Origin: Ignavibacteriales bacterium
Lineage (GTDB): Bacteria > Bacteroidota > Ignavibacteria > Ignavibacteriales > Melioribacteraceae
Assembly (NCBI GenBank): GCA_021740915.1
Contig: JAIOYW010000021.1
Location: 1 to 61,752, forward strand
Direction: 5' to 3'
Length of the DNA stretch: 61,752 nt
The notes beneath the pieces were generated by a model. That model had not been told where the DNA came from, did not search any database, and was given only the letters and a program-made list of their open reading frames with translations. The stretch's first letter is position 1. Each line of letters starts with the position of its first letter. The translations under genes were made by a program, and so were the position numbers. Shown one piece after another: positions 1 to 61,752 of the stretch.

Positions 1-86
1 GAGCGCAATAAATCGTGCGACCCCGGAGGGGTCGATTCCTATTATCAATATCTTTATTCTATAAACGTTCGATGCCTTCGGCATCG
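1..86 (+). repeat. Composite double-hairpin repeat, copy 1
   Basis: Two perfect hairpins, 18-34 (GACCCC/GGGGTC arms) and 70-86 (GATGCC/GGCATC arms), start 52 bp apart. The linker contains TTCTATAAACGTT. The leading GAGCGCAATAAATCGT at 1-16 recurs at 389-404, so the repeated unit is at least 86 bp. The copy may begin outside the window. Confidence 0.8.
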
Positions 87-388
87 GAAATGAATCGATC
101 ATTCTTCGAAAAGGGTGCTGAGTGATCCGCTCGTCAGGGTATGTTTAGTTATGAGAAATTCAGCGGATCGTATTTCCTGGTCTTCGTAGAGACATGCCAT
201 GGCATGTCTCCACAGATATTCACAAAATCAGCGGGAGATCGCCGCGCCTCATTGAAAAGATATGAGGCTCGCGATGACATGTGACCCGTTAACGGAGTAA
301 GCATGTTATTGTCTGATTCGTGATTCGTATGATTTAATGTTTTATATGATTTTTTTTGACCCCGAAGGGGCAAATGTTTGTAGAATAG

Positions 389-475
389 GAGCGCAATAAA
401 TCGTTAGACCCAGAGGGGGTCGATTCCTATTATCAATATCTTTTTTCTATAAACGTTTGATGCCTCCGGCATCGG
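389..475 (+). repeat. Composite double-hairpin repeat, copy 2
   Basis: This copy has the same layout as 1-86. An imperfect GACCC/GGGTC hairpin at about 407-420 is followed by a GATGCC/GGCATC hairpin at 459-473, with starts 52 bp apart. The linker between them is almost the same sequence as in copy 1. Confidence 0.8.
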
Positions 476-651
476 GTGATGAGTAAAGGCCTGATATAAG
501 TTGTTGCAACTAATTTCAGTCAAGTGACAGATCGCCACGCCATGTCCCGCAAAGCGGGGCGGGGCGCAGCGATCTGCCGCTTCTTTGACTCTAAACATTG
601 GCTCCTCAATACGTGATCTAAATTTACTCCTTTTTGAGGGGCCATTTTACA

Positions 652-3600
652 CTATTTCAATAACATCATTTTCTTTGTTTTATTATAATTTGGAGTAATT
701 ATTTGATAGAAATATATACCTGATGCAACCCTTTCACTGAATTGAAATTCATGAAAACCTGCTTCTAATTCACGATCGACCAGAGTTAATATCTTTTCAC
801 CAACTGAATTATATATGTTCAATTTGACAGGTGCGGTTTCCGGTAATCCAAATTTTATAGTAGTAGAGGGGTTAAACGGATTCGGATAATTCTGCTCCAG
901 CACAAATTCGGTTGGTATTTCCAAAGAAGTAACATTGATTGAAGTAATAGAACTCTCGGAGATAGAGATTGATTTGCCATCTCTTACAATCAGATTGATT
1001 CCATTCAAAGGTGAGCTGATTTTCAGGTCAGTTCCTGTAACGGATATTCTTACCGGGTATGCTGCATCTTTGATAGTGACCACTGAACTGGTATTCGAAG
1101 TAGCAAATGAGTTATCATTATACCTGACGTCAAAAATACCAAGCGGAGGAAGAGGAGGCAGTTCATATGAACTTTTTGTCTCATCTACAATATAAAGAGT
1201 TTGAATGTTACCCTTTGCATCAGTAATCTCAATTTTGCTTTTTTCACCCTGAACAGAAAAGAGAGCATTAGTCGATTTTTTGCTGATAACCTGATTCAAA
1301 TTGATTACACCTGCCTGAGAAGCTTTAATCCAATAACCCTTTCCGGGCTGAAGTTCAGTCGCTGCCTGGTAACCGCTGTTGAATCCATAGAATTGAGATG
1401 CGATGATACCTGCAGGTACTGTTGTAAGATCAGCGACCAAAACACTCTGATTAAAAGGACCGATAATATTCCAACCCGCGTCAACGTTAATGCCGCCTGC
1501 CGGAACATCTCCCTGAACCGTTATCGATTCTTCGGATCCGTATTTTAACCAGTAGCCTTCGCCGTTAACTGCCTGGGTCACGGTTGTATAGCCATTATTG
1601 AAAGCATAAGCCGGAGAAATCGCGTTTTCGAATATTGATGCAATGCTCATATCCGAAGTCAATAAGGGGACAGAGATGATATTCCACCCGCCTGTTACTG
1701 AGATAATTGATGAGTTGCCTGTAACGGGCATTTTTTCATACGCATAAACCGCGCCTGTTCCACCGGCATGGCTTGCCCCTATTACGATTTTACCCCCTGA
1801 AACAGATACTGAAGTTCCAAATTGATAATTGCCTGACGCATCGGATGGTGTAATCTTCATGATTTCACCCCAGACATTTTCTCTTCCGGCATTTCGTTCA
1901 AATAAATAAGCAGCGCCGGCATATTCTCCGTTTTCATTTTCGTTGGGAGTTCCGACTAAAACGTAGTTTCCTGAAAGCGAGACTGATGTACCGAAAAAAA
2001 CATTCTCCTGAGCATCGGAAGCAGTGATCTTAGTTACTTCACCCCAATTATTTTCGCCTCCCTGATCACGGTAAAAGATGTATGCGGCTCCGGAATTAAA
2101 GGATTTACCAATGGCACCAATGACAGCATAATACCCGGAAAGAGAGACTGAATGACCGAAATAATCTCTTAATTGAGCATCAGAAGCGGTAATCTTTTTT
2201 ACTTCGCCCCAATTATTTTCTCCGCCTTGATTGCGGTAAAAGATGTATGCGCCTCCGTTAATATTGAAATTGCCTTCGGCACCAACAATAGCGTAATCTC
2301 CTGATATTGCAACAGAGACTCCAAAATTATGATCTCCCTGCAAATCGGAAGCGGTCATTTTTTCTACTTCACCCCAATTATTTTCTCCGCCTTGATTGCG
2401 GTAGAACAGATACGATGCTCCGGCATCAATAACTCCAGCATCCTCATGCGGGGCACCGACAATTAAGTAATCACCGGAAATAAATACTGAAAGACCAAAG
2501 TTCGCTCCTTCACCAGGCGTTGAAGCTGTCAGTTTTTTTACTTCGCCCCAGTTATTTTCACCCCCCTGATTACGGTAGAAAAGATATACTGCCCCGGCTC
2601 CAGCAGACCCTGCATTTTCATATGGCGCTCCGACAACAGCATAATCACCAGACAGAGATACCGAGTATCCGAATAATGCACCAGGTTGTTCATTGGAGGC
2701 AATAAGTATTTTTTGCTCGGTCCAATTATTATCTCTTCCGGAACTACGGGAAAACACGTATGCTGTTCCTACAAAACTTCCACCATCATCGTCATAAGGA
2801 TCCCCGAAAATAGCATTGTTACCCGAAATGGAAACCGAAGATCCAAATCCATCACCAGGCATTGCATTAGAAGCAGACAATTTTTGTATTTCCTGAAACT
2901 GGTAACCGGCGGTTGTATCAATATAATTAAAACCGTTAACCAAAGTATCTCTTAAACCACCGCTGGTTTCAACAATAATATCTATCATTCCTGTATTGCC
3001 TGCGGGTGCTTTGCAAATAATTTGAGCATCGCTCCAGTTTGTAAAATTAACAGCCGGAATACCGCCAAATAACACAGCACCCTGCAAATCACCAAAACTT
3101 GTACCTGAAATTGTTACTTCCGTACCACCATTACTGCTGCCGCTATTCGGGGAAACAGAAGAAATCGAGGGGTAAACAACCGGCAACGCCTGATTTACAA
3201 AAATATACGCAGCGCCTGCATTGCTGCCGCCTGCATCATGTTCAGGAGAACCAACAATTACATAGTCACCGGAAATAGAGACTGCTGATCCAAATTTATC
3301 AGCCCATTGTACATCGGAAGCTGTGATTTTAAGTATCTCACCCCAGTTTTCAGACCCACCGGTATTCCGATAATAAATATATGCTGCACCGTTGTCAAAT
3401 ATTGTGCCGTCTTCACCGGAAGCACCAACAACGATATAATCGCCTGAGATTGAGACCGAACCGCCAAAATAATCATTACCCTGAGCGTCGGAAGCAGTTA
3501 TTTTTTTAACCTCTCCCCAATTATTTACTCCACCTTTATGACGGGAATAAAGGTATGCAGCTCCGGCATAACTTCCACCGGCTGCCTCACCGAGTGCGCC

Positions 3601-6600
3601 AATTACAGCATATTCACCCGTTATGGAAACAGAACGGCCAAATAGATCTCCACTTTGTGCATCTGATGCTGCAAGTTTTTTAATCTGGCCCCAATTATTT
3701 ACTCCACCTTCATTGCGGTAAAATAGGTACGCTGCGCCAGCCTGATTTCCACCAGAACTTTCCCGAAAGGCTCCAACGACTGCGTATTCTCCGGAAAGCG
3801 AAACAGAAATACCAAAATTAGCATTTGACTGTGCATCAAAAGCTGTTATTTTTTTAACTTCACCCCAATTATTATCACCACCCTGATTACGGTAATAGAG
3901 GTACGCAGCTCCGGAATTGCTGCCGAATGTATCCTCACCATCGGCGGATACAATCAGGTAATCTCCCGAAAGCGAGACAGAAGCACCTAAGTTATCATCT
4001 GCCTGAGCATCAGAAGCTGTTATTTTTTTAACTTCACCCCAATTATTAACACCACCCTGATTGCGGTAATACAAGTATGCTGCCCCTGTGTTATTACCAC
4101 CTGCATCTTCATACGGGGATCCTACAACAGCAAAGTCACCGGAAATATGCACTGAGTTACCAAAATATGCGGCAAGTTGAGGAGAAGATGCTGTAAGTTT
4201 TTTAACCTGGGTCCACTCATTTTCCGTGTTCTGATTTCGTAAATACAGGTACGCCGCACCAACATCACCATTCTCATACGGAGCCCCTACTATTGCAGTA
4301 TTTCCAAAGACTGATATAGCGGCACCAAAGTTATCTCCTGCCTGCGCATCGGATGCGAGAACTTTTTGCACTTCCTCAAAGTAGTTCCCTGCAGTGGTTT
4401 CAATAAACTCAAATCCGTTAACCAGGGTATCTCCCGCTCCTTCGCTGTTTACAACGATTATATCGACAACTCCCGCCGACATAGGAGGTGTTCTGCAAAC
4501 TATTAAGGTATCTTTCCAGTTCGTAAAATTAAATGCCGGTACTCCGCCAAACAGAACCATTCCTTGAACATCAGCGAAATTCATACCCTTTATGGTTACC
4601 TCTGTACCACCTGAATGGCTGCCGGTATTTGGAGAGATCGAAGTAATTACAGGCGAGGCCCCCGGTAATGGTTCATTTCTAAAAATATACACAGCACCTG
4701 CATTAGTTCCGCCGGCATCCGCCCACTGGGCACCTACTAAAGCATAATCACCTGAAACTGATACTGAATAACCAAAGAAGCTGTTTGGCTGTGCATCGGA
4801 AGCTGTTAATTTATTCACTTCTGACCAGACTCCGTTTTCACCTTGTTTGTATATATACGCAGCTCCGGCATCATTGCCGCCGGCATCTTCCTTATAAACT
4901 CCCACAATAGCGTAATCACCCGAAATTGATACCGATGTACCAAATTCGTCACCTGCCTGTGCGTCTGATGCTGTAATTTTTGACACTTCAGACCAGACTC
5001 CGTTCTCATTCCGCTTAAATATATATGAAGCTCCGGCATCAGTACCGGCCGCATCTTCGTAAACAGCACTTGCAATTGCATAGTCACCTGAAATAGATAC
5101 CGAAGTACCTAAATTATCACCTGACTGAGCATCTGAGGCTGTAAGCATTGCAGTTTGGGTCCAGTTACCATCTGCTGCTCTCTGAAAGATATAAGCTGCG
5201 CCTGCATCAGAGCCTGCGCCTGCAACATCTTTCTTTGAAGCTCCCACGATCACATGATCTCCTGAAATTGCACCGGAACTTCCGAAGAAATCATTTGCCT
5301 GAGCTCCCGAAGCGGTCAGTTTAGTTACTTCAATCCAGTTGCCATTTACATCCGGTGTATAAACATATGCAGCTCCGGCATTTGAGCCTCCCGCATCTTC
5401 AAAAACAGAAGTCACCAATGCATAATTTCCCGAAATTGATACTTTGGCGCCAAATGCATCATCTGCCTGCGCATCTGAGGCTATAAGTTTATTTACTTCT
5501 GACCAGGTTCCGTTTTCGCTGCGTTTATATACGTATGCCGCACCGGCATTATTACCGCCGGTATCTTCGGTATATGCACCTACTATTGCATAATTGCCTG
5601 AAATAGAGACTGAGAAACCATAATTATCACCAGCCTCTAAGTCAGATGCAGTAAGTTTTGTAACCTGATTCCAGGTACCGTTCTGGTCTCTTTTATAAAT
5701 ATATGCCGCGCCTGCGTCACTGCCCGCGGCATCTTCGAGATGGGCACCTACAATTGCATCATCACCTGAAATTGATACGGAGAAACCGAATTCATCATCT
5801 CCCTGAGCATCCGCGGCAAGAAGTCTCTGTATTTCCTGGAACTCGTATCCCGAAGTGGTTTCAATATATTCGAAACCATTTACAAGGGTATCTCTTTTGC
5901 CCTGTTTGTCTTCAACTATTACATCAACTGATCCGGTAACGCCTGCGGGTGTTTTGCATACTATTTGTGTACTGCTCCAACTTGTTACATTAACTGATGG
6001 TACTCCGCCAATTAATACACTGCCCTTTACATCACCAAAATTTGCACCGGAAATTGTTACTTCAGTACCTCCTGATTGACTTCCGGAATTCGGGGTAATT
6101 GAAGCAATTGAAGGCAGAATTTCGGGTGGGGCCTGATTTCTGAACATATAAGCAGCTCCGGCATTATTTGCACCGGCATCTGCCCACTGTGCACCGACTA
6201 AAGCATAATCTCCGGATATTGCAACCGAGAAACCAAAGAAACTGCTTGCCTGCGCATCTGATGCAGTAAGCTTTTTCACTTCAGTCCAGTTACCGCCGGA
6301 CTGACGATTATACACATAAGCCGCACCGGCATCATTACCGGCAGCGTCTTCTTTGTAAACTCCTACAATGGCATAATCTCCCGAGATTGATACCGTCGAA
6401 CCAAATTCGTCACCTGCCTGCGCATCTGAAGCTGTAATTTTATCAACCTGCAACCAGGCACCATTCTCATTACGCTTAAATATATAAGCCGCGCCGGCAT
6501 TACTGCCTGCTGCATCTTCAAATACTGCACTGATAATAGCATATTCACCCGATATTGCCACCGAGCCGCCAAACTGATCGCCCGTTTCACCATCTGAAGC

Positions 6601-9600
6601 AGTAAGTTTTGCTGTCTGCGACCAATTGCCGGAAGCATCACGCTTAAAGATATAAGCAGCGCCTGCACTTGGTCCTAAAGTAAATTTAGTTGATGCACCT
6701 ACTATCAAATAATCGCCTGATATAGCAGCAGAACTGCCAAACTGATCACTTGCTGCAGGATCCGAAGCGGTCAGTTTATTTACTTCAGCCCAGTTGCCGC
6801 TTTCATCAGGTGTATAAACATATGCAGCTCCGGCATTTGTGCCTCCTGCATCTTCAAAAACTGAGGTCACCAATGCATAATTTCCCGAAATTGATACTTT
6901 GGCGCCAAATGCATCATCTGCCTGAGCATCTGAGGCTATAAGTTTAGTTGCCTGCGACCAGGTTCCGTTTTCGCTGCGTTTATATACGTATGCCGCACCT
7001 GCATTATTACCGCCAGTATCTTCAGTATATGCTCCAACTATTGCGTAATTGCCTGAAATGGAGACTGAGAAACCATAATTATCACCAGCCTCTGAGTCAG
7101 ATGCAGTAAGTTTTGTAACCTGATTCCAGATACCGTTCTGGTCTCTTTTATAAATATATGCCGCGCCTGCATCACTGCCGCCTGCATCTTCCAGATGGGC
7201 ACCTACAATTGCGTCATCACCTGAAATTGATACGGAGAAACCGAATTCATCATCTCCCTGAGCATCCGAGGCAAGAAGTCTTTGTATTTCCTTAAACTCG
7301 TATCCCGAGGTGGTTTCAATGTACTCAAAACCGTTTACAAGAGTATCCCTGTAACCTTCATCGTTTTGAACAATAATATCAACATTACCTTTTATACCGG
7401 CAGGAGTTGTACAAATAATTTCAGCGCTGTTCCAGCTGACAAAATTAACCGACGGCACACCGCCGAATAATACGGTTGATTTAGTATCCCCAAAATTCGT
7501 TCCGGAAATAGTAACTTCCGTACCGCCGGATTGACTGCCCGTGTTTGGTGTTATTGATATGATTTCGGGAATGTTAATCGCTATATATTCCATATTTTCA
7601 AATATGTAAACCGAACCAACATCATTCCAGCTCGGAGAATCCTTATCAGGGGCTCCAATTAAAGCGTAGTTACCTGAAATAGATACAGAGGTGCCAAATT
7701 TGTCGCCCGCTGTTCCGTCAGATGCCGTTATTTTATTAACTTCGCCCCAGTTATTAATGCCGCCTAAATTTCGATTGAAGAAATATGCTGAACCCGGATC
7801 CAATATAGTGGATGAATTGACCACAGAACCAACGACAGCATTATCCCCGGATAGGCTGACACTATAGCCAAATCGATAATTCGTCTGTGCGTCAGATGCA
7901 GTGAGTTTTTTAACTTCACCCCAATTATTGTCACCGCCGGCATTCCGGTAAAACATATATGCTGCACCCTGGTATGAACTTTTACCATAAGCACCGACAA
8001 CGAGATGATTTCCTGAGAGTGAAACCGTGCTGCCAAAAAAATCACCTGACTGAGCATCAGAATTAGTGATTTTTTTGACTTCACCCCAGTTATTATTGCC
8101 GCCCTGATCCCGGTTAAATATATATGCCGCGCCTGAACCGGTTCCTAAAGCTCCATTGGCACCTACTACGGCATAGCTGCCCGAGATGGTCACGGAACCA
8201 AACATTCCAATTGTTTGTGAGTCGGAACCAATGATCTTTTTAACTTCACCCCAATTATTTGCTCCTCCTTTGTCACGTTGATAAATATAGGCAGCACCTT
8301 TATAGTTGGATTCTGCATAGGAACCGACGATAGCATATTCATCTGAGATAGATACCGAATAACCAAATGCATCAGATGCCTGAGCGTCTGACGAAGTAAT
8401 TTTTTTAACTTCACCCCAGTTATTTTCGCCACCCTGATTACGATAAAAAATGTAAACAGCTCCTGCATTTGTTCCAGCATCATCATCTCCGGGGGCTGAA
8501 ACGATTGCATAGTCACCCCAAAGAGCTACTCTTACACCAAATTCATCATTTTGCTGAACACCAGTACCATTAATAATTTTAACCTGACCCCAATTATTTT
8601 CACCGCCCTGATTACGGTATAATACCGTAACTTCCTGATATAGCGTACTGGAGCTGGTTTCATTAAATGACCCCACGAGAGCATAATCACCGGAAACAGA
8701 AACATCGTAACCAAACTTATTTCCAGGAGCCTGATGGGATGTAAGCATTTTTTTAATTTCCTGGAACCTGTATCCTGCTGTTGTTTCAATGTATGTAAAA
8801 CCATTTATAAGGGTATCTTTCAATCCGTCGCTGTTTTCAACAACCACATCAACAGCTCCGGTAATGCCTGCAGGGGTTTTACATACTATCGTTGTTCCGT
8901 TCCAGCCTGATACAACAAGTGCCGGCACTCCTCCAAATAATATGTTGCCCTGCAAATCACCGAAATTTGTACCATTGAGCGTAACTTCCGTGCTGCCCGA
9001 CTGGCTGCCCGAGTTTGGTGCTATAGAGCTGATCTCCGGGTAATTGCCTGCGACAAACTCGTTCTTTGTGAAAATGTATGCAGCGCCAGCTTCCGTTCCG
9101 GCAATAGGATCATCTACACCATCTGCACCAACGAGCAGATAATCACCTGAGATTGCAGCTGAAAATCCAAAATACGCCGATTGCTGGGGATCAGAAGCTG
9201 TCAGTTTATTAATTTCGCCCCAGTTGTTATCGCCCCCCTGATTGCGGTAAAACACATAAGCTGCTCCGGCATCGGAAAGACCGGCATCTTCTCCATTAGC
9301 ACCAACAACGGCATAGTCGCCGGAGATAGAAACAGACTCGCCAAAGTAATCCAGTTCTTCTGCATCTGAAGCAGTAAGTTTTTTTACTTCGCCCCAGTTG
9401 TTATCGCCTCCCTGATTGCGGTAAAATACATAAGCCGCACCTGCATCATTTCCTAATGCATCATTGCTCAATGCCCCAACAATAGCATAATCACCGGAGA
9501 GGGACACTGAATTTCCAAAATTAGAATAATCTGAAACATCAGAAGCAGTAAGTTTTTTAACCTCACCCCAATTATCTGCCCCACCCTGATTGCGGTAAAA

Positions 9601-11832
9601 CACATAAGCCGCACCGGAGAATTGTCCATCACTCTTCGCTCCGATAACGGCATAATCGCCTGATATGACAACTGAGGACCCAAATAAAACACCTCCTACC
9701 GCGTCAGAAGCGGTAAGTTTTGCAACCTGTTGCCAGCCATTCAATCCACTGCCGCCAATACTTTTAAACAAATATGCGGCACCGGCATTATTTCCAAATT
9801 CATCTTCAAAGCTGGCGCCAACAATAGCATAATTACCTGAAATTGAGACGGATGATCCAAATATATCCCCTGCCTGAGCATCAAGAGGAGTAAGTTTTTG
9901 GATTTCGCCCCAGTTATCTGTACCACCCTGATTACGATAGAATAAATATGCTGCTCCTGCATAAGTCCCTCCGGTATTTTCTAACTCAGCGCCGACAATT
10001 GCAAAATCGCCGGAGATTGAGACGGCTGTTCCAAAATTATCTCCTGCCTGAGCATCGAATGAAGTAAGTTTTTTTACTTCACCCCAGTTATTAATACCTC
10101 CCTGAATGCGGTCAAATATATAAGCCGCACCGGCGTTAACCCCGGCCCCATTATTGTCTTCGGGAGCACCAATAATGGCAAAATCGCCGAAAATTGATAC
10201 AGATCTGCCAAATTTATCAGATTCCTGAGCATCAGAAGCAACTATTTTTTTTAATTCTTCAAACTGGTACCCTGCTGTTGTTTCATTATACTGAAAACCA
10301 TTTACAAGAGTATCTCTCAGACCATCGCTGTTTTCAACAATAACATCAACCAAACCTGCGGAACCTGCAGGAGTAGTAAAAATTATCTGAGTATCGTTCC
10401 AGCCCGCAGTTGAAAAAGCATTAGCACCTCCAATCAAAACAGTGCCCTGCGTACCACCAAAATTTGAACCATAGATGGTTACTTCGGTACCGCCGGAACT
10501 GCTGCCGTAATTCGGGCTGACGGATGTGATTACGGGATAGTTATCCGGCAAAGACTTCTGAAACATATAAGCCGCACCGGCATTGTTTCCGCCCGCATCT
10601 TCATCAGGAGCGCCTGCAATAACAAAATCACCTGAAACAGAAACCGAAGTGCCAAAATGATCCGATGCCTGTGCATCAGATGCACTGATTTTTGAAACTT
10701 CGCCCCAGTTGTCAGCTCCGCCCTGATTGCGGGAATAAACATAAGCTGCGCCGACATCTGATTTATAAGGTGAGCCGACAACGATATAATCACCGGAAAG
10801 AGAAACCGAAGTGCCGAATTCACTATTACCGGATGCATCAGAAGCAGATATTTTTTTTACCTCACCCCAGTTATCTGTGCCCCCGCTATTGCGGTAGTAA
10901 ACATACGCTGCGCCTGCATCAGTACCGGCGGCGTTATCCCTGCGTGCCCCTACAATTGCGAAACCAGCTTCAAGAGCGACTGAATAACCAAACTGTGCAA
11001 GGTCTGTTTGTCCGTGACCGTAAAGCGTTTTAATAAGTCCCCAGTTATTGCTCCCGCCTTCATTACGGTAGAAAACATAAGCAATTCCATTATCCGCAAG
11101 TGTGGTGTTGTGATAGGGAGCACCGACAAGAAGATAATCATCGGATATTGCACTTGCAAAACCAAAAAAGCCCTGGGTTTGCGGTGCCGGATTTGTAATT
11201 TTTTTTACCTGACCCCAGTTATCGGTTCCCCCTTCGTTGCGTTTAAAAATATAAACTGCCCCTGCACTGCTTCCACCCGTATCATCACCTGTGGCACCCA
11301 CAACGGCATATTCGCCTGAGATAGAAACCTTTCCAAAATAATGATCATATTGAGCATCGGAAGCAATAATTTTTTTAACCTGGCCCCAATTATTCTCTCC
11401 TCCCTGATTCCGGTAAAAAATATATGCCGCACCTCTGCCGGAACCATTAGGGGGATTATAACCATCACCTTGAGCACCGACAATTGCATAATCACCGGAG
11501 ATACTTACAGTACCGCCGAAAAAACTGAACGGCGCGCCATCGGAGGCAGTCAATTTTTTGACTTCGCCCCAGTTATTCGTGCCTCCCTGGTTGCGGTATA
11601 ATATATAAGCTGCGCCATTGTATCCCTGAATAAAATCGTCACCTGGTGACCCGACGATGGCAAAATCGCCCGAAACGGAGACCGAATTTCCAAACCTCAC
11701 TTTGGCTTGTGCATCAGAGGCGAGCATTTTTTTTATTTCCAGGAAATTATAATCCTGGGCGAACAGTACACTATTCGAAAAGTATATTCCAATGAATAAC
11801 AGTGCTAATACTGTATTTTGTAAACGGTTCAT
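652..11832 (-). CDS. Giant secreted FG-GAP / IPT-TIG multi-propeller protein with T9SS sorting domain
   Basis: A 3,726-residue exported surface or secreted protein, probably adhesive or structural; its ligand cannot be predicted. The ATG at 11832 is chosen because a GGAG lies just upstream and a signal peptide ending near LFAQ follows. The body has 49 FG-GAP-type repeats (about 55-60 residues, pattern SDAQxxDxFGxSVSISGDY) in seven blocks of exactly seven. Six IPT/TIG domains (PNxGSxSGGTEVTI) separate the blocks, near 10.4, 8.9, 7.45, 5.99, 4.5 and 3.0 kb. Seven FG-GAP repeats make one integrin-alpha-like propeller, so seven propellers are inferred. A tandem GWNxIS...GYWxK module (about 1300-1710) precedes the C-terminal sorting domain (QNYPNPFNPSTTIKF, ending KKMMLLK). 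Blocks 4 and 5 lack the RNQGGxNNWG linker found in the others. T9SS export is inferred from the sorting domain; no secretion machinery is encoded here. Confidence 0.93.
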   Translation of the reverse strand: MNRLQNTVLALLFIGIYFSNSVLFAQDYNFLEIKKMLASDAQAKVRFGNSVSVSGDFAIVGSPGDDFIQGYNGAAYILYRNQGGTNNWGEVKKLTASDGAPFSFFGGTVSISGDYAIVGAQGDGYNPPNGSGRGAAYIFYRNQGGENNWGQVKKIIASDAQYDHYFGKVSISGEYAVVGATGDDTGGSSAGAVYIFKRNEGGTDNWGQVKKITNPAPQTQGFFGFASAISDDYLLVGAPYHNTTLADNGIAYVFYRNEGGSNNWGLIKTLYGHGQTDLAQFGYSVALEAGFAIVGARRDNAAGTDAGAAYVYYRNSGGTDNWGEVKKISASDASGNSEFGTSVSLSGDYIVVGSPYKSDVGAAYVYSRNQGGADNWGEVSKISASDAQASDHFGTSVSVSGDFVIAGAPDEDAGGNNAGAAYMFQKSLPDNYPVITSVSPNYGSSSGGTEVTIYGSNFGGTQGTVLIGGANAFSTAGWNDTQIIFTTPAGSAGLVDVIVENSDGLRDTLVNGFQYNETTAGYQFEELKKIVASDAQESDKFGRSVSIFGDFAIIGAPEDNNGAGVNAGAAYIFDRIQGGINNWGEVKKLTSFDAQAGDNFGTAVSISGDFAIVGAELENTGGTYAGAAYLFYRNQGGTDNWGEIQKLTPLDAQAGDIFGSSVSISGNYAIVGASFEDEFGNNAGAAYLFKSIGGSGLNGWQQVAKLTASDAVGGVLFGSSVVISGDYAVIGAKSDGQFSGAAYVFYRNQGGADNWGEVKKLTASDVSDYSNFGNSVSLSGDYAIVGALSNDALGNDAGAAYVFYRNQGGDNNWGEVKKLTASDAEELDYFGESVSISGDYAVVGANGEDAGLSDAGAAYVFYRNQGGDNNWGEINKLTASDPQQSAYFGFSAAISGDYLLVGADGVDDPIAGTEAGAAYIFTKNEFVAGNYPEISSIAPNSGSQSGSTEVTLNGTNFGDLQGNILFGGVPALVVSGWNGTTIVCKTPAGITGAVDVVVENSDGLKDTLINGFTYIETTAGYRFQEIKKMLTSHQAPGNKFGYDVSVSGDYALVGSFNETSSSTLYQEVTVLYRNQGGENNWGQVKIINGTGVQQNDEFGVRVALWGDYAIVSAPGDDDAGTNAGAVYIFYRNQGGENNWGEVKKITSSDAQASDAFGYSVSISDEYAIVGSYAESNYKGAAYIYQRDKGGANNWGEVKKIIGSDSQTIGMFGSVTISGSYAVVGANGALGTGSGAAYIFNRDQGGNNNWGEVKKITNSDAQSGDFFGSTVSLSGNHLVVGAYGKSSYQGAAYMFYRNAGGDNNWGEVKKLTASDAQTNYRFGYSVSLSGDNAVVGSVVNSSTILDPGSAYFFNRNLGGINNWGEVNKITASDGTAGDKFGTSVSISGNYALIGAPDKDSPSWNDVGSVYIFENMEYIAINIPEIISITPNTGSQSGGTEVTISGTNFGDTKSTVLFGGVPSVNFVSWNSAEIICTTPAGIKGNVDIIVQNDEGYRDTLVNGFEYIETTSGYEFKEIQRLLASDAQGDDEFGFSVSISGDDAIVGAHLEDAGGSDAGAAYIYKRDQNGIWNQVTKLTASDSEAGDNYGFSVSISGNYAIVGAYTEDTGGNNAGAAYVYKRSENGTWSQATKLIASDAQADDAFGAKVSISGNYALVTSVFEDAGGTNAGAAYVYTPDESGNWAEVNKLTASDPAASDQFGSSAAISGDYLIVGASTKFTLGPSAGAAYIFKRDASGNWSQTAKLTASDGETGDQFGGSVAISGEYAIISAVFEDAAGSNAGAAYIFKRNENGAWLQVDKITASDAQAGDEFGSTVSISGDYAIVGVYKEDAAGNDAGAAYVYNRQSGGNWTEVKKLTASDAQASSFFGFSVAISGDYALVGAQWADAGANNAGAAYMFRNQAPPEILPSIASITPNSGSQSGGTEVTISGANFGDVKGSVLIGGVPSVNVTSWSSTQIVCKTPAGVTGSVDVIVEDKQGKRDTLVNGFEYIETTSGYEFQEIQRLLAADAQGDDEFGFSVSISGDDAIVGAHLEDAAGSDAGAAYIYKRDQNGTWNQVTKLTASDLEAGDNYGFSVSISGNYAIVGAYTEDTGGNNAGAAYVYKRSENGTWSEVNKLIASDAQADDAFGAKVSISGNYALVTSVFEDAGGSNAGAAYVYTPDVNGNWIEVTKLTASGAQANDFFGSSGAISGDHVIVGASKKDVAGAGSDAGAAYIFQRAADGNWTQTAMLTASDAQSGDNLGTSVSISGDYAIASAVYEDAAGTDAGASYIFKRNENGVWSEVSKITASDAQAGDEFGTSVSISGDYAIVGVYKEDAGGNDAGAAYIYKQGENGVWSEVNKLTASDAQPNSFFGYSVSVSGDYALVGAQWADAGGTNAGAVYIFRNEPLPGASPVITSISPNTGSHSGGTEVTIKGMNFADVQGMVLFGGVPAFNFTNWKDTLIVCRTPPMSAGVVDIIVVNSEGAGDTLVNGFEFIETTAGNYFEEVQKVLASDAQAGDNFGAAISVFGNTAIVGAPYENGDVGAAYLYLRNQNTENEWTQVKKLTASSPQLAAYFGNSVHISGDFAVVGSPYEDAGGNNTGAAYLYYRNQGGVNNWGEVKKITASDAQADDNLGASVSLSGDYLIVSADGEDTFGSNSGAAYLYYRNQGGDNNWGEVKKITAFDAQSNANFGISVSLSGEYAVVGAFRESSGGNQAGAAYLFYRNEGGVNNWGQIKKLAASDAQSGDLFGRSVSITGEYAVIGALGEAAGGSYAGAAYLYSRHKGGVNNWGEVKKITASDAQGNDYFGGSVSISGDYIVVGASGEDGTIFDNGAAYIYYRNTGGSENWGEILKITASDVQWADKFGSAVSISGDYVIVGSPEHDAGGSNAGAAYIFVNQALPVVYPSISSVSPNSGSSNGGTEVTISGTSFGDLQGAVLFGGIPAVNFTNWSDAQIICKAPAGNTGMIDIIVETSGGLRDTLVNGFNYIDTTAGYQFQEIQKLSASNAMPGDGFGSSVSISGNNAIFGDPYDDDGGSFVGTAYVFSRSSGRDNNWTEQKILIASNEQPGALFGYSVSLSGDYAVVGAPYENAGSAGAGAVYLFYRNQGGENNWGEVKKLTASTPGEGANFGLSVFISGDYLIVGAPHEDAGVIDAGASYLFYRNQGGENNWGEVEKMTASDLQGDHNFGVSVAISGDYAIVGAEGNFNINGGAYIFYRNQGGENNWGEVKKITASDAQLRDYFGHSVSLSGYYAVIGAIGKSFNSGAAYIFYRDQGGENNWGEVTKITASDAQENVFFGTSVSLSGNYVLVGTPNENENGEYAGAAYLFERNAGRENVWGEIMKITPSDASGNYQFGTSVSVSGGKIVIGASHAGGTGAVYAYEKMPVTGNSSIISVTGGWNIISVPLLTSDMSIASIFENAISPAYAFNNGYTTVTQAVNGEGYWLKYGSEESITVQGDVPAGGINVDAGWNIIGPFNQSVLVADLTTVPAGIIASQFYGFNSGYQAATELQPGKGYWIKASQAGVINLNQVISKKSTNALFSVQGEKSKIEITDAKGNIQTLYIVDETKSSYELPPLPPLGIFDVRYNDNSFATSNTSSVVTIKDAAYPVRISVTGTDLKISSPLNGINLIVRDGKSISISESSITSINVTSLEIPTEFVLEQNYPNPFNPSTTIKFGLPETAPVKLNIYNSVGEKILTLVDRELEAGFHEFQFSERVASGIYFYQIITPNYNKTKKMMLLK
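4396..7315 (-). repeat. Tandem duplication of one propeller + TIG unit inside the giant gene
   Basis: The DNA for propeller 4 plus its TIG domain and for propeller 5 plus its TIG domain is closely similar, offset by 1,455 bp (485 codons). For example, the segment beginning at 5521 matches that at 6976 with scattered third-position changes. These two units also share the short KRxxNGxW blade linker. This is the youngest-looking duplication in the gene. Confidence 0.75.
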
Positions 11833-12730
11833 AAAAACTCCAAAATATTTGTGATGAGAGTTTGATTTTGACCGAATTGAATTTTTTGGAAGGCACACGA
11901 AGTAAAAATTAAATCCTAAATCAATTTAAATAAGATATGATGTCCTGTCAAGTATTTTGGTCGATTTATTTTTTTATAAATATTAAAATGTTCTCTATCA
12001 TTTTTTAAAATATCCTCAGATGAAAATAATTATGTAAATCCTTGTAATTGAATGCGTCAAACATATGATAACATCACATTTACCTGAAATGCATCTTTAG
12101 TTACAAATCCCCTGTATTGTGGCGGATCACGTTGTATTAACTGGTAACATGCTGTTTAGAGGAAAGATGAAAGAAGAAGAATGTTTTAAAGAAATAAAAT
12201 CATTCGCAGACCCGGACCTGACTTTTTTTTTGATTTAATATTTCTATAAAATAGGATATTTAGTCTGCTTTTCAGCTGATACATTTACCTGAAATTTTCC
12301 ATAAAAGCAGAGAAAAATTAAGCAGCCTTATCACCTGAAGATTAAATATTATCCATGGAATAATGCAGAATTACCAATATAAGCTGCTAAATGTGTACTC
12401 TTCCATTAATTCAATTTTCGGTTGTCCGACTTTAATTAATTTGTAATATTTCTTATTCGGGCAAGAGTTTGAACGGCTGCATACAGATTTATGACTTTGG
12501 AAAATTATTCCGGGAAAACAGAGTGTAAACAATCCGGCTGGATTTAGAGGGAGTTTTTTGCTTTCAGTTTGAGCTGGATTTAAATTCGGAGATGTTACAA
12601 GACGTTAGGAGGGGGAAGAGACATAAGGCTCCGGCTGAAGGCATCAACTTTCATATGCAGATCAATCGTATAAAACTAAAAAGGCTGCCCCCTTTTGGGA
12701 GACAGCCTTTAGAGGAGCTATGAAGAATTT
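11833..12730. other. AT-rich intergenic region, about 900 bp, no gene seen
   Basis: This lies between two minus-strand T9SS cargo genes. It should hold the promoter of the giant gene (right of 11832) and holds the terminator of the upstream gene (12680-12710). No RNA gene, hairpin-family repeat or convincing open frame is seen. I cannot place a promoter with confidence. Confidence 0.5.
12680..12710 (-). terminator. Rho-independent terminator of the SdrD_B/anchor-A gene
   Basis: On the minus strand, AAAGGCTGTCTCCC and its near-complement GGGGGCAGCCTTT form a stem around an AAAA loop, followed by TTTTAG. It sits 20 bp past the stop codon of the gene ending at 12731. Confidence 0.85.
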
Positions 12731-15700
12731 TTACTTGAGAAGCATCATCTTTTTGGTGATTGAAACGTTCTTTCCAGCAAACCTGTAAATATATACACCT
12801 GATGAAAGTCCGCTTGCATCGAATGTGAAAGTATATGTACCAGGTGTGAACTGATCATTTGCAAGAACTCTTACTTCCTGACCGAGAATATTATATATTG
12901 TCAGTGAATAAATTCCATCAGCAGGAATACTGAACTGAATCCTGGTTGTCGGGTTGAATGGATTAGGATAGTTCTGAGCTAATTCGAATTCTGTCGGAAT
13001 TTCTGTGATTTCGGTTACCAAACCGGTGACAAGATCCTGTTTGAACAGTTTTCCGTCCCTTGTACCTGCATAGATCATTCCGTCGTTTCCGTTATACATT
13101 ACTGAGCTTACACCGTAACCGCCCATACCGTATGGCTGCCAGTTGAAGGTTTTGTTGGTGAAGTTTATCATATAAACTCCGCCTGCCCATGTACTGACAT
13201 ATACATTATCCGAAGGATCAACCGAGACAGAATAAACGAACGGAGCGTTTAATCCGGCATTAAGATTCTGCCAGGTATTTCCGAGATCGAATGATGCATA
13301 AACACCACCGCCATAAGTCGCTGCTATCAGTTTATCATCTGAGGTAACATCAAGCGCCCAGATATGATCGTAGCCGACATTCAGACGTGTCCAGGAATTA
13401 GGTTCATATTTGTAAACTCCGCCGCCCATAGTGCCTGCATAAAGGTTACCCTGAGAATCTGCAGTAAGAGCATGAACAGCAAGTGTGGTAAGGCCGTCAT
13501 TCATTGAAAGTAAAGTGTCTGTACCGAAATTATATCTGTAAACTCCCAGGCCCCAGGTGCCAACATAAAGCTTATTACCTACTTTTGCCAAAGCCCTTAC
13601 GTCTGTTCCGGCAAGTCTCTGAGTCCAGGTAGTCTGTGCATTATTCGATCTGAAAAGACCCTGCTCGGTGCCGATAAATACTTTACCGTCATCCTGAACA
13701 ATGATATCCCAGATCCAGCCTACATTCATTCCCTCATTAATAAGGGTCCTTTCGTTATTCGGATTGATTTTGTAAACATTTCCGCCTACTGTACCGATAT
13801 AACTGTTTCCATAAATATCATAAGTCATTGACCAGACCATTTCGCCGGGCTCAAAGTTACCAACAAGCTGCCAGTTATTATTCTGACCGTTACCATTTCC
13901 ATTTCCATTACCCGGATCGTTTGAACTGACCGTCAAGCTTACAGAAGAGGAATTGTTCGCAGCATTAACGTCATCCTGATCAACATGAATAAGTGCAGCA
14001 GTATTAACAACACCCTGATCAACCGGAATATTTCCGACGAAAGGTGAGTTGTTGAACTGAGCCTGTCCCGTTACGGATTTGGCGATCATCTGACCGTTCT
14101 GCTGTCCTGAAATAAAATGAACATGTGCTTTCGGCGCAAGGATAGAACCTTCAACAGCAATGCTGAATATCTGAACATCTGTTGCATCAACGAAGTTATA
14201 AATAACCTGCTGCCTCGAAGTGCCCAGAACCTGCAGTCCGCCTGACCATGTCAGGTTGTTGCCGTAAAGATTCACTACTGCAACCGATCCGTTAGGAGCG
14301 CTTACAATTTTGGTATGAGTTGTATTAAAATCTGTATCACTTACGTTAAATACGTTGATTATCGGATCCGTTCCGATTAGGTTCAGCTGACCTTCCGTAA
14401 CTGTTACGGAGCCATTTCCCTGCAGAGCGGCAAGCTGAGATGAAAGAGAATTAGCCTGTATTTCAGCAGCTTCAAAATCAATAGGATTGGCTTTGAGAAT
14501 ATCGCCGTCCACATGGTATGGATTGACGCTTATACTATCGCCATAAATGACGTTGCCATAAATTCTTCCGGTAACAAAATTGAGGTAACCGCCTACAATC
14601 AGAACATCCTCGTATTGATTGCCGTGAACGATTTTATCGCCTACGCTATAGTTCGAAAGGTAAACATTTCCGCCTACCGCCATTTTACCTTCGGTATCTG
14701 AAGAAGGCTGTGAAAGGCTGTCAAAAACAAAAACGTTATAAGGAGCCGCAATTCCGAGATCAACAAGGGTTGCGTTTGCAAAATCAACATCCACTGTTGT
14801 TGTAATAGTAAGAGTTGCACTTGCGCCGGCAGCCAAAGTGCCGATGTTCCAAATGCCTGTGGCGTCGTTATAATTTGCTGAAGATGAAGACACATAAATA
14901 AGACTTGCGGGCAGAATATCTCCCACTCTTACGTTTGTGGCTTCGGAGTTACCGATATTAGTAGCAGTAATTGTAAATGTAACTGTTGCGCCATCCTGAA
15001 CATTCAGACTTGAAGCTGTTTTAACAACCTGTATATCTACCTCTCCCACGGGTGTTAAGAATATACCTGCATCCCAACTGTTATCAGTTTCACCAGGATC
15101 AAGAACGGTGCAGACAGTGTATCCCGTAGCGGGGGAAACATCTGAATCAAGTGCATCGTCGCCTGAATTCTGCGAGGTGAAAGAATAACCGAGAGGCAGT
15201 GTGAATTTCAGCTTATATTCGCCGGGCACTATGTCGATAAATCCATAGATACCTGAAGCATCGGTCGCGGTCATTGCAAGGAATTGATTATTGCATGTGA
15301 ATAATTCCACGATTACATTATTAACTCCCGGCTCGCCATTATCCTGGATGCCGTTCATATTTACGTCGTTCCATACTTTATTACCGATAGATGCTTTCAG
15401 CGCCGGGGCAATGAATACAATACCGGCATCCCAGCTCATATCGTTCTCGCCGGGTACTAATGTCGTAACTGCAGTGTAACCGGTTGCAGGATTAACATCG
15501 GAATCAACATTATCATTGTTGCCTGCATCCTGAGTTGTGAAATTATAATTTTCCGGCAGTGTGAATTTCACTTTATAATCTCCCGGAGTAAGATTATCGA
15601 ATAAATAAGCACCGTTGGCGCCTGTTGTGGTTGTTCCCTGAAGCTGGTTAAAACCGTTATAAAGTTCAACCGTAACATCGGCAACACCGGATTCGCCATT

Positions 15701-16687
15701 GTCCTGAATACCGTCATTATTTGTATCGTTCCATACAAAGTTTCCGATGGAAGCTACATTTGGCACAAAACCGGCATCCCATGAAAGGTCATTTTCTCCG
15801 TTGGATAATTGGGTGCATACTGTCTTACCGGTTGTCTGGTCAGCGTCGGAATCAACGTCATTGTTATTTCCGGCATCTTTGACAGTAAAAGAATAACCGT
15901 TCGGGGCAACAAACTGCGTCTTAAAATCACCAGGAGTAAGACCGGTAAAGGAATACTCACCGTTTGCATTGGTAGTGGTAGTTGCAATCTGATTATTATT
16001 ACAATCGAGTAGATTAACGACTACGCCCTGTAAACCGCGCTCGCCATTATCCTGAATACCATTTGCGTTTTCATCTTCCCATACTTTGTTTCCGATGGAT
16101 GCCAACTGAACCTGATCGCAGGTAAGATCGCCGGCATTGGTATTGCCTTCGTGGAAATTAAGATTGATATCATCAGCGCCGCCGGTGATATCGGATATAC
16201 TGTAACCGTTCAGCGGACCGCCAAACAAAGCAGCTTGAGCAAAAGCCATAAATTCGTTGACAGTCATGCCATCGAAAATTCCACCGTCAAAAATCAGGTT
16301 GCCAAGGGGAACGGGGTTTGTCCGTGTAACACCCGCGGCATCCATGGCTACGTTTATAGTCATCGCAACAATCTGCGAGGCAAAATTTCCGAGTTTGTTT
16401 GTAGGATTGACTATGTTTCCAGACAGGATACTCGAACCTCCTCCTGCTGAAAAATCCCACACCGCCTGAGCGCTGGTAAAAGTAAGCGAGCCATTTGGTC
16501 CGCTGATTACCACACCATTCGGGAAAACCGCATTAAAATTAGCGGCAAGCACCTGTGCCTGGGATGAATTTGATGAACCGAGCCATCCTCCCTGTGAATA
16601 AGTTGCGTAGCCGCTTAGATCACAATTCTGGGCATGCAGGGTAGCTGCAAAGAACAGAATCGCAAACAATCTGGCTAAATTATTCAT
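12731..16687 (-). CDS. T9SS cargo protein: SdrD_B x3, DUF11, choice-of-anchor A, beta-propeller
   Basis: A 1,318-residue exported protein, probably a surface adhesin or matrix component. The ATG at 16687 follows a GGAG and starts a signal peptide ending near LHAQ. Domain order: an unrecognised N-terminal domain; three SdrD_B-like domains, each opening ASIGNxVWxDxNxxGIQDNGE (Ca-binding-type acidic loop); one DUF11 domain (VVKTASSLNVQDGATVTF); a choice-of-anchor A domain (NVFVFDSLSQPSSDTEGKMAVGG); a Gly/Asn-rich linker; a propeller of GTxGGGVYK-type blades; and a T9SS sorting domain (QNYPNPFNPTTRIQF, ending KKMMLLK). The neighbour ending at 17293 is a paralogue from DUF11 onward but has a different head. 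Domain names are family recognition; the adhesive role is inference. Confidence 0.9.
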   Translation of the reverse strand: MNNLARLFAILFFAATLHAQNCDLSGYATYSQGGWLGSSNSSQAQVLAANFNAVFPNGVVISGPNGSLTFTSAQAVWDFSAGGGSSILSGNIVNPTNKLGNFASQIVAMTINVAMDAAGVTRTNPVPLGNLIFDGGIFDGMTVNEFMAFAQAALFGGPLNGYSISDITGGADDINLNFHEGNTNAGDLTCDQVQLASIGNKVWEDENANGIQDNGERGLQGVVVNLLDCNNNQIATTTTNANGEYSFTGLTPGDFKTQFVAPNGYSFTVKDAGNNNDVDSDADQTTGKTVCTQLSNGENDLSWDAGFVPNVASIGNFVWNDTNNDGIQDNGESGVADVTVELYNGFNQLQGTTTTGANGAYLFDNLTPGDYKVKFTLPENYNFTTQDAGNNDNVDSDVNPATGYTAVTTLVPGENDMSWDAGIVFIAPALKASIGNKVWNDVNMNGIQDNGEPGVNNVIVELFTCNNQFLAMTATDASGIYGFIDIVPGEYKLKFTLPLGYSFTSQNSGDDALDSDVSPATGYTVCTVLDPGETDNSWDAGIFLTPVGEVDIQVVKTASSLNVQDGATVTFTITATNIGNSEATNVRVGDILPASLIYVSSSSANYNDATGIWNIGTLAAGASATLTITTTVDVDFANATLVDLGIAAPYNVFVFDSLSQPSSDTEGKMAVGGNVYLSNYSVGDKIVHGNQYEDVLIVGGYLNFVTGRIYGNVIYGDSISVNPYHVDGDILKANPIDFEAAEIQANSLSSQLAALQGNGSVTVTEGQLNLIGTDPIINVFNVSDTDFNTTHTKIVSAPNGSVAVVNLYGNNLTWSGGLQVLGTSRQQVIYNFVDATDVQIFSIAVEGSILAPKAHVHFISGQQNGQMIAKSVTGQAQFNNSPFVGNIPVDQGVVNTAALIHVDQDDVNAANNSSSVSLTVSSNDPGNGNGNGNGQNNNWQLVGNFEPGEMVWSMTYDIYGNSYIGTVGGNVYKINPNNERTLINEGMNVGWIWDIIVQDDGKVFIGTEQGLFRSNNAQTTWTQRLAGTDVRALAKVGNKLYVGTWGLGVYRYNFGTDTLLSMNDGLTTLAVHALTADSQGNLYAGTMGGGVYKYEPNSWTRLNVGYDHIWALDVTSDDKLIAATYGGGVYASFDLGNTWQNLNAGLNAPFVYSVSVDPSDNVYVSTWAGGVYMINFTNKTFNWQPYGMGGYGVSSVMYNGNDGMIYAGTRDGKLFKQDLVTGLVTEITEIPTEFELAQNYPNPFNPTTRIQFSIPADGIYSLTIYNILGQEVRVLANDQFTPGTYTFTFDASGLSSGVYIYRFAGKNVSITKKMMLLK

Positions 16688-17292
16688 AATAACTCCATTT
16701 ATTAAAATTTTAACGCGTCCGCTGTCAAAAAAGGATTTTGGACTCATCCCTAAATTAGATCACTCACCTTTGTTTTCGGAAATATTTCGATGAAAGGACG
16801 TATTTCCCCGATGAATATTTCATAACGGACGTTTAATGAGATAAGGAGAGCGATAGCGGACAATTATATATATATAATATATGTCATAGAAATTCTGTAA
16901 ACAAGTAATAAGCTAAATAATTAGTAATAAATACAGGTAAATTTTACCAATTATAAGAAATATTTTAAATTATTTCACTTCAGGCAGTAATAACGCGCAG
17001 AGTCAGCCCCGTTCTGTTCATTCATTATTATGTTTAAACTTAGAGTACAGCCGACTGATATATACTTGTTAAATAAGTTTAAGCAGGCGGGTTATTTCTT
17101 CTTTTGCAAATAAATATCCGATAGATGAATCATCGGATACTCTCCGGAACCCCTGTGTCAATTCTGTCCTGGTTAGTATAATTGTCAGGGATTATAAATG
17201 TTATTATCAGCGGGCTAATTATGTATCGGGAAAAAAGCGAAAAAAAAAGCTGCCCTTTGGGGGCAGCTTTTCTAAAGAGGAATAAGGAAGAA
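16688..17292. other. Intergenic region, about 600 bp
   Basis: It separates the two paralogous T9SS cargo genes. It contains an alternating TA tract near 16866-16880, AT-rich sequence likely to include the promoter of the gene starting at 16687, and the terminator at 17246-17272. No gene or repeat-family hairpin is seen. Confidence 0.5.
17246..17272 (-). terminator. Rho-independent terminator of the thioester/anchor-A gene
   Basis: On the minus strand the stem AAGCTGCC(CCC)/GGGCAGCTT with an AAA loop is followed by a run of eight T. It is 20 bp past the stop codon at 17293. Shape and sequence resemble the terminator at 12680-12710. Confidence 0.88.
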
Positions 17293-20200
17293 TTATTTAA
17301 GCAGCATAAGTTTTCTGACGCTGGAGAAATTACCTGCTTCGATACGATAGAGGTAAACTCCGCTTGAAAGCTGTGATGCATCAAAGTTAACATTATAAAC
17401 ACCGGCACTCTGATTTCTGTCAACCAGAACAGCTACTTCGCGTCCGAGAAGATCGAATACCCTGATGCTTACTCTGGAATCTTCAGCAATTGAATACCTG
17501 ATCGTAGTCGTCGGATTGAACGGATTAGGATAGTTCTGATCAAGAGAGAATGTTTTTACTTCACCCGGATTATTATCGATTGAAGTAACAAGGTCGGCAA
17601 CGTATAAAGTGCCGTCACCGGTAGCGGCATAAATCTTGTTTTGCTTGGAATCAACAAAGATTGTGCTGACTTCGATACCGTTCATACCAAGATTAGCCCA
17701 TGCCATATCGAGACCGGCAGATTTTGGTATTGCAGTGCTTACGTAAACGCCGCTCATCCAGGTTGAAGTGTAAACATTGTTTGCACCGTCAATGCGGATT
17801 GCATAAACATAATTGTTACCGAGATTACCAGTAACGTTTGACCATGTGGTTCCGTCTGCTGAGAAATAAACACCGCCGCCATAAGTTCCGGCATAAAGTT
17901 TATCATTATTGGTAACTGCAAGTGTCCAGACGTGATCATATCCGACCGGCTGCCTGTCCCATGCTGAAGAACCAGTATTATACCTGTAAACACCGCCGCC
18001 GAAAGTACCCGCATAGAGTGTTGAATTCGAAGTCATGGCAAGAGCATGAACAGCAGTGAAAATCATTCCGTCATTCATTGCATTCCAGGTAGCGCCGCCG
18101 TCAATCGATTTGTAAACGCCGAATCCCCATGTACCTGCATACATAATGTCATCATTCTGCGGATCGATAACAAGGGCTCTTACGTCTTTACCGGTAAGAG
18201 TTGTGGCAGTCCATGTAACACCATTATCAACTGATTTGAAAAGACCGTTTTCGCATCCGGAGAAAAGATCGCCGGTTGTTTTCTGGGCAAATGTCCAGAC
18301 ATAAGCGCCAAACATTGCGCTGTTGATCTGAGTCCAGGTCAAGCCATTATCAACTGAGCGTAAAACTGCTCCGCCCCAGGTGCCTGCAACGAGTTCATTA
18401 TTATTATCTTCAATTATTGTCCAGATGAACTGGTTTGTCGGTAAAGTGCCGGCAAGCTGCCACTGAACTGTCGGGTTGCCGCCATTATTCGGATTTGGGA
18501 TAACCTGTACCGCGATAACCTGATCGTCAAGGTTATTGGCAGTATTCGGGTCATACTGATCAAGAGCAATAATTTCGGCTGCATTAGGTATATAAGGATC
18601 GATCGGTACGTTTCCGATAAATGGTTTGTGATTGAACTGTCCCATTCCTTCAAGGAATTTGCACATCATCTGACCATTCTGCACACCGCTGATGAAATTA
18701 ACACGTGCGCGCGGAGCGAGAATAGAACCTGTTACATCGATATTACTGATTGTAAGATCGGTAGCCTGGTAAAAATTATATAACACATTTGTGTAATCTG
18801 TGCCGTAAACGAAGAAACCGCCTGACCAGTTAATAACTTTCCTGTTAACATTTACGAGAACAACTGAACCGTTCGGTACTGTAATAGTTACGGTGGTAGC
18901 AGCATCGAGATCATTTCCATCAACGAAGAATGTATTCAGGAAAGGATCAGTACCTGTAAGCGTAAGTGTGTGTCCCCATTCAAAAACGGTTGTGCCGTTT
19001 ACTGTATAAGCTTTTAAAGTATTCGAAAGACCCTGCAGATAAGTCTGTGTAGCGGCAAAATCAAGAACTGTATCTTTTCTGAGAGTACCATCGCTTATGC
19101 TGACTGCATTTTCATTAAAATCTTTGAATCTGCCATAAACAACGTTGCCATTATAAACAGCGCCCGAGGTATATGTGATTTTCCTTCCCACAACGAGAAC
19201 GTCATCGGCACCGTGCGAGTTCGGAAGCTGATCGCCGACACTGTAGTTGCTTAATGTCAGATTTCTGCCGACTGCCAGTTTACCCTGAGTATCAGAGGAA
19301 GGCGCAGTATAATCTCTGTAAACAAAGACGTTGTAATCGGCAGCATCACCAAGATCGAACGGTGCGGCATTAAGAATACCGTAATCCATTTCAACAGTGA
19401 TGATAAGCGATTTTGAACCGCCTGCAGGTACTGTGCCTACAGTCCAGATACCGGTATTCGCATCATAATCAGGAGCAGGAACTGCCGACTGGAATACCAT
19501 TCCCAAAGGAAGGATATCAGATACGAGAACTCCGGTGGCATTATAAGCGCTTGGGTTAGTGACTGTAATAGTAAAGTTTACAATATCGCCGTCAACCGGA
19601 TTAGTAACATCAGCAATTTTCTGAATTCCAAGATCGATATCCGGCACCCAGTTAAAAGCGGAATTTACTTCTTTTGTGCCCTGTTCCGGGGTAGCAAGTA
19701 CTAATTTCTGGTATCCGCCGGAATTTGCCTGATGATAGAATCTTGTACCATGAGGAATTGTAACCTCGGCAGATGCGGTGACTATCGAATTAAGATCGAC
19801 ACCCGGTGTCAGTGTTATCGGGTCGGTAACGCCGTTGGCATTTGTGACCACTGATAAAGTGCTGAGAGTGGCATCGCCTGTGGCTGATAAAGTGACAGTG
19901 ATGTTTGGCACCGGACTATTGTCCCAGTCATAGGCTTCAATAACAAATTCGCCTGCAACACCCTGAGCAAGTGTAGAGCTTACAGGAACAATTTCGAGTG
20001 TCTTAACCGGAGAAGTCTGCCCGGCATTTAATGCTGCATCATCAGCAATTGCCTGTGCACGATCCCTTACGGTTCCGTTAGAAATTGTGTTTATATCAAG
20101 TCCGTCGCTGTAATGCCAGATGGCGCACTGCACGGCTGCGGCTTCTGTATTTGTCGGAAGCCCGCCCGGATATGGAAGTGCAACATGCGGGAAATAATTA

Positions 20201-20526
20201 TTAAGAATATATGTGATTTCTGCACCTGTCGAACCGGAATCAACATAAGTCTGATTATAAACCAGATTATGACCTAAATCGATGCAATAGAATTTTGCGG
20301 GACTTCCATCAACTGTACCACTAAAAGTACCGGTTGCATAAGTTCCGTTTTGTCCCAGTACCGGATTAAAAATCGTAACATTTGTAGTGTTACTTAAACC
20401 GGTGACTATAGCTACTACGGTTCCATCCTGTATTTTCTGATAAAGATTTTTATTCGAATCTTTAGCTGTGGTTACCGAAGCAAATATGCTGATAATGATC
20501 AAAATTGTAAAAGCAATTTTTCTCAT
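17293..20526 (-). CDS. T9SS cargo protein with N-terminal thioester-type domain, DUF11, choice-of-anchor A and beta-propeller
   Basis: A 1,077-residue exported protein starting at an ATG with a strong AGGAGG eight bases upstream. A signal peptide (about residues 1-21) is followed by a domain with YCID (Cys81) and VQCAIWHYSDG (Gln133). These match the Cys and Gln motifs of thioester (TED) adhesin domains, which form an internal Cys-Gln bond able to react with host or surface amines. Next come an Ig-like segment (about 165-290), a DUF11 domain (IQKIADVTNPVDGDIV), a choice-of-anchor A domain (YRDYTAPSSDTQGKLAVGR), a propeller of GTWGGAVLRS / AGTFGGGVYR blades, and a T9SS sorting domain (QNYPNPFNPTTTIRY, ending RKLMLLK). 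It is paralogous to the gene at 12731-16687 from DUF11 onward. Bond formation is inferred from motifs only. Confidence 0.88.
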   Translation of the reverse strand: MRKIAFTILIIISIFASVTTAKDSNKNLYQKIQDGTVVAIVTGLSNTTNVTIFNPVLGQNGTYATGTFSGTVDGSPAKFYCIDLGHNLVYNQTYVDSGSTGAEITYILNNYFPHVALPYPGGLPTNTEAAAVQCAIWHYSDGLDINTISNGTVRDRAQAIADDAALNAGQTSPVKTLEIVPVSSTLAQGVAGEFVIEAYDWDNSPVPNITVTLSATGDATLSTLSVVTNANGVTDPITLTPGVDLNSIVTASAEVTIPHGTRFYHQANSGGYQKLVLATPEQGTKEVNSAFNWVPDIDLGIQKIADVTNPVDGDIVNFTITVTNPSAYNATGVLVSDILPLGMVFQSAVPAPDYDANTGIWTVGTVPAGGSKSLIITVEMDYGILNAAPFDLGDAADYNVFVYRDYTAPSSDTQGKLAVGRNLTLSNYSVGDQLPNSHGADDVLVVGRKITYTSGAVYNGNVVYGRFKDFNENAVSISDGTLRKDTVLDFAATQTYLQGLSNTLKAYTVNGTTVFEWGHTLTLTGTDPFLNTFFVDGNDLDAATTVTITVPNGSVVLVNVNRKVINWSGGFFVYGTDYTNVLYNFYQATDLTISNIDVTGSILAPRARVNFISGVQNGQMMCKFLEGMGQFNHKPFIGNVPIDPYIPNAAEIIALDQYDPNTANNLDDQVIAVQVIPNPNNGGNPTVQWQLAGTLPTNQFIWTIIEDNNNELVAGTWGGAVLRSVDNGLTWTQINSAMFGAYVWTFAQKTTGDLFSGCENGLFKSVDNGVTWTATTLTGKDVRALVIDPQNDDIMYAGTWGFGVYKSIDGGATWNAMNDGMIFTAVHALAMTSNSTLYAGTFGGGVYRYNTGSSAWDRQPVGYDHVWTLAVTNNDKLYAGTYGGGVYFSADGTTWSNVTGNLGNNYVYAIRIDGANNVYTSTWMSGVYVSTAIPKSAGLDMAWANLGMNGIEVSTIFVDSKQNKIYAATGDGTLYVADLVTSIDNNPGEVKTFSLDQNYPNPFNPTTTIRYSIAEDSRVSIRVFDLLGREVAVLVDRNQSAGVYNVNFDASQLSSGVYLYRIEAGNFSSVRKLMLLK

Positions 20527-20534
20527 TGTACCTA

Positions 20535-20540
20535 CCTCCT
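20535..20540 (-). promoter_or_regulatory. Strong Shine-Dalgarno AGGAGG
   Basis: A perfect AGGAGG lies eight bases before the ATG at 20526, stronger than the GGAG sites of the neighbouring cargo genes. It fixes the start of the thioester-domain protein. Confidence 0.8.
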
Positions 20541-20555
20541 TTTTGTCTTATGTTA

Positions 20556-20563
20556 CAAATATA
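20556..20563 (-). promoter_or_regulatory. Candidate Bacteroidota-type -7 box TATATTTG
   Basis: On the minus strand TATATTTG fits the TAnnTTTG consensus known for Bacteroidota primary sigma factors, 30 bases before the start codon at 20526. I see no convincing -33 TTG at the usual spacing, so this is a weak call. Confidence 0.3.
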
Positions 20564-21384
20564 AATTATATATTACAATAAAATCGTGATTTTAATCATA
20601 ATTAAGTTTTTTTTACGTGTAAATTTTACTTGATTTTTTTTGAAATCGGGAATTAAAAAGCAAATGCTTTATAATAGATATTAATTATTAAGCTATTGCT
20701 TTCCAATAAAATTTTCTTTCATAAAAATTCTTCAAATTATACATTACAAAAACTCCTTAAATATGATAACTTTTGCCAGCTTTTACTGACTAACAAAAAC
20801 ATTTGCAGAATAATTCAAATATTTTGTATCTGATACCCAGATCCATTCATAACCAGCCTCCTTGTATTTTTTAAGTAATTAATATTGTCCAGGAGAGCAG
20901 CCCGGTTTTTCCCGAATACTAAATAAACCAGAATACCGGAGCAAAGAAAAATATTGTCAAAAAACATAAGATTTTATTGAGTTAATCTTCATGTGACAAA
21001 ATATATTAATATTATGCTCAATGTGGGAATTTTCGATGAAATTACAGTTTTCCCCGATGAAAACCCTTGTAAGCCAGTTAAAGCAATGCGCGATAACAAG
21101 TAAAAATTACCGGAATGTTGCTTTGGAATCAGATGATAAAAAGTCATTCAGGAATCAGCTTCAATGTGAAAAGTCTTGCAGATCGCAAAAGTCGAAAGAT
21201 TCATTAAATTCTTTGCTAACCGCTAATGATTCTTTGTTATGCATTCAACGTCCGGCTTAAAATGCGATTCCGCTCCTGATCCGTGCTTCCGGTATTAAAA
21301 ATCCATGAAAAAATTGATATCTTGATAAACTTTTCACTATTTTCTTTTCCTAATATTTCCCTCAAAAAATCGGAGTCCAAACTG

Positions 21385-24174
21385 ATGAAATTATTTACCC
21401 GTTTTCTGCTTCTTCTCTTTTGTCTTCCACTGCTGATAAACGCACAAAAGGAAAAATTATATACATGGGACGATCCAACCCGGGATCAGGTCCCGCTTGA
21501 AGTGTTTAAGAACTTCACCCCTGATAAATCCGCATCATCTGTTATTACTATAAATAATTATGACAATTTTTTCCTTGGTGTGGATTTTGCAGAGCCCCAT
21601 ATGTCAGTAAATCCTCTCAATTCGCTTGAGTATTTTAACGCATTCAACACTAATGGAACACATTATACTTACGATGGTTTTGAATGGGCAGCAGCCACTC
21701 CGTCATTCGGGAATACAATGAGGGGCGATCCGGTTACAGCATACGACAGCCAGGGCAATCTTTATTATATGAACATGTACGGATCATCGAGTATTGCCGG
21801 TTCGCTCGTTATGAAATCGACCAATAACGGCGCTACATGGGGATCGCCTGTTGTTGCAGTGAGCGGAGCTGATAAATGCTGGATAGCAGCCGACCAGACA
21901 GACGGACCCTATTCGGGCTATATTTATGCTGTTATGACTGCTTCGGGAAGCGGCGGTAATTTCAGCAGGAGCACCAATAGCGGAGCCTCTTTCACGCAGA
22001 CGAACAATTTTTCGACTCAGAGTCTTCCGGGAATGATGGTTGCTGTCGGTGCAAATGTTATGAATGAGAATAATATCTCAGGAGGGTGTGTTTATGTTGT
22101 AACAAACGGCGGTGACGCATTTAATTCAACATATACAATTTACTGTTCGACAAACGGAGGGACTTCATTCAGTCAGAAATCATCGGTTAATTTCGCAAAT
22201 ACCGTTGGAACACAGGTAAGCGGCAGAAACTCAGTTGAGAATATGAGAACAAGACCATATCCTTTTATTGCCGCCGATAACAGCAACGGACCTTTCCGCG
22301 GAAGATTGTACCTTGTTTATGCATCCAATAATCCTCCGGGAAACGGAAATAAACCAGATATTTTTTGCCGTTTTTCAATTGATCAGGGAGCCTCATGGTC
22401 TGAGGAGATCAGGATAAATGACGATCCCAATTCAACGAACAATCACCAGTTTATGCCTGCAATATGGTGTGATATAAATTCCGGCAAACTCTTTGCGCAA
22501 TGGATGGATACACGGGATGTGCCGACTCACGACAGCTGCTATATTTATGCAACTTACTCGGATAATGGAGGCGTCACTTTCAAACCGAACCAGAAAATTT
22601 CAAATAAAAAGATGAAGATTGACTGCGCAACATGCGGCGGCGGCGGCACTCCCCGGTATCAGGGCGATTACAATGCAATTTCCTCTGATGGGGATATCTC
22701 ACTCGCAGTCTGGGCAGACTTCCGCGACGGTCATTTCGGAAGCTTTACAGGTTACTTCCCCGATTATGCTTTAGATTTTTATCCCGGCACACAATTTGTC
22801 CTCAGCGAAAACGATACGGCAAATTTCACTGTATCGGTGCCTTCAACAAAATTATACGCTCAATCGGTGTCTTTCGATATTGCAATTTCACCGGAGCCTC
22901 AGACAGGAACTTTTCTCGTTGAATATCCGGGAGGATCGAACACACTTAACGTAGTACCCGATCTGATGGGGATAAAAATCATTCCGGTAAACAATGTTAC
23001 CGAAGGTGATTATACTGTGACCGTAACCGGCACGGGTCCTTCAGGAATACCGATCCATAAAAGAACAGCCATGCTGACAGTTGAACCGGCTGCCGGCGGA
23101 ACTTCATTTGTGAGTGTTAATCAGGGATGGAATATTGTATCGGTCCCACGGCAGGCACAGTCAATGAATTTATCGGCATTATTTCCGCAGGCTGTTTCTC
23201 AGGCATTCAGTTTCAATAACGGATATGTTGCTTCTGATCCGCTCGAAAATGGCAAGGGATACTGGCTTAAATTTGCTTCTGCAGCTTCGGTGCCTGTTCA
23301 GGGTTACCGGATAGCAGATGAAATTCCGCTTCAAACAGGATGGAATCTTGTCGGACCATTCCATGATGCTGTTTCGGTCAACAGTCTGACTACTGATCCT
23401 CCCGGATTGATTTCATCTGTATTCTATGGATACAGCGATAATTACTTTATTGCTTCGATGCTGGAGCCGGGCAAAGGTTATTGGGTCAAAAGTTCGGGTT
23501 CGGGAAATCTGCTTATTTCAGGCTCAGGACTTCAGAAAGAATCCTTTGATCCCCTCGCTGTAATTGATGATGAAAACACAGTAAGAATCACTTTGCGTGA
23601 TGGTTCCGGTCACTCAGCAACACTCTATCTTGCAGATAATTCCTGCGATCTTGAATACTTTGAGCTTCCTCCTGCTGCGCCGGGCAATACTTTTGAGGTA
23701 AGATTTACTGATGGGCGTTTTGTCGGGTCTCTCTCCGAAAACGCTGAACTGGAAATGAAGAATGCAGTTTATCCTGTAACGATTGAAGTTTCCGGAACAG
23801 ATTTGAAAATCCGGCAGGGTGAATATGTAAATAGTATTAAGGATGGCAGTGCGATAAGCCTGCAGAAAAATTACGGTGATAATCTCAGTCTGGAGAAAAT
23901 CACAGTCCCGCTTGATTTTTCATTATCTCAGAATTATCCGAATCCATTCAATCCCGAAACAATAATTAGTTTCGATCTGCCTGCAGATTCGGATATTAAA
24001 CTTTCGGTTTACAATATGCTCGGTGAAGAAGTAGCGGTTCCTGTGAGCGGGCTTTTCAAAGCCGGAAAGCACGATGTAAAATTCAATGCCGCAGGATACT
24101 CATCAGGTGTTTATTTCTACCGGATTGAAACAGCAGGATTCATATCGACTAAAAAGATGGTGCTTGCAAAATAG
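21385..24174 (+). CDS. Secreted BNR/sialidase-like repeat protein with T9SS sorting domain
   Basis: A 929-residue exported protein. The ATG at 21385 is preferred over an upstream in-frame start because it follows CGGAG and begins a signal peptide ending LINAQ. The N-terminal half resembles BNR/sialidase-type propellers, with blades such as KSTNNGATWGS, RSTNSGASF, STNGGTSF and SIDQGASW. Catalytic sialidase residues are not evident, so enzyme activity should not be assumed. An Ig-like segment (about residues 470-570) is followed by a tandem GWNIVSVP...GKGYWLK / GWNLVGPF...GKGYWVK module, also found at the end of the giant protein. It ends with a T9SS sorting domain (QNYPNPFNPETIISF, ending KKMVLAK). 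The role is probably extracellular. Confidence 0.85.
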   Translation: MKLFTRFLLLLFCLPLLINAQKEKLYTWDDPTRDQVPLEVFKNFTPDKSASSVITINNYDNFFLGVDFAEPHMSVNPLNSLEYFNAFNTNGTHYTYDGFEWAAATPSFGNTMRGDPVTAYDSQGNLYYMNMYGSSSIAGSLVMKSTNNGATWGSPVVAVSGADKCWIAADQTDGPYSGYIYAVMTASGSGGNFSRSTNSGASFTQTNNFSTQSLPGMMVAVGANVMNENNISGGCVYVVTNGGDAFNSTYTIYCSTNGGTSFSQKSSVNFANTVGTQVSGRNSVENMRTRPYPFIAADNSNGPFRGRLYLVYASNNPPGNGNKPDIFCRFSIDQGASWSEEIRINDDPNSTNNHQFMPAIWCDINSGKLFAQWMDTRDVPTHDSCYIYATYSDNGGVTFKPNQKISNKKMKIDCATCGGGGTPRYQGDYNAISSDGDISLAVWADFRDGHFGSFTGYFPDYALDFYPGTQFVLSENDTANFTVSVPSTKLYAQSVSFDIAISPEPQTGTFLVEYPGGSNTLNVVPDLMGIKIIPVNNVTEGDYTVTVTGTGPSGIPIHKRTAMLTVEPAAGGTSFVSVNQGWNIVSVPRQAQSMNLSALFPQAVSQAFSFNNGYVASDPLENGKGYWLKFASAASVPVQGYRIADEIPLQTGWNLVGPFHDAVSVNSLTTDPPGLISSVFYGYSDNYFIASMLEPGKGYWVKSSGSGNLLISGSGLQKESFDPLAVIDDENTVRITLRDGSGHSATLYLADNSCDLEYFELPPAAPGNTFEVRFTDGRFVGSLSENAELEMKNAVYPVTIEVSGTDLKIRQGEYVNSIKDGSAISLQKNYGDNLSLEKITVPLDFSLSQNYPNPFNPETIISFDLPADSDIKLSVYNMLGEEVAVPVSGLFKAGKHDVKFNAAGYSSGVYFYRIETAGFISTKKMVLAK

Positions 24175-24200
24175 TCTGCTGATTTATAATTAGAATAAAT

Positions 24201-24238
24201 ACAGCCCCTGAGAGTTGATATTCTCCGGGGCTGTTTTA
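24201..24238 (+). terminator. Rho-independent terminator after the BNR-like gene
   Basis: ACAGCCCC and GGGGCTGT pair around a short internal stem and are followed by TTTTATT. The hairpin starts 27 bp after the stop codon at 24174. Confidence 0.85.
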
Positions 24239-24310
24239 TTATCAGGTCTCTTTGGTTCAGAAATAACCGGCTGACCATTGCCGTCTGCAAGGCTTTCATC
24301 GCCTTCACCC

Positions 24311-24371
24311 GATGCCGGAGGCATCGAACGTTTACAGCATGGCAAAGCCGTTAAAAATATACGACCCCGGA
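24311..24371 (-). repeat. Hairpin-family repeat, partly decayed
   Basis: A perfect GATGCC/GGCATC hairpin (24311-24325) is followed by GAACGTTTACAG, the inverted form of the constant flank. 52 bp further, at 24363, is a GACCCC arm whose partner has decayed. It lies between the convergent BNR-like gene and msrA. Confidence 0.75.
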
Positions 24372-24393
24372 GAGCCTGTACCCAAATTAAATG

Positions 24394-25026
24394 TTACTTC
24401 AGTTTCTCTTTAAAAACCTTTTTGAATTTCTCCAATTTTGGTGTTATAACAAAACTGCAATAAGGCTGCGAAGAATTATTGTCATAATAATCCTGATGAT
24501 ATTTTTCTGCCGCGTAAAACAAATCAAATTTAGTGATTTCAGTTACGACCGGGCTGCTATAAACCCCTGATGCACCGAGCTTATTTTTATAAAACTCTGC
24601 GCTTTCTTTCTGAGCCTCGCTATGATAAAAGACCGCCGACCTGTACTGTGTCCCGATATCAGCTCCCTGCCTGTTCAACGTTGTGGGATCGTGTGTGCTC
24701 CAGAATATTTCGAGCAGTTCCGAAAAACTGACGATTGCAGGATCGAATTCGATCTGAATAACCTCTGCATGACCAGTCCTGCCGGTGCAAACCTGATCGT
24801 ATGTCGGATTTTTTACGCTTCCTCCCGAATACCCTGATACAACTTTTTCAACTCCCTTTACGCGCTGAAAAACCGCCTCAACGCACCAAAAGCAGCCCGC
24901 CCCGAATGTGGCAGTCTCCAGATTCGATTTATCCATTATTTCATTGTCCCTGTATTTTTCTTTGTCCGCTTCTCCGCTTAAATTACATGCGCTCAGCAGG
25001 AAAAACAACATAATATATTTATACAT
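24394..25026 (-). CDS. msrA: Peptide-methionine (S)-S-oxide reductase, lipoprotein form
   Basis: It reduces methionine-S-sulfoxide in proteins back to methionine. The 210-residue product starts at the ATG at 25026, after CGGGAC. It has a short lipoprotein signal with lipobox LSAC (Cys14), so it is predicted to be anchored in the envelope and to repair periplasmic or outer-membrane proteins. The catalytic motif GCFWC (Cys45) is followed by typical MsrA sequence (GYSGG, YDQVCTGRTGHAE, STHDPTTLNRQGADIGTQYRS). Most MsrA proteins are cytoplasmic, so the lipid anchor is notable. An in-frame ATG six codons upstream is possible but gives a poorer signal. No msrB partner is adjacent. Confidence 0.93.
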   Translation of the reverse strand: MYKYIMLFFLLSACNLSGEADKEKYRDNEIMDKSNLETATFGAGCFWCVEAVFQRVKGVEKVVSGYSGGSVKNPTYDQVCTGRTGHAEVIQIEFDPAIVSFSELLEIFWSTHDPTTLNRQGADIGTQYRSAVFYHSEAQKESAEFYKNKLGASGVYSSPVVTEITKFDLFYAAEKYHQDYYDNNSSQPYCSFVITPKLEKFKKVFKEKLK

Positions 25027-25085
25027 GATGTCCCGTTTTAACATTTAAACCTGCATCCGATACTATTAGTTTCAAAGCACAGGTG

Positions 25086-26534
25086 TTATTTCATAGGTGT
25101 AAGATAATTTTCCCCGACATACAGCCTCGAAATGTTTCCTTCTTCATCCCTGATAAAACGAGCTGTTTCACCGTTGCCGTTTTTTCCTGTCATATTAAAA
25201 ATGTCTTTTTCAACCGGAATAAGTTCAGTTATTGAATCAGAAGGATCATCAGCCGGCGGAACGCTTTCGTCATAGAGCCAGAGTTTTTTATCAATTATCA
25301 TCACATTTGTAATCCAGAAAGAGGAATCCCAATACCTGCCGCATAGTTTTTCCCAGTCTGCAGAATAGTCGTAAGAGTCAGAATCCTTCTGCTTCTTAAG
25401 CAGGATAGCCGCATTTTTGTAGATTGTTTTGGCAATTATGGATGGCGCATAATTCTCTGAGTTCAGAAATACTATTATGCCTACCTTGTGCTCAGGGACG
25501 AAATATATCTGAGTACGGTATCCTCCAACCCAGCCTCCATGCCCGATGAAGGTAATTCCGTCATCGGCGGAAACTCCGAATGAAAGTCCCCAGCCGCTTT
25601 TCCAGGAGGGCTGAAGCCAATGAACACGATGCATTTCCATAAGAGTTGATCCTTTCAGAACTGCATCTGCGGAGTTATCATCCTCTCTGAACTGGAGACT
25701 GATATACTTTGCCATATCGCTGATATTCGTTGCCAGGTTAGCAGCCGCCGTAATTCCTTTAGAATCAGTGAAAGGCGCTTTTTCCAGTTTCTTCTGTGTT
25801 TTATCGTAGAGGTAGCCGGTTGCAAGCGAAGGATCATTTTCTTTGATCTGAACCTGAGTGGAATTCATTCCGAGAGGCTTCAGAAGATTATCTTCGATAT
25901 ATTTTTCATAAGTCACACCGGAAATCTTTGCGATAATTTCGCCTAAGAGTGCAATTCCAAGATTCGAATATTTCCACATTGTCCCTGGTGGATAGATCAT
26001 CGATTGTTCGGGCAGCTTTGTTTTAATTTCATCCATTGTAGGGAAAACATCCTCTTCCCAGTAGGGAAATCCGGCCTCCCGGGGCAGTCCCGATGTATGT
26101 GTCATAATTGCTCGTATAATCACTTCGGGTGTCCCGGGATATGGGTTTTTGAGTTCGAACCAGGGCAGATATTTCCTGACGGGGTCATCGAGATCGAGCA
26201 GACCCTTATCCCGAAGCTGCATTATTGCGGTGCCTGTGAATGTTTTTGAGATAGATGCGATCCTGAATACTGAATTTGCAGTTACGGGCTCTTTAGTTTC
26301 AATATCTTCGGCTCCGAATCCCTTTGCATAAACAAGTTCCTGATCCTGCACAATCCCGATAGCTGCTCCCGGTATGTTGTAATAGTCCATAATTTCATCA
26401 AGCCAGATTTCATTAAGGCGCATAAAATCATTAAATTTCTGAAGTTTTTGCCCCGATTCTTCCTGAGCATAGATCATTACGGTAAAAAGTAATGCGAGAG
26501 CCAGCCCGGCTGAAAACCTTCTAGAGTAATTCAT
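25086..26534 (-). CDS. Serine hydrolase of the class C beta-lactamase / penicillin-binding fold
   Basis: A 482-residue exported enzyme with a signal peptide ending IYAQ. The active-site set of this fold is visible: SISK (Ser94, Lys97) as the nucleophile motif, YSN (189-191), and a late GHGG replacing KTG. Such proteins include AmpC-like beta-lactamases, D-alanyl-D-alanine peptidases and esterases, and sequence alone does not decide among them. The HGG motif and the C-terminal extension after the catalytic domain (about 390-482) fit the broad beta-lactamase-related family rather than true AmpC. The ATG at 26534 follows GGGGATAAAT. It ends 59 bp before the msrA start on the same strand. Confidence 0.88.
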   Translation of the reverse strand: MNYSRRFSAGLALALLFTVMIYAQEESGQKLQKFNDFMRLNEIWLDEIMDYYNIPGAAIGIVQDQELVYAKGFGAEDIETKEPVTANSVFRIASISKTFTGTAIMQLRDKGLLDLDDPVRKYLPWFELKNPYPGTPEVIIRAIMTHTSGLPREAGFPYWEEDVFPTMDEIKTKLPEQSMIYPPGTMWKYSNLGIALLGEIIAKISGVTYEKYIEDNLLKPLGMNSTQVQIKENDPSLATGYLYDKTQKKLEKAPFTDSKGITAAANLATNISDMAKYISLQFREDDNSADAVLKGSTLMEMHRVHWLQPSWKSGWGLSFGVSADDGITFIGHGGWVGGYRTQIYFVPEHKVGIIVFLNSENYAPSIIAKTIYKNAAILLKKQKDSDSYDYSADWEKLCGRYWDSSFWITNVMIIDKKLWLYDESVPPADDPSDSITELIPVEKDIFNMTGKNGNGETARFIRDEEGNISRLYVGENYLTPMK

Positions 26535-26646
26535 ATTTATCCCCGGATATTTTATTCGGGTAAAATAACAAATTCTTTCCTAAGCTTCTGTCTAACATTT
26601 ACAGATAGGAAACGTCTAAAAAATTTTATAATAAACCGGAGTATTC

Positions 26647-29600
26647 ATGAAAAAAATAATTCTCTTATTCTGCGTGGTATTCGGCATCTCATTAAGCGCC
26701 CAGACGGTTCCTGATGCTCTGATGCTGCGCTTTCCCGATGTCAGTGCAGATAATATAGTATTCTCATATGCAGGCGATCTTTGGGTTGTTGAAAAAGCCG
26801 GCGGTATGGCACGTAAACTCAGTTCACCTGAAGGTATGGAACTCTATGCCAAATTTTCTCCTGACGGCAGACAAATTGCTTTTACCGGAAATTATGACGG
26901 CAATAATGACATTTATGTTATGCCCTCAAAAGGAGGCAGCCCATTCAGAGTAACTCATCATCCCGCATCCAACAATCTGGTTGACTGGTACCCTGATGGT
27001 AAAAATCTTCTCTTCCGCTCCGGTATGAATTCACCAACAGGCAGATACAGCGGATTATTCAAACAATCTGTTATGGGAGGATTACCCGAGCAGCTTCCGA
27101 TGCCTTATGGCGAATTTGCCGCTTTCAACAGCGATGCTTCTAAAATGGTTTTCCAGCTTATTTCCCGTGAATGGAGGACATGGAAAAGATACCGCGGCGG
27201 ATTGGCAAGCGAACTCTGGCTATATGATTTCGAGAAGAATTTCTCGGAGAATATAACGAATTTTGATGGGACGGACGCTCTTCCGATGTGGCACGGCGAT
27301 AAATTATTTTTCCTCTCAGATAGAGATGCCATCAAAAAACTCAACATTTATTCGATGGATATAAACACAAAAGAAGTGAAACAGGTCACGTTTTTTGATG
27401 AATATGATGTTAAATGGCCTTCAATAGGACCTTCGGAAATTGTATTTGAAAATGGCGGCAAACTCTGGCTTATGAGTTTAAAGGATAACAGCCTGAAAGA
27501 AGTTCAGATACAGGTGCCATCTGATCTTATCAGCGCAAGACCGGAACTTAAAAATGTATCGGATCTTATTTCATCTTTTTCATTGAGTCCCGGTTCTAAA
27601 GTTGTTGCATTTGAAGCCAGAGGAGATATCTTCTCTGTCCCGGCAAAAAACGGCAGCACAATAAATCTTACGAATACCCCGGGCATTGCCGAAAGAAGCC
27701 CGGTCTATTCACCCGATGGTAAATATCTCGCTTATTTTTCGGATAAATCCGGAGAATATGAAATATATCTGAAAGCAACTGATGGGAAATCTGAGGATAA
27801 ACAGATAACAAAGAAGAGTAAAGGATTCCTCTTTAATCCGGTTTGGTCACCTGATTCAAAAAAACTCACGTTTTTTGATAAAGCCGGTCAGCTTTCTATT
27901 GTTGAAACAGAAAGCGGCGATGTTACGAAAGTTGCAAAAAACGAATGGTTCGCTGGTTTCTCTGTTTCATGGTCTTCTGACAGCAAATGGCTTGCTTTCG
28001 ATAATATGACTGAAGAAGGACTGCTCCGCGCAGTTTATCTTTATGATCTCGGGAAAAAAGAAGCTGTAAGAATTTCACCTGAATTCTATAGCTATAGTTC
28101 ACCTGTTTTCGATCCCGAAGGAAAATATCTTTATTTCTATTCCGATCAGACATTTGAACCGGTTTACAGCGACATGGATAACACATGGATATATCCTAAT
28201 GCGACAAATCTTTACGCCGTTACTCTGAAAGCTGATTCACCTTCACCTCTCGCACCAAAAGTTGACGAGGTTAAGATAAAAGAAGAGAAGAAGGATGATG
28301 AGAAAAAAGACGAAAAGAAAGACGAGAAAAAAGATGAGGAAAAGAGTAAGGATATTACAATTGACCTCAAGGATATTGGCAAAAGAATTGTGCTGATTGA
28401 AAAAATCGGCAATGTTGGTCCCCTTGCAGCAGTAAAAGGCAAGATTCTATACCAGAAAAATCCTGTCGCCGGATCAGGAAGCAAAGGCCCTGCCGGAACA
28501 GTTTATTTTTACGATCTCGAAGAACGTGAATCGAAAGAGATAATTTCAGGCGTCGATTATTATGGCGTTTCTCCCGATGGCGATAAAATTATTTACAAAG
28601 CCGGTCAAGCTTATGGTATTATCGATATAGCTGCGGGTAAAAAAGTCGGAGACGGAAAATTCTCGGCAAACGATATGCAGGCATATGTTAATTATCAGGA
28701 AGAGTGGAAACAGATGTTCACCGAAGCCTGGAGGATTGAAAGAGATTATTTTTATGATCCGGGTATGCATGGACTGAACTGGGATAAAATGCGGGAACGT
28801 TATGGCAAACTTATGCCTTTTGTATATGACAGAAACGATCTGAATTATGTTATTGGCGAATTGATCGGCGAACTGAATGTTTCTCATTCATATGTCGGCG
28901 GCGGCGATATTCCACAGGGAAAATCAGTGAACGTGGGACTGCTTGGCTGCGATTATGCTGTAAAAGACGGCTACTTCCAGTTTAGTAAAATTTACGAGGG
29001 CGCCTCCTGGGATTATACTGAAGCCAGTTCACCGCTCAAAGAGCCGGGCGTAAGCGTTAACGAGGGAGACTATCTGATAGCCGTGAATGGCATAAAGCCG
29101 GACATATCCAACGATCCCTGGGCTGCTTTCCAGAATCTTGCAGGTAAAACCGTAAAAATCACAGTGAATTCCAAACCATCCGCCGAGGGCGCGAAAGATT
29201 ATTTTGTTAAACCCCTATCGAATGAGTTCAGGCTGCGAAATCTCGCGTGGATAAATGACAACAGGATGGCTGTTGAGAAGGCTTCCGGCGGAAAAATCGG
29301 TTATGTTTACGTGCCTAATACAGGAATCGAAGGACAGAATGAACTTGTCCGCCAGTTTATACCACAGGCAAAAAAGGATGCACTGATAATTGATGAGCGT
29401 TTTAACGGCGGCGGGCAAATACCCGACAGATTTATCGAATTGCTTGACCGTCCCGTTTATAATTACTGGGCGCGCAACGATTTCAAAAACTGGCAGACTC
29501 CATTCCTCAGCCATACAGGACCTAAAACTATGCTTATTAACGAATGGGCAGGCTCCGGCGGCGATGCTTTCCCGCATTATTTCAGAATGAGAGAATTGGG

Positions 29601-29895
29601 ACCGCTCGTTGGAAAACGCACCTGGGGCGGACTTGTCGGCATAAGCGGAAATCCATCCCTGATTGACGGCGGATATGTTACTGCGCCAACATTCGGTATC
29701 TTTAATACAAAGGGTGAATGGGATATCGAAAATCATGGAATCGATCCTGATTATGAGGTTGAAAATGCTCCTCATCTTTTGGCACAGGGAAAAGATTCTC
29801 AGCTTGAGAAAGGTATTGAGCTTATGCTTGAAGCATTAAAGAAAAATCCCTCAAAAGAGATCAAAAAACCAAAGTATCCCGACAGATCGAAATAA
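26647..29895 (+). CDS. Tricorn-like S41 family peptidase, exported
   Basis: A 1,082-residue homologue of Tricorn protease, which trims oligopeptides. The signal peptide ends SLSAQT, so the enzyme is predicted to act outside the cytoplasm. The N-terminal half carries WD40/TolB-like propeller blades (SPDGRQIAFTGNYDG, SPDGKYLAYFSDKSG, SPDSKKLTFF). A strongly charged Lys/Glu/Asp insert follows (about residues 540-570). The C-terminal half has a PDZ-type region and the S41 core: SHSYVGGGD (His747) and NEWAGSGGD (Ser970), matching the His and Ser of the Tricorn catalytic set. The ATG follows CCGGAG. A terminator lies just downstream. Confidence 0.92.
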   Translation: MKKIILLFCVVFGISLSAQTVPDALMLRFPDVSADNIVFSYAGDLWVVEKAGGMARKLSSPEGMELYAKFSPDGRQIAFTGNYDGNNDIYVMPSKGGSPFRVTHHPASNNLVDWYPDGKNLLFRSGMNSPTGRYSGLFKQSVMGGLPEQLPMPYGEFAAFNSDASKMVFQLISREWRTWKRYRGGLASELWLYDFEKNFSENITNFDGTDALPMWHGDKLFFLSDRDAIKKLNIYSMDINTKEVKQVTFFDEYDVKWPSIGPSEIVFENGGKLWLMSLKDNSLKEVQIQVPSDLISARPELKNVSDLISSFSLSPGSKVVAFEARGDIFSVPAKNGSTINLTNTPGIAERSPVYSPDGKYLAYFSDKSGEYEIYLKATDGKSEDKQITKKSKGFLFNPVWSPDSKKLTFFDKAGQLSIVETESGDVTKVAKNEWFAGFSVSWSSDSKWLAFDNMTEEGLLRAVYLYDLGKKEAVRISPEFYSYSSPVFDPEGKYLYFYSDQTFEPVYSDMDNTWIYPNATNLYAVTLKADSPSPLAPKVDEVKIKEEKKDDEKKDEKKDEKKDEEKSKDITIDLKDIGKRIVLIEKIGNVGPLAAVKGKILYQKNPVAGSGSKGPAGTVYFYDLEERESKEIISGVDYYGVSPDGDKIIYKAGQAYGIIDIAAGKKVGDGKFSANDMQAYVNYQEEWKQMFTEAWRIERDYFYDPGMHGLNWDKMRERYGKLMPFVYDRNDLNYVIGELIGELNVSHSYVGGGDIPQGKSVNVGLLGCDYAVKDGYFQFSKIYEGASWDYTEASSPLKEPGVSVNEGDYLIAVNGIKPDISNDPWAAFQNLAGKTVKITVNSKPSAEGAKDYFVKPLSNEFRLRNLAWINDNRMAVEKASGGKIGYVYVPNTGIEGQNELVRQFIPQAKKDALIIDERFNGGGQIPDRFIELLDRPVYNYWARNDFKNWQTPFLSHTGPKTMLINEWAGSGGDAFPHYFRMRELGPLVGKRTWGGLVGISGNPSLIDGGYVTAPTFGIFNTKGEWDIENHGIDPDYEVENAPHLLAQGKDSQLEKGIELMLEALKKNPSKEIKKPKYPDRSK

Positions 29896-29916
29896 TCGTT
29901 TTCTTGTCTAATTATT

Positions 29917-29949
29917 AAGCCGGCTTTTAATCAAGCCGGCTTTTTTTTT
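29917..29949 (+). terminator. Rho-independent terminator after the Tricorn-like gene
   Basis: AAGCCGGC pairs with GCCGGCTT across a short loop, followed by nine T. It starts 22 bp after the stop codon at 29895. Confidence 0.92.
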
Positions 29950-29985
29950 CTGTTGAAGTATTCTGCCGGTTTGCTGTATTTTGTA

Positions 29986-30055
29986 CGACCCCTTCGGGGT
30001 CGCGGCATATTTCGTTCACGATTATTCTATAAACATTTGACCCCCTCCGGGGTCA
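29986..30055 (+). repeat. Double-hairpin repeat
   Basis: A hairpin at 29986-30002 (CGACCCC/GGGGTCG) and another at 30039-30054 (GACCCC/GGGGTC) start 52 bp apart and carry TTCTATAAACATT between them. Bases 29990-30053 recur at 30362-30425 without any difference I can see (64 bp). The sequence after 30055 continues as an inverted copy of about 300-357. Confidence 0.85.
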
Positions 30056-30246
30056 AAAAAAATCATATCAATCATTAAATCATACGAATCACGGTTCAGA
30101 CAATGACATGCTGACTCCATTAAAAGGACTATATGTCAATCGTCCTGTTTGCCCCGCTTTGCGGGACATGGCGAGGCGAACTGTAACTTGACAAAGGTCA
30201 ACTACAATAAAAACATTCACTTGTGTATAGGTTGGTCTTCTCCCCA

Positions 30247-30317
30247 CGATGCCGGAGGCATCGAACGTTTATAGAAATGACAATATTGAAAATAGGAATC
30301 GACCCCGTAGGGGGTAG
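30247..30317 (-). repeat. Composite double-hairpin repeat, inverted copy
   Basis: This is the inverted form of the 18-86 unit. A GATGCC/GGCATC hairpin (30248-30262), the flank GAACGTTTATAGAA, GAAAATAGGAATC, and a GACCCC/GGGGT hairpin (30301-30315) follow in that order. The two hairpins start 53 bp apart. Confidence 0.82.
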
Positions 30318-30361
30318 CACGATATTTTTCCCCTTCACCCGACAATGTATCGCCTACCCCG

Positions 30362-30425
30362 CCCTTCGGGGTCGCGGCATATTTCGTTCACGATTATTCT
30401 ATAAACATTTGACCCCCTCCGGGGT
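30362..30425 (+). repeat. 64-bp direct repeat of 29990-30053
   Basis: It matches the first copy base for base by eye at an offset of 372 bp. It carries the GGGGTC arm and the second hairpin with the TATAAACATTTG flank. It ends 83 bp before the TPR gene start at 30509 and may lie in that gene's leader. Confidence 0.85.
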
Positions 30426-30508
30426 ATTAAAATTTCATGACACTCAAACCAATCCCTGAAGCAACTTTTGCATCGTTTTTTCGTCTTTTAACAAAAACAC
30501 GGGAAATT

Positions 30509-31804
30509 ATGCGAACTTGCATTATTTGCATTTTATTGCTGATCATAAGCGGTATTCTTTACGGCCAGGAAAATCTGCTGCAAAAAGCTGATAATCTTAT
30601 AGCACAGGGAGATTACCGCGAAGCGGTTGAGCTGCTGAGGCCGGCGGCAGATGCCGATCCCTCTGATTATATACTTAAGTATAAGACCGGACTTGCCTTC
30701 CAGCTTTTGAATGATTATACGTCAGCACATACTTACCTCTCCGATGCTTCCCGGCTGAATTCAAACGATCTGCGAATAATGACCGCTCTCGGGAATAATT
30801 TTAATCTCCTCGGCAATCCGGGACTTGCTGCGATGGCATTCAAAGATATTCTGGATAAAGACCCCTCGCACCTCCAGGCGAAAACCGAACTTGCAAAAAT
30901 CAGGTTTAACGATCAGGATTTCACCGGAGCCGGAAAGTTGTTTTCGGAATTATCGGAGTCGGCGCCGGGAAATTTCTGGTACTGCAAGCAGCTTGCATTT
31001 TGCCGAATTAGACTTAATGACAACGACAGCGCGGTCACGCTTTTTATCAGAGCGGAGAAACTGAATCCATGGGATGCTGACACAAAACTTCAGCTTGCGA
31101 AAATATTTTTCCTTCACGAAAATTATGATTCGTCATATTATTATGCTAACGCAGGACTTGAGATCAGTCCGGGAAATCTGCCTCTCAACCGGCTCGGAGG
31201 TGAAATTCTGCTGAAACAGAAACGTTACAGGTCAGCAGTCTCACAATTTGAGCGGCTGCTTTCGCTTAATGATACAACTGCCTCAGTCTATCAAAAACTC
31301 GGCTTTTCGAGATATTTCCTTGCGATGGTCACTGCGGACAGCACCGAAAAAATGCCGCTTATCTCCGGCGCTCTGGATGCCTTCCTTAATGCTAACCACC
31401 TTGATGAGAAAGATCCGCTCAATACCCTTTACGCCGGGATATGCGAAAAAGATCTGGGCAGATACCAGCCAGCCATTGAGTACTTCCTCCGGACGATCGG
31501 GCTGATTTATCCTGCATACACAGGCGATCTTTATACGCATCTCGGTGCAAGTTATGAATTTGCCGGCGAAACCGGAAAGGCGATTGTAAACTATAAAAAA
31601 GCCCTCGAATTCGATAACAGCCGGAAAACGCTCATATTGCAGATGGCTGCCCTCTATGATAAATTCTATGCCGACCGCGAAACGCCTGCATTATATTTCC
31701 GGAAATTCCTGAGGGAAGCTGGTGAATCTGATGAACAGCTTATTAAATATGCCGAAAACCGCCTGGAATCTTTACAGGAAGAAATCCATTTCAGAGGGCG
31801 CTGA
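30509..31804 (+). CDS. Exported tetratricopeptide-repeat protein
   Basis: A 431-residue protein of unknown specific role, probably a periplasmic or membrane-facing scaffold. The ATG at 30509 is chosen because the signal peptide (ending ILYGQ) starts there; the upstream in-frame start would add an unlikely 24-residue leader. About nine to ten TPR units fill the protein, for example AQGDYREAVELLRPAADADP, LNDYTSAHTYLSDASRLN, LGNPGLAAMAFKDILDKDP and AGETGKAIVNYKKALEFD. No enzyme domain is visible. The ribosome-binding site is weak (GGGAAATT). The next gene is convergent. Confidence 0.85.
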   Translation: MRTCIICILLLIISGILYGQENLLQKADNLIAQGDYREAVELLRPAADADPSDYILKYKTGLAFQLLNDYTSAHTYLSDASRLNSNDLRIMTALGNNFNLLGNPGLAAMAFKDILDKDPSHLQAKTELAKIRFNDQDFTGAGKLFSELSESAPGNFWYCKQLAFCRIRLNDNDSAVTLFIRAEKLNPWDADTKLQLAKIFFLHENYDSSYYYANAGLEISPGNLPLNRLGGEILLKQKRYRSAVSQFERLLSLNDTTASVYQKLGFSRYFLAMVTADSTEKMPLISGALDAFLNANHLDEKDPLNTLYAGICEKDLGRYQPAIEYFLRTIGLIYPAYTGDLYTHLGASYEFAGETGKAIVNYKKALEFDNSRKTLILQMAALYDKFYADRETPALYFRKFLREAGESDEQLIKYAENRLESLQEEIHFRGR

Positions 31805-31926
31805 AAGAAGATTAGAGATTAATAAGGGTATGCTTTCCTTTTCAATAAAATGAAAAAAGAGATTGTGATGTAGGCTCAAAATACCACACCAATATTGTGG
31901 CAATAAATCTGCTTTTTACTTGCGGA

Positions 31927-33060
31927 TCACTCACTACTTATAAAATATTCATAGCTATCAATTATGGCTTTGTCAATACTGTAATTTTCATTATCAGTTT
32001 TTCTGATTATTACACTATCAAAACCAAGACTGTTCAGCTTCTCAAATGTTGCAAGTTCCCCTTCTTGTAGTTTCAAAACTTTTCTAAGAAGCCAATCAGA
32101 AAGTGCATTATTTGGATTAGTCATTAATGCTTTGGAATTGTCTTGACAGATTTTCGCAGAAAGAACCTCACCGGAGGGAACTTTAAGATTGAAAGCGACA
32201 TCTCGAGGCGGAAAAAAATCCGGGAAAAATCTGTGAATTTGGATTGGGATAGGAATATAGACTTCGCCATAATCACGTTTCCGCCCACTTGCATTCCATT
32301 GATTAAGACCACTCTTTTCAAATACAAATTTCTGTTTTTTTCTGAAGCCATAAAGAGGTAGAATGATATAATTTACACCGCTAACTAATTTGTCTTTCGA
32401 AACTCTTAAGGACCTGTCTTTAAATAATTCTAAAAGTAAATCGTATGGATTTTCAATAATTTCAACTGGAAATCGATAGGCGTTCCGAGGTATTATGAAT
32501 CTTCTATAGAGTGTATTTTTTGAATGGTTAAAAAGATAGGAATTCTTTCCATCTTCAAATTGTAGGCTTGCCGTTTTGCTTTTCACACCATAAATGTTTA
32601 CCAGATCAATCTTTTCGTAATCCGTTTCAAAAAGGATCAACTCGTTCTGACGACGAGCAACTATGTGATAAAGTGAGCTTTTTAAATTATATGTACGGGA
32701 TGCTAAATCTATTCTTTCATTTCTAAATTCAGAAAGTTTAGAAGCAAGTTCCTTTCCATTTAACCTGGACAAAATTCGGGATAGTGAATTGAACTCAGCA
32801 ACTTTTTCTAAACTGCTACTACTGGGACAGGTAAATGTTTTTAGCCCAACACCCAGTGAATTAAAATTGGCATCAAAAGCAGTATCCGATCGTGAAAGAT
32901 TATCGGCATTAAAACTGCGGCAGAAGATATTTTCAGCCACTCGATAATTGATAAAAGGAATAGAACTCTCGCTGAACAACCCCGAAAGCTTTGAAATTGC
33001 AGAAAGCATTTTCAAATAGTTACCATTATTTTCTAAGTCAATTTCAACAAATGTCTTCAT
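31927..33060 (-). CDS. Type II restriction endonuclease with B3-like (NgoFVII/BfiI-type) C-terminal domain
   Basis: A 377-residue predicted restriction enzyme. The C-terminal part (about 245-365) matches the B3-like DNA-recognition domain of NgoFVII/BfiI enzymes: SGLNQWNASGRKRDYGEVYI, PIPxxIHRFFPDFFPP, and an NSKALMT segment. The N-terminal half differs from the PLD-type nuclease of those enzymes: no complete HxKxxxxD motif is present. An acidic-Lys arrangement (Asp59, Asp63, then GVGLK with Lys74) is a candidate PD-(D/E)XK-like site but is not proven. The ATG overlaps the stop of the methyltransferase gene as ATGA (33057-33060), typical of coupled restriction-modification genes. AT-rich codon use suggests transfer. 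Confidence 0.75.
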   Translation of the reverse strand: MKTFVEIDLENNGNYLKMLSAISKLSGLFSESSIPFINYRVAENIFCRSFNADNLSRSDTAFDANFNSLGVGLKTFTCPSSSSLEKVAEFNSLSRILSRLNGKELASKLSEFRNERIDLASRTYNLKSSLYHIVARRQNELILFETDYEKIDLVNIYGVKSKTASLQFEDGKNSYLFNHSKNTLYRRFIIPRNAYRFPVEIIENPYDLLLELFKDRSLRVSKDKLVSGVNYIILPLYGFRKKQKFVFEKSGLNQWNASGRKRDYGEVYIPIPIQIHRFFPDFFPPRDVAFNLKVPSGEVLSAKICQDNSKALMTNPNNALSDWLLRKVLKLQEGELATFEKLNSLGFDSVIIRKTDNENYSIDKAIIDSYEYFISSE

Positions 33061-34706
33061 AATACCCTCAATATTTCGCCACCGATTTTTTCTATTAATG
33101 GCATAGTAACAGAATTACCAGCCTGCATATAGAGTTTGCTATCAGCAATTGGAGGAAGAATAAATTTATCGACCGGAAAACCTTGAAACGCAAAACATTC
33201 TTTTGGTGTAAGTTTTCTTATACCGAAATCATCTTTAATTAAAGGAACATTATGCCCGCCTGCCCCCATATTTGCAGTTAAAGTCGGACATACATTACTT
33301 TTGTTCTCACGAACGTAAATTCTTCGCCATTGATAAACAGTATCATTTTTCGTGATTGACGCTTCTAATTCAGGGTAATAAGGGTGGTTTTTAGAATAGT
33401 AATATTTATCCTCTTGTTTGTCATGTTCCAAAACGTCACGAATTGTTTTTGTTAGTTCTATTTTTGAAGGAAATCTAAAATTGGTATAATTCTTTACTCT
33501 TTTGGGGTCAAATGCAACGATAAAAATACGCTCTCGGTTTTGCGGGACATTCGCATGCGTCATTGAATTCAATACATCATAGAATACTTTATATCCTAAT
33601 TTATCCTCCAAAATTTCGCGTATTATTTTGAATGTCTTACCTTTATCGTGAGAAACTAAATTCTTAACATTTTCTAAGAAAACGACACGAGGTCGATGTT
33701 TTTCAATAATTTGCTCAATGTCGAAAAATAATGTTCCTCTTGTATCAGTGAATCCCTTGCGATAGCCCGCGATAGAAAATGCTTGACAAGGAAATCCGCC
33801 ACACAGTATATCGAAATTCTCAGGGATATAATCTTTAATTATCTGTCTGGTAATGTCACCAAAAGGAACTTCACCGAAGTTCGATCTATACGTTTTTTGA
33901 GCGGCTTTTTCCCATTCACTAGAATAAATGCACTTTCCACCAAGATTTTGAAATGCTAATCTAAATCCTCCGATTCCTGCAAAAAGATCTATAAATTCAA
34001 AATGCGGATTTTCAACGGAAGGGAAAGGTATGTTTTCTAAATTGAATATTCCATATTGTAATGCATTTTCGGCAGATTTTAGCGTAATTTCTTCTTCCGG
34101 ATATTTATAAGCTAAAATTTCCCTAGCAAATTCAACAGCATCCTTTTTATAGATTCGCGAAGCCCTATTTTTTTTGTTGTGCATATAATGTGTAATGACA
34201 GCTTCCCTTGGGCTTTCAGGTTCTACTATTTTAATTCTAAAACGCTTGTCTCCAAATGTTTCTATTGATATTCGTTCTGAAATATTCATCTTTAAGTTTC
34301 TTACCTTATTTTCAATTAATAAAACGCAAGAGAGCAAATTGTTCTCAATATCTTTACTCCAAAAACGTAGGATGGTCCAGCCTTCATCTGTTAATTTCTT
34401 ATTAACCTCATTATCTCGCTTGATATTCCTTTCTATTTTTGGAATCCAATACTCTATATTGCTTTGGAGTCTGTTTTTTTGAATTTCCCAATCCTTCCCG
34501 TGCCAAAATTCTCCATCTACAAAAATGGCGAGTTTTAATCTTTTAAATGTTAAATCAGGTGTGCCATAAACAGTTGTGTCATTTTTTTTGTATCTAAATC
34601 CACGCGCAAAGAGCGTTCTAGCCAGGATGACCTCTGGTTTGGTGTCCTTGCTATGAATTCTGCTCATGTTATAGCTTCTGGTTTCTTTGTTATGTGAATC
34701 TGCCAT
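33057..34706 (-). CDS. Vsr endonuclease - C5 cytosine methyltransferase (Dcm-type) fusion
   Basis: A 549-residue protein joining two functions usually made separately. Residues 1-135 are a very-short-patch-repair (Vsr) endonuclease: TRSYNMSRIHSKDTKPE, GTPD (Asp51, equivalent to E. coli Vsr Asp51) and DGEFWHG. It would nick T:G mismatches left by deamination of 5-methylcytosine. A linker domain (about 140-235) follows. Residues 237-549 are a DNA C5-cytosine methyltransferase: FIDLFAGIGG, GGFPCQAFS (nucleophile Cys307), FLENV, PQNRERIF and a final QAGNSVTMPL. It lies three bases after the XRE gene and overlaps the restriction gene by four. An in-frame ATG at 34289 could give a methyltransferase-only product, though its ribosome-binding site is weak. 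The target sequence is unknown. Confidence 0.93.
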   Translation of the reverse strand: MADSHNKETRSYNMSRIHSKDTKPEVILARTLFARGFRYKKNDTTVYGTPDLTFKRLKLAIFVDGEFWHGKDWEIQKNRLQSNIEYWIPKIERNIKRDNEVNKKLTDEGWTILRFWSKDIENNLLSCVLLIENKVRNLKMNISERISIETFGDKRFRIKIVEPESPREAVITHYMHNKKNRASRIYKKDAVEFAREILAYKYPEEEITLKSAENALQYGIFNLENIPFPSVENPHFEFIDLFAGIGGFRLAFQNLGGKCIYSSEWEKAAQKTYRSNFGEVPFGDITRQIIKDYIPENFDILCGGFPCQAFSIAGYRKGFTDTRGTLFFDIEQIIEKHRPRVVFLENVKNLVSHDKGKTFKIIREILEDKLGYKVFYDVLNSMTHANVPQNRERIFIVAFDPKRVKNYTNFRFPSKIELTKTIRDVLEHDKQEDKYYYSKNHPYYPELEASITKNDTVYQWRRIYVRENKSNVCPTLTANMGAGGHNVPLIKDDFGIRKLTPKECFAFQGFPVDKFILPPIADSKLYMQAGNSVTMPLIEKIGGEILRVL

Positions 34707-34709
34707 AAG

Positions 34710-34949
34710 CTATTTTTCAATTACTTTAAATTCATAGTCCAATGAGATGGAAAATTTCACAAGGTAATCTACAGAAATGCTAAATCTCCCTTTTTCAATT
34801 TTTTCCAGGGTAGAACAGTTTACATTTATCATTTCGGCCAGCTGTTCCTGGCTATAACCTCTCATTTCTCTGACGACCCTGATCGTATTGCCTAACTTTC
34901 GCCGGTAATCTTTAATCTCAATTTCTTTTTCCTTATACTCTGCTTTCAT
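34710..34949 (-). CDS. XRE-family helix-turn-helix regulator, likely restriction-modification controller
   Basis: A 79-residue DNA-binding protein with a single HTH_3 domain: RVVREMRGYSQEQLAEMINV, CSTLEKIEKGRFSIS. Its position directly before the methyltransferase gene (3 bp gap) and its size fit controller (C) proteins, which delay restriction-enzyme expression until the host is methylated. An antitoxin role is an alternative, but no toxin is seen. It is 11 bp downstream of the 132-residue gene. Confidence 0.85.
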   Translation of the reverse strand: MKAEYKEKEIEIKDYRRKLGNTIRVVREMRGYSQEQLAEMINVNCSTLEKIEKGRFSISVDYLVKFSISLDYEFKVIEK

Positions 34950-34960
34950 ACTATTACGGC

Positions 34961-35359
34961 TTAATTCACAAATAAAGTTCCGGTATGCTCCTGTCCGTTT
35001 TCATCTTGTACTGTCAGCCAAACATTTGTTTCAATACCTTTTACATCTTTTGTGAGGTCGAGCATTATTTTTTGCATGCTGACTTTAATAACTTTGCCTG
35101 TTACCTGCGAGTAGTCGGATTTGTTTATTGTCACATTAAATCCAACTAAGTCATCCGTATCAACTTCAACAACTGCGAGGTCATCAAGCAAAACCGTATT
35201 TACCGGAGGGAAACATAAGCCTGTATTCAGGGCTCTAATGTCTGCCCTTGGCCTTTCAGTATCTTCAATGATTTCTAGTATTAAGTAAAGTTCGTCAGGT
35301 CTCTCGTCAGGCAAAGGAGTGTGAAACTTGGCCACTTGTCCTATTTTATTTGGTCTCAT
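34961..35359 (-). CDS. Conserved-looking small protein of unknown function, first gene of the restriction operon
   Basis: A 132-residue protein I cannot assign to a family. It starts at an ATG with a weak AAAGAAAA before it. There is no signal peptide or membrane segment. It is acidic and appears beta-rich (alternating hydrophobics in LYLILEII, VVEVDTDDL, VSMQKIMLDL, NVWLTVQDE). It is followed after 11 bp by the XRE regulator and then by the methyltransferase and nuclease genes, all on the same strand and tightly packed. Co-transcription with the restriction system is therefore likely, but nothing in the sequence shows its job. Confidence 0.7.
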   Translation of the reverse strand: MRPNKIGQVAKFHTPLPDERPDELYLILEIIEDTERPRADIRALNTGLCFPPVNTVLLDDLAVVEVDTDDLVGFNVTINKSDYSQVTGKVIKVSMQKIMLDLTKDVKGIETNVWLTVQDENGQEHTGTLFVN

Positions 35360-35769
35360 TTTTCTTTGTGCAGAATTTATAGCGTTGCCCCCGCTGTTAA
35401 TTAATGAAGTTCAAAATGTAAAAATTTTTTTGTTTGAATATCAGTGTTTTTTTATTACTATTTATCAGCCAAATTAACACAATATTTCCGGGAAACCAAG
35501 AAAAATAACGTGGCTGAAAGCCCTATCATACCGGAAAAAATACTCTGCTGTTCTATATAATATCCGCTGGGCTTATTCTTAAAGTTTCGGGCTCTATATG
35601 AAAATACTTGGTCTAAAAGAATAAATATTTTACATTCAAACCCTTGCTCTGCTTGGAGATTTCACCCTGGCCGAAGACCAGGGCGATCACAAAACTGTCA
35701 GATAATCGAGGTCGTAAAGGATAATCCCGTAAACTAAGCCACAGCGCACCGGGCATATACGATTTTTAC
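35360..35769. other. Intergenic region, about 410 bp
   Basis: It carries the likely promoter of the four-gene restriction operon at its left side and the 3' flank of the acyl-CoA synthetase at its right. A hairpin CCCTGG/CCAGGG (35665-35683) lies here without a T tract. No gene is seen. Confidence 0.5.
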
Positions 35770-37494
35770 TCAGGAATCAGCTTCAATTCTTTCTTTGTTA
35801 ACCATATATCTTTTGATTTTCTGAGTTGTTGTTTTTTCGAATTCGTCCTGACGGATAAACCACTTTTTGATTTGTTTGAAAGCAGCAAGCTGACCGTTCA
35901 CTTTCTCAATTTCAGTTTTTATTATATCATTGACCAGAGACTCTGATATGTGCACGCCCTTCGACTCGGTATATGTGATAAATGCTTCAGTATCCACAAC
36001 AATCTGAGCGGCTATTATCTCATCGTGTTTCTCATCCTTCTCACCATAAACAAGCGATTCAAGAATAAACTCGCTGCGGTTTAGTTGATCTTCGATCTCT
36101 TCGGGGAATACATTCTTCCCGGATTTTGAAATAATCACATTTTTCTTTCTGCCATTGATGTGCAGGAAACCATCTGCATCGATAAATCCCATATCTCCGG
36201 TTTTGAACCATCCGCCATCGAATGTTTCATCTGTCATCTTCTGGTTCTTATAATAACCCTTCATTATGTTCGGACCCTTAGCGTAGATTTCACCGCTGCC
36301 GGTTTCATCCGGGTTATTAATTTTAATCGTAACTGAAGGCAGCGGAATGCCGGCTGCATTATCCTTAAAATTATCGAGCCGGTTCAGGGCAAGTATTGGT
36401 GAAGTCTCTGTCAATCCGTAACCCTGGAGGAAATTAAACCCGAACTCACGAAGTCCTTTTGCAACTTCAGGATCGGGCGCCGCTCCGCCGGCTATAAATA
36501 TTCTGACGTGTCCCCCGAATTTTTCATGCATTTCAGCAAATATTTTTTTCTTAATATCTTTCAATCCGAGGCCGCTAAGAACATTTGTAGCTTTCACAAG
36601 TTTTGGCACGAGGAAGGCTTTCTTTTTATCGGCGCTAATGTTCTTCCTGATCTTTTTGAACATCTTGTCGAAGAGCAGAGGAACCCCAAGCAGCATTGTA
36701 GCTTTTACATTGCCTATATCTTCAGCCACAGTCTTGAGCGAACGGGCATAATGGATAGATGAGCCGCAATAGAGAGGGCAGAGAAGTCCGCAGGTACATT
36801 CATACGTGTGATGCATCGGTAGAACCGAAAGGAAACGATCTTCGGGATACATAAAAAGCATACTCACCATATCAACCAGATTTGATGCGAGATTTTTCTG
36901 TGTGAGCATTACGCCTTTTGCCCGCCCGAGCGATCCGGATGTAAAGATGATCTCAGCAATATCTTCCGGGTTGATCCTCGGTAGTTTATCAACAGGTATA
37001 GGCCGTGAATTTATAAGCAGGCTGTTCATGCTCATAAATCCGTTAAGCGGCGGTATTTCATCCATACAGATAAAATGTTTCATCTTTTTCAGAATCTGAT
37101 GATCCTCCGCCATCAATCCGGCAAAAGAATTGCTGAAAATTATTGCTTCTGCATCCGATTCATGAAGGATATTCAGGATTTCATTCGGTTTCAGATTCCT
37201 GTCGATTGGAACAGCCACAAAATTAAAACTCATGCAGGTAAGAAAGGACAAAGCCCATTGTACTCTGTTCTCCCCGACAATAGCGATGTGGGTGCGTTCA
37301 TTGATCCCAATATCCTGAAGTGCAGCGCCAAAACGCAGAATTTTGTCGAGGAGCTGTCCGTATGTGAGATTCTTTAACGGTGTGTCGTTCAGGTCGTTAA
37401 GTGCACTGCGTTTTTCGTAAGTTGAGGCGCTGTTCAGTATCATCTCCTGAACTGAGGAGATTTGTGGCACATCGAAAAGGTCAAGTTTTTTCAT
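35770..37494 (-). CDS. Long-chain acyl-CoA synthetase (AMP-binding family)
   Basis: A 574-residue cytosolic enzyme predicted to activate fatty acids as acyl-adenylates and then acyl-CoA (or to load an acyl carrier). Family motifs: phosphate-binding loop FTSGSLGRAKGVMLTQ (about 189-204; a variant of TSGTTGxPKG), QGYGLTETSP, and the hinge region GWFKTGDMGFIDADGFLHI followed by GRKKNVIISKSGKN. The length fits the long-chain class. The ATG is preceded by GGTGG. It follows pepD on the same strand, separated by 74 bp containing a hairpin. The chain-length preference cannot be read from sequence. Confidence 0.9.
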   Translation of the reverse strand: MKKLDLFDVPQISSVQEMILNSASTYEKRSALNDLNDTPLKNLTYGQLLDKILRFGAALQDIGINERTHIAIVGENRVQWALSFLTCMSFNFVAVPIDRNLKPNEILNILHESDAEAIIFSNSFAGLMAEDHQILKKMKHFICMDEIPPLNGFMSMNSLLINSRPIPVDKLPRINPEDIAEIIFTSGSLGRAKGVMLTQKNLASNLVDMVSMLFMYPEDRFLSVLPMHHTYECTCGLLCPLYCGSSIHYARSLKTVAEDIGNVKATMLLGVPLLFDKMFKKIRKNISADKKKAFLVPKLVKATNVLSGLGLKDIKKKIFAEMHEKFGGHVRIFIAGGAAPDPEVAKGLREFGFNFLQGYGLTETSPILALNRLDNFKDNAAGIPLPSVTIKINNPDETGSGEIYAKGPNIMKGYYKNQKMTDETFDGGWFKTGDMGFIDADGFLHINGRKKNVIISKSGKNVFPEEIEDQLNRSEFILESLVYGEKDEKHDEIIAAQIVVDTEAFITYTESKGVHISESLVNDIIKTEIEKVNGQLAAFKQIKKWFIRQDEFEKTTTQKIKRYMVNKERIEADS

Positions 37495-37536
37495 AATTCC
37501 ACCTGTTTAATAATACTTTATTGTCGGATTAAAGCC

Positions 37537-37564
37537 ATCCCGGAAGGAAAAAATCTTCCGGGAT
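37537..37564 (-). terminator. Hairpin between pepD and the acyl-CoA synthetase gene
   Basis: ATCCCGGAAG and CTTCCGGGAT form a perfect 10-bp stem just after the pepD stop codon. No long T tract follows on the minus strand, so it may be a weak terminator or an mRNA-stabilising stem. Confidence 0.55.
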
Positions 37565-37568
37565 ACTG

Positions 37569-39035
37569 TTATTTAACTGCGTAACTCTTAATTATTTCTT
37601 TGACGAGCGCATAGAAGCCAGGCACATCGTCAATTTTAAGTTTTTCATCAGGTGAATGGGCGCCCATAATTGTCGGTCCGAAAGAAATCATTTCCATTCC
37701 CGGATATTTTGAGCCGAGAATTCCACATTCAAGTCCCGCATGAATAGCTTTGATCTCAGGGTCTTTACCATGCAGCTTATTAAAGGAAGCAAGGGAATTC
37801 TTCAGCAGCAGAGAATCCATATCCGGCTTCCATCCCGGATATCCATCACCGCCAAAAACTCTGGAAGCCCCGGCAAGTCTGAAAACTGAACGAACGCTTT
37901 CTGTGGCGCTTTTAATTGCTGAATCTACCGAACTTCTCTGGCTCGTTCCGATCCTCATAATCGAGTCTTCGATTGTGACGGTGGCAAGGTTGGTTGAAGT
38001 TTCAACGAGTCCCGGAATATCAGCGCTCATCGAAAGGACACCATGCGGCAATGCAAGCAGGACATCAATAATTTTCACAGCAAACTTTCCGGTATAAACC
38101 TTATTGCCGGCATTTGTTTTTTTATTGAGTGTGAGCGTAAGGCCCGGATCACGTTTACCGAGTTCAGCAGTGATTGAGGCATTAAGTTTTGAAAGTGCAG
38201 ATTCAACAGCTTGAATTTTTTCAGCAGCCACAGCTATAACCGCTTCAGCTTCGCGCGGGATAGCATTTCTTTTTGAACCGCCTGTGATCTCCGAAATCTG
38301 AATTTCGTGCGGAAGCAGTTCGCGCAGAGTGCGTGCAAGAATTTTTATCGCATTGCCGCGCTCTGTCTGGATATCGAGCCCCGAATGACCGCCTTTTAAT
38401 CCGGAAACAAGAAGTTCGTAAAAATCATATCCTTGCTTTGCTGCTTCAAATTCCGGAATAAAGTCGGCAAGAGTATCCTGCCCGCCTGAGCAACCGACAT
38501 AAAAAGCGCCATCTTCTTCAGAATCAAGATTAAGTAATGTTCTGCCCTGCACAAAAGAACCTTCGAGATTATTTGCTCCGGTAAGTCCGGTTTCCTCATC
38601 AACTGTCAGAAGGATTTCGAGCGGGCCATGCTCAAAAGATTTATCCTCGGCAAGCGCGAGTCCTGCGGCAACACCGATACCGTTATCGGCTCCGAGAGTG
38701 GTACCCTCGGCAGTAATCCATCCATCCTCAATTTTAAGTTTTATCGGATCATTATCGAAATCGTGCATGGTGCCTTTATTTTTTTCACAGACCATATCCA
38801 CATGCCCCTGTACCACCACTATCGGCGAATTTTCAAAACCCGGGCTTGCTGGCACATCAATAACGATATTGCCTGTTTTATCCTGTCTGTAAATGAATGA
38901 ATGCCTGTCACAATATTCTTTTAAAAATGCAAGCACCTTTTCTTCCTTTTTGGAAGGACGCGGCACCTGAGTGATATCATAAAATCTCTGCCAGACGAGT
39001 TCCGGCTTTAATCCATCGATAATTTTTGCTGACAT
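37569..39035 (-). CDS. pepD: Aminoacyl-histidine dipeptidase (PepD, M20/M28-type zinc peptidase)
   Basis: A 488-residue cytosolic metallopeptidase that hydrolyses Xaa-His and other dipeptides. Metal-site motifs are clear: GHVDM (His78, Asp80), TLGADNG (bridging Asp), TVDEETGLTG (catalytic and metal Glu pair) and the late ECGILGSKYPGMEMISFGP. Length is typical of PepD. It starts 16 bp after the stop of the YchF-family gene, so the two are probably co-transcribed. The ATG follows AGGGAAA. Confidence 0.93.
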   Translation of the reverse strand: MSAKIIDGLKPELVWQRFYDITQVPRPSKKEEKVLAFLKEYCDRHSFIYRQDKTGNIVIDVPASPGFENSPIVVVQGHVDMVCEKNKGTMHDFDNDPIKLKIEDGWITAEGTTLGADNGIGVAAGLALAEDKSFEHGPLEILLTVDEETGLTGANNLEGSFVQGRTLLNLDSEEDGAFYVGCSGGQDTLADFIPEFEAAKQGYDFYELLVSGLKGGHSGLDIQTERGNAIKILARTLRELLPHEIQISEITGGSKRNAIPREAEAVIAVAAEKIQAVESALSKLNASITAELGKRDPGLTLTLNKKTNAGNKVYTGKFAVKIIDVLLALPHGVLSMSADIPGLVETSTNLATVTIEDSIMRIGTSQRSSVDSAIKSATESVRSVFRLAGASRVFGGDGYPGWKPDMDSLLLKNSLASFNKLHGKDPEIKAIHAGLECGILGSKYPGMEMISFGPTIMGAHSPDEKLKIDDVPGFYALVKEIIKSYAVK

Positions 39036-39051
39036 TAGTATTTCCCTTTTC

Positions 39052-40131
39052 TTAATTATGTCTGATGTTCAAAATATCCCCGTCAGAAACCCTGTATTCT
39101 TTGCCTTCGAGTCTCCAGACTCCGGCTTCTTTGCATTTCGGGAAACTGCCGTGGTTTATAAAATCGTTATAATGTACTACTTCAGCCCTGATAAACCGGT
39201 CGTAAAAATCGCTGTGAATAGCCCCTGCCGCTTCCTGTGCAGTAGCGTTTTTCTTCACAGTCCATGCGCGGCATTCATCTTCTCCGACTGTAAAAAAGGA
39301 CTGGAGTCCGAGTATCTGATAAGAAAGCCTGAGAATTTTACTCAGAGCAGATTCGTTAACGCCGTATTCTTCCATAAATATGTTACGCTCTTCTTCAGCA
39401 AGCCCGGCAAGTTCCAATTCGATCTTTGCAAAAAAAGGCACGATTTCAGGGGACGAGACTCCGAGTTTGGCTCTGATCTTTTCGATCTCAGCATCTGCTC
39501 CGCCAACGCTCTGATCATCGAAATTAACCGCAATGGCAATCGGCTTAAGAGTAAGGAGCTGATAACCTGCAAGCAGTTTCCTCTCATTTTCATCTAATTC
39601 AAGATTCCGGAGCGGTTGTTCCTGCTCAAGATGCGCCAGACATTTTTCAGCCAGCGGCAATTCTCTTTTAATTGCATCAGTCTGCAATTTCTTAAAATCC
39701 TTGCGGAGTTTTTCAAGACGGGATTCGAAAAAAGCCATATCGCTGAGTAAGAATTCAGTCTCAAGAAACTGAATGTCCCTTATCGCATCAATATTGCCCA
39801 TAGGATGGGGAACAGAGTCTTCATTAAAATGACGGACAACAAAAAACAGCGCTTCATTATTCCTTACGCTCGAAAGGAATGTATTCGTTATTTTAACTTT
39901 TCCGTCATCGCCCATACGCAAGCCCGGAAAATCAAATATCTCTATTGTTGCATTTACTTGTTTTTTCGGATTAAAAATTGATGTGAGTTTATCGAGTCTT
40001 TCATCAGGCACTTTCATCGTTTCTATAACCGCTTCTTCGGAGCCGCTTATATTTGTTGAAAGATTGCCCGAAAGTGTCTGAAATAAAGTTGTTTTCCCGC
40101 TGTATTGCAGCCCTACTAATCCTATTCGCAT
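39052..40131 (-). CDS. ychF: YchF-family P-loop NTPase, divergent
   Basis: A 359-residue Obg-like ATPase that associates with ribosomes in known family members. The C-terminal TGS-type domain is well kept (FFTVGEDECRAWTVKKNATA, AAGAIHSDFYDRFIRAEVV, YRVSDGDILNI). The P-loop is GLQYSGKTT (residues 7-15) instead of the usual GxPNVGKST, and the base-specificity element reads NFDD rather than NxxE. It may therefore be a paralogue with altered nucleotide use. It starts the ychF-pepD pair. Family membership is clear; equivalence to canonical YchF is less so. Confidence 0.82.
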   Translation of the reverse strand: MRIGLVGLQYSGKTTLFQTLSGNLSTNISGSEEAVIETMKVPDERLDKLTSIFNPKKQVNATIEIFDFPGLRMGDDGKVKITNTFLSSVRNNEALFFVVRHFNEDSVPHPMGNIDAIRDIQFLETEFLLSDMAFFESRLEKLRKDFKKLQTDAIKRELPLAEKCLAHLEQEQPLRNLELDENERKLLAGYQLLTLKPIAIAVNFDDQSVGGADAEIEKIRAKLGVSSPEIVPFFAKIELELAGLAEEERNIFMEEYGVNESALSKILRLSYQILGLQSFFTVGEDECRAWTVKKNATAQEAAGAIHSDFYDRFIRAEVVHYNDFINHGSFPKCKEAGVWRLEGKEYRVSDGDILNIRHN

Positions 40132-40400
40132 ACTTATCCGTTAATTATAAAATCTTAAAATTTAAATATAAGACTATGAGAGAAAACTGGAAAATAAAGA
40201 AGGTCTTATAACTAAAGCAAAACTTGACCGAATTTTTAAGATTAGTATATCTGGCAGTGAGTTTTCGAATATTTGCTTTAATCAGAAGAAAATATCAGTG
40301 CCACCGTAAAGATTCCCGGGCAGCAGGTGTGAGTGCACAATTATGATGACCGGGAAAGATATCGAGAACTTTTTGGTATTCAGGTTAAACGGAAAACCAA

Positions 40401-40892
40401 TCAACGGCGGGGTGAATCAATAGAACGGATAATTCCGGGAAGTTTGAACATAATTTCCTTTCCTGCAAGAAAGGCTTCGGTCAATATAAGATTTGTGTAG
40501 TTACCAAATTTTTGTTTGAATAACTGGAGTTGGTTTTCAACGAGACTGTTATTTTTAGTCGGGATAAAAGCAACTACTATACTATCGGTGGCAAGTAGTT
40601 TGCCCTTATTAATCAGAGAGGGATTACGTAATTCAATATCGAATGAAATACTCCGCTGAATCGGATCGGAAGTATCTTCCTCATAATTTACCAGCCAGAG
40701 CGAATAATTCTCTGCCCATTCAGAAATGCTTGCCCAACCGGAGTTTACGATCAGTACCTCCAACGCCGCTTTGATATGGGCGAGAGAAGCTTTTTCCTTC
40801 ATTTCCGTTTTTACATCGAAAAAGACTTTGCCCTGAGGGAAAATCAATCCCGATAATAATAGTATTGCCAGAAAAAATGATTTAAGTTTCAT
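40401..40892 (-). CDS. Small exported protein of unknown function
   Basis: A 163-residue protein with a signal peptide ending GLIFPQG and no recognised domain. The mature part has alternating hydrophobic stretches and an ISFDIELRNPS segment, which suggests a beta-rich fold. The ATG follows GGCTGGAA. It stands alone: ychF starts about 270 bp further on the same strand, and a long repeat block lies upstream. Confidence 0.65.
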   Translation of the reverse strand: MKLKSFFLAILLLSGLIFPQGKVFFDVKTEMKEKASLAHIKAALEVLIVNSGWASISEWAENYSLWLVNYEEDTSDPIQRSISFDIELRNPSLINKGKLLATDSIVVAFIPTKNNSLVENQLQLFKQKFGNYTNLILTEAFLAGKEIMFKLPGIIRSIDSPRR

Positions 40893-41521
40893 TTCCAGCC
40901 CTGCTTCCTTAACAATAATAAAAACAGATTATCCGTGATAATTTATACCATAATATTATTAATTTCTTTAATAAATACAAAATAGTCTGTTGAAAAGTGA
41001 TCCGGATCAATATTGTTTGAGTTTACAGAATATCAATTTCGGCGACTATTTTAATGACCATTAAATATCATCATATTACAATAAGTGTAAGGGATAATTC
41101 ATCCCACAAGGCATATTTAATAACAACTATACCGGCATTATGCAAGTTGAAGGATTCATTTGAATTCTAAATAATTTTCCCGCTGTAAATAATAAGACAT
41201 AGAATCTTATATAGTTCCAAATTAGAATTTTTATGAATTTGCAAAAATAAGTCAAATGATAATCCGCCGATGGCAGTTTACTTAACTGAACGAAAGAAAT
41301 GGAAGTACTGGTGATTATTACAATACAATTCACTCTCAATGGCTCAGACATGTTTAGCGGACGGACATAAGATACACACCACATCATCCGGAAATATAGC
41401 CAGGAAAAATGATTCTCACACATATTTGTGAGCAATTAACAATTATGCAGCAGGCAGGCCCTTCGGGGTCATAATACAGGTTAATAATTATACGATTTTG
41501 CAATTTATTCTGCAAATGTGT

Positions 41522-41695
41522 GACGCTATGGGGTCATGAATCTTTCATCTGGCGGTTTTTTGCTATAAATGTGTGACCCCTGTGGGGTCAATAATCTTTT
41601 GTCGGGTGTTTTTTGCTACAAACGTTTGACTCCTTCGGAGTCATTGATCTTTCATTGGCGGTTTTGGCTTCAATAATATCACCCCTTTCGGGGTT
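41522..41695 (+). repeat. Phased array of four hairpins (53-bp period)
   Basis: Hairpins start at 41522 (GAC..GTC, imperfect), 41575 (GACCCC/GGGGTC), 41628 (GACTCC/GGAGTC) and about 41681 (ACCCC/GGGGT). Each is preceded by a TATAAA(C/T)GTTTG-like flank and separated by similar T-rich linkers. The third has compensated changes in both arms. Confidence 0.8.
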
Positions 41696-41920
41696 CATGG
41701 TTTGCCAGGGGGGTTCATTTCTATAATAATTTCATCGCCTGCCTGCCGCAGGCAGGGCAGGCAGGGCATTCGGGATTAAAAAGAATCATGGTAATCATTT
41801 AATCATTAATAATTAACAATTATGTGTCAGGCAGGCCCTTCGAGAAACACTGTAGAGACATGCCATGGCATGTCTCTACTAACCCGTTCGCCCCGCTCAG
41901 CCCCGCAGACGGGCCAGGAA

Positions 41921-42078
41921 GGGGAAAATGCAGAGTGAATCTACTTTCTCCTCACAGGGGTGAGTTTTCCCGCATAAAAAAAACCCTCTATCACTTCGAT
42001 ACGTTCCGTACCCGTCACCATTACATGTTTAATCATTAATAATTAACAACTATGCGGCAGGTATTTCGGGGTCGTAAA
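41921..42078 (+). repeat. Direct repeat, copy 1 (158 bp)
   Basis: It runs from GGGGAAAATGCA to TTCGGGGTCGTAAA and contains CTCCTCACAGGGGTGAG and ATCACTTCGATACGTTC. Copy 2 is at 42174-42344. Confidence 0.8.
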
Positions 42079-42173
42079 GAATCCTGTTAATCATTTAATA
42101 TTATAAATCCTGTTCAGACATCTTTTCGACTTGTGCATCTCAACTCACCCCAAACCCCTCTCTTTTCAAGAGA

Positions 42174-42344
42174 GGGGAAAATGCAAAGTGAATCTACTTA
42201 CTCCTCACAGGGGTGAGTTTTCCCGCATAAATATACCCTCTATCACTTCGATACGTTCTGTTCCCGTCACCATTACATGTTTAACCATTAATAATTAATA
42301 ATTAACAATTAACAATTATGCGGCAGGTATTTCGGGGTCGTAAA
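42174..42344 (+). repeat. Direct repeat, copy 2 (171 bp)
   Basis: It is the same as 41921-42078 apart from scattered substitutions and an extra AATTAATAATTAACA-type expansion. It ends 3 bp before the stop codon of the RND pump gene. Confidence 0.8.
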
Positions 42345-42347
42345 ATC

Positions 42348-45300
42348 TCAGCCGGTAATCGCCTTTTCTGCTTCCCCTTCTGCAACAATGTTCGATACAT
42401 CCTTAGTGCTTTCAGAGAAAAATGAATAGATCGCCGGGACGACAAACAAGGTAAGAAATGTAGAGAAAATCAGTCCGCCGATAACAGCAATACCCATAGA
42501 CATACGGCTTTCGGAGCCTGCTCCGAGTGCAAGAGCGATCGGGAGCGTTCCGAGAATCGTTGAAAGGCTTGTCATAAGTATCGGGCGGAGTCTCAGCCTT
42601 GCTGCTTCTTTCACTGCCATGACAACTGATAAGCCCTGCGCTTTTTTCTGGTTCGCAAATTCAACGATTAAAATTCCGTTTTTTGTTACGAGCCCGATAA
42701 GCATAATCTGTCCTATCTCACTGAAAATATTCATTGTCTGTCCGGTGATCCATAAAGAAAAAACTGCACCTGCAAGTGCGAGCGGAACGGTGAACATAAT
42801 TATGAAAGGATCGCGGAAACTTTCGAACTGGGCAGCCAGAACAAGATAGATAAGAACCAGAGCGAGCAGAAAAATGAATAAAAGGGATGATGAGCTTTCC
42901 ACGAAATCTTTTGATGCACCTTCGAGCGCTGTTGAAAAAGATTCATCCAGGACTTTGTCAGCGATATCATCCATTGCGGCAATGCCATCGCCAATTGTTT
43001 TCCCGGGCGCAAGACTGGCGCTGAAAGTTGCGCTGACATATCGGTTAAAACGATACAATTGAGGCGGGCTGCTCTTTTCGGTGAGAGTAACAACGTTATC
43101 GAGCTGGATAAGTTCGCCCCGGAGATTCCGCACATAAAGCGAAGCAAGATTGAGAGGCTTGTTTCTATTCTCACGCAAAACCTGCCCGATAACCTGATAC
43201 TGCTTTCCATCCATAACAAAAAAGCCGAATCTCTGACCTGAATATGCAAGCTGGAGGGTCTGTGCAATATCAATAGCGGATACACCGAGTTCACGGGCTT
43301 TTGTGCGGTTTATCCTGACTTCAATTTCAGGCTTATTAAATTTTAGATTAACATCCACATTCGCAAAGGTCGGATTATCCTGGGCGGCAGTAAGAAAAGC
43401 AGGAATAACCTTTCTCAGCCGATCGATATCAGGCGCCTGAATCACATAAGATACCGGCAAACCGCCCCTTCGTGTTGATATTGACTGGCTCTGTACAACA
43501 AAGGTTTGGGCGTCATTAAGCTGCCGGGCAATCATAGTCAATTGTTCTGCGATTTCCTGCTGCGAACGTTTCCGTGTACTGGCATCGCTCAGCGTCAGTC
43601 TTACAAAGCCGCTGTTTACAGAGCCTCTTCCGGCTGTCACGGAGATTAATGCTTCAATTTCCGGGATCGAATCTTTCAGAACGACAGACATGTCATTGAG
43701 GTACTTATCCATTACGTCGAAAGTTGTTCCTTCTGCCATCGTTGAGCGCACCTGGATTTCACCGCGATCTTCCACTGGAGCAAGTTCAGATGGCAGGCTT
43801 CGCCCGATAAACCAGATCATTATCAAAGTGATTCCCATTATTATGAGAGCAAGCCATCGACGGGACATAAAGGAATCGAGCGAAGTCCTGTAAGCGCTCT
43901 CAAGCCATTTAAAAAACGGCTCAGTCCAGTAATAGAAGCGGCTGTGCTTCTCACGTGTCCTGAGCAATCTTGTGCTAAGCATCGGGGTAAGGGTAAGAGC
44001 AACAAAAGATGATATAATTACCGATCCAGCGATAACCACACCGAATTCGACAAATAGTCTGCCGGTAATTCCTTTCAGAAACATTATCGGAAGAAAAACC
44101 GCAGCAAGGGTAATTGTAGTTGAAACCACAGCAAAAAATATCTCTGAAGTTCCTTTTACTCCTGCTTCAATAGGATTCATCCCGTTTTCAATTTTTTTAT
44201 AAATATTCTCAAGAACCACAATAGCATCATCAACAACAATTCCAATTGCAAGCACAAGTCCAAGCAGAGTAAGTACATTTACTGAAAACCCGGCCAGATA
44301 CATGATAAAGAATGAACCGACAAGCGAAACCGGAATTGCAAGTATCGGAATAAGGGTTGTACGCCAATCCCTAAGGAAAAGGAAAATTATAAGAATAACC
44401 AGTCCGAAGGCGATAAAAATCGTTTCCTGCACTTCAGCTATTGAGCGGCGTATATATTTAGTTATGTCGAAACCAATACCAAGACCGATATCCCCGGGGA
44501 GGTCTTTTTTAATCTGTTCAATCCTGCGGTAAAATTCATCAGCAATATTAACATGATTGGCGCCGGGCTGAGGCTCAAGCACAACTCCTACCATCGGAAT
44601 ACCATCGCGCCTTAGAAGGGATTTATCGTTTTCCGGATAAAGTTCGGCATACCCAACGTCCCTGAAACGAACAATAGCTCCTTTTGCTTCCTTGATGATC
44701 AGTCCGTTGAATTCATCCACGGTAGTCATTCTGCCGATAGTACGCACAGTAAGCTCAGTATTCCTTCCCTCAATTGAGCCTGAAGGAAGTTCTATATTCT
44801 CCTTGTTGAGCGCGGTTCTGATATCCATCGGGGTAATGCCATAAGCGGCAAGTTTTGCGGGATCCATCCAAAGACGCATTGAATAACGCCTTTCACCCCA
44901 TATCCTAACCTGGCTTACTCCCGGAATTGTCTGAAGCCTCTCCTTAAATATGTTTTGTGCAATGCTCGAAAGTTCGAGGAGACTTCTTTTATTGCTCTGA
45001 ACATTCAGAAATACAATCGGGATAGCATCTGCATCGGCTTTTGTTACAGTGGGAGGATCGCAGTCGGGAGGCAGATTTCTCTGCGCACGGCTTACGCGGT
45101 CGCGTACATCGTTAGCAGCCGCCTCGAGATCAATAGAAACATCGAACTCGGCAGTTATTGAACTTCTGCCGTCGCGGCTCTGCGAAGTCAGCGACCTGAT
45201 GCCCGCAATCCCATTTATCTGCTCTTCAAGCGGCTCTGTTATCTGTGCTTCCACAACATCAGCGCTGGCGCCTGTATATGTAGTTGAAACATCTATTATC

Positions 45301-45428
45301 GGAGGATCAATGCTCGGATATTCCCGAACGCCAAGATACGTGTAGCCGATTATACCAAATAGAACTATTGCCACGGACATAACTATTGACAATACGGGTC
45401 TTCTTATGCTTACGGATGATAAACTCAT
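42348..45428 (-). CDS. RND-family efflux pump, inner-membrane subunit (AcrB/MexB class)
   Basis: A 1,026-residue proton-driven exporter of the hydrophobic/amphiphilic efflux (HAE1) group. It has the usual layout: a first membrane helix (PVLSIVMSVAIVLFGIIGYT), large periplasmic loops, and two sets of membrane helices. The proton-relay Asp pair is present in AIGIVVDDAIVVLENIY, and the GGLIFSTFLTLFVVPAIYS end is typical. It starts 25 bp after the adaptor gene, so the two form an operon. No TolC-type outer-membrane gene is adjacent. The substrate is unknown. Confidence 0.94.
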   Translation of the reverse strand: MSLSSVSIRRPVLSIVMSVAIVLFGIIGYTYLGVREYPSIDPPIIDVSTTYTGASADVVEAQITEPLEEQINGIAGIRSLTSQSRDGRSSITAEFDVSIDLEAAANDVRDRVSRAQRNLPPDCDPPTVTKADADAIPIVFLNVQSNKRSLLELSSIAQNIFKERLQTIPGVSQVRIWGERRYSMRLWMDPAKLAAYGITPMDIRTALNKENIELPSGSIEGRNTELTVRTIGRMTTVDEFNGLIIKEAKGAIVRFRDVGYAELYPENDKSLLRRDGIPMVGVVLEPQPGANHVNIADEFYRRIEQIKKDLPGDIGLGIGFDITKYIRRSIAEVQETIFIAFGLVILIIFLFLRDWRTTLIPILAIPVSLVGSFFIMYLAGFSVNVLTLLGLVLAIGIVVDDAIVVLENIYKKIENGMNPIEAGVKGTSEIFFAVVSTTITLAAVFLPIMFLKGITGRLFVEFGVVIAGSVIISSFVALTLTPMLSTRLLRTREKHSRFYYWTEPFFKWLESAYRTSLDSFMSRRWLALIIMGITLIMIWFIGRSLPSELAPVEDRGEIQVRSTMAEGTTFDVMDKYLNDMSVVLKDSIPEIEALISVTAGRGSVNSGFVRLTLSDASTRKRSQQEIAEQLTMIARQLNDAQTFVVQSQSISTRRGGLPVSYVIQAPDIDRLRKVIPAFLTAAQDNPTFANVDVNLKFNKPEIEVRINRTKARELGVSAIDIAQTLQLAYSGQRFGFFVMDGKQYQVIGQVLRENRNKPLNLASLYVRNLRGELIQLDNVVTLTEKSSPPQLYRFNRYVSATFSASLAPGKTIGDGIAAMDDIADKVLDESFSTALEGASKDFVESSSSLLFIFLLALVLIYLVLAAQFESFRDPFIIMFTVPLALAGAVFSLWITGQTMNIFSEIGQIMLIGLVTKNGILIVEFANQKKAQGLSVVMAVKEAARLRLRPILMTSLSTILGTLPIALALGAGSESRMSMGIAVIGGLIFSTFLTLFVVPAIYSFFSESTKDVSNIVAEGEAEKAITG

Positions 45429-45453
45429 AGTTTTAGCTTAAAATTATTTCGGA

Positions 45454-46521
45454 TCAATTGATGGAATTTAATTTTACACGAATACCGGGACGAAGTTGAA
45501 TGATGCCGGAAACTATCAAAGTATCGCCGGTTTCCACTCCGCTTTTAATCTGAATTTCTTCGGCTGTTCTAATTCCCGTTTCAATAGGCACAGGGACAGC
45601 AATACCGCTTTTATAAAGGTAAATCTTTTCGCCGGAAATATCCGGAACGATCACCCCGGTCGGAACCATAACCGCATTGCTAAGCTCCTCAAGAACAATT
45701 TCAATTTCGACATAGGCTCCCGGAGTAAGTTCTCCGCGGTCGTTCGCCACTTTCGCTCTTGCCTGCACAGTCCTGGTATTCTGGTCAATTTTCGGCTCAA
45801 TCGCATAGATAGTACCGGTGAATGATCTGTTTACGGAGGTCAGACGCACGTAAATTGTCTTCCCCTCGCGAATAAGCCCGAAATACTTCTGCGGCACTGA
45901 AAAATCAACTTTGATCGGATTGATACTCTGCAATGTTGCGATTTTAATATCAGGAGAGATAGCGCTTCCAACACTTACTGATCTCAAACCAATAATACCG
46001 TCAAAAGGCGCTTTTATCTCAGTTTTTGCGATCTGGGCTTCAGTAAATTCGACATCGGCAAGCACTGAATTAAGTTCGCTGAGCTTTGCGTCATATTCCT
46101 GCTGGCTTGTAAGTCCCTTTTCAAGCAGTTGTTTATATCTGTATTCAATATCGCGTGCGAGACCTGAGCGGGCTTTATTCTTTTTAAGGGTTGCCTGAAG
46201 ATCGGCGTCATTTATCTTAATCAGCAGGTCACCCCTCTTCACCCATTTACCTTCTTCAAAAAGAATTGAGGTTATCTTCCCGGAAGTTTCGCTCCTAAGG
46301 TCAACCGACTCATTGCTAATGAGCGTGCCGTTCGAATAAATAATGTTCTTCAGTGGTTTCGGGCGAATAATCTCTGCTTTTACCCCGACACTTTTAATTG
46401 CCTGTTTTGCTGAACCCATTGGTTTTTCTGAACTACCGGCACTAAAGTTTATAAATATAATAACTGCCGCAATGACAACTATTCCTGCAGCCCCGATTAT
46501 AAGGAAATTTTTCGTTTTCAT
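45454..46521 (-). CDS. RND efflux periplasmic adaptor subunit (membrane fusion protein)
   Basis: A 355-residue adaptor linking the pump to an outer-membrane channel. The ATG at 46521 is chosen over an upstream in-frame start because a single N-terminal membrane helix (FLIIGAAGIVVIAAVIIFI) follows immediately and AAGG lies before it. The biotinyl-lipoyl-like half-motif (LRSETSGKITSILFEEGKWVK cut in two by a hairpin; second half AKTEIKAPFDGIIGLRSV), a coiled-coil alpha-hairpin (about 120-165) and beta-barrel and membrane-proximal domains are visible. First gene of the pump operon, divergent from the DUF2202 gene. Confidence 0.93.
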   Translation of the reverse strand: MKTKNFLIIGAAGIVVIAAVIIFINFSAGSSEKPMGSAKQAIKSVGVKAEIIRPKPLKNIIYSNGTLISNESVDLRSETSGKITSILFEEGKWVKRGDLLIKINDADLQATLKKNKARSGLARDIEYRYKQLLEKGLTSQQEYDAKLSELNSVLADVEFTEAQIAKTEIKAPFDGIIGLRSVSVGSAISPDIKIATLQSINPIKVDFSVPQKYFGLIREGKTIYVRLTSVNRSFTGTIYAIEPKIDQNTRTVQARAKVANDRGELTPGAYVEIEIVLEELSNAVMVPTGVIVPDISGEKIYLYKSGIAVPVPIETGIRTAEEIQIKSGVETGDTLIVSGIIQLRPGIRVKLNSIN

Positions 46522-46705
46522 TTCAGACCTTAAAATTCTGGATTTTCGATGATTGAATTCTATACGAAAAATAAATAAAGTATTGAAATATAAGGCTATA
46601 CTTTTCGCGTATATATTATTACCCTTACGACAAATCAATGTTGGAAATTGTATTGGAAATGAAATTCTTTCTGCCGGAGGAGCTGATTTGTCATTGTAAA
46701 AAAAA

Positions 46706-46719
46706 TACAACCCGTTGTA
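46706..46719. promoter_or_regulatory. Palindrome TACAAC-CC-GTTGTA, candidate operator
   Basis: A perfect 6-bp inverted repeat with a 2-bp centre lies in the divergent promoter region between the RND adaptor and the DUF2202 gene. Its size fits a dimeric repressor site. No regulator gene lies nearby, so the binding protein is unknown. Confidence 0.45.
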
Positions 46720-46743
46720 AAATAACGATTTAACATTTTTTTA

Positions 46744-46758
46744 GTTTAGAGACTAAAC
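46744..46758. promoter_or_regulatory. Palindrome GTTTAG-AGA-CTAAAC, candidate operator
   Basis: A perfect 6-bp inverted repeat with a 3-bp centre, 62 bp before the DUF2202 start codon. It could be a regulator site or the stem of an mRNA leader. Confidence 0.4.
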
Positions 46759-46819
46759 CATTTTCAAAATCGCTGTGTCAAAAACATACAACTTCAATAA
46801 ATTATATATAGGTGCTAAA

Positions 46820-47455
46820 ATGAAAAGATTAATCGCTTTATTTGTAACAGTCTCCCTGTTCGCATTTGGCTGCAGCGAAACAACCCCGGTTGAGAACATT
46901 TCCTCAACTGAAACTCCTTACTCTGATGCAGCATTTTTAGCAGAGGATCAGTTACTTGAATCTGCAATACTTAAAACCTCGGCAATTGAAACCGGCGTTC
47001 TTACTGAAGAAGAAGCTGAAGGGCTCGTTTTTATGAGAGAAGAAGAAAAAGTTGCACGCGATATTTACATAAAACTTGGTGAAATCTGGAACCTGCGAAT
47101 CTTCGCAAACATTCAGAAAAGCGAGCAGATACATATGAACGCCCTGGGTTATTTACTTACCAGATATAACATTGCTGATCCGGTTGGTGATAATGGTATT
47201 GGCGTCTTCACAAATCCTGAATTGCAGGCATTGTATGATGAACTCCTTGCTTTGGGAAGCCAGTCAGTAACCGAAGCTCTCACAGTTGGCAAGAACATTG
47301 AAATTGCTGATATCGCCGACCTTGATTATCAGCTTAATAATGTTGTTGTTGAACCGAGTCTCCGTTTTGTTTATACGAATCTGAAACGCGGCTCAAACTT
47401 CCATCTTAATGCATTTAATTATTATCTGCAGCAGACTTCCGAATCAACATTCTGA
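46820..47455 (+). CDS. DUF2202 ferritin-like lipoprotein
   Basis: A 211-residue protein with a lipoprotein signal (lipobox-like FAFGC), so probably lipid-anchored in the envelope. The ATG at 46820 follows AGGTG. The DUF2202 domain, a helical ferritin-like family, covers about residues 60-205: EEEAEGLVFMREEEKVARDI, KSEQIHMNALGYLL, RGSNFHLNAFNYYL. The Glu/His pattern (EEEK, EQIH, NFH) is compatible with a di-metal site. Its function is unknown. It is divergent from the RND operon and shares its promoter region. A terminator follows. Confidence 0.88.
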   Translation: MKRLIALFVTVSLFAFGCSETTPVENISSTETPYSDAAFLAEDQLLESAILKTSAIETGVLTEEEAEGLVFMREEEKVARDIYIKLGEIWNLRIFANIQKSEQIHMNALGYLLTRYNIADPVGDNGIGVFTNPELQALYDELLALGSQSVTEALTVGKNIEIADIADLDYQLNNVVVEPSLRFVYTNLKRGSNFHLNAFNYYLQQTSESTF

Positions 47456-47476
47456 TTTTCCCCTCCTTTGTTGTTT

Positions 47477-47510
47477 AAGAGGCTGTCCCAAAAGGGCAGT
47501 CTCTTTTTTT
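47477..47510 (+). terminator. Rho-independent terminator after the DUF2202 gene
   Basis: AAGAGGCTGTCCC pairs with GGGCAGTCTCTT (one bulged base) around AAAA and runs into seven T, 22 bp past the stop codon. The sequence resembles the terminator at 12680-12710. Confidence 0.88.
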
Positions 47511-47713
47511 ATCCCACACTGATATTCAGAAATATTTTTCACCCCCGAATCATAGAAAATCATTACAAATACTGCTTCTGTTCAGGAATTAACTCACCTG
47601 CCTTCAACCGATGAAAAAAAGTAATCCGGGCATGAATATTTCATTTTAACTTTGATTTTTATCCGCTATAAGATATTTTTATTTGCTCAATAATCATTAT
47701 TTCCAAGCCGACC

Positions 47714-48538
47714 ATGAAAAATACAATCTCCGTTATAGCAGCCGTTATATTCCTCTTTGAAATTGCCTTAGGGCAGAATGATATTTCAAAAGCCCCCCGG
47801 ATCACCTCAAATGAATTTGGCAGAATTCTTGATAGCCTGAGTATCAAGGGTTCGATTTTAGTATATGACAGTGAGAATAATAAATGCTACTCAAATGATT
47901 TTGAGTGGGCAAACACAGGATATCTGCCTGCGTCAACTTTCAAAATCCCGAATACAGTTATCGGAATTGAAACGGGCGCTGTTGAGAACGATTCAACTGT
48001 ATTCATTTGGGATGGAAATGCGCGGGCTTTTAAAAGCTGGGAAAAGGATCTTACGCTTCGTGAGGCGTTTAAGGTATCGTGTGTTCCCTGTTATCAGGAG
48101 ATCGCCCGGCGGATCGGTTTACAAAAAATGAAAGAGTACCTCCGGAAATTCAATTATGGTAAGATGGTGTTTGAAGGCGGCAATCTCGATATGTTCTGGC
48201 TGGAAGGTGATTCGAAGATATCACAGTTCGGACAAATTGAGTTCCTGCAGAAATTATATTTCTCGGAGTTGCCCGTTTCAGAGAATACGATTAAACTTGT
48301 GAAAAGCATTATGGTGGCAGAAAAGAATCCCGATTACACTTTAAGCGCAAAGACGGGCTGGAGCGGACGCGCCGGAAAGGATAACGGATGGTATGTGGGA
48401 TTTCTGGAAACCCGGGAAAATGTGTTTTTCTTTGCGGTGAATGTATTCCCGGATAAAGGCATTGAAACCGATAAATTTCTGCCGGCTCGCATAAATGCGG
48501 CACGTGCGGGACTAAAAGCCCTCGGCGCAATTGAATAA
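47714..48538 (+). CDS. Class D (OXA-type) beta-lactamase homologue
   Basis: A 274-residue exported serine enzyme with a signal peptide ending IALGQ. All class D motifs are visible: PASTFKIPN (Ser74, Lys77, the lysine that is carbamylated in known enzymes), SCV (122-124) followed by PCYQEIARRIG, YGK in place of the usual YGN (148-150), FWLEGDSKIS (Trp162) and KTGWSG (213-218). It should hydrolyse beta-lactams or act as a related penicillin-binding sensor; the soluble form without a membrane domain favours an enzyme. The ribosome-binding site is weak. It lies beside, but is not co-transcribed with, the efflux genes. Confidence 0.9.
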   Translation: MKNTISVIAAVIFLFEIALGQNDISKAPRITSNEFGRILDSLSIKGSILVYDSENNKCYSNDFEWANTGYLPASTFKIPNTVIGIETGAVENDSTVFIWDGNARAFKSWEKDLTLREAFKVSCVPCYQEIARRIGLQKMKEYLRKFNYGKMVFEGGNLDMFWLEGDSKISQFGQIEFLQKLYFSELPVSENTIKLVKSIMVAEKNPDYTLSAKTGWSGRAGKDNGWYVGFLETRENVFFFAVNVFPDKGIETDKFLPARINAARAGLKALGAIE

Positions 48539-48825
48539 TATCTCGCTAAGAAAATATTGCTCGCAAAGACGCCAAGACGCAGAGAGATTTTTAGTATTTC
48601 AGACTACACTTCTGCGATGCCAATCTTGATTGCCGCTCCCAATCCCGAAGGGATTGCACGTTTATAGCAGATCGCACCAAAGAAACGTACGGCCCTGCGG
48701 GGTCGAATATCTTTTGTGAGATTCAATTTTCTATAAACGTTTGACCTCTTCGAGGTCATCAAATGCATTTAATATTCGGTTACCTTCTACTTTCACTCCT
48801 CTTAGCGTCTTGGCGAGATATATTT
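48536..48825. repeat. Repeat element with imperfect inverted ends between bla and serS
   Basis: It fills the whole gap between two convergent stop codons. The left end reads TATCTCGCTAAG and the right end, inverted, TATCTCGCCAAG. CGCCAAGACGC (left) and GCGTCTTGGCG (right) are also inverted. Inside are hairpins AATCCC/GGGATT (48641-48655), a GCCC/GGGG stem near 48692, and GACCTC/GAGGTC (48743-48757) with a CTATAAACGTTT flank. A MITE-like origin is inferred. Confidence 0.6.
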
Positions 48826-50102
48826 TAACCTATAACATTAAATCCCGTGTATTTCTGCAGAACTTCCGGCACAATAAGTTTACCTTCCGGTGTCTGATAA
48901 GTTTCCATAAGCGAAACCATCAGGCGGCTTGTTGCAAGTCCTGAACCGTTCAGAGTGTGAACAAATTCCACTTTTTTATCATCGGTTTTGCGGAAACGGA
49001 TATTAGCCCTGCGAGCCTGGAAGTTTTCAAAATTGCTGCATGACGAAGCTTCGAGCCAGCGGTTCTCAGCAGGTGACCACGTTTCGATATCATAACATTT
49101 TGCCGCTGAAAAACTGAGATCGCCCGAACAGAGCATCAATATCCTGTAAGGTATTTTCAGCGCCTGTAGAATAGCTTCTGCATTGCCGACAAGCTTTTCG
49201 AGCTCATCATAAGATGTTTCAGGCTTAACAAGTTTTACCATCTCAACTTTGTTGAACTGATGAACGCGCAGGAATCCTTTAGATTCTTTTCCGTGCGAAC
49301 CGGCTTCCCTGCGGAAGCATGCCGTATATCCGACATAATTAACCGGGAGATCGCTTTCGTTCAGTATCTCGCCATTGTGAAGGTTTGTAATCGGCACTTC
49401 TGCGGTCGGAATGGCATAAAGCTCATCGCGTTCCATTTTATACATATCATCTTCCATCTTTGGAAGTTGTCCCGTCCCGATCATTGAATTTTTATTAACG
49501 AGCATCGGGGGAAGTATCTCGGTATAACCATGATTTTTAAGATGGAAATCGAGCATAAAATTGATCAGCGCCCTTTCGAGAGTAGCGCCCCTCCCGGTAT
49601 AAACAGCAAAACCGCTTCCGCTGATCTTGGCGCCGCGGTCAAAATCGAGCATACTAAGCTTTTTACCAAGTTCTTTGTGGTCGAGCAGTCCTTCCTGTTT
49701 ATCGAAAGAAAATCCCTCCGGCAGCCAGCGACGGACCTCGATGTTTTCCTCTGCTGTTTTACCAACAGGCACAGAACTATGCGGGAGATTCGGGATATAC
49801 ATAAGAAGATTCGTAAGTTTTTCCTCAATCTCGCGAAGCCTCTCATCCATCTCTTTGATCTGATCGGCGACGGACTTCATTTCCGCAATTATGTGATCGG
49901 CATTTTCGCCTTTTGCTTTAAGTTTTCCCACTTCCTGCGAAACAGTATTCCGTCTGGCTTTCAATTCTTCGGTTTTGGTCAGGTTTTCCCTGCGCTGTTT
50001 ATCCAATTCGAGAACTTCATCAACTCTGTCCTTTTCGTTTTTATTGATGAGTCCTGCGCGGACCTGCTCCGGGAATTCGCGAATAAATTTAATGTCAAGC
50101 AT
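48825..50102 (-). CDS. serS: Seryl-tRNA synthetase
   Basis: A 425-residue class II enzyme that charges tRNA-Ser (and tRNA-Sec). The N-terminal part (about 25-110) is the long antiparallel coiled-coil arm that grips the tRNA variable loop ([20 protein letters not shown]). Motif 2 ([20 protein letters not shown]) and motif 3 ([16 protein letters not shown]) are intact, with [13 protein letters not shown] between them. The length is normal. It starts 19 bp after the leuS stop and is probably co-transcribed with it. Confidence 0.97.
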
Positions 50103-50121
50103 TTATTTTCCGTTATTAATT

Positions 50122-52590
50122 TTAGCGTACAATTATGTTGAATATTTTGTTCGGCACGTGAATCTCTTTAACGATCTGTTTGCCGTCCACGTATCCTTTG
50201 ATCTTCGAATCAGCATAGACGATCTCTTTCAGCGATTTTTCATCCAGATCGACTGCCACCTGGAGTTTATGCCTTACTTTTCCATTAACCTGAATGACGA
50301 GTGTAACTTCGTCAATAACAAGAGCTTTTTCGTCAACAGAAAATGTGAATGGCTTTTCATAGATCGAATACCTGTTACCCAAAGAATTCCAGCATTCCTC
50401 GGCGAGATGCGGAGCAAGCGGGGCGAGTGTGTAAACAAGTTTTTCTAGTACAAATGTTTTCAGATCGTCTCTTACGCTGCTGAAAGTTGACTGCATTTCA
50501 TTAATCAGTTCCATCAGAGCAGCAACAGCAGTATTAAATCTGAAATTATCTATTTCCTGCGCACATTTATTAAGTGTGAAATTCACTTTTCTGTAAAGAG
50601 TTTTTTCGCTTTCGTTCAGGCTTTCAAGTTCGTAGTACTTATAAGCCGGGAATTTGAGAGAATATCCTTCATGTTCCATTGCAAAAGTGTAAGCCCGCTG
50701 GGCAAAACGTTCAACTCCGACAATTCCTTTATCGCTCCAGTCGCCGCCGAGTTCATAAGGGCCCATGAACATCAGATACATTCTGAAAACATCAGTTCCA
50801 TATTTTTCTATAAATTCATCAGGGTTAACGATATTGCCTTTGCTTTTGGACATTTTGGCGCCGTCTTTGGTTATTGTGCCCTGATGGATAAGTCTTTTGA
50901 ATGGCTCATCGCCGGCAGCAATTCCAAGATCGCGCAGGAATTTGTGAATAAATCTTGCATAAAGAAGATGCATTGTTGCATGTTCAGCGCCGCCGACATA
51001 AGTATCAACCGGCACCCATTTTTCTGCCAGAGATTTATTGAACATACCGTCGGTAAACTTCGGATCGGGATAACGGAGATAATACCATGAAGAATCAACA
51101 AACGTATCCATTGTATCGGGATCGCGTTCAGCCTTTCCGCCGCATTTATGGCAGACTGTTTCGATAAAATCCTGTTTGCGTGCAAGCGGAGAACCGCCGC
51201 CCGGTTTAAAATCGACATCGTAAGGAAGCACAACAGGCAGACTTTCTTCAGGTACAGGCAGCTCTCCGCACTTTTCGCAGTAAATTACCGGAATAGGTGT
51301 GCCCCAGTAACGCTGTCTCGAGATCAGCCAGTCCTTCAGTTTATAATTTATGGCTCTGTGTCCAATGCCTTCGGCTTCGAGAAAGTCATTTATCTTTTCA
51401 ATGCCTTCTTCGGAATCGAGTCCGGTAAACTGCCCGGAATTAATCATTGTCCCTTCTTCGGTGAAAGCCTCTGCCAGGGGACTTGCCGGCTCCTTGCCTT
51501 TTTCAAGGATCACTTTGCGGATCGGCAGATTAAATTTTGCCGCAAATTCGAAATCTCGTTCATCGTGTCCCGGAACAGCCATCACCGATCCCGTCCCATA
51601 ACCCGCAAGAACATAATCGGCAACCCATATCGGCACTTTTTCGCCGTTAACCGGATTAATGGCAAATGCCCCGGTTGGAACGCCCGTTTTCTCTCTTCCG
51701 AGTGCAGTCCGCTCAATATCAGTCAGGAATTTCACCTGATTGAGATATTCATCCAGTCTTGCTCTGTATTCAGGATTAATCACTTTTTCAACAAGAGGAT
51801 TCTCAGGTGCGAGAACCACATAGGTAACGCCGAAAAGCGTATCCGGTCTTGTTGTAAATACTTTAATTTTATCATCAAGCCCATCGATATCGAAAAATAT
51901 TTCTGTCCCGGTACTCTTCCCTATCCAATTCCGCTGTTTTACTTTGGTTGCTTCGGGCCAGTCAATTGTTTCGAGTCCGGCGAGCAATTCCTCAGCATAA
52001 TCAGTTATCTTAAAAAACCATTGCAGCATGTCGCGTTTTTCAACTTTAGCGCCGGAGCGTTCTGCTGTTCCATCCGGCAGAACCTGCTCATTTGCAAGCA
52101 CAGTCTGATCAACGGGGTCCCAGTTAACGGGGGCGTTCTTTTTGAATGCGAGTCCCTTTTTATAAAGCTGAAGGAAAAGCCACTGATTCCATTTGTAGTA
52201 TTCGGGTACGCACGTCATAAGTTCTGCATTCCAGTCGTACATCGTGCCCATTTTTTTAAGCATCACCCGGATGTCCCTGATGTTGTTCATCGTGCTGTCA
52301 TAAGGGTGAACTCCGGTTTTGATCGCATAATTCTCAGCAGGTAAACCGAATGCATCGTAACCCATCGGCTCGAAAACATTAAAACCCTGAAGCTTTTTGA
52401 AACGAGCCCAGGAATCGGTTGGCCCATAATTATACCAGTGCCCCACATGCAGTTTGGCTCCGGAGGGATAGATAAACATTACAAGGGTATAGAGTTTCTT
52501 TTCAGAATCGGAAAGGTCGGTTTTAAATACTTCTTTATCTTCCCAGAATTTTTGCCATTTTGGCTCAACGTCGTTAAATGGATATCGCAT
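50122..52590 (-). CDS. leuS: Leucyl-tRNA synthetase
   Basis: An 822-residue class I enzyme that charges tRNA-Leu. HIGH-type motif HVGH (48-51), KMSKS motif (GAKMSKSKGN), zinc-type Cys clusters (CEKCGELP and CHKCGGKAE), and the CP1 editing domain with TRPDTLFG and GTGSVMAVPGHDERD are all present, so both synthesis and editing should work. It starts after about 200 bp of non-coding sequence downstream of comF and is followed closely by serS. Confidence 0.97.
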   Translation of the reverse strand: MRYPFNDVEPKWQKFWEDKEVFKTDLSDSEKKLYTLVMFIYPSGAKLHVGHWYNYGPTDSWARFKKLQGFNVFEPMGYDAFGLPAENYAIKTGVHPYDSTMNNIRDIRVMLKKMGTMYDWNAELMTCVPEYYKWNQWLFLQLYKKGLAFKKNAPVNWDPVDQTVLANEQVLPDGTAERSGAKVEKRDMLQWFFKITDYAEELLAGLETIDWPEATKVKQRNWIGKSTGTEIFFDIDGLDDKIKVFTTRPDTLFGVTYVVLAPENPLVEKVINPEYRARLDEYLNQVKFLTDIERTALGREKTGVPTGAFAINPVNGEKVPIWVADYVLAGYGTGSVMAVPGHDERDFEFAAKFNLPIRKVILEKGKEPASPLAEAFTEEGTMINSGQFTGLDSEEGIEKINDFLEAEGIGHRAINYKLKDWLISRQRYWGTPIPVIYCEKCGELPVPEESLPVVLPYDVDFKPGGGSPLARKQDFIETVCHKCGGKAERDPDTMDTFVDSSWYYLRYPDPKFTDGMFNKSLAEKWVPVDTYVGGAEHATMHLLYARFIHKFLRDLGIAAGDEPFKRLIHQGTITKDGAKMSKSKGNIVNPDEFIEKYGTDVFRMYLMFMGPYELGGDWSDKGIVGVERFAQRAYTFAMEHEGYSLKFPAYKYYELESLNESEKTLYRKVNFTLNKCAQEIDNFRFNTAVAALMELINEMQSTFSSVRDDLKTFVLEKLVYTLAPLAPHLAEECWNSLGNRYSIYEKPFTFSVDEKALVIDEVTLVIQVNGKVRHKLQVAVDLDEKSLKEIVYADSKIKGYVDGKQIVKEIHVPNKIFNIIVR

Positions 52591-52786
52591 TTTCGCTGTG
52601 ATAATAGTTTTTAATATAAACTTTAAAATTACGTTTTTTTAGCGGGTCGAGCAAAAACGAATAAAGAACGAACAGATTCTGAATTTGCGGGACAATACAC
52701 CAGGAATTTGTGCCCTTTCGGAGTTACCCGATAAGGACTTCAGTTACAGGAGGAAAGAGTATATCAAAAAAAACACAGTGCAGAAA

Positions 52787-53515
52787 TCAGGGAACGATGG
52801 CAACGGAGACAGCAAAAACCTTTGCAGCTCCGTTCTCTTTGAGAATACGTGAACATTCATTAATTGTAGAACCAGTGGTGATCACATCATCGAGAAGAAT
52901 GATCGTTTTGCCTTCGGGATTATAATTTTTAGATAATGTGAAAGCGCCTTTAACATTCTGAACACGTTCTTTGGCTGTCATCCCGGTCTGGCTTTTGGTG
53001 TGTATTATCCTTTTTATTCCCCTTTTGTTAACCGGAACACCGATTATTCTGCTGAGTCCCACAGCGATATGATATGACTGATTATAGCCCCTCTCAGAGT
53101 ATTTCAGTCTGTGCAGTGGGACAGGAATAATTTCATCGGCATTAAATTGTGCAATTAATCTGCCGAATTCAGAGCCAATATGTCTGCCGATTGTAGTTCC
53201 CGCCCTGAAATAACCTGAATATTTGATTTTGTGAAGAAGCGTCTGAATGTGAGTATCCTTTTCGAAAAGGTATGCTGAGAAAAGTCCGTCAGGGCTGGAT
53301 TTGCGATAAAAAGTTCTGCTTTTAATATCGGCAAGGCAGCTCTCATCTGTTCTGATCAATCCATTCAGGCAGGATGTGCAGACAGGTAATTCTTTATAAG
53401 AATAATAATTTCCGCAGCAAAGACATTTGCCAGGGAAAAAGAAATCGAAAAAAGAATAACCGAAACCGGATATTTTTTCAACGACAAAACTCAGATCAGA
53501 CAATCCCCTTTTCAT
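52787..53515 (-). CDS. comF: ComF-family phosphoribosyltransferase-like protein
   Basis: A 242-residue homologue of ComF, needed for DNA uptake in competent bacteria and linked elsewhere to single-stranded DNA handling. An N-terminal zinc-finger pair (CLCCGNYY, CTSC) and the phosphoribosyltransferase loop IILLDDVITTGST are intact. The ATG at 53515 is chosen; a TTG five codons earlier is possible. The start lies inside the end of the hemerythrin gene (20-base overlap), so the two are translationally linked. Confidence 0.9.
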   Translation of the reverse strand: MKRGLSDLSFVVEKISGFGYSFFDFFFPGKCLCCGNYYSYKELPVCTSCLNGLIRTDESCLADIKSRTFYRKSSPDGLFSAYLFEKDTHIQTLLHKIKYSGYFRAGTTIGRHIGSEFGRLIAQFNADEIIPVPLHRLKYSERGYNQSYHIAVGLSRIIGVPVNKRGIKRIIHTKSQTGMTAKERVQNVKGAFTLSKNYNPEGKTIILLDDVITTGSTINECSRILKENGAAKVFAVSVAIVP

Positions 53516-53948
53516 GCAGAAATTTTCCAAGTTTTCTGTCGTTCAGGTCGATATGGTTAAAGAACCAGTTTTTAATAGAAACAAGGAACTCAAGATTTAC
53601 GTGAGCTTTTCCTTCGTTATAATTATGAACAAATTCGGCGATTTTTTTATAGAATCTATCGTGTTCGCCTTTATGGGAAAAGAAATAAGTAAATTTCATT
53701 TCTTTCATATATTTCTCTTCGGTCGAAAAATGGACCCTCAAATCATCAAGCAATTCCCTTAAAAGATGCCGTTCAAGGTTGTATTTATCACTGCCCATTA
53801 TTGAATAGAGTTCATTTACAATTCTCGCCATTTTAAGGTGTTGTTCATCAATCTGCTGATTTTCAACCATATCTTCATCGCGAAAAGCTATCAATTCCAT
53901 TTTAGAGGACTTCGGAGTATTAAAAGCGTCTTGCATATTAGTAGTCAT
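53496..53948 (-). CDS. Bacteriohemerythrin
   Basis: A 150-residue oxygen-binding di-iron protein. Every iron ligand of the family is present: His37 (IDEQH), His73 and Glu77 (HFSTEE), His92 and His96 (HKGEH), His132 and Asp137 (HIDLND). The start is the ATG at 53948, because the upstream TTGGAG is its ribosome-binding site rather than part of the protein. It probably stores or delivers oxygen or acts as a sensor. It sits between the VWA protein gene and comF; the functional link is unclear. Confidence 0.92.
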   Translation of the reverse strand: MTTNMQDAFNTPKSSKMELIAFRDEDMVENQQIDEQHLKMARIVNELYSIMGSDKYNLERHLLRELLDDLRVHFSTEEKYMKEMKFTYFFSHKGEHDRFYKKIAEFVHNYNEGKAHVNLEFLVSIKNWFFNHIDLNDRKLGKFLHEKGIV

Positions 53949-53999
53949 ATTATTCTCCAAATTTAGCTGAAAGAGGAAATCAGCAATTAGTGACAGTAC

Positions 54000-56129
54000 T
54001 TAAAGCAATCCAAACGTTTTCCTGAGCATCCATTCAATTGCAAGCAAAATCAGCGGGATAAGCAATAACAAAAAATTCGTCCTCAGATCGAACTCAGAGG
54101 CAATAATTTTCTCGGTTGATGAAGAACGGGTGATTTTTACCAGCCGGTCAATCAGTTCCTGTGAGTTAGCGAGCGAAAAATAATCGCCGCCAGTTTCGCC
54201 TGATAACGAATATAACAAAGTCCTGTTTAATTTCAAATCTATTTTTTCGGGGTCAATTGCTCCGACTACAAAGGAACCCTTTGCAGAGTAGTTCAATCCG
54301 CTTCCTTTAAAATCGACTAATCCGGTGTAAGAATAATTACCCGGGGGAAGCTGCCCAAATGAAATTTTATAAAATCCGCTTCCTTCGGGTATCAGAGGGA
54401 GACTTGTCGGATTATTATCCGGATTTATAGTAACTGATACATCTGCGTTTTCGACCGGATTTAATCCATCATCAAAAACCTGAGCGATAAATTGAGTTTC
54501 CTCTCCCGATATAAAAGATTTTTTAACCGGTTTTACGTAAATATTATCTCTGTTTCCGGCAGCATGAAGCCATCTTATCGCCGCAGAAACGAAATTATCA
54601 TAAAATCCTTCAATTTTAGAATTATTCTGAAGTTTCCACTTCCATGTATCGGAAGCGAGAAGAGCCAGACTCCGGGAATTGTAAATATCGCGCGAAATAT
54701 ACACCGGCTTATCAGTCGGGACATTCCTGATACCAGCCTTCAGAAGGGTCACAGAACCTGGTTTGGGAAGCGCTTTAATTCCGGGATAAACCACCGGAGG
54801 CAATTCATCAAACCTGAATGAATTCAATGCCTGATAATTCACAACGGAGGAGCGGCTATCGGCAAGCCAGGGCTGAAATTCGGTAACTTCATTCGATACA
54901 CTGAATGAAAACGGCAGAACCTCATTAAATCTTACAAGTTTTTTTAAATCGGTATCCCTGTTAACAAAAAACAGGACAGGCTTTTTTCTTTCGCTCAATG
55001 CTGTAACAAGTCTCCGGATGCGATCATCGGAAGTGGTATAGCCGGGAAAGCCGCAGAGTACAAACACATCTGAACTATCTGGTTTAACTGCGGAGAGTCC
55101 CTCATCGAGCGATTTACTTCCTGAAATCTCGATAAATCGTTTCACTTCGAAATCAGCATCACTGTTCAGCGCCTGATAAAGGAATCGCAGATCGGCAGAA
55201 GGCGCCCCGGCATACAGGGCAATTCTGATGCGGCTTTCACGCACCCGGATAAAAACCTGTTTTTTGTTGTTTTCCGCTGAAATTTCTCCGTTTACTGATT
55301 CCATTTTGAAATCAAGCCGTTTTTCGCCGGAACCTGTTGGAGTATATACGAATTCAAGATTTTGTCTTGAGTCCTTTGGAAAAATTACCGGACGGGATTC
55401 AAGAAACTTTCCATCTTCGTAGAAGCTAATGACCGGGTTTGCATTTTCAATTCCGTCATTTGCAATATCAACCGAGATCACACTTGCTCGTCCTGCGTAA
55501 ATCAGATCGTTATGGCTCACTGCCGTGATACGCAGGTCCTTCTGATCGGCGCTGTCGCCAACAGCAACTGTAAATACCGGAATTCCTTCTTTTGCTGCCT
55601 GGTAAACCGGATTTGATCCATCGGTGATAATTCCATCGGAAATGATCACTGCTGAAACGACATTCCGCTTATCATCTTTTAACTTTGTGATAATATTGTA
55701 AAGATTTGTCAGTGGTGAACTGAAATCCGGAGTGAAATCCTCCGGGTTATCAATTTCTTTAATATCAATTCCAAAGGATGCAAAAACAGTATTATCCGGC
55801 AGGGCCTCATTGAGCGATCTAAGAAAAGCAGTTATAGCGGCTGATTGATCTCCTTTGCCGGCAGCTGCAATCGAACTGGAATTATCAACGAAAACCACGT
55901 TCACCGGAGTATTTTCCTCGCGGCTGTTTAATCTGAAAACCGGCTCGAGCAGGATAAAAATAATAAGAAATATGGCTGTAGCCCGAAGCAGAAATAATAT
56001 TGACCTGAAAAGAAAGCTCAAAGGCGGCTGGGTTCGCCGGTAATGCAAATACGTAAACCCTGCTGAGAACAACAAGGCAATAAAAAGCCATATATACCCG
56101 GTACTTACCGAGAGGGAAAAATCACTCAT
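54000..56129 (-). CDS. Membrane protein with von Willebrand factor A domain
   Basis: A 709-residue protein anchored by two N-terminal membrane helices (about 12-29 and 41-61) and one C-terminal helix (about 685-703), with the large middle part outside the membrane. A VWA domain follows the second helix, with the metal-dependent site DNSSS (Asp82, Ser84, Ser86) and SAVIISDG. A glutamine-amidotransferase-like Rossmann segment (DVFVLCGFPGY, about 360-440) and Ig-like segments come after. Such proteins often belong with BatA-type or MoxR-linked complexes, but none of those genes is here. It is co-directional with surE, 49 bp apart. Confidence 0.82.
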   Translation of the reverse strand: MSDFSLSVSTGYIWLFIALLFSAGFTYLHYRRTQPPLSFLFRSILFLLRATAIFLIIFILLEPVFRLNSREENTPVNVVFVDNSSSIAAAGKGDQSAAITAFLRSLNEALPDNTVFASFGIDIKEIDNPEDFTPDFSSPLTNLYNIITKLKDDKRNVVSAVIISDGIITDGSNPVYQAAKEGIPVFTVAVGDSADQKDLRITAVSHNDLIYAGRASVISVDIANDGIENANPVISFYEDGKFLESRPVIFPKDSRQNLEFVYTPTGSGEKRLDFKMESVNGEISAENNKKQVFIRVRESRIRIALYAGAPSADLRFLYQALNSDADFEVKRFIEISGSKSLDEGLSAVKPDSSDVFVLCGFPGYTTSDDRIRRLVTALSERKKPVLFFVNRDTDLKKLVRFNEVLPFSFSVSNEVTEFQPWLADSRSSVVNYQALNSFRFDELPPVVYPGIKALPKPGSVTLLKAGIRNVPTDKPVYISRDIYNSRSLALLASDTWKWKLQNNSKIEGFYDNFVSAAIRWLHAAGNRDNIYVKPVKKSFISGEETQFIAQVFDDGLNPVENADVSVTINPDNNPTSLPLIPEGSGFYKISFGQLPPGNYSYTGLVDFKGSGLNYSAKGSFVVGAIDPEKIDLKLNRTLLYSLSGETGGDYFSLANSQELIDRLVKITRSSSTEKIIASEFDLRTNFLLLLIPLILLAIEWMLRKTFGLL

Positions 56130-56178
56130 TTATATTTTTTTCTTTCAGAATTACTGAATTGTGAATCATATCCGATTA

Positions 56179-56952
56179 TCAGATCTTTTCTTTTACTCTT
56201 TCAACACCCCATTTTTTCAGTGAGGGAAGGAGAGCGTAGTCAGTCAGATCGAAGTGTATCGGAGTAATCGAAATGCAATTGTTCTTAATAGCATACTGGT
56301 CGATATCGGGATTGATGTCACTTTCCATAAGGTTACCGGTGAGCCAGAAATATTTTTTACCGTAAGGATCAATCCTCTCTTCGTAAATATCGTCCCATTT
56401 GGATTTACCCTGTTTGGTAATATAAACCCCTTCTATTTCTTCGGAGGCTAAATCAGGAACATTAACATTAAGAAGTGTGCCATTCGGGAGTCCGTGCTTT
56501 TCAATTTCAAGTGCAAGTTCACAGGCTATTCTGCCTGCTTCTTCGAAATGCCCGGGAGTGTGACTTGTTATAGATATGGCGATTGCGGGTACATCCATAA
56601 TAGCTGCTTCACGAGCTGCCGAAACCGTGCCGGAATAGATTATATTTATAGCAGTGTTCGAGCCATGATTAATGCCTGAGACAACAAGATCGGGTGATTC
56701 TTTAAGGATATTCCGGATACCCATCTTTACACAGTCAGCAGGTGTCCCGTCAACTGCATACCCAAAAAACTTTCCGTCCTTAAAATACTCCGTGACCCTT
56801 AAAGGATTCTTCATTGTTATTGCATGTCCAACTGCGCTTTGTTCTGTTCTTGGGGCAACCACAACAACCTCGGCTATTTTTTCGAGGGCATCTTTTAATT
56901 TATGTATTCCGATTGAATCAATACCGTCGTCGTTGCTTATTAATATTTTCAA
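56179..56952 (-). CDS. surE: 5'/3'-nucleotidase SurE, TTG start
   Basis: A 257-residue metal-dependent phosphatase acting on nucleoside monophosphates. The active-site motif ISNDDGID is at the N-terminus, followed by GTPADCVKMG and SGINHGSN. The start is a TTG at 56952, giving the standard N-terminus MKILISNDDG; GGGAGG lies just before it. Starting earlier would translate the ribosome-binding site. First gene of the minus-strand run toward the VWA protein. Confidence 0.95.
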   Translation of the reverse strand: MKILISNDDGIDSIGIHKLKDALEKIAEVVVVAPRTEQSAVGHAITMKNPLRVTEYFKDGKFFGYAVDGTPADCVKMGIRNILKESPDLVVSGINHGSNTAINIIYSGTVSAAREAAIMDVPAIAISITSHTPGHFEEAGRIACELALEIEKHGLPNGTLLNVNVPDLASEEIEGVYITKQGKSKWDDIYEERIDPYGKKYFWLTGNLMESDINPDIDQYAIKNNCISITPIHFDLTDYALLPSLKKWGVERVKEKI

Positions 56953-57231
56953 AAAACCTCCCAAAATTAAACCCTAAATATAACCAAATGTAAGCACATG
57001 GGATAGATGGAGAAGGATGGGGAGTGGGAATGGGTGCTGAATTATAAAATTGCCGGGGCGAAACGAATATGATCAAATTAGTAAAATTTGGCTTAGTTTT
57101 TATATTCAAGCTAAAATTGGTTGCATTCACCCAATTTAAGGATGAATGAAAACGATTTATGGAATTTACAAAGTGGAGAATTAAAGAAAAAGTCACATTA
57201 ATTAAGTAACTTTACGTAAATTGAAATTTCT

Positions 57232-58527
57232 ATGAAAACTCATCATAAAATAATAAACGGTGATAGCAGACAAATGACTGAATTACCTGATAATTCGGTG
57301 CATTTGGCAATCACTTCTCCACCCTACTGGCAGCTCAAGGACTATGGGACTCATGATCAAATTGGGTTCCACGACAGTTACGAAAATTACATTAATAATT
57401 TAAATTTAGTTTGGTCAGAGTGTTACCGCACATTACACCATGGCTGCAGATTATGTGTCAATATCGGCGATCAATTTGCAAGAGCAGTATATTATGGCCG
57501 CTATAAGGTTATACCAATCCGCGAAGAGATAATAAAATTCTGTGAGAACATTGGATTCGACTATATGGGTGCAATTATTTGGCAAAAAGTAACCACTTCA
57601 AATACCACAGGTGGTGGTGTCCAGATGGGCTCATATCCTTATCCAAGAAACGGGATTCTAAAACTTGATTATGAATTTATTATAGTTTTTAAAAAACTTG
57701 GGGAAGCGCCAAAACCGACAAAAGAACAAAAAGAACTTTCAAAAATGACGGCTAACGAATGGAACACCAATTTTGCAGGCCATTGGAATTTTGCAGGAGC
57801 GAGACAAAACGGACATATTGCAATGTTTCCGGAAGAATTGCCAAATCGTTTAATTAAAATGTTTTCTTTTGTTGGTGAAACCATCCTTGATCCCTTCCTG
57901 GGTAGTGGTACAACAACATTATCAGCAAAAAAATTGGACAGAAATTCTGTCGGGTATGAAATCAATCCCGAATTTATACCATTAATAAAGGAAAAACTGA
58001 AGGTCGATCAGCATGATATTAATGGTACAGTATATGATTTTTCAATTCAGAAGAAAAAGAGTTTTGATATTGAAAAAGCTATCCGTGAACTTCCATATGT
58101 TTTCAAAGACCCGCATACGCTTGATAAAAAAATTGATATTAAAAAATTACAATTCGGCTCAATAATAGATAAAGATAGTAAACCACAACGGGAGGAGCTT
58201 TTTACTGTTAAGGAGGTTCTTAGCCCTGAGATATTAAAGTTAAGCAATGATTTAACAATAAAACTTATCGGCATTAAAGAGGATCCAGGAGCTAATGGTA
58301 AAGCGATGTCATTTCTAGTCGAAAAAATTAAAGGGAAGAGAGTGTTTTTAAAATACGACAATATTAAGCACGATCTTGAGAATAATTTACTTTGCTATCT
58401 CTACCTGGAAAATAAAACTTTTATTAATGCGCATTTATTGAAAAATGGTTTAGTTAAGGTGGATAGTAGTTTAGATTTTAAATACAAAGAAAAATTCCTA
58501 ATTTTCTCCAGGCAACACAATGGCTAA
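57232..58527 (+). CDS. Type II DNA methyltransferase (beta class, MjaI-like, probably N4-cytosine) with C-terminal SNase-like domain
   Basis: A 431-residue DNA methyltransferase. The catalytic motif SPPYW (29-33) comes before the SAM-binding motif DPFLGSG (220-226), the beta-class order; SPPYW suggests N4-cytosine methylation. The adjacent MjaI-like nuclease suggests the target CTAG. Residues about 326-428 form an added staphylococcal-nuclease-like domain (LTIKLIGIKE, GKRVFLKYD, LLCYLYLENKTFINAHLLKNG). Its catalytic positions are replaced: Lys344 for Arg35, Asn385 for Arg87, and no Asp40/Thr41 pair. It is probably a DNA-binding or structural part rather than a nuclease. It overlaps the nuclease gene by 8 bp. 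AT-rich codon use suggests transfer. Confidence 0.87.
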   Translation: MKTHHKIINGDSRQMTELPDNSVHLAITSPPYWQLKDYGTHDQIGFHDSYENYINNLNLVWSECYRTLHHGCRLCVNIGDQFARAVYYGRYKVIPIREEIIKFCENIGFDYMGAIIWQKVTTSNTTGGGVQMGSYPYPRNGILKLDYEFIIVFKKLGEAPKPTKEQKELSKMTANEWNTNFAGHWNFAGARQNGHIAMFPEELPNRLIKMFSFVGETILDPFLGSGTTTLSAKKLDRNSVGYEINPEFIPLIKEKLKVDQHDINGTVYDFSIQKKKSFDIEKAIRELPYVFKDPHTLDKKIDIKKLQFGSIIDKDSKPQREELFTVKEVLSPEILKLSNDLTIKLIGIKEDPGANGKAMSFLVEKIKGKRVFLKYDNIKHDLENNLLCYLYLENKTFINAHLLKNGLVKVDSSLDFKYKEKFLIFSRQHNG

Positions 58528-59155
58528 AGAGTGGATTTTGAATAGTGCGATGAACCGTTTCCAATTGAATTTTAAAAGAAATGTCGGACCGACTTCTGAA
58601 TCAATTAGAAAATGTTCACCTAAAACTCTTGATGAATGGCGTGAATATTATTTTAATAACGTCAAGACGAGGGAACATATTGAAAACTTAGGCAAAAAAC
58701 TTTATGTAAAAATTTCTGAGGTGATTCAGTCAGAAGTTGAGGATGTAACTGAGAACGACTGTATAGAATATATGACTCAGCTCGTTATTGACCGAACTTA
58801 CGATGGCTACATGACAGAAATACAAACTATTTATGGACAGTTACAAAACATTTTAGATGTTCCAATTCAGCCGGCTCCTGATGAGTGGGATAGATTGTTT
58901 AATGTCGATTTTTTCATTCAGGTTGGCAGGAATTATATTGGACTCCAAATCAAACCTGTTAATTCAGGGATTCAATTACCTGAAATCTTTAAAGAATATG
59001 CTTTACAGGGAGAGACTCATAAAAAATTCACTGAAGTATTTGGTGGAAAAGTCTTTTATTTATTTTCGACAAAGGTTGGTGATAAAAAAAAAATTCAAAA
59101 TCGTGAAGTTATTAACGAAATTAAACAAGAAATTATTCGGCTTGAATCTGAATAG
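58520..59155 (+). CDS. Type II restriction endonuclease, MjaI family
   Basis: A 211-residue nuclease resembling MjaI, which cuts CTAG. The N-terminus KEWILNSAMNRFQLNFKRNV and the PTSESIRKC segment are characteristic. The likely PD-(D/E)XK core is NVD (Asp130) followed by LQIKPV (Gln143, Lys145), a variant with Gln in the usual Glu place. The ATG lies within the end of the methyltransferase gene, so translation is coupled. The specificity is inferred from family resemblance. Confidence 0.82.
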   Translation: MAKEWILNSAMNRFQLNFKRNVGPTSESIRKCSPKTLDEWREYYFNNVKTREHIENLGKKLYVKISEVIQSEVEDVTENDCIEYMTQLVIDRTYDGYMTEIQTIYGQLQNILDVPIQPAPDEWDRLFNVDFFIQVGRNYIGLQIKPVNSGIQLPEIFKEYALQGETHKKFTEVFGGKVFYLFSTKVGDKKKIQNREVINEIKQEIIRLESE

Positions 59156-59344
59156 AATCCCAGACTATATTGTAAGTTCATTCTCTATCAGAGTTTAGTC
59201 CGGCATTCAATAGTTGTAAACCGATTAATTTTGAGGCTAAAACAGAAATATCCTCTGGATTTTATTGCGATATACGTCCTCAATGGTTTAAATACATTGC
59301 CTAAATATTGATAGTTCAATGGAGATGTGTATCGGATCCCTTCC

Positions 59345-60982
59345 CTACTTCACCACTTCGAGGGCGGCGTCAATATTAGAGACCACATATTCCTGCCCCA
59401 AAAAATCAACAAAACCAGCTTCCATCATGACGCGGCGGGGCTGATCCTGCACTCCGGATAGAATTAGTCTGCTGCCTTTCTTCTTAAGCGAATGAGCAAG
59501 TTCTTCGAGCACCTGGAGCCCTGTTGAATCAAGTACAGGCACATTTCGCATTCTGAGAATTACTGCTTTGGGGACAAGCCTTGCCTGATTAAGTTCTTCC
59601 CTGAATTTTTCGGCGGCGCCAAAGAAAAATGGACCGCTAACTTCAAATACTTCGACACCCGCAGGAATTTTTCTTGTAGCGATTGAGAAAGGATCGGGAG
59701 ATTCGTCTTCATCCTCAGAACCGCTTGTGATAGTCTGAACTGAAGCAACAGATGACATTCGGTGCATAAAGAGGAATACCGCAAGGATCATCCCGATCTC
59801 GATTGCTATTGTAAGATCGAAAATGATAGTCAGTCCGAATGTTGTTAGGAGCACGGACACGTCGCTTTTGGGAGCTTTCAGCACACGGATAAACCTCCTC
59901 CACTCGCTCATATTGTATGCAACCACTATAAGAATAGAGGCTAACACAGCAAGCGGAATATATCCGGCAAGTTTGCCCAGGAACAACATTACGAGCAGAA
60001 GCACCAGTGCATGGATCAATCCGGCAACGGGCGTTCTTCCGCCATTCTTTATATTTGTGGCAGTGCGTGCAATCGCTCCGGTGACCGGAATTCCTCCGAA
60101 GAGGGGCGAAAAAATATTAGCCGTACCCTGAGCAATAAGTTCCATATTAGAGCGATGTTTTCCTCCGATCATACCATCGGCAACCACTGCACTCAGTAGC
60201 GCCTCAATTGCCGCAAGAATTGCTATTGTTGTTGCAGGACCAATCATAGCTTTTATCATTTGAAAATCGAGTGTGGGCATTGAGGGCATCGGGATAGATG
60301 CATTGATTTCACCGAAACGGCTTCCGATCGTCTCCACAGGAACAGAGAAATAGCGTACGATGAAGGTCATAACTATAACAACAACTATTGATGCAGGTAT
60401 TTTACCAGTATAGCGGGGTAATATTATAAGACTTAAAAGCGACAAGGAGCCCACTGCAAATGCGGGATAACTCACAGAATGGAGCGAGGTGAAAATCATC
60501 TGCCATTTGGGAATAAAATCCGATGGAAGAGATTCGATTCCGAGTCCGAGAAAATCTTTCATCTGAGATGAAAATATAATTACTGCAATTCCCGAGGTAA
60601 AACCAATAATAACAGGCTGAGGGATAAACTTTATCACTTTGCCGAGTTTTGCAAAGCCCATTATTACAAGAATAATCCCCGCCATAAGTGTTGCGGTCAT
60701 CAGTCCATTAATGCCATACTGCTGAACTACCCCGTAAACAATTACGATGAATGCACCTGTCGGTCCGCCGATCTGAACGCGGCTGCCACCAAGAGCTGAG
60801 ACAAAAAATCCGCCTATTATTCCGGTAATTATACCCTGCTCAGGGGATACTCCGCTGGCAATACCGAAAGCTATGGCAAGCGGTAGCGCAATTATCCCAA
60901 CGATAAGACCCGCTGAAAGATCAGCATAAAACTGCGGCAGGGAATAATTCCGCAGAGTTGTTATTATTTTTGGCTTTAACAT
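59345..60982 (-). CDS. SulP-family anion transporter with STAS domain
   Basis: A 545-residue inner-membrane transporter of the SLC26/SulP family, moving sulfate, bicarbonate or a similar anion. The ATG at 60982 is chosen over an upstream start because typical SulP sequence ([20 protein letters not shown]) follows. About a dozen membrane helices are followed by a cytoplasmic STAS domain (about 430-545) with [15 protein letters not shown] and [15 protein letters not shown]. The substrate cannot be fixed from sequence. No carbonic anhydrase is adjacent. Confidence 0.92.
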
Positions 60983-61361
60983 AATTTTTCCGAAACAAAA
61001 CTTTAAAAATAGGGAGAAAAAAGCTAGGAATATATTCAAACACTATTGTTTGGAAGTTATTCGAGCTAAAAACGCATATATTTTTTAATGTTAAACTTGC
61101 GGATGAGCATCAATCAGGGTATGTTTTTAATTACTAAATCCCCCCTGTCGGTTCTGTCGCGGTGATGTTCGTCATAATAAAATCAGTATGTCACGTCTGT
61201 AATTTTTAACGAAGTATTAGTTCTACAACTTTTTTAGTTGTATGCCGAAAATGTTGTTTGTGTATTCACTTAATCGTCCGATGAATCAGTTCTTTCAGTG
61301 TCCTTTGAAAATAACCGGATTATTCCTATATTATTTTACAATTTCATTACGAAATAATACA
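60983..61361. other. Divergent intergenic region, about 380 bp
   Basis: It lies between the SulP gene (minus) and the AAA-ATPase-like gene (plus). AT-rich; the segment ACTAAATCCCCCCTGTCGG (61133-61151) stands out only by composition. No gene or repeat-family hairpin is seen. Confidence 0.5.
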
Positions 61362-61752
61362 ATGACTAAGAAGAAAATACCTTACGGTATATCCAATTTT
61401 GAAGCTATTAAGAACGATAATTACTATTATGTTGACAAAACAAAATATCTTGAATTTTTAGAATCTATAAACGAAAAATATCTCTTTTTCCTTCGGCCCC
61501 GTAAGTTTGGTAAGTCATTATTTATCTCCCTGCTTCAATATTATTATGGAATAGAGCATAAAGATAAGTTCGATAAACTCTTTTCTGAATACTATATCGG
61601 GAAAAAACCTACGCCAAAAGCAAATAGCTACCATATGCTGAAATTTGACTTCAGCGGGATTAACACTTATGATGCGAAAAGTACATTTTCGAGCTTTAAA
61701 GAGAAAGTAATTGACGGAATAATCGCCTTTCAAAATTCATATAGAATTTTCA
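61362..61752 (+). CDS. AAA-ATPase-like protein (DUF1703-type), truncated by the window end
   Basis: Only the first 130 residues are present and the reading frame is open to the edge. The start MTKKKIPYGISNFEAI, then YYYVDKTKYLEFLE and FFLRPRKFGKSLFIS, match the N-terminus of the predicted AAA-ATPase family that usually carries a C-terminal PD-(D/E)XK nuclease (DUF1703). The GKS is the Walker A end. These genes are frequent and multi-copy in Bacteroidota genomes. The nuclease part cannot be checked here. Confidence 0.85.
   Translation, partial: MTKKKIPYGISNFEAIKNDNYYYVDKTKYLEFLESINEKYLFFLRPRKFGKSLFISLLQYYYGIEHKDKFDKLFSEYYIGKKPTPKANSYHMLKFDFSGINTYDAKSTFSSFKEKVIDGIIAFQNSYRIF

Follow-up and report, generated by a model that had tools for sequence, protein, structure and literature searches.

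The gene at 652–11832 on the reverse strand of the window (the whole stretch of 61,752 nucleotides analysed here, from contig JAIOYW010000021.1 of an Ignavibacteriales bacterium) is assigned with high confidence, from its sequence and from structural models, to a secreted protein in which seven closed FG-GAP_2 propellers of seven blades each form a chain, with six TIG domains as spacers. The parts of this protein are known and what is new is how many rings it has, so that it can be described as an extreme form of FG-GAP_2 propeller protein. Seven propellers stand in one chain here, versus three at most in any of 145 homologous open reading frames (ORFs) with regular blade numbers. The unusual feature is the length of the chain, and the constant number of seven blades per ring is not special to this protein.

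Gene, blades and rings

The reading frame of the ORF (652–11898, reverse strand; named P0001) is open across 3,748 codons. The start is the ATG at 11832 (residue 23 of P0001), which has GGAG just 5' of it, and the stop codon ends at 652, giving a product of 3,726 amino acids (P0001 residues 23–3748). Right after this ATG there is a hydrophobic stretch that resembles a signal peptide as judged by eye (11755–11832, residues 23–48). A Pfam search of the protein gave 49 stretches of FG-GAP_2 (PF14312; E = 0, 2258.7 bits against a cut-off of 23), six stretches of IPT/TIG (PF01833; E = 4.2e-90, 296.3 bits against a cut-off of 20.9), all of which lie between the blocks, and one Por_Secre_tail. When all six frames of the genome were searched, 50 FG-GAP_2 matches were obtained; 49 fell within this gene, and the remaining one is in an 845-aa frame on a different contig.

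Cutting the protein at the anchor motif gave 49 repeats in seven blocks of exactly seven, with a block period of 485–499 aa (1,455–1,497 bp). The step from blade to blade is 54–60 aa within blocks and 148–152 aa over each TIG domain. A narrower motif found 48 of the 49 blades, since one blade of block 3 was missed and left a single step of 110 aa, while the wider motif and Pfam both gave 49. These results agree with the original prediction of a 7 × 7 FG-GAP string in which six IPT/TIG domains separate the blocks at a period of about 1.46–1.50 kb. The prediction had been obtained by counting the motif SDAQxxDxFG; the total of seven per block was right, but the literal string is missing from many blades.

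All features of the gene are on the reverse strand. The propellers, each of seven blades, are located at 10543–11748 (propeller 1), 9046–10266 (propeller 2), 7576–8769 (propeller 3), 6121–7299 (propeller 4), 4660–5844 (propeller 5), 3178–4383 (propeller 6) and 1699–2901 (propeller 7, with no TIG behind it). All seven were delimited by Pfam and the anchor cut, with the models as additional evidence for propellers 1, 2 and 6 and the propeller tree for propellers 4 and 5, which are sisters. The TIG domains, found by Pfam and by a TIG profile, are at 10279–10542 (TIG 1), 8782–9045 (TIG 2), 7312–7575 (TIG 3), 5857–6120 (TIG 4), 4396–4659 (TIG 5) and 2914–3177 (TIG 6, which is also in the block-6 model). 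The region from propeller 7 to the sorting tail (889–1698) has no Pfam family at E 0.01, and the tail itself, a type A sorting domain of the type IX secretion system (T9SS), occupies 664–888 (Por_Secre_tail in Pfam, TIGR04183 in NCBIfam). The identity of the other blocks to block 6 is 54–58%.

The alignment of the blocks bears on how each ring would be closed. Each block opens with a strand of the form xFxEIQK, equivalent to the WGEVKK strand that starts the later blades, and the seventh blade passes into the TIG domain without a subsequent WGEVKK strand. By strand count every block is thus complete, its own N-terminal strand being the 28th. Models cover three of the seven propellers (blocks 1, 2 and 6). 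Block 6 was modelled by AlphaFold together with its TIG domain (alignment of 62 sequences; pLDDT 91.4, pTM 0.84). The model has a propeller of 28 strands, in which one N-terminal strand (residues 2–8) is followed by six four-stranded sets and a final three-stranded one, and the confidence of its TIG part is mixed (46–83 by tens). Compared by VIA, the propeller models of blocks 1, 2 and 6 matched integrin alpha heads with Z of 37.5–41.7; for block 6 Z was 38.0–41.7 among the 50 matches listed, with an rmsd of mostly 2.5–3.0 over about 350–361 residues, spanning model residues 1 to at least 400. The identity to integrin alpha heads in the structural alignments is about 17–21%. Foldseek likewise gave integrin alpha5 as the best match of the block-6 model. 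Furthermore, a search of the PDB at E 0.01 with a profile of 62 propellers returned integrin alpha chains only (12 distinct sequences, best E 8.1e-8), and the single protein as query returned only the IPT domains of plexin and MET (six sequences).

A second model, of block 1, TIG 1 and propeller 2 together (899 residues, 12 sequences), reached a pLDDT of 81.5 and a pTM of 0.52; its TIG domain has low pLDDT, and the relative placement of the two rings is not fixed by the model. Residues 1–400 and 494–899 each align separately to integrin heads by VIA, and because each matches on its own, propellers 1 and 2 are modelled as rings that are not fused. For the model of block 1 with its TIG domain some VIA alignments extend beyond the propeller and reach the domain behind it (1–465 onto 3v4v_C 2–534, rmsd 8.7). 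Among the Foldseek matches of the two-propeller model there is also Elp2, a two-propeller protein (6qk7_B, rmsd 30.9). Each block is therefore predicted to form a closed ring like an integrin alpha head, whose N-terminal strand completes the last blade. The proposal that seven closed propellers are linked by one Ig-like (TIG) domain each is borne out by the strand count in all blocks and by the models in three, in which the rings are predicted to be separate and closed, neither open nor fused.

Two other readings of the repeat string were weighed. The 49 blades could instead wind into an open superhelix, swap between rings, or close into larger rings that span the blocks, and the borders of rings are indeed not always marked, as some homologues (L019, L049, L070, L078 and L089) have an unbroken run of fourteen blades without any linker, which may represent two consecutive rings or another arrangement. 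In the present protein, however, every block is delimited by a TIG domain and by its own extra N-terminal strand, and the 899-residue model, which was free to fuse, yields two separate integrin-like rings, so that this arrangement appears very improbable. It could also be argued that the number of repeats was inflated or mis-joined in the assembly, as this is a draft genome in 35 pieces and blocks 4 and 5 have about 0.58 kb in common at 84–100% DNA identity. Against this, the reading frame is open throughout and the remaining pairs of blocks, at 55–63% DNA identity, are too divergent to be copies made by mis-assembly. Only the pair 4/5 could be affected, which would give six or eight propellers, and we consider such an error extremely improbable.

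Blade number and chain length among homologues

Blades were counted with one profile in three sets of homologues, from named genomes (481 confirmed places, of which the best 80 were used), from 20 hand-picked regions of host relatives and from IMG/VR contigs (the best 80 of 136 loci). As these loci are the best-scoring ones, distant relatives are under-sampled in the census. Among 177 distinct ORFs with at least four repeats, 16 were dropped whose repeats run off the contig, and 161 were counted. All blade runs are multiples of seven in 145 of the 161 (84 of 88 in the named genomes, 15 of 22 in the host relatives and 46 of 51 on the IMG/VR contigs). Among these 145 regular ORFs, which come from many phyla and include archaea, 117 have one propeller, 23 have two and five have three. 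Outside the 161, the plasmid records covered (three out of eight) carry 7+7, 7 and 7 blades, respectively. One plasmid gene, from Sulfurimonas aquatica (L214, 11017–17640), is 2,208 codons long and carries two propellers of seven blades each at the C terminus; it is annotated as an Ig-like domain-containing protein and adjoins genes for a transposase and a recombinase. On several IMG/VR contigs (L162, L167, L168 and L170) FG-GAP_2 multi-propeller genes stand side by side, for example three adjacent ORFs of 21 blades each in L170 (6186–17966).

At the set threshold, 16 of the 161 ORFs are irregular, and 14 of these were covered by a recount at a permissive threshold (L038 was taken in place of its near copy L039, and L132 3523–5001 and L140 were left out). 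Five ORFs then became sevens (L038, L127, two in L148, and L198), and L026 and L059 proved to be frame breaks, with blades continuing past the ORF. L050, L124, L130 and L152 remain divergent or ambiguous. The clear repeats stay at five in L132 (763–3456), six in L137 (1466–5500) and six in L129 (3258–5168), and 'seven without exception' was rejected for this reason. These short counts could possibly come from assembly collapse, because some blades in L132 and L137 are nearly identical. Homologues with irregular repeat numbers, which the original prediction had named as evidence against itself, thus do occur and are rare.

Seven is the closure number of the FG-GAP_2 family wherever it was found. 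Since nearly all relatives, including those with a single propeller, have seven, the constancy among the blocks reflects ring closure and is no special evidence here; the argument that a constant count indicates selection on whole propellers is not supported in this form.

With respect to the length of the chain, a profile was run against genomes of the class (245) and of the phylum (395), with the best six or three candidates scored per genome. No other matching frame among these exceeded 2,378 aa, while the window gene appeared as a frame of 3,757 aa. With a profile of the window TIG domains, a TIG beside a propeller was found in the three sets and the three plasmid loci only in L034, from an archaeal metagenome-assembled genome, where one propeller is followed by one TIG, the unit that is repeated in the window protein. 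Moreover, no Pfam TIG was found in 13 further homologues scanned, mostly multi-propeller ones. TIG linkers therefore seem rare among the FG-GAP_2 homologues.

The FG-GAP_2 propeller proteins of bacteria and archaea share with the window protein the repeat family and the seven blades per ring, and several of them (L049, L067 and L078) also have a T9SS tail at the C terminus; the regular ones counted differ in having one to three propellers in place of seven. According to Chouhan et al. (2011, PMC3192720), bacterial integrin-type propellers have 7 or 14 FG-GAP repeats, and entries from Rhodobacterales show two sets in tandem. Seven repeats per ring are common to those propellers and ours, but theirs have the integrin-type Ca2+ motif in each repeat, whereas D-x-[DN]-x-[DN]-G is absent from the window protein, which has seven sets versus two. 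Highly repetitive propellers of up to 47 consecutive blades, with FG-GAP/integrin members among them, are described in a second paper (Pereira and Lupas 2022, PMC9218822). The blades in the 47-blade case are nearly identical and uninterrupted, and form an unclear number of rings, in contrast to the 49 diverged blades of the window protein, which are split into seven rings by TIG domains. A search of the literature gave no account of more than two FG-GAP propellers in one chain, nor of a propeller-TIG chain.

Duplication and exchange between blocks

At the protein level, identity is 81% between propellers 4 and 5, versus 45–57% for all other pairs. The high DNA identity of these two runs from the end of the preceding TIG to just past blade 3, and it is 51–82% elsewhere in the two blocks. 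On the block-4 side this conversion-like tract covers the end of TIG 3, blades 1–3 and the very beginning of blade 4 (6766–7350, reverse strand; P0001 residues 1517–1711), and on the block-5 side it lies at 5311–5895 (reverse strand), with an approximate end set by the 485-residue offset. Between the two blocks dS is 0.20 and dN 0.03 in blades 1–3 (dN/dS about 0.14), and 1.65 and 0.17 in blades 5–7 (dN/dS about 0.10), blade 4 being excluded due to an indel. Because dS steps between blades 1–3 and 5–7, the sequences suggest a recent in-register conversion or crossover laid over an older duplication. As dN/dS is low on both sides of the step, both propellers would have been kept working. The tract is in register and the blade count is unaffected; this pair of blocks, with its low dN/dS, provides better evidence for the propeller as a unit than the constant count.

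A trace of blade position is also present in the other blocks. The protein identity between blades of different blocks is 0.525 at the same position versus 0.484 at other positions (0.521 versus 0.490 without blocks 4 and 5), and none of 2,000 shuffles or cyclic shifts was as high in any of three block sets. As support for duplication of whole propellers this signal is weak, because the same pattern would follow from position-specific constraint, above all on the first and the last blade, and because at the DNA level the best match is at the same position in another block for only 18 of the 49 blades, with blocks 4 and 5 accounting for 13 of these. The proposal that blade position is preserved across all blocks was rejected on these grounds. 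In a tree of 72 propeller rows the seven blocks did not form one group and required two changes, with one change in none of 200 bootstrap trees. They were likewise split in a 26-row tree, where the AU test did not reject one clade (p 0.3), the seven-block clade having been put to the test after the first tree was seen. Thus, the trees neither show nor exclude a single origin of all seven blocks, and growth purely by internal duplication is not supported by them, because the seven blocks were not recovered together. The chain presumably grew through duplication of propeller-TIG units, and later exchanges between blocks in register would have let each ring keep its seven blades.

Export and putative role at the cell surface

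The C-terminal sorting domain scores 36.2 bits with TIGR04183 (cut-off 23). SprA is encoded in the same genome (1,015 bits against a cut-off of 200), and at least 150 T9SS tails are present (150 of 205 candidates were scored, and all matched). The protein thus combines a sorting domain above the cut-off with a translocon in the genome, which are the marks of type A cargo of the T9SS, and judging from these sequence features we regard its export by this system as likely, with good confidence. It would leave through the SprA/Sov translocon, and the C-terminal tail would keep it on or close to the surface. Two same-strand genes upstream (12731–16747 and 17293–20526) encode T9SS-tailed choice-of-anchor-A proteins with DUF11-type (B_ant_repeat) repeats, which are adhesin-like; the first has an SdrD-like segment (207 bits, far under the model cut-off of 2,500). 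These neighbours probably belong to the same exported surface set. A third T9SS-tailed protein is encoded further on, on the opposite strand (21283–24174).

Some other elements of the window were recorded. An intergenic repeat with a short palindrome is present at 1–110 and 389–475; the copy at 1–110 has 14 matches in the genome, several of them intergenic-looking and three more on the same contig. A second intergenic region (41513–41665) holds a 53-bp tandem repeat of 2.9 copies with 74% matches. In addition, a gene at 33057–34706 (reverse strand) encodes a Vsr mismatch endonuclease domain (residues 2–74) fused to a C5 cytosine methylase (236–546), and the adjoining gene at 31927–33060 (reverse strand) encodes an NgoFVII-type restriction enzyme C-terminal domain, which points to a restriction-modification locus.

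In metazoans, propellers of this kind form the head of adhesion receptors. The integrin alpha head is the closest solved fold, and in integrin the propeller is followed by an Ig-like domain (the thigh) as it is by TIG here. The window protein is not an integrin, given the low identity in structural alignment and the lack of the Ca2+ motif: the integrin-type motif D.[DN].[DN]G occurs zero times in the 3,748 residues, and Pfam FG-GAP (PF01839) is not among the seven families at E 0.01, a search in which the HMMER filters may drop weak matches. Across the 49 blades, the entropy is near 0 in the FG, G and Y columns and reaches about 3 bits or more in the GG-NNW turn, behind VGA and at the positions flanking FG. 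Our best guess is a multivalent adhesin or receptor, because the gene stands in a cluster for exported surface proteins, its propellers resemble integrin heads and the variability is concentrated in loops. The rings of the protein may line up away from the cell and serve as binding platforms, whose many weak contacts to a polymer, a matrix or another cell would add up.

A secreted structural or matrix protein, such as a sheath, a fibre or an S-layer-like layer, would use the propellers as stable bricks without specific ligands. The low charge variety of the repeats, which are rich in G, A, S, V and N, and their regular period would suit such a function, and the sorting tail indicates export only. 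The variable columns are loops, however, a pattern more in keeping with divergent surfaces than with identical bricks, even if drift would look alike, and we take the structural function to be rather unlikely. As inferred from the domains and the neighbouring genes, the role of adhesin or receptor itself stands at slightly better than an even chance. Sequence and models taken together, the whole explanation, a T9SS-exported chain of seven propellers acting as a multivalent surface adhesin or receptor, is moderately probable. For a receptor, it is conceivable, if doubtful, that the rings diversify by exchange of blade sets in register (for example, blades 1–3 of rings 4 and 5). Ligand preference could then shift while the number seven is conserved.

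The protein has the longest chain of FG-GAP_2 propellers among the homologues counted. If its export is true, it shows how large a string of folded domains a T9SS tail can carry. For the family, the closure of a ring by seven blades had been a structural remark, and the census of homologues makes it a counted rule that has few candidate exceptions. The present protein, in which seven rings of diverged blades are each held at seven, is a clean natural test of the control of blade number.
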